Shown one piece after another: positions 1 to 39,488 of a stretch of DNA of 39,488 nucleotides. A program made the position numbers and the translations under genes. Each line of letters starts with the position of its first letter. The stretch's first letter is position 1. Source of the DNA: an uncultured Desulfatiglans sp. GTDB taxonomy: Bacteria; Desulfobacterota; DSM-4660; Desulfatiglandales; Desulfatiglandaceae. Below the pieces are notes generated by a model, which worked only from the letters and a program-made list of their open reading frames with translations, was not told the origin of the DNA and did not search any database. The stretch lies in contig LR026961.1 in NCBI GenBank assembly GCA_900498135.1, forward strand, positions 1,879,629-1,919,116, in the 5' to 3' direction.

Positions 1-71
1 TCGACGAGATGCAAATACTCGTAGACCTTCTTGGAGTGGCGATTGGATTTACGTACCCGTTTAATATACAT
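1..71 (-). CDS. IS1634-type transposase, N-terminal fragment (runs off the left edge)
   Basis: The minus strand from the ATG at 69-71 to the window edge reads MYIKRVRKSNRHSKKVYEYL, then HLV. This short basic start followed by YEYLHLV resembles the first strand of IS1634-family (IS4-like DDE) transposases. Only about 23 codons are visible, so no catalytic residue can be checked. If correct, the terminal repeat of the element should lie in the next 50-200 bp to the right. The assignment rests on recall of how these proteins begin. Confidence 0.45.
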   Translation of the reverse strand, partial: MYIKRVRKSNRHSKKVYEYLHLV

Positions 72-603
72 GCTCAGAGGCATACCACTTATAGAACCGC
101 CTGTAAAGCAGAAAATGTATTTATGGGTCACTACAAACGCCAAAAACGGGGCCTGAATACTGAAAAATCAACTGCTTATGTCTGTAGATAGGTTGATTTT
201 AGGGCCAAAATAACCCCCAATCTGGGATTTTTGGCAAACTTGGGTTAAGCGCTGCTTAATAGCTCGGTCCATCCGCGCATAAGCCTCATGCCGTGACCTA
301 TGTCGCAAGTTCACCCCCCAAGTCAGCCCACAAGTCGAGTCCATCTCAATATGAGCCGGTTTACTGCCGACGGCAGTTATCCGAATTTTCCGGATAACTG
401 AATCTCTATCCGGCTTGTGATCGCACCAGCCTCTTTACCTCCCGACGAACCGTTAAGCATTGCTTAACAGTTGCCACACCGGGCCGTTCTCACCGTCACC
501 GTCTTTCTGTCGCAAGCCGTGTCGTGAGCCTGTCACAAGTTTTGTCGTGTGTTTGTCGCAAGTTACCCGGGAAGTCGATAGCCCAGTTGATTGGTCCCCC
601 CGG
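72..603. other. Intergenic region with several small inverted repeats
   Basis: I see no convincing gene here. The region holds a 9-bp inverted repeat (164-172 with 192-200, aaaatcaac/gttgatttt), two similar dyads built on TTAAGC/GCTTAA (near 244 and 453-470), a 10-bp stem at 374-400, and repeats of gtcgcaag near 301, 508 and 570. Part of it may be the end of the IS1634-like element at the left edge. The rest is downstream of rhuM and could hold its transcription end. Short open frames here lack ribosome binding sites. Confidence 0.4.
374..400. repeat. Perfect 10-bp stem-loop
   Basis: The arms cagttatccg (374-383) and cggataactg (391-400) are perfect complements around a 7-nt loop. A second tight dyad (ctgccg-a-cggcag) abuts it at 364-376. 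There is no T-tract on either side, so it is not a classical terminator. It lies about 200 bp past the end of rhuM. Confidence 0.4.
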
Positions 604-1617
604 TCATGACTCGCGTTCCTTTTTCCGGGGTGGCTTCAGCTTTTTGATGTCTTCTTCCAGCTCCTTGAGGCTCTCTTCATGCTGGATGCGCCGCTGCGAT
701 TCCCGGAATTTGTCATACTCCAGCGCGGCTTTTTCCTGGGCCATCTGCTGGCTGATTTTGCCCGCGTGGGTCAGTAGCTCACGGCCGTTGAGCTGAATAA
801 TGGCATCCAGCCGCCCAATCCAGTCGGTCATGTGCATGGGAATTCTCTGCTGGGCCATGGTTTCGGCGAAGGCCAGGTATTGCTCCACCAGCAGACCGAG
901 CAGTTTCATTTCGTCCTCGGCGAGGTAATTCTTGGCGATGCCCGCATCGCTTTTGCGCACCGCCGGTTCACCCTTTTTGTCGAACGACTGCATTCCCATC
1001 AGGGGCATAGCTGCGTCTGCCCGGCGATACACCAGTTCCGCCGCCGTTTGGCGGCTGATGGCCCACAGGAGCTTGTTCTGGACGATCTTGAAAAATTCGA
1101 TGGTCTTTTCGTCCCTGGGGTTATAGTCGATACTGGTGGTGTAGATGTCCTTGATCTTCTGATAGAAGAAGCGCTCGGAAAGGCGGATTTCACGGATGCG
1201 TTCCTGCAGCTCCGTGAAATAGGTCATCGAATTGCCGGTCTTAAATCGCTCATCATTCAGGGCAAAACCCTTGACGATGTATTCCTTCAGCCGCTGGGTG
1301 GCCCAGATGCGAAACTGGGTGCCACGCTTGGATTTGACTCGGTAACCCACTGAAATAATGACATCCAGGTTGTAACTTTGAACCTGATAGGTCTTTCCGT
1401 CGGCGGCAGTATGTGCAAATTTTGCACATACTGAGGCCTCCTCCAATTCACCTTCCTTGAATACATTGCGTAAATGCTTGGTGATGACCGAGCGTTCACG
1501 GCCGAACAAATCAGCCATCTGGTCCTGAGTCAGCCAAACCGTCTCGTCTTCCAGTCGTACATCGATTTTGATCCTGCCGTCAGTCGCCTGATAGATGAGA
1601 ATTTCAGAATCACTCAT
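604..1617 (-). CDS. rhuM: RhuM family protein
   Basis: This 337-residue protein has the typical RhuM layout. The N-terminal part includes [20 protein letters not shown], a helix-turn-helix-like segment, followed by NVFKEGEL and then [20 protein letters not shown] and [17 protein letters not shown], which are RhuM hallmarks. The C-terminal third is a charged, probably coiled-coil tail. The name comes from a Salmonella pathogenicity-island gene, but most homologues sit in restriction and toxin loci and their biochemical role is not established. The ATG overlaps the stop of a 30-codon Fic remnant as ATGA, which suggests translational coupling at the distal end of the hsd operon. The family call is firm; the function is unknown. 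Confidence 0.9.
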
Positions 1618-1706
1618 AGCGCCTCCAGAAAGCCCCGCGCCCGTTCGATGCGGGTGATCGCCTGGGTCATGCGATTGGTGATGGTGAAGTTCGGGTTAAA
1701 GCTCAT
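1614..1706 (-). pseudogene. Truncated Fic-family N-terminus (30 codons)
   Basis: Between hsdR and rhuM a 30-codon frame begins [20 protein letters not shown] and ends RARGFLEAL. This pattern matches the conserved first helix of Fic/DUF4172 proteins, where a short aromatic strand is followed by the helix 'ITxALxRIExARGxLE'. It has a GAAGGA ribosome-binding-like site 4-5 nt upstream. The stop overlaps the rhuM start (ATGA). The catalytic HPFxxGNGR region is absent, so no AMP-transferase activity is possible. It could be the leftover of a deletion that fused the end of a fic gene region to rhuM, now kept as a leader ORF that couples rhuM to hsdR translation. Confidence 0.55.
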
Positions 1707-1724
1707 ATCGTCCTTCGCTACTCT

Positions 1725-4700
1725 CTACGACGCCATGCTGGCGTAGTAGGGTGACGGCACCGTTGGGTACGCCCGGAACACATGCACGAAAACCGCCTCT
1801 GTCTTGTCCCGCACGTCCTCCTCTGAATAGGTTTCCGGCAGTCCGGTTTGCTCGCTCCAGAGATAATCCTGAATCGTCAGTCGGACCGCGTCCCGGGTGG
1901 ATTCCTTGTCGCGCCAGTGATTGATCCGCAACTTTTCCGCCTTGAGCGTTTCGAGTAAATCGACGGCCACCGCCTTGATGCGTTTGATGTCACCGGACGT
2001 CAGGTCCGGTTTCCTCAGCAGGTCGAAAACGGCGAGACTTTCCTCGTCGAGTCTTTCCCGCACGGCGCGGCTCTCCTCATCGTCCATCTCACCCATGATC
2101 TGCAGAAGCGCTTCAAAGGTCTTCTCGATGGTCACCCGATCCTTCTCGCGGTTGTACTCGGCGACGATCTCCTCGTAATGCCTTTGGAAATCGATTCTCA
2201 AGGGATTCTGCTGGAGCAGACACTGCAGGCGTTGTTCGATGGCGGTTTTGAGATTCTGCACGGTGGTGCGTTTGGCCGGGCTGCGCTCGAACTCCCGGCG
2301 CAACCGGTCGAAATCGATCTTGCTGATATCGTATAATGGTGACTCTTCAGCAACAGCCGGTTGGGTCTGGGTCTCAATCGCCTCATCGACCACCTGATGC
2401 AGCTGACGGATGATATCGGTGATGTCCGCCTGCTCACGGTCCTGTTGCAAGCTTTTATAAACGATGTTGATCGCGTCGAAGTCGCCCCGGCAATCATTGA
2501 CGCCTTCGATGGTGATGCAGGCCTTGAATTTCGAGAACACCGCCCGGCACATCACCTCGAAGCGTTTTCTCGTCTCGTCGTTTTGGTTCGCCGCCTCCTT
2601 GGCGGCGAGAATCGCCGCATTTCGGGCAAATCCGGTCTGCCCGGTAATCCCATCCAACGACGCAATTCGTTCCGAGAGAAAGGCCCGGACAAAGGCAATC
2701 GCTTCACGAAGATCGGCCAGCAGTTCCTCATCCGGTTTTGCCGGTTCGGTCTCGCCGCCGTTGCCTCCGCGTCCGTCATCGCCCGTTCCGGCAAAGGTCG
2801 CCAGCGCCTTGCGCAGATTTTTCAGGATGCCGCAATAATCGACGATCATCCCGTTGTTCTTGCCTTCGCTCACCCGGTTTGCCCTGGCAATGGCCTGCAT
2901 CAATGTGTGTGCCTTGAGCGGCTTGTCCAGGTACAGGGTGGAGAGGCTGGGAACGTCAAAGCCGGTCAGCCACATGGCGCAGACAATGGCCACGCGAAAC
3001 GGGTGCTCCTCGGCCTTGAAGGCATCGTCCAGCGACAGCCGCTGCATGTTCTGGAACTGCGGCTGTTTCCGCATGACCTCCGGCAGGTCGATGCCTTCTT
3101 TGATAAGGCGACGGTGCGGGGTGATGTCCAGCTCCCACTTGCGAAACTTCTCGACCTCGCCCTGTTCCTCGCTGACCACCACCGCCATCTGCGTCTGGCG
3201 CATCCACTCGATCTGACGGCGGCGGTACTGTTCGTCCTGCTCATCCGTGGCCGTGGGCAACTGCGCTTCCAGCTCGCCGATTCGCTCATTCCAATAGAAC
3301 TCAGCCAGCTTGTGCATGCGGACGCAGGTGATCTTGTCGATACAGACCAGCATCGCCTTGCCGGTTTCCCACGCCGTGGAATAGTGGCGCACAAAATCAC
3401 GGGCCACCTGGTCGAGGCGTTTCCCGGCTGTGATGATGTGATAATCTCGCTTGAGCTCCTGCTCCAGGCGCTGCTCCACATCGATGTTGCCCGTCTCCAA
3501 CTCTTCCAGCTTCTCGGCGATCCGCTCGTTCAGATCGCCGACCGCCACGCCGAGCTTATCGCCACGCGCATCGTAATAGAGCGGCACCGTGGCCTTGTCC
3601 TCCACGGCCCGCTGGAAGTCGTAAGTGGAGACGTAATCGCCGAACACCCGCCGGGTGATCTCGTCGTCCTTGAAGAGCGGCGTGCCGGTGAAGCCGATAT
3701 AGCTGGCATTCGGCAGGGCGTTGCGCATGTTGAGCGCCAGGGTGCCGTACTGGGTGCGGTGGGCCTCGTCGGTGATGACGATGAGGTCGTCGCGCCGGGA
3801 GTATGCCTCGCTTTCGCTAACGGTCTGGTTGAATTTCTGGATCAGCGAGAAGACGTGCGACTTGTGCTGGGCCAAAAGCTGGGCGAGATGCTCGCCACTC
3901 GCTGCCCGGCACGGGTCGCGATCATTATCCACCACACCACAACCGGCGAAGGTCTTGTAGATCTGCGTGTCGAGGTCGTCGCGGTCGGTGAGAATCAGAA
4001 AGGTGAAGTTGCCGCCCAGTTTGCGATGCACCTTGCGGGTAAAGAGCACCATGGAATAGCTCTTGCCCGAACCCTGGGTATGCCAGAACACCCCCAGCTT
4101 GCCGTTCCTAATATTGCGGTCACGGACCGCCTCGATGGCCCTGTTGACGCCGAGGAACTGGTGGTTGCGGGCCAGGATCTTCCGCGATTCACCGGCCGAG
4201 TCATCGAAAACGATGAAGTTCTCCACCAGATCCAGGAAATTGGCTTTCGCGCACACCCCCTTGAGCAGCGTCTCCATGGCCACCACGCCCGGCTGATTCT
4301 CGGCCAACCGTTTCCACTCGTGGAAGTGCTCGAACCGGCTGGTGAGCGAGCCGAGTTTGGCATCCACTCCGTTGGCCAACACAACAAAAGCATTGTGATG
4401 AAACAGATGCGGGACGGTGTCCTTATAGTCCAGAAAGTTCTGCTCGTAGGCGGCGCGGATATCCTTGCTGACGTTCTTCAGCTCCATGAACAGCAGCGGC
4501 AGGCCGTTGACGAAGCCGACGATATCCGCCCGGCGGCGGTAGAGATCGCCGCGCACCCACAGCTCCCGTACACAGAGGAAATGGTTGTTCTCGGGAATAT
4601 CGAAATCGAACACCCGCAGCCGCCTGCGCACCCGTTCGCCCTTGACGTTGCGAAAGGTAACCTGCACCCCGTCCTTGATCAGTTCGTATTTCTCACGATT

Positions 4701-4976
4701 GGTGACAGCCATGGTCTGAGAGGCGGAGACCGTGACAATCTGGCGGACGGCATTGTCATAGGCCGTCGCGGGCAGGCCCGGGTTCAGCTCCTCGATCTTG
4801 GTCCGCAGGGTGCGGGTCAACACCACCTCACGGTCCGATTCCCGGCCCAGCAGGCTATCCGGCCCGAAATCCTCGTTGTTGTAGGCGTACACCGACTCCC
4901 AGCCAAGCTCTTGCTCCAGGTACTCGGCGGTGGTCTGCTGGACGAGGCTGTCTTCGGTGTAAGGTGCTGGAGTCAC
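1725..4976 (-). CDS. hsdR: Type I restriction enzyme R subunit (system 1)
   Basis: The 1,083-residue protein is the motor and nuclease subunit of a type I R-M complex. It translocates DNA from the HsdS-bound site and cuts at a distance. An N-terminal PD-(D/E)xK nuclease is visible with D151 in RRADIVGF and E165/K167 in FMELKN. The SF2 helicase follows: Walker A TQGSGKS at 300-306, DEAH at 403-406 and a GFTGTPL motif after it. A long helical C-terminus for docking on HsdM follows. The start is a GTG with GGAGGT 6 nt upstream, and it overlaps the stop of the AlbA_2 gene by 4 bp (GTGA). It appears intact, but it lies downstream of the IS66 insertion in the same operon. Confidence 0.95.
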   Translation of the reverse strand: MTPAPYTEDSLVQQTTAEYLEQELGWESVYAYNNEDFGPDSLLGRESDREVVLTRTLRTKIEELNPGLPATAYDNAVRQIVTVSASQTMAVTNREKYELIKDGVQVTFRNVKGERVRRRLRVFDFDIPENNHFLCVRELWVRGDLYRRRADIVGFVNGLPLLFMELKNVSKDIRAAYEQNFLDYKDTVPHLFHHNAFVVLANGVDAKLGSLTSRFEHFHEWKRLAENQPGVVAMETLLKGVCAKANFLDLVENFIVFDDSAGESRKILARNHQFLGVNRAIEAVRDRNIRNGKLGVFWHTQGSGKSYSMVLFTRKVHRKLGGNFTFLILTDRDDLDTQIYKTFAGCGVVDNDRDPCRAASGEHLAQLLAQHKSHVFSLIQKFNQTVSESEAYSRRDDLIVITDEAHRTQYGTLALNMRNALPNASYIGFTGTPLFKDDEITRRVFGDYVSTYDFQRAVEDKATVPLYYDARGDKLGVAVGDLNERIAEKLEELETGNIDVEQRLEQELKRDYHIITAGKRLDQVARDFVRHYSTAWETGKAMLVCIDKITCVRMHKLAEFYWNERIGELEAQLPTATDEQDEQYRRRQIEWMRQTQMAVVVSEEQGEVEKFRKWELDITPHRRLIKEGIDLPEVMRKQPQFQNMQRLSLDDAFKAEEHPFRVAIVCAMWLTGFDVPSLSTLYLDKPLKAHTLMQAIARANRVSEGKNNGMIVDYCGILKNLRKALATFAGTGDDGRGGNGGETEPAKPDEELLADLREAIAFVRAFLSERIASLDGITGQTGFARNAAILAAKEAANQNDETRKRFEVMCRAVFSKFKACITIEGVNDCRGDFDAINIVYKSLQQDREQADITDIIRQLHQVVDEAIETQTQPAVAEESPLYDISKIDFDRLRREFERSPAKRTTVQNLKTAIEQRLQCLLQQNPLRIDFQRHYEEIVAEYNREKDRVTIEKTFEALLQIMGEMDDEESRAVRERLDEESLAVFDLLRKPDLTSGDIKRIKAVAVDLLETLKAEKLRINHWRDKESTRDAVRLTIQDYLWSEQTGLPETYSEEDVRDKTEAVFVHVFRAYPTVPSPYYASMAS

Positions 4977-6394
4977 TCAATCACCTCCCAATGACCGGTT
5001 TTTTTGGAGCCCACACGCCGCAATATGCCTGCATCCTTCAGTTTTCCTATATTACGCATGACGGTGGTACGGTCCTTTTGGGTCATCTCCGCCAGTTCGT
5101 CATAGGAAACAGCTGGATTTGAACGAATAACATCCAGTAATTGCACCTGAAGTTCGGACAAAGGTGCTTTTATAGGTGCTCCATGCACCTTTGTTTGCAC
5201 CTTTAATGCACCTTTAACCTCTAATTCTAGCTCTTCCACCGCCTTCCGGTGAACCGTGGCGGTGAACAAACAGCCATCGTGGTCATCGGTAAAGTCGATG
5301 GTAGGCCACTTCTCCAGCGCCCGTTTGATGCCCGAACCCAGGCCGTGGTAGGGCAACAGCCCCTTGGCGACATAGGAAACCAGAATCGGGTTGCGGATGT
5401 TGGAGTTTCCCGCCCGGATCTTCTCCACTGTCAGGTTGTTGGGCAAATGGCCGGGGCTGATGATCTCGATACGGTTGTCAAAGATAAACAGGCGGATCGG
5501 GGCGCTAACCAGGTAATCGCGGTGCATCAGGGCATTGACCAACAGCTCTTCGAAAACCGCCTCGGGGATCTCCGGCAACCCAGGCGCATTCACCCCGCGC
5601 CCGGCCTGCACCTTGTGCAGATTGCGCATGACAAAGGCCAACGCCCCCTCAAAGAGTTTGGGCAGCGGCCCTGAAAAATCCTCGGTATCGATATAGTCGG
5701 AGACGTGGATCTTGTTGCCGGGGTAGCGGATCGCCTTGACCACGAACTGCGGCACGATCCACTCCGGCTGCTCGGCGAACAGCAGCACCCCGGCCAGGTT
5801 CAGCCTGCCGTCGTCGGTGGCAAGATTCATGTTCTGCAACAGCCGGGTCAGTTCGTCGGGGGAATCGGGGTACTCCTGTTTGTAAACATCGCGCAGAAAA
5901 TCGCGAAAACGCAGCTTGTCCAGCTTATCGATGCCCGCCTTGGTGGGCAGCTCATCGGCATGGAACTGGTTGGTGAACTGAAACAGGCGGCGAAGTTCCT
6001 CCTTGGAGTTCACCCGCCGCTTGTCGGCCCCGGCCTTGAGCCAGATCACGCCGTTCTTGTCGAAATAGGGCTTGTCGATCCCCTTGGGTACGGTCAGCCC
6101 GATGACAATGTGGCCGTTTTCCAGGGCCACGTTCTCGGTCTGCACCGCCAACGGGCTTCGTACCAGTTGGCTGGCGGCGTTGCTGATGAGCTGATTGATA
6201 CGGGCAACATCCTGCCCTGAAAGCCCCGGCGCCGAACCGTCATCCGCCACACCGATAAAGATGGTGCCGCCATTGGAGTTGGCGAAGGCGGCCATCTCCG
6301 AGGCCAGGGAGTCGGCGTTCTTCACGTCCGTCTTGAACTGGCGGGTGGAGTCTTCGCCGAGGGCGATTTGGGCGAGGAGGTCAGACCGATTCAT
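4973..6394 (-). CDS. AlbA_2 (Schlafen-like) DNA-binding / GHKL-like ATPase with C-terminal winged helix
   Basis: A 473-residue protein of the 'RecG-related' AlbA_2 group. The N-terminal AlbA_2 domain (about 1-125) carries the FKTD...AAFANSNGGTIFIGVADDG signature. A HATPase_c_4-like region follows, with LLVNALMHRDY and RIEIISPGHLPNNLT around residues 275-320. The last 70 residues form a winged helix (SYDELAEMTQKDRTTVMRNI). I place the start at the ATG at 6394. It overlaps the stop of the upstream transposase gene as ATGA and has GGAGG 10 nt upstream; the ATG nine bases earlier is too close to that site. The protein probably acts in regulation or defence, but its substrate is unknown. Its place between hsdS and hsdR suggests an accessory part of the R-M system. 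Confidence 0.85.
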   Translation of the reverse strand: MNRSDLLAQIALGEDSTRQFKTDVKNADSLASEMAAFANSNGGTIFIGVADDGSAPGLSGQDVARINQLISNAASQLVRSPLAVQTENVALENGHIVIGLTVPKGIDKPYFDKNGVIWLKAGADKRRVNSKEELRRLFQFTNQFHADELPTKAGIDKLDKLRFRDFLRDVYKQEYPDSPDELTRLLQNMNLATDDGRLNLAGVLLFAEQPEWIVPQFVVKAIRYPGNKIHVSDYIDTEDFSGPLPKLFEGALAFVMRNLHKVQAGRGVNAPGLPEIPEAVFEELLVNALMHRDYLVSAPIRLFIFDNRIEIISPGHLPNNLTVEKIRAGNSNIRNPILVSYVAKGLLPYHGLGSGIKRALEKWPTIDFTDDHDGCLFTATVHRKAVEELELEVKGALKVQTKVHGAPIKAPLSELQVQLLDVIRSNPAVSYDELAEMTQKDRTTVMRNIGKLKDAGILRRVGSKKTGHWEVIE

Positions 6395-6442
6395 ACCATC
6401 CATACCTCCATGTCATATTCGGTAATCGGTTCCCGGATTTCC

Positions 6443-6474
6443 GTAGGGGCGGTTCGCGAACCGCCCTTGCCTAC
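6443..6474. repeat. REP-like palindrome, copy 1
   Basis: gggcggttcgcgaaccgccc (6447-6466) is a perfect 20-nt palindrome flanked by GTAG and an imperfect CTAC. It lies inside the last codons of the RAYT gene. The same core recurs at 9349-9391 and 11577-11604. Confidence 0.85.
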
Positions 6475-6598
6475 ATTCAATGAATCCAGTTCCCATTGAG
6501 CGGGATTGTTATGGATGTATTCCTGGATGCGATTTAATTCCGGTTCATTGCGGACGATGTGTTCCCAATAATTGCGCTGCCATAATTGTGTGCCGGCG

Positions 6599-6606
6599 GT
6601 TTGGCG
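6599..6606. repeat. 8-bp target site duplication, left copy
   Basis: GTTTGGCG directly abuts the left end of the IS66 element and is repeated exactly at 9268-9275. An 8-bp duplication is the standard IS66-family signature and shows that the insertion occurred by simple transposition. Confidence 0.95.
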
Positions 6607-6805
6607 GTAAGCGTCAGAGCTACCCACCTGGCGCAGGATTGCGCATGGGTGTAAGATTGGCGGCATCCGCGGTAATAGGTTATGGAAACGTCCCATTTTG
6701 ATGGCGTGGCCGCAACGGTGCAGGTCTTCGACTGCAGGAATTTTTTCACAGGAACGGCCAGCAGATCATTTTGCTAGTCGTGAGAGCAGGCAGTCCCCCG
6801 GGAAA

Positions 6806-6837
6806 CCTGGCGGCAACCATGAAGTTTTGCCGCCAGG
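6806..6837. repeat. Strong stem-loop in the IS66 non-coding end
   Basis: The arms cctggcggcaa and ttgccgccagg form a perfect 11-bp stem with a 10-nt loop. Outer sequences cccccg (near 6795) and cggggg (near 6848) can extend it. It lies just downstream of tnpC. It may end tnp transcription or block read-through from outside, which bears on the polarity of the insertion. There is no clear T-tract. Confidence 0.55.
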
Positions 6838-6876
6838 CTCCGTGAAACGGGGGTTGCCCAGATGAAGATCTGGAGT

Positions 6877-8457
6877 TTACGAACCGGAGGGAAGGATCAA
6901 ACCGTCCTGGTCTTTAGTCAGAGGCTGCCATCGATCAGGGAGGAGTTCCCGCAGTCGGCTGACAGGATGGTGCATGATCCGGCGAAGCATGTCGTTGAAA
7001 TACTCCCAGGGGTTGACATTGCAGGCTTTACAGGACTGGATAAGCCCGAGGAAAAGCGCTGCGGCTCTCGCACCACGCTCACTGCCTGCGAACATCCAGT
7101 TCTTGCGTCCGAGCGCGAGTGGTCTGATGGCATTTTCCGCCGTGTTGTTGTCGGGTTTAAGCCACCCGTTTTCGAGGTATCGCTTCAGGGCCGCTCTCTG
7201 GTTCAGGGTATAGTCGACGGCCTTTCGCAGGGGCTCAGAAGGAATGGTCGCCGCCTTGAGTTCCTCGAGCCGGGCGAAGATCCCCTCGATGACCGGCGCA
7301 GCATGAATCTGCCTGGCCTTGGAGCGCTCAATCGGGTCAAGATCAATGCATTCTTTCTCGATCCGATATAGTTTAGCGATACGGACTATCATCTCTGTCG
7401 CTTCCTGCGGACGAGAGGATACCGCCTCGTCGAACTTTCTGCGGGCATGAACCCAGCAGGCCACCTCGATGATACCGTCTTGACGGAACAGTTCATCGTA
7501 GCCGCTGTAGGCGTCCGCATGCGCATAGCCCTGGTAGCCGGCCAGGAAATTCAAGGGCCTTTGCTTGCTTCGATCCAGGGAGAACTCGAAAACGACCAAC
7601 GGGGGGTCCGGTCCGCCGCGGACATAGACCCAGAGCCGGGCCTTTTTCACCTTTCCGCTGCCCTTGACCTGAAGCGGAATGATGGAATCGTCGGTAAAGA
7701 GGACGTCGGTTTCGAGCACGGCCGCTCTGAGCACCTGTTCAAGGATCTTGACTGCCTCGTAAGTTTGCATGATCCAGCTGCTCTGGGTGGCCCGGGGGAT
7801 GTCGACTCCCTCCCGTTCGAAGATCCCGTCCTGACGGTAAAGGGGCAGGTGGTCGGCGAACTTGCTGACGAGGATATAGGCAATGAGCCCTACATCGGCC
7901 TTGCACCGCTCGATCGGGTGGTCGGGCATGGGAGCGGTCAGCACGCCCACTTCGGCTGTGCTGTCCGGGGAGGCGTACTTGGGACGCTTGTACACGTTGA
8001 CGATCAGCTTGCCGGGACGGTACTCCAGCTTCTCGGAAACCTCAAAACCGATCTGCTTGAGGGGCTCGCCCGTTTCGGGGCAGACCTTCTCTTCTTCAGG
8101 GATATCCAGAACGATCTCGACCCGTTCGAGATGCTCAGGAATCGGCAGCCGGCCCGGATGGTTCCGTTTGGATGTCTTCGGTTTGGCTTTCTGGGGCAGG
8201 CTGCTCTCGGGCAGTTCCACGAGGGGCTCACGTACAAAAGGCTGATTGGATACATCCATCAGCAAGGAATCGAACATGAGCTGGTCGGGGTGGCTTTTTT
8301 CGGAACGTCGGCCGTAGACCCTGCGGATGAGTTTCTCGACCTGATCCTGGAGCATACGCAGGGACAGCTCCCTGGATCGAAGCTGCTTGGTCAGTTCTTC
8401 GATCTGAAGGTCTCTTTCTTCGATCAGCGCGATCGCCTCTGGCAGGGTGGATACCAT
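6877..8457 (-). CDS. tnpC: IS66 family transposase TnpC
   Basis: This DDE transposase of about 526 residues is at full family length. An N-terminal coiled coil (LPEAIALIEERDLQIEELTK) leads into a zinc-finger-like region with CPETGEPL. The IS66 core carries FTDDSIIPLQVKG (first Asp), AHADAYSGYDELF (second Asp) and NGWLKPDNNTAENAIRPLAL (Glu region), ending with the IS66 C-terminal SCKACNVNPWEYF. I use the ATG at 8457; a TTG 36 nt upstream is an alternative start, and neither has a good ribosome binding site. It looks intact. Confidence 0.93.
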   Translation of the reverse strand: MVSTLPEAIALIEERDLQIEELTKQLRSRELSLRMLQDQVEKLIRRVYGRRSEKSHPDQLMFDSLLMDVSNQPFVREPLVELPESSLPQKAKPKTSKRNHPGRLPIPEHLERVEIVLDIPEEEKVCPETGEPLKQIGFEVSEKLEYRPGKLIVNVYKRPKYASPDSTAEVGVLTAPMPDHPIERCKADVGLIAYILVSKFADHLPLYRQDGIFEREGVDIPRATQSSWIMQTYEAVKILEQVLRAAVLETDVLFTDDSIIPLQVKGSGKVKKARLWVYVRGGPDPPLVVFEFSLDRSKQRPLNFLAGYQGYAHADAYSGYDELFRQDGIIEVACWVHARRKFDEAVSSRPQEATEMIVRIAKLYRIEKECIDLDPIERSKARQIHAAPVIEGIFARLEELKAATIPSEPLRKAVDYTLNQRAALKRYLENGWLKPDNNTAENAIRPLALGRKNWMFAGSERGARAAALFLGLIQSCKACNVNPWEYFNDMLRRIMHHPVSRLRELLPDRWQPLTKDQDGLILPSGS

Positions 8458-8499
8458 GTCAGCATATAAAGCATAAAATAAATCATTTGTCAATATTTA

Positions 8500-8838
8500 T
8501 CATTGATAAACATAGCGTTTGCTTACTTTTTTTGGTGTAACCCCTTCAAGCAGGAGCATCAGTTGCCGGCGGTCAATCCGTCCGTCTGAGGCACCTAGCT
8601 GCGGGAGGCTGAAACACCCCCGTTCGAGCCGCTTCATCCATATCGCCAGGCCGTCACCCTCAAAATAAAGGATCTTGACCATGGTGCGCCGGCGGTTACC
8701 GAAGACAAAGAGAGAACCCGAAAGGGGATCGGCTCGGAGCTCGGAGCGGATCAGGCCGCACAGGCCGTCAAAAGACCGGCGCATGTCGCAGGCAGACCGG
8801 TACAAATAAATATGGGTGACAGCGCTCAGGGCAAGCAT
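8500..8838 (-). CDS. tnpB: IS66 family accessory protein TnpB (Orf2)
   Basis: The 112-residue protein has the diagnostic IS66 Orf2 pattern: YLYRSACDMRRSFDGLCGLI, then DPLSGSLFVFGNRRRTMVKI and LYFEGDGLAIWMKRLERGCF. It is required with TnpA for transposition in this family, though its biochemical role is unclear. It overlaps the 3' end of tnpA by 13 bp, which suggests translational coupling, and it is followed 42 bp later by tnpC. Confidence 0.93.
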   Translation of the reverse strand: MLALSAVTHIYLYRSACDMRRSFDGLCGLIRSELRADPLSGSLFVFGNRRRTMVKILYFEGDGLAIWMKRLERGCFSLPQLGASDGRIDRRQLMLLLEGVTPKKVSKRYVYQ

Positions 8839-9158
8839 GCGCCATGACCGATTCTTGACAGGGTTTCGATGACGGAAAGGAGTGTCGGTGGATGGAACCC
8901 TTGGGGTACTTCAATCCAGAGCTGGTCTCCGACATGGATCCGGATCAGGGCTTTCTCTTCATGCTTGGCAGGAACCAGTTCAAGGAATGCTCTGGTTTGC
9001 TGCTGCTGGTCGATGCCGGCTTTCAAGCGGCGCCGCCAGGCATAAAACTGATGGATGCTGATTTTACGCTCGGCGCAAAAGGCCTTGATGGTCTGCCCAC
9101 TCGCGGCCTGCGCCTGCATGATCTTGCTCCAATGCGCTCGGGGATCTGCTTTCGTCAT
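8826..9158 (-). CDS. tnpA: IS66 family accessory protein TnpA (Orf1-like)
   Basis: A 110-residue protein with an N-terminal helix-turn-helix of the IS66/IS3 Orf1 kind: HWSKIMQAQAASGQTIKAFC, then ERKISIHQFYAWRRRL. A beta-rich tail follows (IRIHVGDQLWIEVPQGF), as in IS66 TnpA proteins with the 'V..P.GF' end. It is the first gene of the element, with its start about 110 bp inside the right terminal repeat; GAGGA sits upstream of the ATG. Confidence 0.9.
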   Translation of the reverse strand: MTKADPRAHWSKIMQAQAASGQTIKAFCAERKISIHQFYAWRRRLKAGIDQQQQTRAFLELVPAKHEEKALIRIHVGDQLWIEVPQGFHPPTLLSVIETLSRIGHGACLP

Positions 9159-9267
9159 GGGGATTCCTCCTCTGCTTCTGATATGGCGGCTACTCGGCCG
9201 CTGGGTTCAGAAACGGAGGATACCCCAGATCCGCTCGGTCAAAAAGATGGGTAGCTCTGACGGTTAC

Positions 9268-9275
9268 GTTTGGCG
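9268..9275. repeat. 8-bp target site duplication, right copy
   Basis: GTTTGGCG follows the right end of the IS66 element and is identical to 6599-6606. No sequence change has accumulated between the two copies. Confidence 0.95.
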
Positions 9276-9348
9276 CGATTCGTTGACACGTTTGGTAGAT
9301 ATCGTTTTGAACGCGCCGATTAATCGACCAATGGGTTTGCGTTTGCCC

Positions 9349-9391
9349 GTAGGGGCGGTTCGCGTAAGGGCGGTTCGCGAACCGCCCCTAC
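9349..9391. repeat. REP-like palindrome, copy 2, partly duplicated
   Basis: A half unit (gtaggggcggttcgc, 9349-9363) is directly followed by a nearly complete unit (9364-9391) with the core gggcggttcgcgaaccgccc. The block lies in frame within the RAYT coding region, after the HUH motif, and encodes an RGGSRTALTRTAP-type linker. Confidence 0.85.
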
Positions 9392-9653
9392 AATCGTCGG
9401 TTATAACGATAATTCCATGTGCATGATTCGGCATGACGACATATTCATCCAACGAAACATGGTCATATTGTTCCGCCAACCATTCCCATGAATCGGCAAC
9501 AATTCTCCCCGTCTCGTTCAACCGCATGTCTCCATCCACAATTTCCCCGAAAAGGCATTCCCGGTTCTGTGTGCAGATGGTCACGAAATAGGCCCCGGTC
9601 TGGGAATAATCGTATCCATGTAGTCGGATGGACCGGCGACGATGGTTGGGTTG

Positions 9654-9673
9654 GGGCACGGCGCGCCGTGCCC
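9654..9673. repeat. Second-type palindrome (ARRAVP linker)
   Basis: gggcacggcgcgccgtgccc is a perfect 20-nt palindrome, flanked by GTAA on one side. It is different in sequence from the GGCGGTTCGCGAACCGCC family but similar in design. It encodes RARRAVP near the RAYT N-terminus. Confidence 0.75.
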
Positions 9674-9697
9674 TTACATCATTGCTGGAATCGTGGC

Positions 9698-10870
9698 TCA
9701 TACCGGCACCTCCCCGTTCATCAGTTTGGGCAGGAGGAGGTCGCGGGCTTTGGCGAGTCTCTCGATTGTTTGCTGAAGATTCGCAATTTGAAGATCTATC
9801 GGGAGCACATGCTCCATGAACATCGTCGCGATCCGATCTGTTGGCTGCATAAGCTCAACACCATACAGGTCTTTTTTCGTGATCGCTGCGAAGATCGCAC
9901 CACCGCCGATCATGTCTTCTTTGAAAAAGTGGCTCTTGAGGGCGTAAAAAAGATAGTTCGGTTGATCACAGTTCGACCGGATCGCTGCGAGACCTCGGCC
10001 AATGACAATCTTGTCAGGGGTTATGTTTATGCGCCCGACAGGGGCTCTTACACTGAAAAGTATGTCACCGGGTTCCGCGATACGACTTTGGACTGTGCAA
10101 TATGTCTCATGCGAGGGAAAGCGAACTCCAAAATTGGTCACTCCCTGATGAAATGGTAGCCCGTTGCCATCTTGGTTGTAATAGATGGACTTGGGGCTTT
10201 GCCCCATCGTGATATCGGCAATCTCGCTTAAAGGTTTCTTCTCCCACCCCTCCGGCACGCCGTCAATGATTTGGGTGTGTTCGTGGCCGGGGAAGCGGAG
10301 GTGGACGAACCATTCCTTGAAGAGCAGCCGCGCCGCCTGTTCCAGCAACTGAATCCGCCGCCGGTTGTTCTCGATCAGGTCGTCATAGGCGGAGAGGACC
10401 GAAGCGATTTGATCTTGGGTAGAGTGTGGCAGCACTGGCACTTCAACCAGTGCAAGTTTTTCACGTGGGAGGTGCTTGATAGTAGAACCGGTGAAAAGTG
10501 ACGCCAAATGACCGGTTCGACCCTTATGGAGAAAAAAGTAGTAAAGGAACTCTGGCCGCAAACAATCATGTGGCCGAATCCGGTGAAGTGCTTTCTGGAT
10601 CATCATGCTGGAGCACTGCTCTTTCCAGATCGCACATCGCCCCGGTTCTCCGCCTTCGCACATTACGATGTCGCCATATTTGAGACCGTAGCGGTCCAAT
10701 TCATGTTGTTCGAACCGCATCTCCCGCAGATCGGCCAAGTCAAATTCACCCCAGCGAACATTGACATTCGCGAGGTATGGCAGAGGCTCGCCACGATTCT
10801 TTTTCTGATCGAGCATTTTCCCAAGGCAGAAGTCCGCTACAGCTTCAAGTTTCTGGGTTGGCCAGCTCAT
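9698..10870 (-). CDS. hsdS: Type I restriction-modification specificity subunit S (system 1)
   Basis: The 390-residue subunit determines the DNA target of the M2S1 methylase and the R2M2S1 nuclease. Two target recognition domains are visible. TRD1 (about 1-190) has LPYLANVNVRWGEFDL and DIVMCEGGEPGRCAIW and ends in the conserved LPHSTQDQIASVLSAYDDLI helix. TRD2 starts at GVPEGWEKKPLSEIADITMG and ends with a second long helix, ERLAKARDLLLPKLMNGEV. Length is normal for HsdS. It overlaps hsdM by 4 bp upstream (10867-10870) and the RAYT start by ATGA downstream. Confidence 0.95.
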   Translation of the reverse strand: MSWPTQKLEAVADFCLGKMLDQKKNRGEPLPYLANVNVRWGEFDLADLREMRFEQHELDRYGLKYGDIVMCEGGEPGRCAIWKEQCSSMMIQKALHRIRPHDCLRPEFLYYFFLHKGRTGHLASLFTGSTIKHLPREKLALVEVPVLPHSTQDQIASVLSAYDDLIENNRRRIQLLEQAARLLFKEWFVHLRFPGHEHTQIIDGVPEGWEKKPLSEIADITMGQSPKSIYYNQDGNGLPFHQGVTNFGVRFPSHETYCTVQSRIAEPGDILFSVRAPVGRINITPDKIVIGRGLAAIRSNCDQPNYLFYALKSHFFKEDMIGGGAIFAAITKKDLYGVELMQPTDRIATMFMEHVLPIDLQIANLQQTIERLAKARDLLLPKLMNGEVPV

Positions 10871-12981
10871 ACCCCCAGCTCCTCAAAGTTCCTCTTGATC
10901 GTCGCCGCCAGTTGCACCGCTTCGGCGTTCAGGTCCTCCAACTCGACATGGATGTCGCGCAGCGCCTCCTCGAAATCGAAATTCTCATCCTCTTCCTCCG
11001 GCGCGACACCGACATAGCGGCCGGGGGTGAGGCTCCAGTCGTTGGCCGCGATCTCGGCCCGGTCCACCAGCTTGACCAGCCCTTCCACATCGCAAAGTGT
11101 CGCCTCGGGGAAACGTTCGGTGAGCCAGTGGGCCTGTTTCCAGAAGTAGCGCACCTGCTTGAGCTGTTCCACGGCCAGGGCGCGGGCTTCGTCGGCACCC
11201 TTGCGGGCGCGGGTGATGTCACGGCCCGCCCAAGCGTGGCTATCACGGGCATCGGACTCATTTTCGCAGGTTTCGATCAGGCGGCAGGCGAGCTTGTAGA
11301 GCAGGTCGGTCTGCTTGACCAGATCGCGGCTGGTCTCGGCCAGGGCCGCAAGGCGGTCCACGGCCTTTTTAAGTTCGCCGTTGGTGGTCTTCTGTTCTCC
11401 CCAGGCCGCCTGCTGCTCGCTGACGGTCTTTCGGAACGCCTCTGCATCCGCCTTGAACAGCGGGATGGCGTCATCCAGTTCCTTGAGCGGTTCAATGTGA
11501 GGCGCGTCCTTGCCCAGGGTCTTGAGGAAGGGTTCAACAGCACCGCGCAGCGTGGCCAGCGCAGCGATGAAATCCGGTAGGGGCGGTTCGCGAACCGCCC
11601 CTACATCTGTGGTGGTGAAGCAGGCCGCGCCCTCGGCCAGCATGCGCTGGCAGTAGTCCGCCACCAGATCGAGATAGCGACCGGTCTCGCCCCGGTAGAG
11701 CCAGACGATGGCCAGGAGGTTCTGCTCCTGCTCGGGGGAAAAGTCGAAGATCTTGCGGGTGACTTTGTGGTAGACGTTGCGGGCGTCAATCATCAGCACC
11801 TTGTCGCGGTGCTGCTCTGGCTTGGCGCGATTGAGGAACCAGAGCTCGCAGGGCACGGTGCGGGTGTAGAAGAAGTTGGAGCGGATGGCGACCATGACAT
11901 CCACGTCGCCGGTCTCCACGAGCTTCTGGCGCACCTTGGCTTCGTCGCGCCCGGCGCTGGAGGCCTGGGACGACATGACGAATCCGGCCCGGCCCTGTTC
12001 ATTCAGATAGCTGTAGAAGTAGCTGATCCAGACGTAGTTGCCGTTGCTAATCTTGCCCTTCTTGTTGACGCCGGGCAGGCCGAAGGGCAGGCGCGGGTCG
12101 CTCTTGACCTTGTCGGCATCGATCTCGTCCACGTTGAAGGGCGGATTGGCCATGACGAAGTCGGCCTTGCGCAATAGCTCGTGCGGGTCTTCGTAGTAGG
12201 TGATGGATTTCTGGATGTCGCCTTCCAGGCCGTGCACCGCCAGGTTCATCTTGGCCAGGCGGATGGTGGTAGCGTTCTTTTCCAGGCCGTAGAAGGTGAG
12301 CTTCTCGGTGGGGTTCTCGTGCCGCCGCTCGACCATCCGGGCGCTCTGCACGAACATGCCGCCCGAACCGCAGGCCGGGTCGAGCACCGTGCCGCCCGCC
12401 GGTTCGATGACGTTGGCGATCAGCGAGACCAGCGACACCGGGGTGAAGAATTCGCCGCCGTCATGGGCCTTCTGGTCGGCGAACTGGGTAAGGAAATATT
12501 CATAGATGCGACCGAAAACATCGCCGGAAACGCGCTTGAGTTCCTCGGGGTTGAGGGTGCGCAGCAGCTGGCCAAGCACGGCGTTGTCGAGTTCCTGATA
12601 TTCGCTTTTGGGCAACACACCGCGTAGGTTCTCGTAGTCGGCCTCGATGGACTCCATGGCGTCGATGATCGCCTTGGCGCGGTCGGCGCTATCGGGCAGG
12701 GCCACCAGGGTGTCGAACTGGGCCTTGGGCTGCAGGAAGATGGCGCTCTTCTGTGAGAAATCTTCCTTGGTCAGAGGTCGGGTCTTGCCGCCACGCGTGG
12801 GAAGGTTGGCTTCGATAACGTCCTTGACACCAAGGAAACGGCTGTAGGCATGGCGGAGAAAAACCAGGCCCATGACCGGCAGGAAATATTCATTGCTGGC
12901 GTAGTTGGAGTTGGCCCGCAGGGTGTCCGCCGCGCTCCAGAGCCGCTTTTCAATGGCTTCGATGTGTTCAAGCTGGGCCAT
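10867..12981 (-). CDS. hsdM: Type I restriction-modification methyltransferase subunit M (system 1)
   Basis: The 704-residue adenine-N6 methyltransferase subunit. An N-terminal HsdM helical domain (LWSAADTLRANSNYASNEYF, then LPVMGLVFLRHAY) precedes the SAM-binding motif I GGTVLDPACGSGGMF and the catalytic motif IV NPPF in FVMANPPFNVDE. The protein is longer than classical HsdM (about 520), with an additional helical region after residue 450 that includes DLVKQTDLLYKLACRLIETC. A REP palindrome is embedded in frame near residue 463 (TTTDVGAVREPPLPDF). It starts 2 nt after the stop of the xre regulator, so the two are in one operon. It is upstream of the IS66 insertion and should still be expressed. 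Confidence 0.95.
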   Translation of the reverse strand: MAQLEHIEAIEKRLWSAADTLRANSNYASNEYFLPVMGLVFLRHAYSRFLGVKDVIEANLPTRGGKTRPLTKEDFSQKSAIFLQPKAQFDTLVALPDSADRAKAIIDAMESIEADYENLRGVLPKSEYQELDNAVLGQLLRTLNPEELKRVSGDVFGRIYEYFLTQFADQKAHDGGEFFTPVSLVSLIANVIEPAGGTVLDPACGSGGMFVQSARMVERRHENPTEKLTFYGLEKNATTIRLAKMNLAVHGLEGDIQKSITYYEDPHELLRKADFVMANPPFNVDEIDADKVKSDPRLPFGLPGVNKKGKISNGNYVWISYFYSYLNEQGRAGFVMSSQASSAGRDEAKVRQKLVETGDVDVMVAIRSNFFYTRTVPCELWFLNRAKPEQHRDKVLMIDARNVYHKVTRKIFDFSPEQEQNLLAIVWLYRGETGRYLDLVADYCQRMLAEGAACFTTTDVGAVREPPLPDFIAALATLRGAVEPFLKTLGKDAPHIEPLKELDDAIPLFKADAEAFRKTVSEQQAAWGEQKTTNGELKKAVDRLAALAETSRDLVKQTDLLYKLACRLIETCENESDARDSHAWAGRDITRARKGADEARALAVEQLKQVRYFWKQAHWLTERFPEATLCDVEGLVKLVDRAEIAANDWSLTPGRYVGVAPEEEDENFDFEEALRDIHVELEDLNAEAVQLAATIKRNFEELGV
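11577..11604. repeat. REP-like palindrome, copy 3, inside hsdM
   Basis: A perfect 28-nt palindrome: GTAG, then the 20-nt core gggcggttcgcgaaccgccc, then CTAC. It is the cleanest copy in the window. It lies within the hsdM reading frame without breaking it, at the start of the long C-terminal extension. Confidence 0.9.
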
Positions 12982-12983
12982 GC

Positions 12984-13217
12984 TTACGCTTCCTTCCCAA
13001 AATACGCTTTATGCAGGGCCTCGCCCTTGTCCCCCAGGCTGCGCAGCAGGCTCTCGATCTTCTCCAGCGCCAGCGGCGACGGCTTGGCGCGGTCGTTCTC
13101 CCAGCGGTTGATCGTGGGAAAGGTCACCCCGAGCTTGGCCGCGAACTTTTCCTGAGTCAGACCGGTAAGTTCCCGAAGCTCACGGACCATCCTCGCCATG
13201 CTGTGTTGCTCGTCCAA
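12984..13217 (-). CDS. XRE-family regulator heading the hsd operon (system 1)
   Basis: A 77-residue protein with a single HTH_3 domain: VRELRELTGLTQEKFAAKLG, then VTFPTINRWENDRAKPSPLA. Such small regulators often precede type I hsd genes and delay restriction by controlling their operon. I choose the TTG at 13217 because AAGGAG lies 7 nt upstream; the ATG at 13199 is an alternative. A frame extension to an ATG at 13262 exists but has no ribosome binding site. The stop is 2 nt before the hsdM ATG. The gene resembles the xre gene at 30068-30292 (shared QExFAxxxGVxxxTxNRWEN). Confidence 0.85.
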   Translation of the reverse strand: MDEQHSMARMVRELRELTGLTQEKFAAKLGVTFPTINRWENDRAKPSPLALEKIESLLRSLGDKGEALHKAYFGKEA

Positions 13218-13287
13218 TGGATTTCTCCTTGCTGAATCTATCTGATGTACTGGCGGCACCATTCATAACGCCCGATTTATCACTTGA

Positions 13288-13316
13288 TATATCATCGATG
13301 GGGCCGCAAATGTCAA
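13288..13316 (-). promoter_or_regulatory. Sigma70-type promoter with overlapping operator-like dyad for the hsd operon
   Basis: On the minus strand, TTGACA (13316-13311), a 17-nt spacer and GATATA (13293-13288) form a near-consensus promoter about 70 nt before the TTG of the regulator. The -10 overlaps the palindrome TGATATATCA (13285-13294), and a second half-like TGATAAATC follows at 13274-13282. This is a plausible autoregulatory operator for the XRE protein. Confidence 0.65.
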
Positions 13317-13507
13317 GCGCGACCTTGAAATCCTTGCGGAAATCCCCCTGCGACGCGGCACCTTGAAATTCCCGCCGACACATCACGCCGAATCCCGGTA
13401 AGTAAGGTCCATGGAAGAAGACACGAAAAAAATTCCAGCAGCAGCCCGACACTTTCTCCGTCTCTTCGGTAAGTAAGGGCATAAACCACAACGAGGAGTG
13501 ACCGACC

Positions 13508-13696
13508 ATGGACATCAACGACCTGTTTGACGGAATCATGAAGACTATCAAGCAGTTTGCCGACGAGATCGCTGAGCAGCGGTTGCAGGAAAAAATGCAG
13601 GAGTCCGGACGAGCACCGGAGAATGGGGGTAAGAATACAGAGAATTTTGAGGCGAAAGAGAAGCGGGGTATGACGGATTTCCCAAAAAGGGAGTGA
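13508..13696 (+). CDS. Small hypothetical protein (62 aa)
   Basis: This plus-strand frame has a good ribosome binding site (GAGGAG, about 12 nt before the ATG). The first half, MDINDLFDGIMKTIKQFADE followed by IAEQRLQEKMQE, is likely helical and amphipathic. The second half is charged and disordered (GRAPENGGKNTENFEAKEKR). I recognise no family. Upstream, a 12-bp direct repeat CGGTAAGTAAGG occurs at 13396-13407 and 13467-13478, and a 21-codon frame (13411-13476, MEEDTKKIPAAARHFLRLFG) lies between them. The gene is followed by a bidirectional terminator. Competing minus-strand frames over the same bases have no gene-like features. Confidence 0.45.
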   Translation: MDINDLFDGIMKTIKQFADEIAEQRLQEKMQESGRAPENGGKNTENFEAKEKRGMTDFPKRE

Positions 13697-13751
13697 TCGG
13701 GGCGGTAGCGCCGACACCCTGAATGCGGCGTAAGCCGCTGACAATACGCAG

Positions 13752-13805
13752 AAAAACAAAACCCGTCCAATAACCGGACGTGGTTAGTGGACGAGTCTGT
13801 CTTTT
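13752..13805. terminator. Bidirectional intrinsic terminator
   Basis: The arms at 13764-13775 and 13782-13793 form a 12-bp stem with one mismatch and a 6-nt loop (cgtccaataacc / ggttagtggacg). On the minus strand it is followed at once by GGGTTTTGTTTTT. On the plus strand TCTTTTTT follows at 13799-13807. It can end the plus-strand 62-aa ORF and any minus-strand transcript coming from the right. Confidence 0.7.
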
Positions 13806-13810
13806 TTAAA

Positions 13811-13851
13811 TGGTGGAGGCGGCGTCGACTCTACGCAAAACAGCCTCCACC
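13811..13851 (-). other. Possible tmRNA 3'-end remnant / attachment-site scar
   Basis: Read on the minus strand, 13824-13811 is CGCCGCCTCCACCA, which matches the acceptor-stem 3' strand, discriminator base and CCA of many bacterial tmRNAs. It is followed by a short spacer and an intrinsic terminator, as for a real ssrA gene. The rest of the tmRNA is missing: the T-arm is not normal and I found no GGTTTCGACGG 5' end in the following 450 bp. The sequence also forms a 9-bp inverted repeat (13812-13820 with 13843-13851), so a simple hairpin is the alternative. ssrA 3' ends are common integration sites. Confidence 0.3.
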
Positions 13852-13861
13852 CTCGAATTGC

Positions 13862-14216
13862 CCCACAAACTATTAATGTAACATAAGAAAAGATATCCGC
13901 CGATATCCGACGGCCGTTCATATCAAAGGAAGCGTTTTTCTTCCCCGATTTCCCTGCACCGGACGATGGTAACGGGTTTGCAGTAAAACCGGATACCTGG
14001 CGCTTACCCGCAACTACCTCGAATCCGGTTTTCGGACGCCGGTTCGGTTCCCATAACTTCGAATTACCCGATGCCTGCCCTCCCTCCCGAAAACTGTGCT
14101 GTTTAGGTAAGGCGTATAGCCTACGTAACAGGATAACAACGCTGAAACAGTTCCATTTGTCAGAATCATTTATGGAAATTTATGGGCTTAAGTTCTGCCT
14201 AATGACTCAACAACAT
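13862..14216. other. Intergenic region without recognised gene
   Basis: I see no protein or RNA gene here. There are minor dyads such as gtaaggcgtatagcctac near 14116-14133 and GC-rich pieces with repeated ccgg. The region becomes AT-rich approaching 14200, consistent with promoter DNA for the nuclease gene that follows. Confidence 0.4.
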
Positions 14217-14245
14217 TTGAACTATTAATATCTCTTTGTTAGAGT
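14217..14245 (+). promoter_or_regulatory. Candidate promoter for the RecB-like nuclease gene
   Basis: TTGAAC (14217-14222), a 17-nt spacer and TAGAGT (14240-14245) lie in AT-rich DNA about 50 bp before the ATG at 14297. The -10 matches only four of six consensus positions. Confidence 0.35.
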
Positions 14246-14296
14246 AATAAAAATATCGAAACAGAGGGATAAAAAACCGCATGCTGAACAGTTGCT

Positions 14297-15799
14297 ATGA
14301 AGAACCAGATCAACGCTTCGACATTATACAATTTCGTTCAATGCCCTCGTCGGGTACAGCTTGATTTTTTTGGGGACCCCTCCAAAAAAGATCGCGTCAG
14401 CGCGTTTGTCGAGCTTTTGTGGGAGCGGGGCAATGCCTTCGAGCGCGAAACAATAGAAAGTTTGGATGAACCGTTTGTCGACCTTCGCCCCCTTAAACCA
14501 GCGGAAAAAGAACTGCAAACGTTGCGGGTGATGCGCTCAGGCGAGAAAATCATCTATGGCGGCCGAATCCGAACCGACTCGCTCGTCGGCGAGCCAGACC
14601 TCCTGGTTCGCAAGGGCGAGGGCTATGTGGCGGGTGACATCAAAAGCGGCGCGGGCATCGAGGGCGAAGATGATGAATCCGACGGCAAACTGAAGCGCCA
14701 TTACGCAGTCCAGCTTGCCCTGTATACCGATATCCTTCGGCAAACAGGGTTTTTGTCACGAGACCATTTCCCGTTTATATGGGATGTTCACGGCCATGAG
14801 GTCGATTATGATCTGGATACCTCAATTTCAAAAAGGGAGGGCCGCAGCCTGTGGAATCTCTATCAAGAATGCCTGAACGCCGTCATGGGTATTGCGAGGC
14901 GAGAGCAAGAACCCCTCGCGGCCCTGTGCGCAGTATGCAAGCTCTGCCACTGGCGGTCGTTTTGCCGCGCCCAGCTCAAGCAAGATGATGATCTGACCTT
15001 GATACCCGAATTGGGGCGGGCCAAGAGGGACGTCATGTATCCCTATTTAAAAACCGTTCATGATCTGGCCCAAGCCGACTTGAGCGGCATTGTCCAGAGT
15101 AAAAAAACGATCTTTCCGCGGATCAGCGCCAACACCATCAGACGGTTTCAGGAGCGGGCCAGGTTGCTGACAACGCCCGATGCCAAGCCCTATCTCAAGG
15201 AAAAAATACTATTTCCGGATGCCGGCATCGAGCTTTTTTATGACGTGGAAACCGATCCCATGCGGGACTACTGTTATCTGCACGGATTCATAGAACGGAA
15301 AACATCAAGCCTGAACCGTGAAACTTACCACGCCTTCGTCGCCGAGCAGCCCAACCTGGAACAGGAGCGCGACGCCTTCGCGCGGGCCATGGATTTCATG
15401 AGAAAGCGAGGTCCGTTCGCGCTCTATTATTACTCCCACTATGAAAGGACCACCTTGCGGAAGCTCCGGGAGCGCTTTCCCGACATCGCCTCGGAAGCCG
15501 AGATCGAAGCGTTGTTCTCTTCGGCGTGGGCCATCGATCTTTATTCGGATGTTGTGCGAAAGAGCACCGAGTGGCCCACCAACGATTTTTCAATCAAAAC
15601 CCTGGCGACCTATCTCGGCTTCAAATGGCGGGACAAGGAGCCCTCTGGAGCCGCCTCCATCGAATGGTACCACCGATGGGTTGAAACCGGGAACACGGAC
15701 CTTCGCCAAAGAATCCTGGATTACAACGAGGATGACTGCATCGCCATGCGGGTTCTGCTGGATGGGCTCCGGACCATGCGCCTCGGTTTCAACGGTTAA
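14297..15799 (+). CDS. TM0106-family nuclease: RecB/Cas4-like plus RNase H-like exonuclease domains
   Basis: The 500-residue protein joins two nuclease folds. The N-terminal half is a PD-(D/E)xK domain with GEPDLLVRKGEGYVAGDIKS (catalytic D...DxK). It carries a probable 4Fe-4S cluster formed by Cys16 in FVQCPRRVQL and a cluster around residues 212-225 (CAVCKLCHWRSFC), as in Cas4 and AddB. The C-terminal half (about 310-500) is RNase H-like (YprB/DEDD type), with FYDVETDP for the first D-E pair and DYNEDDCIAMRVL for the last motif. The start is the ATG at 14297, which fits the usual family beginning (INASTLYNFVQCP), although no good ribosome binding site is visible. It is the only large plus-strand gene in the window. 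A DNA repair or defence role is likely; the substrate is unknown. Confidence 0.85.
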   Translation: MKNQINASTLYNFVQCPRRVQLDFFGDPSKKDRVSAFVELLWERGNAFERETIESLDEPFVDLRPLKPAEKELQTLRVMRSGEKIIYGGRIRTDSLVGEPDLLVRKGEGYVAGDIKSGAGIEGEDDESDGKLKRHYAVQLALYTDILRQTGFLSRDHFPFIWDVHGHEVDYDLDTSISKREGRSLWNLYQECLNAVMGIARREQEPLAALCAVCKLCHWRSFCRAQLKQDDDLTLIPELGRAKRDVMYPYLKTVHDLAQADLSGIVQSKKTIFPRISANTIRRFQERARLLTTPDAKPYLKEKILFPDAGIELFYDVETDPMRDYCYLHGFIERKTSSLNRETYHAFVAEQPNLEQERDAFARAMDFMRKRGPFALYYYSHYERTTLRKLRERFPDIASEAEIEALFSSAWAIDLYSDVVRKSTEWPTNDFSIKTLATYLGFKWRDKEPSGAASIEWYHRWVETGNTDLRQRILDYNEDDCIAMRVLLDGLRTMRLGFNG

Positions 15800-15806
15800 G
15801 ATTCAA

Positions 15807-16052
15807 CTAATCCTCGGAGGACGCGACCGACTCATCGGCATGCAATTGATCGATGAATTGATCGACATCATCCGTGTAGCCGGCAAGTTCCAAGGCTCCC
15901 ATATCACCCTCCACGCCGGCACCGTCCAAACTCGCCCCCAGGCGTGAATTGCTTCCAGACCAGCCGCAAAAATCGCAATCCCAATTGTTTTTGGGCAGCA
16001 AGTGGCCGCATTCCGGACACCACTCTTCGTATCGTGATATTCTACGTGCCAT
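15807..16052 (-). CDS. Small zinc-ribbon protein
   Basis: An 81-residue protein with an N-terminal zinc ribbon made of CPECG and CDFCG (CxxC-x12-CxxC) and an acidic tail (DDVDQFIDQLHADESVASSE). AGGAAGGGG lies just before the ATG, which fixes the start; longer frames running back into groEL have no support. It lies 75 bp behind groEL on the same strand and converges with the nuclease gene, with only 7 bp between the stops. Function unknown; the acidic tail suggests a protein-interaction role. Confidence 0.75.
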   Translation of the reverse strand: MARRISRYEEWCPECGHLLPKNNWDCDFCGWSGSNSRLGASLDGAGVEGDMGALELAGYTDDVDQFIDQLHADESVASSED

Positions 16053-16070
16053 TTACCCCTTCCTGATAGT

Positions 16071-16105
16071 CCGCCTGGAGCGGACCTTGGGCCCGTTCCA
16101 GGCGG
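16071..16105. repeat. Stem-loop between groEL and the zinc-ribbon gene
   Basis: ccgcctgga (16071-16079) and tccaggcgg (16097-16105) form a perfect 9-bp stem with a 17-nt loop. No T-tract follows on the minus strand. It could stabilise the groESL transcript 3' end or attenuate read-through into the zinc-ribbon gene. Confidence 0.5.
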
Positions 16106-16127
16106 GGTATCGTCTTTTTGCCAACAA

Positions 16128-18072
<1,945 letters not shown>

Positions 18073-18141
18073 TTCCATTCCTCCAATTGTGTTTTTGATA
18101 AGTGTGTTGAGATGTAAAACATTCACTTGCAGATAATCCGA

Positions 18142-18168
18142 GAAGGCCGCTTCGGTTCAGCGGCCTTC
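18142..18168. terminator. Stem-loop between hsp20 and groES (terminator-like)
   Basis: gaaggccgc and gcggccttc form a perfect 9-bp GC-rich stem with a 9-nt loop, 17 bp past the end of the second hsp20 gene. No run of T follows on either strand, so it may be an RNA-stabilising or partial-termination hairpin that separates hsp20 and groESL expression. Confidence 0.45.
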
Positions 18169-18184
18169 CGAACGTACGGCACCA

Positions 18185-18604
18185 TCATCCGGCGGTAATG
18201 GGAATTTTCCGCGGAATGGCGCTTTCAACTTTGGGCAACGTGAGCCTCAGCACACCATCGCTCAACTGAGCATCGATACGATCCTGGTCGATGGTCTCGG
18301 ATATGCTGAACTGCCGGTAAAAGCGGCCCACTTCGTACTCGATGAGGATATCCTTTTCGTCAGGACCCTCCCACGGCGCGACATCGCCGGCCAGGGTCAA
18401 CACACCGTTGCACAGATCCACTTTCAGGTCCCGGCTTTGAACGCCGGGCATGTCCGCCAGCAGCGTGATGTCGCGGTCCGACTCCAGGATGTCCACATCC
18501 GGCGTGAAGACCAGACCATTCTTTGTCTGCTCCGCCTTTGAAACGATTTCCTGTTTGCCTTTCGGCACCAACGCCTTGGTTTCTGGCTCGGTCATGGCAT
18601 TCAC
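18185..18604 (-). CDS. Hsp20 / alpha-crystallin small heat-shock protein (copy B)
   Basis: A 139-residue ATP-independent holdase. The alpha-crystallin domain runs from TPDVDILESDRDITLLADMP through RDLKVDLCNGVLTLAGDV to LSDGVLRLTLPKVE, followed by the oligomerisation motif IPRKIPI (an I/V-x-I/V type). The N-terminal arm is short and charged. A purine-rich GAAAGGGGGTG precedes the start; the ATG at 18595 is an alternative. It lies 10 bp after copy A, so both are co-transcribed. The two copies share the fold but are clearly diverged, which suggests hetero-oligomers or separate roles. Confidence 0.95.
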   Translation of the reverse strand: MNAMTEPETKALVPKGKQEIVSKAEQTKNGLVFTPDVDILESDRDITLLADMPGVQSRDLKVDLCNGVLTLAGDVAPWEGPDEKDILIEYEVGRFYRQFSISETIDQDRIDAQLSDGVLRLTLPKVESAIPRKIPITAG

Positions 18605-18614
18605 CCCCTTTCTA

Positions 18615-19094
18615 TTATGATTGAGAAGACATTACTGAAATCTGCTTAGCTTTGGACGCCTCGGTTTTGGGCAGCCGCAGGGTCAGCACGCCGTGTTCCA
18701 GTTTGGCGTCAACCCCGTCTGGATCGATCTCCCCGGATAGCGCAACGGCCCGTGAAAACCGGCCGCCCTCACGCTCCCGCCGGTGGTAGCTCGCATTTTC
18801 CTTTTCCTGGATAACACGGCGTTCCCCGGAAATGGAGACGCTTTTGGCCGTGGCTTGGATGTCCAGATCTTCGGACTTCACACCGGGGATCTCCGCCCGA
18901 AGAATGTAGCTTTCCCGGTCTTCGGTTAGATTGACCAGCGGGAATACCCCCATGGTCCTTCCTGCTTTCCAGGTGGACGGCATCCATTCATCAAACAAAC
19001 GGTCCATCCTCCGCCGCAGTCGTTCAAATTCGGCAAAGGGCTTTGCGACGTCAAAGTCCCATGCCGGGGTATCAAAAAATCTTCTTGTCAGCAT
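18615..19094 (-). CDS. Hsp20 / alpha-crystallin small heat-shock protein (copy A)
   Basis: A 159-residue class-A-like sHSP. The N-terminal arm has FAEFERLRRRMDRLFDEWMP. The crystallin domain contains VNLTEDRESYILRAEIPGVK, SEDLDIQATAKSVSISGERR, the FSRAVALSGEIDPDGVDAKL segment and EHGVLTLRLPKTEASKAKQI. The start is the ATG at 19094, with GGAGG eight bases upstream; the frame can be extended to a GTG at 19103 inside that site. It lies 69 bp after manC. Confidence 0.95.
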   Translation of the reverse strand: MLTRRFFDTPAWDFDVAKPFAEFERLRRRMDRLFDEWMPSTWKAGRTMGVFPLVNLTEDRESYILRAEIPGVKSEDLDIQATAKSVSISGERRVIQEKENASYHRREREGGRFSRAVALSGEIDPDGVDAKLEHGVLTLRLPKTEASKAKQISVMSSQS

Positions 19095-19159
19095 GGCACT
19101 CACCTCCTAATAAACATTGATGGTTTACACAGAAAAAAACTGTCGAACGCATGCGTCCG

Positions 19160-19184
19160 GGAATCAGGGCGGACTCCTGATTCC
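19160..19184. repeat. Stem-loop over the manC stop codon
   Basis: ggaatcagg (19160-19168) and cctgattcc (19176-19184) form a perfect 9-bp stem with a 7-nt loop that includes the manC stop. On the minus strand a run of seven T lies about 25 nt further on (near 19131-19137). It may reduce read-through from the sugar genes into hsp20, or mark an mRNA processing site. Confidence 0.45.
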
Positions 19185-20282
19185 AGAAACCGTCATCGCT
19201 TCCGGTTGCGCGATCATGGATTCGACAATATGTTTGACATCTTCCAAGCGATCCTTGTGAGCGACCAGGGTTTTTTCACCCGCGCGGACCACCACCACGT
19301 CGCTGACACCCACCATGGCCAATGTTTCCTGGGGTTGATCGCAAAAGACCAAATTGCCCTGGGCGTCCAGCGCGTGGACCCTGCCTTTGATAAAATTGCC
19401 GTTGGCGTCGTGAGCCAGAAAATCCTGGATCGCCAGCCATCCGCCCACATCCTTCCATGAAAATTCTCCGGCCACGCAACGCACATCCCGGGCTTTTTCC
19501 ATCACCGCATAATCGATGGAAATCCGCGCAAGGGCCGCGAACCGTTCTTGCAACTCATCTTCCCATTGGTTTGTACCCATCTTCTCCACGGCCTTGGTCA
19601 AATGCTCCACGTGCTTTGGAAGATGGAGGGCCAGCTCGCCGAAAATAGCGTCCACGGTCCACACGAACATGCCCGAGTTCCACAAATACCGCCCGGATTC
19701 CAGATATTGCCCGGCGACTTCGGCGCTCGGTTTTTCTTTGAAGGAGACAACCTGAAAATGCTCCACGTCTTGATCCATGGCGGTTTTTTGGCCGACCTCC
19801 AGGTAGCCGTAGCCGGTGGCCGGATGGGTCGGTTTGATTCCGAAGGTGTATAGCGCGCCGGTCTCACGGGCTTCTTTTACTGCCGAAGCCAGGGTCTGCT
19901 GAAAATTTTCAACCGGGTCGATCAAATGGTCGGCCGTCAAGATGACGATCACCGGATTGCCGAAGCGTTTCATGGCGACCAGCGTGCCGAGACACACCGC
20001 TGCGGCGGTGTCCTTGCGCTCGGGTTCACCGATGATATTATGGTCCGGTACGTTAGGAAGTTGCTCTCGGACCAGCGGCGTGAACTGCCGGTTGGTCAGT
20101 ACAATCACGCGTTCATCCGGCACGATGCCAGCAACCCGGTCATAGCTTTTTTGCAGCAGGCTGCGGTCATCAAAAAGTTGGATGAACTGTTTGGGCCGTT
20201 CATGGGTACTGAGCGGCCAAAACCGCGTGCCCACGCCGCCGGCCATGATAATGGCAACCAGGTTCTTGTCGATGCTTTCCAT
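19164..20282 (-). CDS. manC: Mannose-1-phosphate guanylyltransferase (GDP-mannose pyrophosphorylase)
   Basis: The 372-residue enzyme makes GDP-mannose from mannose-1-P and GTP. The nucleotidyltransferase signature IIMAGGVGTRFWPLSTHERP is at the N-terminus, with TADHLIDPVENF, VSFKEKPSAEVAGQYLESG and LWNSGMFVWTVDAIF following. The C-terminal part is the left-handed beta-helix-like region (ALDAQGNLVFCDQPQETLAM). It lacks the C-terminal phosphomannose-isomerase cupin found in about 470-residue AlgA/ManC proteins. A cupin of that kind is instead fused to the glycosyltransferase at 21231-22583 in the same operon. AGATGAGGTG precedes the ATG, and the gene starts 14 bp after the upstream GH130 gene. 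Confidence 0.93.
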   Translation of the reverse strand: MESIDKNLVAIIMAGGVGTRFWPLSTHERPKQFIQLFDDRSLLQKSYDRVAGIVPDERVIVLTNRQFTPLVREQLPNVPDHNIIGEPERKDTAAAVCLGTLVAMKRFGNPVIVILTADHLIDPVENFQQTLASAVKEARETGALYTFGIKPTHPATGYGYLEVGQKTAMDQDVEHFQVVSFKEKPSAEVAGQYLESGRYLWNSGMFVWTVDAIFGELALHLPKHVEHLTKAVEKMGTNQWEDELQERFAALARISIDYAVMEKARDVRCVAGEFSWKDVGGWLAIQDFLAHDANGNFIKGRVHALDAQGNLVFCDQPQETLAMVGVSDVVVVRAGEKTLVAHKDRLEDVKHIVESMIAQPEAMTVSGIRSPP

Positions 20283-20296
20283 TTCAACACCTCATC

Positions 20297-21244
20297 TCAT
20301 TCAAGCGCGGGACGGGGATTTGAGAGACACAAATCCACCAAATCGGCAATCATTGCCGTGCCGACACACATCACCGAGTCCGCGCCGCCCCAATAGATCT
20401 TTACCGTACCGTCGTCCTCGGCCACTGCGCCGCAGCAGAAAACCACGTTGTGCACGTACCCGCTGATCTCCCATAGGTCCTCGGGTTGAAGTATCCAATC
20501 GTCGGCCACGCCCAAGACCCTTGACGGATCGGCAAGGTCATGCAGGGCCACGCCGAGCCGGTAGACGGCACCGTCCATGGTTTTGAACACGCCGTGAAAG
20601 ATGTTCAGCCATCCTTTTTCGGTTTTGATGGGCGTGGCCCCCGGTCCGACCTTCATTTCATCCCAATGGTAGGCCATGGGCTTGATGACGACCTTGGCAT
20701 CCCCCCAATGCACCAGGTCCGGCGAATAGGAAATCCAGATGGACCACGGTGAGATTTCCGAATGGGGCCGGTCCAACCGGGCATAGCGGCCGCCGATTTT
20801 TTCTGGGAAGATGACCACGTTGCGATAATCCGCCTGGGTGATCAGGGAGATCCGTTCCAGGCGCTCGAAATCCGTGGTTCTGGCCAGGGCCACCCGTACA
20901 CCGTGCTGGGAATAGGCTGAGTAAGTGATCAGATAGCCGTCCTCCATGGGGCAAATGCGCGGATCTTCCACACCAAAGGCCTCGTAGCCGGCGAACGGCT
21001 GGGCCTTGGCCGGGGTGATAAACGGCTCGGGCCTGACCGCGAACCGCACGCCGTCACTGCTTTCCGCCAGACCGATGATCGACCGGCCATTTCTCAGGTG
21101 GGACCTGAACAGCATGACATATTTACCGTTGTGCTTGACCACTCCGGCGTTGTGCACCGTTTCCACCGGGTACGGCACATCATGCTTGGTCAGTATGGGA
21201 TTTTTCTCGTAACGCCGAACGATCGGTTCCTTAGACTCTGCCAT
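20297..21244 (-). CDS. GH130-family beta-mannoside phosphorylase-like protein (copy B)
   Basis: A 315-residue five-bladed beta-propeller protein of the GH130 family. Typical strings are RYEKNPILTKHDVPYPVETV, VMLFRSHLRNGRSIIGLAES, FGVEDPRICPMEDGYLITYS (the EDPR motif with the catalytic Asp), RLDRPHSEISPWSIWISYSP and GPGATPIKTEKGWLNIFHGV. GH130 enzymes reversibly phosphorolyse beta-mannosides to mannose-1-phosphate. There is no signal peptide, so it should be cytoplasmic. The start at 21244 has GGAGG upstream and overlaps the end of the GT-cupin gene by 14 bp. The linkage cannot be read from the sequence. Confidence 0.9.
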   Translation of the reverse strand: MAESKEPIVRRYEKNPILTKHDVPYPVETVHNAGVVKHNGKYVMLFRSHLRNGRSIIGLAESSDGVRFAVRPEPFITPAKAQPFAGYEAFGVEDPRICPMEDGYLITYSAYSQHGVRVALARTTDFERLERISLITQADYRNVVIFPEKIGGRYARLDRPHSEISPWSIWISYSPDLVHWGDAKVVIKPMAYHWDEMKVGPGATPIKTEKGWLNIFHGVFKTMDGAVYRLGVALHDLADPSRVLGVADDWILQPEDLWEISGYVHNVVFCCGAVAEDDGTVKIYWGGADSVMCVGTAMIADLVDLCLSNPRPALE

Positions 21245-22583
21245 AGTCGTCCTCCGCTCTTTCGATATCATCCTCTCCGAAATAGTCGCCGGTCTGCACC
21301 TCGATGAACACCAGGTTGTCCGGTCCGGGATTGCGGATGCGGTGCCAGGTCCCCACCGGCAGATCGATGGCCTGGCCGGACACCCGCTCGATATCTTCGC
21401 TGTTTCGGGTCACCACTGCGGTGCCGCTGAGCACGTACCAGTGTTCGGAGCGCCAGAAATGGCGCTGGTAGCTCAGTCGCTGCCCGGGGTAGACGGTGAT
21501 CCGCTTGACCTTGTGATCCCGCTTGTCCGCCAACACCTCGTAAAATCCCCAGGGCCGATGGTCTTCGCGCCGGGTCTTACCGATAATGGATTCATAAACA
21601 CGGAGGTAATCGTCCACCATGCGCTCCACGCTGAAGCGCGTCTCAACCCACTGGCGGCACTTATGGCGGTCAAGGTCCCTGACATTGGGCAATGACTGAA
21701 CCATCCCGTCGATATCGGCGGTCAAAAAACCGGTCTCCCCGTGGGCGATGATTTCCGGCATGCTTCCCCTGGAAAGGGCCACCACCGGGGTGCCGCAGGC
21801 CATGGATTCCACCACGGAAAGGCCGAACGGCTCGTCGAAACCGATGGGGTGCAACAGGGCGTATGCGCCGCCCAGCAGTTCGTCGCGTTTTTCCGGTCCG
21901 GCGCTGCCCACATAGACGATGCGGTCGCCATCCAAGTGGGGCGCAACCTTTGTGTCGAAATAAGCCTGGTCCTGGATGATGCCCGCCATGATGAGCTTCA
22001 TGCCGGTTCGACGGGCCACCTCGATGCACTCGGCGGTGCCTTTCTCCGGATGGATGCGGCCGAAAAAGAGCAGATATGTTCCTTGATCGGGCCTGAAGGT
22101 GAACCGGCCAAGGTCGATGCCGTGATGGATGACGGCGGCATAGTCCAGCTCCGGCGACTTGTCGGCCTCGCTGATGGCCACATAAAAGCATTTGCCGTTG
22201 TACTTCTTGTACACCGGCAGGATCTTGGGCGACGAGAAGCCGTGGATGGTGGTCACCACCGGCGTCGCGGCCATGCCGGAATAGGTCAGCGGCAGATAGT
22301 CGAAGTGGTTGTGAATCAGGTCAAAGGCATCACCTTGCTCGAACAGCTCGGAAATATGCAGACACTCCCAAACCTTGGGCAGCATTTCGGTGTCTTCTTC
22401 ATATCCCTTGGCACAGACGCTCTTCAGCCGGCCCCGGGTTTCCGAATCGCCGGTGGCGAACAGGGCCACATCGATCCCGCGCGCCACAAGACCCTCGGTC
22501 AGCAGGGAAACCACGTTTTCCCAGGGACCGTAGTGTCTGGGCGGGGTGCGCCAGGCGATGGGTGACAGCATGGCGATCTTCAT
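21231..22583 (-). CDS. GT4 glycosyltransferase fused to a mannose-6-phosphate isomerase-type cupin
   Basis: A 450-residue fusion. Residues 1 to about 345 are a GT-B, family 4 transferase: MKIAMLSPIAWRTPPRHYGP, DLIHNHFDYLPLTYSG, LLFFGRIHPEKGTAECIEVA and the donor-binding E-x7-E in FDEPFGLSVVESMACGTPVV. Residues from about 355 form a cupin of the type II PMI class (HRPWGFYEVLADKRDHKVKR, GQRLSYQRHFWRSEHWYVLS, IDLPVGTWHRIRNPGPDNLV), the domain normally at the C-terminus of ManC/AlgA. The gene starts 2 nt after the GH130 copy A stop, preceded by GGGG. The cupin may be a fructose-6-P/mannose-6-P isomerase feeding the pathway, or only a sugar sensor. The domain calls are firm; the substrate is inferred. 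Confidence 0.88.
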   Translation of the reverse strand: MKIAMLSPIAWRTPPRHYGPWENVVSLLTEGLVARGIDVALFATGDSETRGRLKSVCAKGYEEDTEMLPKVWECLHISELFEQGDAFDLIHNHFDYLPLTYSGMAATPVVTTIHGFSSPKILPVYKKYNGKCFYVAISEADKSPELDYAAVIHHGIDLGRFTFRPDQGTYLLFFGRIHPEKGTAECIEVARRTGMKLIMAGIIQDQAYFDTKVAPHLDGDRIVYVGSAGPEKRDELLGGAYALLHPIGFDEPFGLSVVESMACGTPVVALSRGSMPEIIAHGETGFLTADIDGMVQSLPNVRDLDRHKCRQWVETRFSVERMVDDYLRVYESIIGKTRREDHRPWGFYEVLADKRDHKVKRITVYPGQRLSYQRHFWRSEHWYVLSGTAVVTRNSEDIERVSGQAIDLPVGTWHRIRNPGPDNLVFIEVQTGDYFGEDDIERAEDDYGRV

Positions 22584-22585
22584 GG

Positions 22586-23554
22586 CTACCCCCACATTCG
22601 TCGGTCCTGCTGGTTGTGCTTTTCGAGCCAATCCAGCAACTCCGACACCCGCGCCGTGGCCAGGGCGATGCATTTGTCCGCGCCGCCGTAATACATCCGG
22701 ATATCGTCTCCCTCGGCCAACCAACCGCAGGGGAACACCACCTTGTCCACGTCGCCGACGGTCTCATAGATCTCTTCCGGAGCGAAAACCCATTCGTCCG
22801 CCCTGGCCAACAGCCGGGTCGGGTCCTCCAAGTCCAACAGCGCCAGTCCCAACCGATAAATGCACCCGGAGGCCGTGTTGCGGACGCCGTGGTAAAGGAT
22901 CAGCCACCCTTTTTCGGTTCGCAGCGGCGGCGGCGAAAGACCGACCTTGTTGGCGTCCCACCAGCCGCCCTTGCGGGCCGGCAAAAGTATCTGGTGGTCG
23001 CCCCAATGCTTCAGGTCCGGGCTGAAGGAGATCCAGATATGCGCGCCGACACCGGCGAATCCCGGAACCGGCCGGTGAAGCATGGCCCAGCGCCCGTTGA
23101 ACCGCACCGGGAACAGGGCCGCGTCCTTGTCTTCCGGCGGCATGACGACGCCCTTGCGCTCGAAAGTTTTAAAATCCCTCGTCGTGGCCATGGATACCAG
23201 CGGACCGCCCCGGGAATAAGCCGTGTACACCACGGCCCACAGATCCAGCTCGTCGATTCGGGTGATCCTGGGGTCCTCGATGCCCCAGATCTCTTCGGGA
23301 TGGTTTTCCGGATCGGCCGGCAAGGTGGGCCGTTCATCGATCCGCCAGTCGGTCACACCGTCCCGGCTGCACGCCGCCGTAAGGTGCGATAACCCACGGC
23401 GGTCTTCCACGCGCATGAGCAGCAAGGTGTCGTCGCCGCATCGCGTGGCTGCTGCGTTGAACACTGCGTTGGCCTGGTAGGGAAGGTCCCTTGCCTGGAT
23501 GATGGGGTTGGCGCTGTGCCGTGTAAAAAGCTCCTTGAATCTAGCATCGGTCAT
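22586..23554 (-). CDS. GH130-family beta-mannoside phosphorylase-like protein (copy A)
   Basis: A 322-residue GH130 protein, a clear paralogue of copy B but diverged. It has FTRHSANPIIQARDLPYQAN, LLLMRVEDRRGLSHLTAACS, IWGIEDPRITRIDELDLWAV (EDPR motif), VYTAYSRGGPLVSMATTRDF, AMLHRPVPGFAGVGAHIWIS and LRTEKGWLILYHGVRNTA. There is no signal peptide. GAGGA lies 7 nt before the ATG. Having two paralogues in one operon suggests different chain lengths or linkages, for example one acting on disaccharide and one on longer mannosides, or use in the synthetic direction. It lies between phosphomannomutase and the GT-cupin gene. Confidence 0.9.
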   Translation of the reverse strand: MTDARFKELFTRHSANPIIQARDLPYQANAVFNAAATRCGDDTLLLMRVEDRRGLSHLTAACSRDGVTDWRIDERPTLPADPENHPEEIWGIEDPRITRIDELDLWAVVYTAYSRGGPLVSMATTRDFKTFERKGVVMPPEDKDAALFPVRFNGRWAMLHRPVPGFAGVGAHIWISFSPDLKHWGDHQILLPARKGGWWDANKVGLSPPPLRTEKGWLILYHGVRNTASGCIYRLGLALLDLEDPTRLLARADEWVFAPEEIYETVGDVDKVVFPCGWLAEGDDIRMYYGGADKCIALATARVSELLDWLEKHNQQDRRMWG

Positions 23555-23582
23555 TGTCTATTCCTCATTTTTCCAATCGTCT

Positions 23583-24938
23583 CTATTGCAACCCGGACTT
23601 CGCTTCATCGATCTGCGCCTCCACCAGGTCTCTAATCTCCTGCAATCGCGACTCCGACCCGGCTTCAAATCGAAGAACGATAACGGGACTTGTGTTGGAC
23701 GCCCGGACAAGCCCCCACCCGTCTTCGAAAACCACTCGCACACCATCGATATCGATTGTCCGATAGTTGGCGGAAAGCGCCTGTTTTACCTTCTCCACGA
23801 GCTCGAACTTTTTATCATCCGGGCAATCAACGCGGATCTCGGGGGTATTGCAGGTTTTGGGCAGATCCGAAAGATAAGCGGACAGGGGTTTGTTGTCCTT
23901 GGACAAAATCTCCATGAGGCGGCAAGCCGCGTAGATGGCGTCGTCGAATCCGAAATACCGGTGCTTAAAAAAGAAGTGCCCGCTCATCTCCCCGGCAAGA
24001 AGCGCATTTTCATCTTTTAACTTCTTCTTGATGAGAGAATGCCCCGTCTTCCACATGATGGGTACGCCGCCGTTGCGTTCGATCTCGTCGTACATGACTT
24101 GGGAGCATTTCACTTCCCCGATGAACTTTCCGCCAGGATTTTCCTTGAGGATCTCACGGGCGAAAAGGACCATCAGCATGTCGCCATAGATGATTCGCCC
24201 GCTTTCATCCACCACGCCAAGCCGGTCGGCATCGCCGTCAAAGGCGATACCCAATTCCAAACCTTGGTCAACCACGGTTCTGGATAACGTTTCCAAATTC
24301 CTTGGCACCGTGGGATCGGGCTCGTGATTGGGAAAGGTTCCATCCGGCTCCATGAACAGTTCGAAAAGCTTGCAATTCAGCCGTTTCAACACAGGGCCGG
24401 CCGCCAAACCGCCGGTTCCGTTGCCGGCGTCCACGGCCACCCGCATGGGGCGCGCCAATCGAATGTTGTCGGCCAGGTAGTCGCAATAAACGGGCAATAT
24501 ACTGAATTCGTCCAGCGATCCTTCGCCTGAGGCATATTCTCCGGATTCGATGATCTTTTTAAGTTTCTGAATTTCGCCTCCGAAGAGGGTGTCGGTTCCT
24601 AAACAGATCTTGAATCCGTTGTATTCCGGCGGATTGTGACTGGCGGTAACCATGACGCCGCCGTCAGCTCCCAGGTGCCGATTGGCAAAATAAAGAAGCG
24701 GCGTGGGACAAAGTCCCACATCGATCACATCCACACCTCCCCTGGTTATGCCCTTGATCAGGGCATCTCGAATCGCCTGTGAACTCATTCGACAGTCACG
24801 GCCAACCACACAACGTCTGCCGCCGTGCTCCGCGACATAGGTTGCATAGCCGCGGCCGATTTTTTCCGCGTCATCCACATTGAAATCCTTGTCCACGACG
24901 CCGCGGATGTCATATTCTCTAAAAATCATAGGATTCAT
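23583..24938 (-). CDS. manB: Phosphomannomutase / phosphoglucomutase
   Basis: A 451-residue alpha-D-phosphohexomutase, AlgC/ManB type, interconverting mannose-6-P and mannose-1-P (often also glucose phosphates). All four signatures are present: the phosphoserine loop GGVMVTASHNPPEYNGFKIC, the metal loop AFDGDADRLGVVDE, the sugar loop LLAGEMSGHFFFKHRYFGFD and the phosphate-binding loop LVRASNTSPVIVLRFEA. It starts FREYDIRGVVDKDF, as is usual. GGAAG precedes the ATG at 24938. It supplies mannose-1-P for ManC and can also channel mannose-1-P released by the GH130 enzymes into central metabolism. Confidence 0.95.
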   Translation of the reverse strand: MNPMIFREYDIRGVVDKDFNVDDAEKIGRGYATYVAEHGGRRCVVGRDCRMSSQAIRDALIKGITRGGVDVIDVGLCPTPLLYFANRHLGADGGVMVTASHNPPEYNGFKICLGTDTLFGGEIQKLKKIIESGEYASGEGSLDEFSILPVYCDYLADNIRLARPMRVAVDAGNGTGGLAAGPVLKRLNCKLFELFMEPDGTFPNHEPDPTVPRNLETLSRTVVDQGLELGIAFDGDADRLGVVDESGRIIYGDMLMVLFAREILKENPGGKFIGEVKCSQVMYDEIERNGGVPIMWKTGHSLIKKKLKDENALLAGEMSGHFFFKHRYFGFDDAIYAACRLMEILSKDNKPLSAYLSDLPKTCNTPEIRVDCPDDKKFELVEKVKQALSANYRTIDIDGVRVVFEDGWGLVRASNTSPVIVLRFEAGSESRLQEIRDLVEAQIDEAKSGLQ

Positions 24939-24959
24939 GTTTTCTTCCTTTTCTCCGAT

Positions 24960-26186
24960 TTAAAACTCCAAATCCAAAACAGCAGGCTGGCCGGTCCGGG
25001 CCGCCTTGCGCGCCAGCTTGTAGGCCTCGTTGTACTGCCGGGCCACCACTTCCCAGCAGACCACATGGTCGAGGTAGCGTTTCAGGTTTTCTCCCAATTC
25101 CAGGCGCAGTCCCTCATCCGTTGCCAGCTTGACCACCTTCCGGCGCAGCATCTCCTTGGTGGTGAAGAGCAAGCCGCCCTCGCTTTCCAGGGTCTGGGCG
25201 GTCAGCCCTTCCATCGGCGCAGTGGTGATGTAGGGCTTGTTCAAGGCGATGATGCGCGCCAGGGTGCCGGACTGGGTCTCGTCCGTCGAGGGCAGCACAA
25301 TAAAATCGCAGATGGCCATCATCTTGTAATAGTCGTCGCCGCGAGGGACGAACTCGTGGTAATGGGCCAGCCCCTTGCCGGCCAGCACCTTGACATCGGA
25401 TTTCCAATCCTCGTAATCCTGGCGATGATTGGGGTCGCGCATGGCACCGGCGGCCAGCAAGTCCCACTGCTGCCCGGTGTGTGATTTGATTTCGTCGTGG
25501 ATCTCCTCCCACACGGAAAGCAAAATGTCCCAACGCTTGTTGGACTGAATCCAGCCGATCATGCCCACCACGTGGTCGGCCAGTCCGATATTGTCCAGGC
25601 CGAATTCCCTGCGCAGCGCGGGTATCTCGTGCACGCCCCAGCGCTTGTCCGACCTCGCTCCATGCGGCACCACCATGATATTGCGCGGCGTCGGCCACTC
25701 CCGGCCGTGGAAGGTCCAATCCAGCCGCCATTTCTGGTAATGACACTTGAACAGCACCAGGTGGCTGCGCTGGGTCAGTTTATAGATGAAATCCGCCTCG
25801 GCATCCCTCAGCCGCCCATGAACGGTATGGGGTTCCACCACGTTGGGGATATTGCCGATGGCTTCCAACAGATCGAGAAAGCCGTCGTTGTCGTCACCCA
25901 CCCCTCGTGGGCCTTGATATTCGTAGAGGCCGTATTCGTGTTCAAAATGCACCACGTAAGGGTCCAGCTTCTCAATTTTTTTGGCCACCGGACGCCACCA
26001 GTCGCGCCGGGTCATGTCGATGATGGGAAACACGCCGTCGCCTTGGCCGTCGGTGTGGCTGATCACCAGCACCTCTCGATCCGGGTTGGCCTTTTGAATG
26101 AACTCCCTGGCTTCCTCGCAAAAGGTGGCGATGCCGCATAAACGCGGGGGATAGGAACTGACCATTACAATGGGCTTATTGGACAT
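24960..26186 (-). CDS. GT4-like glycosyltransferase of the 'CGIATF' group
   Basis: A 408-residue GT-B protein. It begins PIVMVSSYPPRLCGIATFCE and has VVHFEHEYGLYEYQG, NVVEPHTVHGRLRDAEADFI, HVVGMIGWIQSNKRWDILLS and FIVLPSTDETQSGTLARIIA. The usual E-x7-E donor motif of GT4 is not complete, as the second Glu is Arg (ETQSGTLAR). The gene immediately downstream of relA-like, 26176-28509, encodes a paralogue with the same CGIATF start and SGTLA motif. Its start overlaps the end of that gene by 11 bp. No signal peptide or membrane segment is seen. It probably transfers mannose, inferred from the GDP-mannose genes around it. Confidence 0.85.
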   Translation of the reverse strand: MSNKPIVMVSSYPPRLCGIATFCEEAREFIQKANPDREVLVISHTDGQGDGVFPIIDMTRRDWWRPVAKKIEKLDPYVVHFEHEYGLYEYQGPRGVGDDNDGFLDLLEAIGNIPNVVEPHTVHGRLRDAEADFIYKLTQRSHLVLFKCHYQKWRLDWTFHGREWPTPRNIMVVPHGARSDKRWGVHEIPALRREFGLDNIGLADHVVGMIGWIQSNKRWDILLSVWEEIHDEIKSHTGQQWDLLAAGAMRDPNHRQDYEDWKSDVKVLAGKGLAHYHEFVPRGDDYYKMMAICDFIVLPSTDETQSGTLARIIALNKPYITTAPMEGLTAQTLESEGGLLFTTKEMLRRKVVKLATDEGLRLELGENLKRYLDHVVCWEVVARQYNEAYKLARKAARTGQPAVLDLEF

Positions 26187-28509
26187 GGACCGCTTGCTCC
26201 TTTTGACTAATAACGGTTTCCTCCGTCGCGGTTTCCACGGCGATCTGGCTGCTGCGCATCCGGTTGAGATGGAGCATGGACAGAAAACAAACCAGGGTCG
26301 ACTCCGCGCCCTGGTTGCGGTTGGGCCCGTCCGTGTTGAGTCCGTCGCAGCAGCCCCCGGTCTTGTGGTTGTACAAAGGCGCGTTCAGATCGTTGCGGCC
26401 CAGGAACCACTCCAGGCAGCGCTGGGCATGGGAGACCCATTTCGAATCGTTGGTGGCTTCATACGCCTCGCGGCACGCCTCGATCATGTCCAGCGCTTCA
26501 ATAGGCTGCTGATCGAACCGCGCTTTGGTCCCCCCGTGGGGGTACCAGCCGTTATTGCCCACCGGAACAAAGTGGCCCTTGGGGTCAGTCTGCACCGTCA
26601 TGAGCCATTCCAGGCTTCGCAGTCCCGCCTGGAGCATCTCGCCGCGGTCCATATATCGGCCGCAGAGAATCAGGGCCTGCGCGATCTTGCCGTTGGCGTA
26701 CGTGAGCCGGTCCTCGATCCACGGCCATTCGTCGGTGGCGTTCTGTTTGTATTTTTCGAAAAGTTTATCGGCCAGGGTTTCCCGGACGCGCCGGACCTCG
26801 CTGTCACCGCTGTAGCGGGTCAAGTAGGCGTGAATGCCCCCTAAAGCAAAGGACCAGGTCCGGGGAAAAGTGAAGTCCGTCAGGGCAGGCAGCGCCTTTT
26901 CAAACACCGCCCGGGCCGCGTCCCGGATATCGGCCGATTCCGCCAGGGCCACTGCCTCGCCCAAACCCCAGACCGCACGGCCGTGGCCGTCTTCCGACCC
27001 GACCTGTTCCAGCCAGCGCCGGTCGTACCCCATGAAGTTGCGAAAACGGCCGGTCTCTTCATTGAACGCGTGATGTAAAAAACTGATATAGGTGCAAGCC
27101 AGGTTGGTGGCGGCGTCGCTGTTGGGGATCATTTCCCTGGCCATCAACACGGCGATCAGCGCCCGGGCGTTGTCGTCTGTGCAATAGCCGTGGTAGCGGT
27201 CCGGTACGATGTACTTGGCGTGCTGCAGGATACCGACGTTGTCCGACAGGCGGATGATGTGATCCAGCTTGGGCTGGGGCAGCTCACGGGGTGCCATATC
27301 CATGGTCTTGGCGCGGAATACCGGCCGGGGGGAACGGGCCCGCTCCGCTTTCACCTTATTGAACAGTTCCAGGTACTGGCGCGCCACCTCTTTCCAGATC
27401 ATCTCCCGGCAAAAGGTGTAAGCCCGTTTGCGCATGGCATGGCGCTCCACTTCGTGGTCTAGTAGATCGTTGACCTGCTCGGCCAGGGCCGCTGAATCCT
27501 TGAACGGCACCAGCCGGCCGCGACCCTCGGCCAGCATCTCTTCCGCGTACCAGTAAGGGGTGGCGATGGTGGCCTTTCCGCTGCCCAGGGCATAGGCGAG
27601 GGTTCCGGAAACGATCTGCTCCTGGTTTAGGTAGGGGGTCGCATAGATGTCCGCCGCGCCCAGGAATTCACACAGCTCCTTGAGGTTGACGAAACGGTTG
27701 TGAAAAATCAGATGGTCGCCGATCCCCAGTTCCCTGGCCCTGCGCTGCAGGGACAGCCGGTAGGACTCGCCCTGTTCCTTTTTCACATGGGGATGGGTTG
27801 CGCCCAGGACGATGTAAACCACCTCCGGATGGCGCGCTACAACGGCGGGCAAGGCTTCGATCATGGTTTCGATGCCCTTGCCCGGAGAAAGCAGGCCGAA
27901 GGTCAGGATGACCTTGCGTCCCTCGACCCCGTATTGATCTTTGTAGTAATTCGGGTCCACGAAGGGCACGTCGGGGATGCCGTGGTGAATGAGGACGATT
28001 TTCGCTTCAGGCACCCCGTACACTTCACGAAGGATCTCTCGCGCGCGTTGGCTCATCACCACCAGGCGGTCGGAAAGCTGAGCCACGCGCTTGGCAACGG
28101 CCAATTGGCCGGCCGATGGCGACTGGAGCACGGTGTGCAGGGTGGTGACCACCGGCATGCGCAGGTTGCCGAGCAGTTCCATCACATGCGCACCGTTTTC
28201 GCCGCCGAAGATCCCGAATTCGTGTTGGAGACAAACCACCTCCACCCGGTTCATGTTCAAAAAATCCGCCGCCAGCCGGTATTCGGCCAAAACACGCTGG
28301 TTGACCTCAAAGCGGACCTGGGCCGGATACCGATACCCCTCGGGGATATCGTTCATCACCACGGCCCAGCACTCGCCGTTCGGGTTTTCTTCCGCCAGGC
28401 CCGCCAGCAAATCCGTGGTGAACGTGGCAATGCCGCACTGGCGCGGCAAATGATTGCCGATCAAGGCAATTTTATGTGGGTAAGAAGGGTTGTTTCCCGA
28501 TTTAATCAT
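26176..28509 (-). CDS. GT4-like glycosyltransferase with C-terminal alpha/alpha-toroid domain
   Basis: A 777-residue two-part protein. Residues 1 to about 415 are a GT-B transferase (IALIGNHLPRQCGIATFTTD, VVCLQHEFGIFGGENGAHVM, VILTFGLLSPGKGIETMIEA, NQEQIVSGTLAYALGSGKAT); the second Glu of E-x7-E is Ala. From about 430 on, a helical repeat follows with DRYHGYCTDDNARALIAVLM, GRFRNFMGYDRRWLEQVGSE, DGHGRAVWGLGEAVALAESA and PWIEDRLTYANGKIAQALIL, resembling an (alpha/alpha)6 glycosidase-like toroid. GGGAG lies 8 nt before the ATG at 28509; a longer frame to 28659 runs into the relA-like gene and is rejected. The toroid could trim, bind or measure the glycan made by the transferase. Confidence 0.85.
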   Translation of the reverse strand: MIKSGNNPSYPHKIALIGNHLPRQCGIATFTTDLLAGLAEENPNGECWAVVMNDIPEGYRYPAQVRFEVNQRVLAEYRLAADFLNMNRVEVVCLQHEFGIFGGENGAHVMELLGNLRMPVVTTLHTVLQSPSAGQLAVAKRVAQLSDRLVVMSQRAREILREVYGVPEAKIVLIHHGIPDVPFVDPNYYKDQYGVEGRKVILTFGLLSPGKGIETMIEALPAVVARHPEVVYIVLGATHPHVKKEQGESYRLSLQRRARELGIGDHLIFHNRFVNLKELCEFLGAADIYATPYLNQEQIVSGTLAYALGSGKATIATPYWYAEEMLAEGRGRLVPFKDSAALAEQVNDLLDHEVERHAMRKRAYTFCREMIWKEVARQYLELFNKVKAERARSPRPVFRAKTMDMAPRELPQPKLDHIIRLSDNVGILQHAKYIVPDRYHGYCTDDNARALIAVLMAREMIPNSDAATNLACTYISFLHHAFNEETGRFRNFMGYDRRWLEQVGSEDGHGRAVWGLGEAVALAESADIRDAARAVFEKALPALTDFTFPRTWSFALGGIHAYLTRYSGDSEVRRVRETLADKLFEKYKQNATDEWPWIEDRLTYANGKIAQALILCGRYMDRGEMLQAGLRSLEWLMTVQTDPKGHFVPVGNNGWYPHGGTKARFDQQPIEALDMIEACREAYEATNDSKWVSHAQRCLEWFLGRNDLNAPLYNHKTGGCCDGLNTDGPNRNQGAESTLVCFLSMLHLNRMRSSQIAVETATEETVISQKEQAVHVQ

Positions 28510-28522
28510 TTTATTTCTCCCG

Positions 28523-29998
28523 TCACGGGTCCGGGGCCACGGCGTTGGCCGACGATTCCCGGTCGCCGGCCAGCGCTTCAAACGGACGCAATGCTCCCGC
28601 AGCTGAAAGGGCCTTTTTGGCCGTGACCTCGGCAAAGCGAGAACCGACCGCTGGTCCATCTGCCGGAACCGCTATGGAATCTCCGTCCCTAAGCGCGAAA
28701 TCCAAGGCGACGTCACGGCCGTTTACTTTCACCGTTGCATCCTGGGGGACATGGGCATTGATGATTTTCAGGTAATCGCGCACCGTGGCTTTTTCCGCCA
28801 GGCGAACAATTCGGCCGCCGTTTCCAAAAACCACCAGGTGGTCCCGAAAAACCTGCCGATGCAGCCGCTCGATAAACGCCTCGCTGTTGGCTGATTCCCG
28901 AAGCTGGCGGACAAGGCCTTCCATCCATTGCGTGCGATGGTTGTTGCGCTCAGCAGCCGCGGCCTCGTTTTTATAACGCCAATGTGCCGCAGTGCCGTGC
29001 TCTGCCTCCAGGTGCATCAGCTCAGTGCGCACCTGAAACTCGATGGGTTTGTGGGAGATTTCGCGTACCGGATAGACGCAGGTGTGCAGGGACTGATAGC
29101 CATTGTCCTTGGGAAGACCGATGTAATCGTCGAAGGTGCCGGGAATCGGCTTGAAATGGGCGTGCAACAGCCCCAGCACGGTGTAGCATTCCGGAACCGA
29201 TGTCACGATGACCCGCAGCCCGACCCGGTCCATGATCTCTTCCAGGGTCTTGCCCGTGCGCGCCATTTTACGACGAATACCGTGCAGGCTCTTGGTGCGG
29301 CCCTGGACTCGTCCCTGGATGCCGCTGTTTGCCAGCAACCGTTTGACGCCAGCCAGAAGGATCTCAAGGCACTTGTCGTCTTCCAACTGGATGGGGGAGA
29401 CTTTTTCGCGCAGCTTTTCATAGTCTTGCGGGTCCAGAACGTGAAAGCAGGCGTCCTCCAACCGACGCCGCAAATCCCCAAGACTCAAGCGATTGGCTAT
29501 GGGCACCAGCAGGTCGAGGGTCTCCTGGGCCATCTGCTGGGCGGTCGTTTCGCATGCGTCGGTCGCACATTCCAAAGCCAATAGGCGAAATGTAATGTAA
29601 AGAACGGCCTTTCGGGGAATACCGTCAATAGACGTCAACAACGCATGAATGTTTTCACTTTCACGTGGCTGGTCGTCTATTGGTATAAAAAAGGAGTCCC
29701 GCAGGTCTTCAAGCGCGGTGGCGACTTCCGGACCGAAGAATTCCCTGACATGGCCGATATCGGTCAGGTTTTGCCAAATAAGGGGAGCCAAGAGCGCGCC
29801 GGCGATGGTGATCGCGTCGGCGTCCTGGTCAAAAAGCAGGTTGGCAGCCTTATAACCTGCTGAATTTCCGTCGCATAATTTTTCCTGCGTATAAGCGTGT
29901 GCGCGGGTCAGCAGGTCGGCGTCGGCCGCCTGGAAGGTATGCTTTACTTTTTCAATAAATAGGCTGTCATCAGCCAATCCCAGAGTATCTCGTCCCAT
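28523..29998 (-). CDS. RelA-like (p)ppGpp synthetase with degenerate HD domain and no C-terminal regulatory domains
   Basis: A 491-residue RSH-family protein. The HD hydrolase region (about 20-150) lacks its metal ligands: the site usually HD is ALLAPLIWQN, so hydrolysis is unlikely. The synthetase domain (about 230-345) is well kept, with RTKSLHGIRRKMARTGKTLE, GTFDDYIGLPKDNGYQSLHT and EFQVRTELMHLEAEHGTAAH. TFDD (288-291) resembles the ExDD of monofunctional RelA rather than the RxKD of bifunctional Rel/SpoT. A TGS domain follows (about 385-447), and then a short tail; the helical, zinc-finger and ACT domains of ribosome-bound RelA (about 740 residues) are missing. The first GT gene starts 14 bp after its stop. 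Likely a stress alarmone source at the head of the mannose/chaperone directon. Confidence 0.88.
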   Translation of the reverse strand: MGRDTLGLADDSLFIEKVKHTFQAADADLLTRAHAYTQEKLCDGNSAGYKAANLLFDQDADAITIAGALLAPLIWQNLTDIGHVREFFGPEVATALEDLRDSFFIPIDDQPRESENIHALLTSIDGIPRKAVLYITFRLLALECATDACETTAQQMAQETLDLLVPIANRLSLGDLRRRLEDACFHVLDPQDYEKLREKVSPIQLEDDKCLEILLAGVKRLLANSGIQGRVQGRTKSLHGIRRKMARTGKTLEEIMDRVGLRVIVTSVPECYTVLGLLHAHFKPIPGTFDDYIGLPKDNGYQSLHTCVYPVREISHKPIEFQVRTELMHLEAEHGTAAHWRYKNEAAAAERNNHRTQWMEGLVRQLRESANSEAFIERLHRQVFRDHLVVFGNGGRIVRLAEKATVRDYLKIINAHVPQDATVKVNGRDVALDFALRDGDSIAVPADGPAVGSRFAEVTAKKALSAAGALRPFEALAGDRESSANAVAPDP

Positions 29999-30067
29999 TT
30001 GCCCGAAAAGTCCAGAATCAACAATATGTCAACGTATCTATTGGGGTTTTAGGCTATAAAGCCTCCT

Positions 30068-30292
30068 TTACAGGTCATCGGGCAGCAGCAGCCTTCCCAG
30101 TTCGATCATCCTGTCGCAATAGGTTTCGACACATCTCAATGCCATCTTGGATGGCATGAACTGCCCGTTCTCCCACCGGTTGACGGTGGCATAACTCACC
30201 CCGATCTCTCTAGCAAAATCCTCCTGGCTAAGGTCGAGCTGGACCCGGACCTCCTTGATAAGTATCACGAAATCGTACTGTTTGATCCACAA
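30068..30292 (-). CDS. XRE-family regulator behind the second hsd operon
   Basis: A 74-residue HTH_3 protein: VRVQLDLSQEDFAREIGVSY, then ATVNRWENGQFMPSKMAL and a helical tail. I choose the TTG at 30292 because GGGAGG lies 6-7 nt upstream; longer frames to 30349 or 30418 overlap the promoter. It is related to the regulator at 12984-13217, which also appears to use TTG. It lies 207 bp after hsdR of system 2 and about 70 bp before the relA-like gene, so it could act on either. Confidence 0.8.
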   Translation of the reverse strand: MWIKQYDFVILIKEVRVQLDLSQEDFAREIGVSYATVNRWENGQFMPSKMALRCVETYCDRMIELGRLLLPDDL

Positions 30293-30337
30293 GACCGATC
30301 CTCCCGTCACCTGGTCGCCAGGAAATAATTCAATTAA

Positions 30338-30365
30338 AATATAACACATGATACGACAGGTGCAA
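30338..30365 (-). promoter_or_regulatory. Candidate promoter of the xre gene at 30068-30292
   Basis: On the minus strand TTGCAC (30365-30360), a 16-nt spacer and TATATT (30343-30338) lie about 45 bp before the TTG start. A small dyad cctggcgaccagg follows between promoter and start and may be an operator. It could also serve the relA-like gene downstream. Confidence 0.5.
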
Positions 30366-30498
30366 GGCCAAGTCCAACATTTTTTGAAAAAATCAGACTT
30401 GAGCCCGGCTGACCTCAAGCGATTAACCTTGTGGCAATATATTATTAGATATCGAGTAGTTACAAGATTATTGGTGCGCTTGGTTCAGGCTGGAAAGC

Positions 30499-33492
30499 TT
30501 AGATTTGATAGGTGACCCCGAAGACGGTGTCCGAAAGCCACTTCTTGAAGCCGGGGTTGTCGCAGAATTGCTTGAACAATTCGGTGTGGTCGGAAAGCAG
30601 GTCCATCATGACCCGCTGCAGGGCCTTGTCGTGTTCAATGCGGGCGTTCTGCTTGTCCGAGTTGCGCATGGCGTTCTGGTAGGCTTTGTCGGCGGCCACC
30701 TTTTCGGGAATCTCCTCGCTGATGACCTTGCCGATTTTGTCGGCGTCTTTCCACTCGATATTGCCGAACTGTTCGTTGAACGTCTTGATGATGTTGCTCA
30801 AGTGATCCAGCTCCGCCTCGGGTTTGCGGCCGCCGCCGCTGGTGGGAACCGGCCCGATTTCCGCATCCTCGTCGGCCAACTGCAACGCCATCTTGGCTTT
30901 GACTTCCACCCGATAGCTGTCCATATCGATAGTTTCCAGGATGCCCTTGGACAGATCTTCCTCCTTGGGCGCGGGCAGCTTGGGAATCAGGAAGTTCAGA
31001 AAGATGGACAATTTTTCCCAATCAGCACTCGTATACGGCAGAATGGCCGCCAGGAAATTGTAGGTACGGACAAACGCCTTGGCCTTGCCCTTGAAATCCA
31101 CCTGGCCGTCCTCATCCAGATCGGTCAGGTAGTTCGCCACAGCGCCGTCTAGGATCGGGTCCAGGGTGTCTCGGTCCGCACCGTTGATGTATCGCTCCAC
31201 CAGCTGTTCCACATCGCTGCCGGTGTACAACTGGTAGCTGTCCAGATCCGCTTTCAGGTCGTGCAGCTTGTCGGGGTCGGTTTCCTCGCTCAGGATCGTG
31301 GTTCGGTAATACTGGGTGAAAGCCGCCTGGATGGTGTCGGCGTCATTCATGAAATCGAGCACGAAAGTGTCGTGCTTGCCGGGGTGGGCGCGGTTGAGCC
31401 TGGAAAGCGTCTGTACCGCTTTGATGCCCGCCAGGTGCTTGTCGACATACATGGTGTGCAGCAACGGTTCATCGAAACCGGTCTGAAACTTTTCGGCGGC
31501 AATCAGGAAACGGTAAGGGGCCTTGCGGAACTGTTCGGGGATTTTGGCGCTGGGAAAGTCGTTCAGCGATGCCTCGCTCACCTTGCGGCCGCCGTATTCA
31601 TGCTCGCCCGAAAACGCCACGATGGCCCGGTAGGGGCTTTTACGCTCTTTCAGATAGGCTTCGAAGGCGCTGAAATACTGGACCGCCCGCTCGATGCCGC
31701 CTGTGACCACCATGGCGCGGGCCTGCCCGCGAATCTTGTTATGGCCGATGACCTGCTCGTGGAAATGGTCCACCATGATCTCGGCCTTTTGCCGGATGGC
31801 GTGATCGTGGGATTCAACATATCGCCGGAGCTTCTTTCGCGCTCTTTTGGTATCGAATTCCGGATCGTCGGGCACCGTTTTCATCAGCCGGTAATAGCTG
31901 CCCACTGGGGTGTAATGCTTGATCACATCGAGAATGAAGCCCTCTTCGATGGCCTGTTTCATGGTGTAGCTGTGAAAAGGTCGGTGCTTCACCTTGTCCC
32001 CTTCGGGCCAGGGATCTCCGAACAACTCAAGGGTCTTGTTTTTGGGCGTGGCGGTAAACGCAAAATAACTGGCGTTTGCCAGCATCTTGCGTGATTCCAT
32101 CAGCCGGTTGATTTCGTCTTCGGTGGTGTCCTCTTCATCGGGACCGCCCTGTTCGGCCAAAGCCACGTTCATCTGGGCGGCGGTCCGTCCTCCCTGGCTG
32201 GAATGGGCTTCATCGATGATGATGGCGAATTTGCGGCCCCGGTGCTCGTCCCCGATCTCATCCAAAATGAATGGGAACTTTTGAACCGTGGAGATGATGA
32301 TTTTCTTGCCGGACTGCAGGAACTTCCGGAGATCTCCGGCTCGCTGGGCCGCGCCGATCACCGCCGACACCTGGGCAAAGCGTTTGATGTTGTCCCGGAT
32401 CTGTTTGTCCAGGACCCGCCGGTCGGTCACCACCACAATGGAATTGAATACCGGGCGGCCGTCCCGCTTCAATTCCACCAGCTGATGGGCCAGCCAGGTA
32501 ATGGAATTGCTCTTGCCCGAACCGGCCGAATGTTGGATGAGATAACGCTTGCCAGCACCGTTGGATGCAGCATCGGCCAACAGACGGCGGACCACATCAA
32601 GCTGGTGGAACCGGGGAAAGATCTGTTTTCGGCGCTTGCGACCCCTCTCGTCGGTCTCTTCCACGATGCCCGCATAGTTTTCGATAATATCCGTCAGAAC
32701 AGTTTTGCTCAGAACCTCTTTCCAGAGATACTCGGTCTCCAGTCCGTCCGGATTGGGCGGATTACCGGCCCCGTCGTTGAACCCCTTGTTGAACGGCAGG
32801 AACCAGCTGCCCTTGCCCTTGAGATGGGTGCACATGCGTACCTCGTGATCATCCACTGCAAAATGGACGACGCAGCGGCCGAATTGAAACAGCAGTTCCT
32901 TGGGGTCCCGGTCGTGTTTGTACTGGTTGACGGCATCTTCAACCGTCTGCTTGGTCAGCCGGTTCTTGAGTTCAAAGGAGGCCAGCGGCAATCCGTTGAT
33001 GAACACCGCCAGGTCAAGGGCGAGCTGGGGGGTGTCCTTGCTGTAGTGCAACTGGCGGGTAACGCTGAAAATGTTGGCGGCGAATCGTTCGGCAGCTTTC
33101 CGGTTGCCGGGGGTAGGGGTGCCGTAAAACAGATTCACGGACGCCGGACCGTGGCGAACGCCCTTGCGCAGGATATCGATGATCCCCCGTTTAGCCACTT
33201 CCCCTTGAAGCCGGTGAAGAAATTGCTGGCGCTTGACGCCCTCCTGACCAATTTGAAGCGTCTCGACGACCTTGGGCTGTGTCTTTTCCAAAAAGGCCAT
33301 CAGCTTGACCGGGTCCACGGCATGGTCGGAATCATAATCCGCCGCAGCCCCTTCCACATAACCGGCCCCGCCGTATCCGGCCTGAGGGTCCCGCACCTGG
33401 CTGGGTTCGCTTTCCTCCGGATGGCTTTTTCCGGTAAGCGATTCGATGATCAGGGTTTCCAGCCCTTTTTCGCTTGTGTCGGTCGTCGGCAT
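30499..33492 (-). CDS. hsdR: Type I restriction enzyme R subunit (system 2)
   Basis: A 997-residue HsdR, not closely similar to the one at 1725-4976. The nuclease domain shows DLAVFINGLPLASFELKN (D...ExK). The helicase motor has RYLIQHSAGSGKSNSITWLA (Walker A), FAIIIDEAHSSQGG (DEAH) and YFAFTATPKNKT, with QTLSRLNRAHPGKHDTFVLD as motif VI. The C-terminal helical part (EAELDHLSNIIKTFNEQFGN) contacts the methylase core. The ATG at 33492 overlaps the hsdS stop by one base (TGATG); a TTG six bases upstream is an alternative start. The gene is intact and continuous with hsdM and hsdS, so this system may be fully functional. Confidence 0.95.
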   Translation of the reverse strand: MPTTDTSEKGLETLIIESLTGKSHPEESEPSQVRDPQAGYGGAGYVEGAAADYDSDHAVDPVKLMAFLEKTQPKVVETLQIGQEGVKRQQFLHRLQGEVAKRGIIDILRKGVRHGPASVNLFYGTPTPGNRKAAERFAANIFSVTRQLHYSKDTPQLALDLAVFINGLPLASFELKNRLTKQTVEDAVNQYKHDRDPKELLFQFGRCVVHFAVDDHEVRMCTHLKGKGSWFLPFNKGFNDGAGNPPNPDGLETEYLWKEVLSKTVLTDIIENYAGIVEETDERGRKRRKQIFPRFHQLDVVRRLLADAASNGAGKRYLIQHSAGSGKSNSITWLAHQLVELKRDGRPVFNSIVVVTDRRVLDKQIRDNIKRFAQVSAVIGAAQRAGDLRKFLQSGKKIIISTVQKFPFILDEIGDEHRGRKFAIIIDEAHSSQGGRTAAQMNVALAEQGGPDEEDTTEDEINRLMESRKMLANASYFAFTATPKNKTLELFGDPWPEGDKVKHRPFHSYTMKQAIEEGFILDVIKHYTPVGSYYRLMKTVPDDPEFDTKRARKKLRRYVESHDHAIRQKAEIMVDHFHEQVIGHNKIRGQARAMVVTGGIERAVQYFSAFEAYLKERKSPYRAIVAFSGEHEYGGRKVSEASLNDFPSAKIPEQFRKAPYRFLIAAEKFQTGFDEPLLHTMYVDKHLAGIKAVQTLSRLNRAHPGKHDTFVLDFMNDADTIQAAFTQYYRTTILSEETDPDKLHDLKADLDSYQLYTGSDVEQLVERYINGADRDTLDPILDGAVANYLTDLDEDGQVDFKGKAKAFVRTYNFLAAILPYTSADWEKLSIFLNFLIPKLPAPKEEDLSKGILETIDMDSYRVEVKAKMALQLADEDAEIGPVPTSGGGRKPEAELDHLSNIIKTFNEQFGNIEWKDADKIGKVISEEIPEKVAADKAYQNAMRNSDKQNARIEHDKALQRVMMDLLSDHTELFKQFCDNPGFKKWLSDTVFGVTYQI

Positions 33493-35438
33493 CAGCAATC
33501 CCCGTCCTGCACCCTTTCAGTGGCGCGGCCGTACCCCTTGGGCACCAGGTTCTTTTCCCGCATCCAATCAATGGCCGCGCGCCAGCGGTCCTCTGAAATG
33601 CGCTTTTTAGAGGCGTCCCAGCGGTTCAGCACTTCGTCCACCAGACGGTCGTCATCCACCGTTTCGCCTTGGATCAGGAAATCGTTCCAGGCCGCATAGA
33701 GCGTGGCCACGATTTCGATCTGCTCGGTTTTCATCGGATGAATCAGTTCCATGAGACGGTCGAAGGACGTCTTCCGGTCCCCCCAATACCGGTCAAAATA
33801 GTTGCGATGCGCCCCGCACTTCTCCATGGGCAGGTACGCAATGCCGCCGCCCTCCTGGCGCTGGGGATCGAACCATTTCGAGCGTTTCATCTGGGCGTGC
33901 ACCGAACGCATCATGGCGTTGTCGAACGGTCCGGCCGCCGCCCGCACCGGCCGACTCTGGATCTCTTCCAGTTCCAGATGTCGTTCGGCAAGCAGGATCG
34001 CCTTTTGCAGCTTGATCCAGCCGAATCGCGGCGTATCCCTGTGCCGATCCACGATTTCAGCGGCCAACACCGAACGGCAGAAATGAACACTGGGCTTGCG
34101 CCTCTTCTCCGGCTTAGCGAGATGGCGAACGTCCAGCCGGCCAAACACCGCATCGCAAATCAGGGTGGTGTGGTATTCTTCGATCAGCTCGATCTCGCGC
34201 TCGGCCCTTAAAATCGCCTGGCTGATCTCTGCGCACTTCTCATTGATGTGAACAATAATCGCTTGCTGCTCTTCCAAAGGCGGGAGCGGGAAGAACGCCC
34301 CTTTGATTGCACCTTGCGATAGGCCAAAGCGAGTCACGCCGGTGGCGGCAATCCGGAACTGGTCTGCCACCGGGTCGGAAGAGAACGCCCTGAACAGAAA
34401 CTCGCCTTCAATTTCCCCTGAGAAAGGTCTTATCAAGGCCAAATGATAGGCGCATACCACGCCTGGCAGCGCCTCGGGAACGAAGGTGGGGATCGCGATA
34501 TCGTCCCAACTTTCGGAGTCTTTGGTGATGATCACGTCACCCGCTTTCAGTTCAAATGCGCGAATCTCTTCTGGCCTGGCCGTGGCCTTCATGAATTCAA
34601 GAGCAGTTGTGATGCGGTCGTTCTTGTAAACGTCCACGTAATTGCACAGCATTACCGGGACTTCGTCCTCGTTCGTGATCTTGTCAACGCCACTGGCCCT
34701 GACCGCAGCCAGCGTGCGGAGCCGTCTGGCCTCCCAATGCTCCGGAATATCTCCAAGCCAATCAATCCCAGACGGTTTAAGCTTCACATTCGAATCGATT
34801 CCCTTTGTGACCGCTTCGTTGACTATCATCAGTTTACATTCATTCAACAATGCCACGAGCCTGCGTTTGTTGCGGATGAACTCTCGGATTTCCGTGTCCT
34901 TGCGGTCGAGGTAATCGGCGATAGCGTTTTGTTCTTCCAGCGGCGGAAAGGGCGATGGCATCTGCTTGAACTCGTCCCAGTAAAGCCGGTTGCGGTCGGT
35001 CACGATGCCGTGGGAATACTTGTTCACCTCGCTCATGTAGGCTCCGGTGCGGAAGAGATAGGCGAAATAACGGCTGTCGGTGCCGTCAAGGGGCCGGGCC
35101 ACCACGTACGCCGGGCTGATCAACCCGTCTTCCGGGGCGACCCCGACAGCGCCCTGCCACATGCGCATCATGTTATAGGCGATGTCGCCCTTGACCGCCC
35201 GTTTGTATTTTTCGCGCTCGGACATGACCTGCTTGCGCTTGGCGTTTTCCAGATCCCGGATGCGAACGCCGGTTTTCAGCGACACCTCCAGAATGGGCAG
35301 GTCGGGATAGCCGGTTTCGTTGCGCTGGGCAAAGAGCCTCCCGTTGCGCCGTACCTCCCAATGGGAGGGGATGGTTCCCAACCATGGCAAACCGGAAGGA
35401 CGGTATTCGGGATAAGGCTTCAGCACCGTGCTCATCAT
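33492..35438 (-). CDS. hsdS: Type I specificity subunit S with extra C-terminal domain (system 2)
   Basis: The 648-residue protein is about 200 residues longer than a normal HsdS. TRD1 starts YRPSGLPWLGTIPSHWEVRR and ends PLEEQNAIADYLDRKDTEIR. TRD2 starts KPSGIDWLGDIPEHWEARRL and ends PLEEQQAIIVHINEKCAEIS. From about residue 440 an additional domain follows: RFGWIKLQKAILLAERHLEL, AAGPFDNAMMRSVHAQMKRS and MEKCGAHRNYFDRYWGDRKT. The KLQK...AGPFD pattern recalls Panacea/SocA-like (DUF4065) domains; this is an impression only. The start at 35438 has GGAGA 6 nt upstream and lies 25 bp after hsdM. A longer frame running back into hsdM is rejected. Confidence 0.92.
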   Translation of the reverse strand: MMSTVLKPYPEYRPSGLPWLGTIPSHWEVRRNGRLFAQRNETGYPDLPILEVSLKTGVRIRDLENAKRKQVMSEREKYKRAVKGDIAYNMMRMWQGAVGVAPEDGLISPAYVVARPLDGTDSRYFAYLFRTGAYMSEVNKYSHGIVTDRNRLYWDEFKQMPSPFPPLEEQNAIADYLDRKDTEIREFIRNKRRLVALLNECKLMIVNEAVTKGIDSNVKLKPSGIDWLGDIPEHWEARRLRTLAAVRASGVDKITNEDEVPVMLCNYVDVYKNDRITTALEFMKATARPEEIRAFELKAGDVIITKDSESWDDIAIPTFVPEALPGVVCAYHLALIRPFSGEIEGEFLFRAFSSDPVADQFRIAATGVTRFGLSQGAIKGAFFPLPPLEEQQAIIVHINEKCAEISQAILRAEREIELIEEYHTTLICDAVFGRLDVRHLAKPEKRRKPSVHFCRSVLAAEIVDRHRDTPRFGWIKLQKAILLAERHLELEEIQSRPVRAAAGPFDNAMMRSVHAQMKRSKWFDPQRQEGGGIAYLPMEKCGAHRNYFDRYWGDRKTSFDRLMELIHPMKTEQIEIVATLYAAWNDFLIQGETVDDDRLVDEVLNRWDASKKRISEDRWRAAIDWMREKNLVPKGYGRATERVQDGDC

Positions 35439-35463
35439 GTCGGCTCTCCGTTCAACTTGGTCG

Positions 35464-37608
35464 TCATGATGCCGCACCCTCCACTTTTTCCAGGATGTTT
35501 TCCAGCAGACCGTCGCTCTCGCACTCCAGGGCGCGGATATCGGCCTCGATTTCAGCCAGGCTGCGCAGATTCTGCGGCTTGTAAAAATGACGCGCAAAAG
35601 AGATCTCGTAGCCGATCTGGGTCTTGCCATCGTCGATCCAGGCGTCGATTGCATGGGGCAGCACTTCGCGCCGGAAAAAGGCTTCAACTCCGCCCTCTTC
35701 GAGCAGCGGCACCTGCTCGGTGTCCCGCAGGGCCGTATCGGGTTCGTATTCCACCACGCGGGACTTGCCGCCCAACTCGACGGCATAACGGCCGCAAAGG
35801 GAATCGGGCTGGGTCTTGCCGGATTTGTAGATCTTGCGGATGACCGGTTGCGCGTCCGGGTCTGTTTCGGCCAGAGCGGTTTGGAGCAGTTTCTTGCGCT
35901 TGGCGGTAAGTTTTACATTGTGGACGTCCGCGTCCGATGAGACGGCCGCCATGAACGCATTGAAATCCATATGGGGACCCGGCCCCATAGCCTCGGCCAC
36001 GCGCTCGGCCAAGTTGGCCAGGGGCACTTGTTTTTCCGTATCGCAGGTTTTCCGGAAGCGGCGCAGGGCGAGCTCGGACAAGTCCACCTTGAGGCGCAAA
36101 GGCCGTTCGACGGTGATTTTCCAGTACCCGAAGGCTTCGTTGGGAAAGATCTTGGCGTGATCGGTTTCCTTGAACGCCAGGAACGTATCGCAGATCGTCC
36201 GGATATGCTCGGCGGTCAACTCGCAATTCTTCTTGCCGAGGTTCCTTGGCAAGGGACTGCACCACTCGGTGGCGTCGATGAGCTGCACCTTGCCCTTTCG
36301 CTGTTCGGACTTGCGGTTGGAGAGCACCCAGATGTAGGTGGCGATGCCGGTGTTGTAAAACATGTTCATCGGCAAGGCCACAATCGCCTCCAGCCAATCG
36401 TTTTCAATGATCCATCGGCGGATGTTGGATTCCCCCTGGCCGGCGTCGCCGGTGAAAAGGGACGACCCGTTGTGCACCTCGGCGATGCGGCTGCCCAGCG
36501 CGGTTTCCTGTTTCATCTTGCTGAGCATGTTGACCAGAAACATCATCTGTCCGTCATTGGAGCGGGTGACCAAGCTGAACTCGGGATCTCCCCCATGGGA
36601 AACCACAAAGCGCGGGTCCTGCATTTCCTTTTTATCGCCGCCGCAAAGCCGGTCGAGATCGGTCTTCCAGCTTTTGCCGTACGGTGGATTGGCCAGCATA
36701 AAGTCGAACTCGAGGCTCGGAAACGCGTCTGAAGACAAGGTGGAGCCGTAACAGATATTCTCCGCTTCGTCTCCCTCGCCCTTCAACAGCAGGTCTGCCT
36801 TGCAGATGGCGTAGGTTTCCGGCTGGGATTCCTGGCCGTACAGGTGAATGCCCACATCCTTGCCGTGCCGGCGCGCCGTTTCCATGAGGGTCTCTTCCGC
36901 GATGGTCAACATGCCACCGGTTCCGCAGGCGCAATCGTACACCAGGTAGGTGCCCGACTCGATCCGGTCGGCCACGGGCAAAAAGATGAGGTTGGCCATC
37001 AGCCGCACCGCGTCCCGCGGGGTGAAATGTTCGCCGGCCTCCTCGTTGTTTTCCTCGTTAAAGCGCCGAATCAGTTCCTCGAACAGCGAGCCCATGGCAT
37101 GGTTGTCCAAACCCGGCAGTTTGATTTTTCCTTGTCCGTCGAGAACCGGCTCCGGGCCCAGGTTGATCTGGGGATCGACGAATTTTTCGATGAGATGGCC
37201 TAGTCGGTCGGCTTCGTCCAGCCGCTTGAGCTGGTTGCGGAAGTCGAACTTGTCGATGATCTCCTGGACGTTGGTGGAAAAACCGTCCAGGTAGGCTTCG
37301 AAATTGGCCTTTAACTGCTTAGGATTGTCCAGCAAGCGTTTCAGCGTAAACGCCGAAGTGTTGTAAAACGCCTGCCCGGCGGATTTGGAAAGGGGGACCT
37401 CCTGATTAGCGATGCCGGCCTTGTCCAGCTGCTTCTTCATGGCCAGCACGGCATCCTTGGTCGGCTCCAGCAGACAGTCAAGCCGGCGGATCACCGTCAT
37501 GGGCAGAATCACGTCCCGGTATTTACCGCGTACATAGACATCCCTCAACACATCGTCGGCAATGTTCCAGATGAAATTGGCAATGCCGTTGTGAACCTTC
37601 ATATTCAT
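35464..37608 (-). CDS. hsdM: Type I restriction-modification methyltransferase subunit M (system 2)
   Basis: A 714-residue N6-adenine methyltransferase. The N-terminal domain is IANFIWNIADDVLRDVYVRG, then VILPMTVIRRLDCLLEPTKD. SAM motif I is YDCACGTGGMLTIAEE and the catalytic motif IV is FMLANPPYGKSWKTDL. After the MTase core, a C-terminal stretch of about 200 residues includes KIYKSGKTQPDSLCGRYAVE and ends with a coiled coil (LRSLAEIEADIRALECESDG). It overlaps the upstream HTH gene by 4 bp (ATGA). It differs clearly from HsdM of system 1, so the two systems were acquired independently. Confidence 0.95.
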   Translation of the reverse strand: MNMKVHNGIANFIWNIADDVLRDVYVRGKYRDVILPMTVIRRLDCLLEPTKDAVLAMKKQLDKAGIANQEVPLSKSAGQAFYNTSAFTLKRLLDNPKQLKANFEAYLDGFSTNVQEIIDKFDFRNQLKRLDEADRLGHLIEKFVDPQINLGPEPVLDGQGKIKLPGLDNHAMGSLFEELIRRFNEENNEEAGEHFTPRDAVRLMANLIFLPVADRIESGTYLVYDCACGTGGMLTIAEETLMETARRHGKDVGIHLYGQESQPETYAICKADLLLKGEGDEAENICYGSTLSSDAFPSLEFDFMLANPPYGKSWKTDLDRLCGGDKKEMQDPRFVVSHGGDPEFSLVTRSNDGQMMFLVNMLSKMKQETALGSRIAEVHNGSSLFTGDAGQGESNIRRWIIENDWLEAIVALPMNMFYNTGIATYIWVLSNRKSEQRKGKVQLIDATEWCSPLPRNLGKKNCELTAEHIRTICDTFLAFKETDHAKIFPNEAFGYWKITVERPLRLKVDLSELALRRFRKTCDTEKQVPLANLAERVAEAMGPGPHMDFNAFMAAVSSDADVHNVKLTAKRKKLLQTALAETDPDAQPVIRKIYKSGKTQPDSLCGRYAVELGGKSRVVEYEPDTALRDTEQVPLLEEGGVEAFFRREVLPHAIDAWIDDGKTQIGYEISFARHFYKPQNLRSLAEIEADIRALECESDGLLENILEKVEGAAS

Positions 37609-37793
37609 GATTTTGCCACCTCATCTCGGTTACCGAGCCAGGCATCGATGGTTTCCTTGTGAAACCGCCAGTGACGCCCCACTTTCTGGGCCGGGATCTT
37701 GCCTTCCCGAACCAGCTTGTAAATTGTCGATTTGGGAATATCCAAATAACTGGCCAGTTCGTTTATGTTGAGAACATCTTTCGGTTTTTCCAT
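37605..37793 (-). CDS. Excisionase-type helix-turn-helix protein heading the second hsd operon
   Basis: A 62-residue MerR/Xis-like DNA-binding protein: VLNINELASYLDIPKSTIYK followed by LVREGKIPAQKVGRHWRFHK, the classic 'excisionase family' domain. The stop overlaps the hsdM ATG by 4 bp, so it is the first gene of the operon. I use the ATG at 37793, with AAGGGG about 8 nt upstream. The ATG at 37826 has an even stronger AGGAGG site and would add 11 residues. Its likely job is transcriptional control of the R-M genes rather than excision, because no integrase is nearby. Confidence 0.85.
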   Translation of the reverse strand: MEKPKDVLNINELASYLDIPKSTIYKLVREGKIPAQKVGRHWRFHKETIDAWLGNRDEVAKS

Positions 37794-37856
37794 CAATATG
37801 GCCCCTTCCCATGGCCGCGAACGCATTTTGCCGCCCCCTCCTAATAATTGCCAGAT

Positions 37857-37891
37857 AGGTTATCGTTAGTGACAGTTAATGTCAATCGTTA
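37857..37891 (-). promoter_or_regulatory. Candidate promoter and dyad for the second hsd operon
   Basis: On the minus strand TTGACA (37885-37880), a 17-nt spacer and a weak TAACCT (37862-37857) precede the operon. The -35 overlaps a 15-nt dyad, TGACAGTTAATGTCA (37870-37884), and the word ATCGTTA occurs on both sides (37862-37868 and 37885-37891). This looks like an operator for the HTH protein encoded just downstream. Confidence 0.5.
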
Positions 37892-37948
37892 ATTCTGTAA
37901 AAACATCAAGAAGTCAGGGGATTGCCCGTCCCCAGGTGCCGGAAGGGA

Positions 37949-38484
37949 TCACAAACGCAAGTCGGGTTGGAGACAGGAATCCCCGATGTAACGCCATGCG
38001 GGCTGGACCATTCCGGTAATACATACCGGCACGAGGACCCGTCTGTACAGGCTCGATCCGCCCGGACGGAACCCCTCCAGGCGTTCGATGGCGGGCAGGC
38101 GCGACTCGGGATCGTTGAAGGTGAGAAGCTCCCCGTACACGCGGCTCCAGTCGCCCGCTGTGGCGCTTTGCAGGGCCGGTACGGGGTATGCGCCACCTGT
38201 TCGGAAAGGCCCGCCTGTGTGGCCACGTCGGCCCAAACGTCCGAAGTGCCGTGGGCGAGGACATCCCCGTCCGGAACCTGTAGGGCGGGAATACCCGAGT
38301 GCATTTCGTAAAGGCGGCCGCGGACCTCGGCTTCCCAGATATCAAGAACGCCCCGGCAGAAACGGTCATGATTCCAGAAACCGCGCTTCAGTGTGCCGTA
38401 GACGAAGAGTCTCAGCATTCCGTTTGTGTTCGGCTTCAAGGGTTCTGTTGGGTTCATTGCCTGGTTTATTGAGGTGTATGTCAT
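37949..38484 (-). pseudogene. Gamma-glutamylcyclotransferase (AIG2)-like gene with frameshift
   Basis: The first part (38484 to about 38190) reads MLRLFVYGTLKRGFWNHDRF, then VRGRLYEMHSGIPALQVPDG, the YGTLKxG signature of the GGCT/AIG2 fold. The matching C-terminal half, AGDWSRVYGELLTFNDPESR followed by LPAIERLEGFRPGGSSLYRR, is in another frame and ends at 37949. A single-base indel near 38170-38200 (the CCGGCCC run) explains this. Its ATG overlaps the stop of the amidotransferase gene as ATGA, so the two products probably worked together, removing or processing gamma-glutamyl groups. The frameshift may be a true lesion or a sequencing error. Confidence 0.75.
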
Positions 38485-39264
38485 GGTTTTGCCCCCTTCC
38501 TCTCTTGGGAGATGAACGCGAAGGGCTCCACCGAATATGCGGCCAGGTCCTCGCGCCGGAACACCATCAGGCTCATGGGCGGGACCTGAAGTTCCCTCCA
38601 GCCCTTCTCCTCTGCGAGCACAGCGTCGAGGTATACGGGTTCCGAAGCGTAGAGGACGGGCCTGGCGGCGGGGATGCCAGCGCAATTCCAACGGCCTGTT
38701 CCCCTTGAGCACAAAGACGGTGCCCGGGTCGGTCCGGCAGGCGATGACGGCGGTGATCTGCCTGCGGCAGCGCCTGAGGCGCGCCTTGAACCGCTCGATA
38801 TCCATGGCACCGTCCCGCGCAGCTTTCGCGGCCAGGCGGAACAGAATCTCGCTGTCCACCTCGGCGACGCGTCGCAGCTTCCAGCGGCGGAACAGGTAAT
38901 TGGCGTTGTAAATGGTTCCGTTGTGGGTGCCGATGACGATCCCGGCCCGGATGGGATGGTTGTTGCGGTTGTTGAATTCGTTGCCCCGGGTGCGCCAGCG
39001 AGTGTGGCCCATGAGGATGGTGGTCTCGTTGTCGACTTGCCCGAGCAGCTCCTGGAACGTCTTCTCGTAGACCAGCTCGTGCGCCCGCATCGGCCGCTTG
39101 AAGATGCGGTGACTGCCGTCGGTCTTGAGCCAGGCCAGACCGGAGGCGTGCGGGCCGCGCTCCTCGCTGTGCAGCAGCATGCGGATGAAGACCTCGCGCA
39201 GGTAATCCCGCTCGTCGGGCCGTCTGCGCTTGTGCCCGAAGATGATGCCTACTTGTCCGCACAT
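38481..39264 (-). pseudogene. Class II glutamine amidotransferase-like gene with frameshift
   Basis: The protein begins MCGQVGIIFGHKRRRPDERD, with the nucleophile Cys2 of Ntn-type glutaminases. It continues LHSEERGPHASGLAWLKTDG, ILMGHTRWRTRGNEFNNRNN and VIGTHNGTIYNANYLFRRWK, all conserved in GAT-II domains. At about 38670-38690, after NRPLELRWHP, the frame is lost. The rest (PVLYASEPVYLDAVLAEEKG and VPPMSLMVFRREDLAAYSVE) continues in the next frame to a stop at 38481. One extra C in a GGCCC run would account for it. GGAGG lies 10 nt before the ATG at 39264. It contains no synthase domain, so it probably works with a separate ligase. Confidence 0.8.
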
Positions 39265-39345
39265 GGAGCCGGGTCCTCCTTGCCGCCGAAGTTCTTGCCG
39301 AGCAGCGGTGTCGTCTTTCACAATAATCTGACGGTTTTTTTCTGA

Positions 39346-39488
39346 TTATCCTGGACGATTGGTGGTGATTTTCGGGGTAATTTGGACAGACTTGTTTTGG
39401 ATGATGGTCTTGGCCTTGGCGATGGTTGTATTGATATAGGCATTTTTCCTCCGTTCGCCCTGGTGATGATCCCAGGAGGTCCGTTGCT
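39346..39488 (-). CDS. Possible C-terminal end of an upstream gene (runs off the right edge)
   Basis: From the right edge a minus-strand frame of 47 codons stays open to a TAA at 39346. It includes RKNAYINTTIAKAKTIIQNK and ITPKITTNRPG. It would lie about 80 bp before the amidotransferase gene. Two other frames are also partly open, so the support is weak. I recognise no family. Confidence 0.3.
   Translation of the reverse strand, partial: QRTSWDHHQGERRKNAYINTTIAKAKTIIQNKSVQITPKITTNRPG

Follow-up and report, generated by a model that had tools for sequence, protein, structure and literature searches.

An RSH protein with a dead hydrolase domain, an intact-looking synthetase site and no C-terminal regulatory domains is encoded by an uncultured Desulfatiglans sp., at the head of a run of sugar and chaperone genes. 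We put the probability at about 55% that this short RSH is a ribosome-independent, monofunctional (p)ppGpp synthetase, which is controlled by its expression and serves a stress-protectant sugar/chaperone response. This view builds on the architecture of the protein, the loss of HD residues, the intact synthetase site, purifying selection and operon linkage, all of which can be read from the sequences. The analysed stretch of DNA (39,488 nt of contig LR026961.1) is referred to as the window, and coordinates given without a locus name relate to it. The gene is composed as follows:

28523..29998, minus strand: short RSH gene, 491 aa, with pseudo-HD, (p)ppGpp synthetase and TGS domains (Pfam, residue map, predicted structure)
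29414..29998, minus strand: pseudo-hydrolase HD-fold domain, residues 1-195, catalytic residues all lost (HD_4, E 2e-8; residue map; model)
28949..29413, minus strand: synthetase domain, residues 196-350, with TFDD and invariant active-site residues (Pfam; alignment; dN/dS ~0.09)
28658..28843, minus strand: divergent TGS domain, residues 386-447, with N414 as the equivalent of RelA H432 and the G441 equivalent deleted (residue map; model)
28526..28657, minus strand: unconserved C-terminal tail, residues 448-491 (pLDDT <50; dN/dS mostly 0.5-1.3)

An earlier note on this DNA had placed the RSH gene at 28523-29998. These coordinates hold, but the gene runs on the minus strand (29998..28523), and on the plus strand stops interrupt the reading frame. 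Pfam matches RelA_SpoT (PF04607) with an E value of 3e-34 and 118 bits versus a cut-off of 27, while the match to HD_4 is weak (E 2e-8) and that to TGS stays under the cut-off (E 0.035). NCBI models of full-length RSH families cover residues 51-444, with scores far under their cut-offs. The AlphaFold2 model (mean pLDDT 77.6, pTM 0.73) resembles the catalytic halves of Rel from B. subtilis, S. aureus and S. equisimilis and of ribosome-bound RelA (Z 28-33). By Pfam and model together, the domain order of a long RSH (HD-fold, SYNTH, TGS) is present, and the protein does not follow the SYNTH-only plan of small alarmone synthetases (SAS), since it keeps the pseudo-HD and TGS folds. As the earlier note had stated, it ends after TGS at 491 residues: the model fits a solved TGS structure at residues 387-447 (3hvz_E, Z 9.2, rmsd 1.8 over 60 residues), and a 44-residue tail of low confidence follows.

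Within the first domain, ALLAPLIWQN aligns to ALLHDVIEDT (H to A, D to P, E to W, D to Q), HxGQxR has been deleted or replaced, and F and A occupy the positions of the later D and N. Mapping on E. coli SpoT and RelA revealed that the HD catalytic positions are changed in all aligned orthologues. They have AP instead of the HD pair, with AS or TP in a few cases; W and a variable residue mostly take the place of the ED pair, F/L that of the later D and A/E/Q/R that of the N. The replacement of the HD motif described in the earlier note is thereby confirmed for H, D, E, D, D and N, also among the aligned orthologues. Residues ~17-190 of the model still match small alarmone hydrolase (SAH) folds with Z ~13. 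Judged by residues and model, the hydrolase domain is catalytically dead with its fold kept.

In the synthetase domain all 14 short RSHs compared retain the equivalents of RelA G251, R252, K254, K262, D275, R280, K315 and N317, and of Y319, Q320, H323, E335, Q337, R339 and H354, and they do not differ in the KxNxYQSxHT loop or in the ExQxR strand. The short RSH carries GTFDD, and TFDD is invariant across the family, which agrees with the conserved synthetase core with TFDD reported before. By these residues the synthetase site is intact. TFDD replaces EFDD of RelA and RxKD of SpoT/Rel; compared to EXDD both D are kept and E is changed to T. EXDD has been linked with a preference for GDP and RXKD with a preference for GTP (PMC3153485). 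By analogy TFDD may be a weak hint at GDP preference, and a weak hint only, because a long Chloroflexota Rel with intact HD motif (L052) has the same GTFDD. For the same reason TFDD is not tied to the loss of the hydrolase.

Two further features mark the domain: a 3-residue insertion (YPVREIS) beside the active-site strand, which is conserved in the family and not in the long RSHs compared, and S, N or G after GRxK, where H is the usual residue. S at this position is also typical of SAS. Both features could fit a pyrophosphokinase re-purposed for the tRNA 3′ end (toxSAS/CapRel), for adenine nucleotides (Tas1) or for another nucleotide, and fold relatives with such activities are found at lower structural scores (CapRel, Z 10.7; Tas1, Z 8.4). 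The canonical Y301 and the KxNxYQSxHT/ExQxR signature, closest to long Rel, speak against this, as do the adjoining sugar and chaperone genes. No antitoxin-like partner was recognised among the assigned neighbours of the short RSHs, which are GT4, HTH, otsB and GroES genes. We consider such a change of substrate improbable. The earlier note had suggested a re-purposed pyrophosphokinase as an alternative, with GDP-mannose-related nucleotides among the substrates to try; this was not supported, as the active site has the canonical form and there is no sign of a different substrate. In one orthologue (L043:9001-10287) KMA runs straight into HKPIEF, so that ~60 residues are missing from the synthetase core without a frameshift, through either an assembly error or a real loss.

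The helical, ZFD/CC and RRM/ACT domains are absent from the short RSH, and its orthologues are alike in this respect. In RelA, H432 contacts the CCA end of the A-site tRNA and is required for activation by deacyl-tRNA on the ribosome (PMC7058999). At the equivalent position all 14 short RSHs have N, C or G, and every long RSH compared has H. Since the TGS domain has no H432 equivalent and the zinc-finger, RRM/ACT and helical domains are absent, RelA-type ribosome sensing looks impossible. The earlier note had reached this view from the absent zinc-finger and ACT regions; the helical domain and the TGS histidine can be added to the losses. From the missing domains and the lost H432 we infer that the short RSH works independently of the ribosome.

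The same genome (one contig, 4.8 Mb) encodes a normal Rel of 713 aa with HD and RFKD motifs. Relatives of the short RSH were found in at least 17 further loci, all from Thermodesulfobacteriota (the old Deltaproteobacteria) and ~39-93% identical; 16 loci came from a scan of named genomes, and L103 (genome G352) was added. Hosts with a name are Desulfosarcina cetonica, Desulfatitalea, Desulfoferrobacter, Syntrophaceae, Desulfarculaceae, Desulfococcus and a Geobacteraceae MAG. The distribution is patchy, with the short RSH in 4 of 395 genomes of the phylum (E <= 1e-80) and in 4 of 61 close relatives; it was not found in the single same-genus genome searched. The earlier note had proposed to place the protein in an RSH phylogeny together with the long Rel. 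In a quick maximum-likelihood tree, the 13 usable short sequences form one clade of their own (SH-aLRT 100), apart from Thermodesulfobacteriota Rel, Chloroflexota Rel, RelA and SpoT. E. coli RelA, the single RelA included, falls outside this clade in a tree in which long branches meet and which does not fix the sister group.

Selection was estimated as pairwise dN/dS (NG86) per domain in six comparisons. Values were ~0.09 (0.07-0.11) for the synthetase, 0.27-0.39 for the pseudo-HD domain and 0.16-0.41 for linker plus TGS; they were mostly ~0.5-1.3 for the tail, for which two pairs were lower or undefined. These values bear on the idea that the gene is a decaying duplicate of the housekeeping Rel, to which its truncation, its dead HD domain and some broken copies (L043, L050) would fit. 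The low dN/dS, the presence of a long Rel with intact motifs and the conservation of the family as a single clade contradict this, and it is extremely improbable. The earlier note had named a decayed gene in a genome with no other RSH as the finding that would refute it; with the 713-aa Rel present and purifying selection found, a decayed housekeeping gene is ruled out. The orthologue L050:1801-3194 (genome G006) is split over two frames, by a sequencing error or as a pseudogene, and several genes of the D. cetonica draft (L036) are likewise split.

Downstream of the short RSH the following genes were assigned:

26176..28509, minus strand: GT4a, 777 aa, GT4 glycosyltransferase with a C-terminal part without Pfam match (Pfam; 13 bp after RSH)
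24960..26186, minus strand: GT4b glycosyltransferase (Pfam)
23583..24938, minus strand: phosphomannomutase/phosphoglucomutase (Pfam)
22586..23554, minus strand: GH130 mannoside phosphorylase a (Pfam; PDB match)
21231..22586, minus strand: GT4c fused to a mannose-6-P isomerase-type cupin (Pfam)
20297..21271, minus strand: GH130 mannoside phosphorylase b (Pfam; PDB match)
19164..20282, minus strand: ManC-type mannose-1-P guanylyltransferase, GDP-mannose synthesis (Pfam)
18615..19103, minus strand: Hsp20 a (Pfam)
18185..18604, minus strand: Hsp20 b (Pfam)
17785..18126, minus strand: GroES (read from sequence)
16128..17768, minus strand: GroEL, 546 aa (read from sequence)

The minus-strand run from RSH to groEL at 16128 bears out the sugar/chaperone directon headed by RSH that the earlier note had described. 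The glycosyltransferase gene does adjoin the RSH gene, but the gap from the RSH stop to its ATG is 13 bp and not 14. Both GH130 proteins have the beta-1,4 enzyme TM1225 as best PDB match, and beta-1,2-mannoside phosphorylases were matched as well. Known systems that come close are the GH130 beta-1,2-mannoside phosphorylases Teth514_1788/1789 of Thermoanaerobacter and Lin0857 of Listeria, and mannogen turnover (PMC8950772). The presence of two GH130 genes together with mannose-1-P/GDP-mannose genes suggests that an intracellular mannoside is made and broken down, and the GDP-mannose/GH130 operon would then provide an intracellular mannoside store or protectant. The C-terminal ~350 aa of GT4a have no Pfam match beyond the GT4 part; residues 610-767 gave a weak phmmer match to 7tem (putative exported protein YPO2471). 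By ORF reading, two type I restriction-modification gene sets flank the directon (1725-12981 and 30499-37608, minus strand), and a transposase-like ORF (6877-8493) lies inside the first of these.

GT4a is the next gene after RSH in 13 of 18 loci (window, L036, L038-L044, L046, L049-L051), the two frames often overlapping by a few bases. This linkage is held between short RSHs that are only ~40-50% identical (L049, L044, L042). In the locus of genome G352 (L103:8056-12117) RSH instead heads otsB-otsA (trehalose), and three oppositely oriented Hsp20 genes lie upstream of it; in L037 the genes that follow RSH are groES-groEL, and two Hsp20 genes are found on its other side. In L045, L047 and L048 neither GT4a, otsB-otsA nor groES-groEL was recognised next to RSH. 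Of 15 RSH loci, 9 have Hsp20/GroEL genes at a distance of up to 12 kb from RSH, versus 1 of the 10 GT4a loci without RSH (one-sided Fisher test, p 0.016); with a limit of 7 kb it is 8 of the 15 (p 0.034 in the same test). In this comparison the RSH-less loci have somewhat shorter flanks, and the loci are related and not independent. Because of these flank lengths and relationships the chaperone association with RSH is modest and counts as supporting evidence only. The earlier note had suggested dedicated alarmone signalling; a conserved family tied to sugar and chaperone genes was found, and the signalling activity itself is predicted from sequence.

The GT4a operon is commoner than RSH (37 versus 4 of 395 phylum genomes), and 10 copies of it that were inspected have no RSH in front. 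RSH is thus an add-on which the pathway does not need. Since most GT4a-type operons are without RSH, and RSH itself is scattered (4 of the 395 genomes of the phylum, none in the single same-genus genome searched), one may ask if the protein is an ordinary accessory alarmone synthetase and the sugar/chaperone linkage a matter of shared mobility or history. We consider this unlikely though not negligible, as the GT4a linkage is kept at ~40-50% identity and RSH recurs at another protectant operon and at chaperone genes (L103, L037). The tight coupling to GT4a (a gap of 13 bp in the window, and frames that overlap in several loci) could also be understood if RSH were a regulatory protein without useful synthesis, whose pocket senses (p)ppGpp, GDP or GDP-mannose and which controls the coupled glycosyltransferase. 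The retained pseudo-HD fold and the loss of part of the synthetase core in L043 agree with this. But the metal- and substrate-binding synthetase residues checked are all invariant and the domain is the most constrained one, as is expected for an enzyme, and RSH also occurs beside otsBA or groESL without GT4a. A purely regulatory role is therefore rather unlikely.

In the preferred reading, a ribosome-independent synthetase under expression control, the short RSH would act as a second RSH beside the normal long Rel and transfer pyrophosphate from ATP to GDP or GTP, while its hydrolase domain would stay as a catalytically dead scaffold. Without zinc finger and RRM, and with a TGS lacking the tRNA-reading histidine, starved ribosomes should not be able to switch it on. 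The enzyme would be constitutively competent and would add an alarmone branch to the stress response; as the ribosome cannot activate it, its output would most likely be set by the amount made. The dose would depend on expression, with the XRE regulator or the upstream element described below as candidates, and a ligand or partner of the pseudo-HD and TGS domains may tune the protein as well. The long Rel with its intact HD motif would remove the alarmone. The most likely job, like catalysis, product, induction and stress role as a whole, is inferred from sequence: (p)ppGpp would be raised as the cell turns on a protectant carbohydrate (the GDP-mannose/GH130 mannoside or trehalose) and Hsp20/GroEL.

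Upstream of RSH three features were found:

30068..30298, minus strand: gene for an XRE-type HTH protein ahead of RSH, which may regulate the operon (Pfam HTH_3)
30015..30043, minus strand: upstream element CAATARATAMGTTGACATATTGTTGATTC, conserved and present once in the window, no chance match expected
29988..30008, minus strand: conserved TTTCGG block before the RSH ATG (alignment; tentative hairpin)

An XRE-type HTH gene lies upstream of RSH in five loci (window, L036, L038, L039 and L041). It probably belongs to the sugar operon, since such a gene (L105:5532-5750) is also found directly upstream of GT4a in L105, a locus without RSH. The element CAATARATAMGTTGACATATTGTTGATTC is recognisable in L037-L041 and L103, thus including loci with a different downstream operon. 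TTTCGG directly precedes the ATG in 11 of 12 aligned rows, with L037 as partial exception, and is kept although the remaining upstream region differs in L042-L044 and L050. No clear Shine-Dalgarno sequence was seen before RSH. A start-codon hairpin may exist, in which TTTCGG would pair with codons 3-5 and the AUG would lie in the loop. Pairing is consistent in 87.6% of the cells of the aligned rows (98% in the inner helix). Since almost all base changes affect one side only, shuffles reach the same numbers of changes, and the start region folded as a single sequence is not unusual (z -0.4), the hairpin is not established. A search for CIRCE, sigma32-, sigma54- and sigma70-like sites shared by the RSH upstream regions gave scattered matches and no common class. 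A more far-reaching scheme, in which a ribosome-blind stringent factor heads protectant operons (mannoside, trehalose, GroESL), its translation is gated by the start-codon hairpin, stress such as heat and not amino-acid starvation triggers the alarmone, and the substrate is perhaps GDP from GDP-mannose glycosyltransfer, appears doubtful to us.

In the accepted view long RSHs are bound up with the ribosome, and small RSHs consist of a synthetase domain alone. The family of the short RSH would stand in between, with a body that looks derived from Rel, hydrolase and ribosome sensing removed, and a fixed place in protectant/chaperone loci. Known relatives share some of its features, RshC and RshD being compared by their descriptions. 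RelA[hS] of gamma- and beta-proteobacteria (PMC3153485) likewise combines a dead HD domain with an active-type synthetase, and its acidic EXDD motif compares with TFDD in the short RSH, where both D are kept and T replaces E; but it has the full CTD with helical, ZFD/CC and RRM/ACT domains as well as the TGS H432. RelA is reported never to occur in Rel-encoding organisms (Atkinson 2011, PMC3153485), whereas the short RSH co-occurs with Rel. RshC[HS] ends after TGS and is a second copy beside Rel, but has a conserved HD site and is found only in Bacillus (PMC3153485). RshD[HS] is a second RSH in delta-proteobacteria including Syntrophobacter, a relative of Desulfoferrobacter (L044); its HD domain is conserved and no truncation is reported (PMC3153485). 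If the Syntrophobacter RshD belongs to the short RSH family, the family is partly known already. The SAS RelP and RelQ share freedom from hydrolysis, the absence of ribosome domains and an assumed control by expression; they are without HD or TGS, while the short RSH keeps pseudo-HD and TGS and is closest to long Rel in sequence and fold.

In the literature searched we found no description of a dead HD domain combined with an end after TGS and a histidine-less TGS, and no relevant report that links an RSH to Hsp20, trehalose or GDP-mannose loci. A second, reduced alarmone enzyme is encoded beside protectant-sugar and chaperone genes in some sulfate-reducing bacteria. If its synthetase works, it would offer a natural test of whether (p)ppGpp can be made without reference to translation as part of the response to heat or osmotic stress, and of the functions that remain to a dead HD domain and to a TGS without the histidine. 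A viral collection gave two weak matches to the short RSH, neither of them a close relative. L119:1776-3653 (IMGVR_UViG_3300028591_008352), on a contig filed as viral, is a long RSH of 625 aa with HD, synthetase-like and C-terminal parts, whose synthetase motifs look altered.
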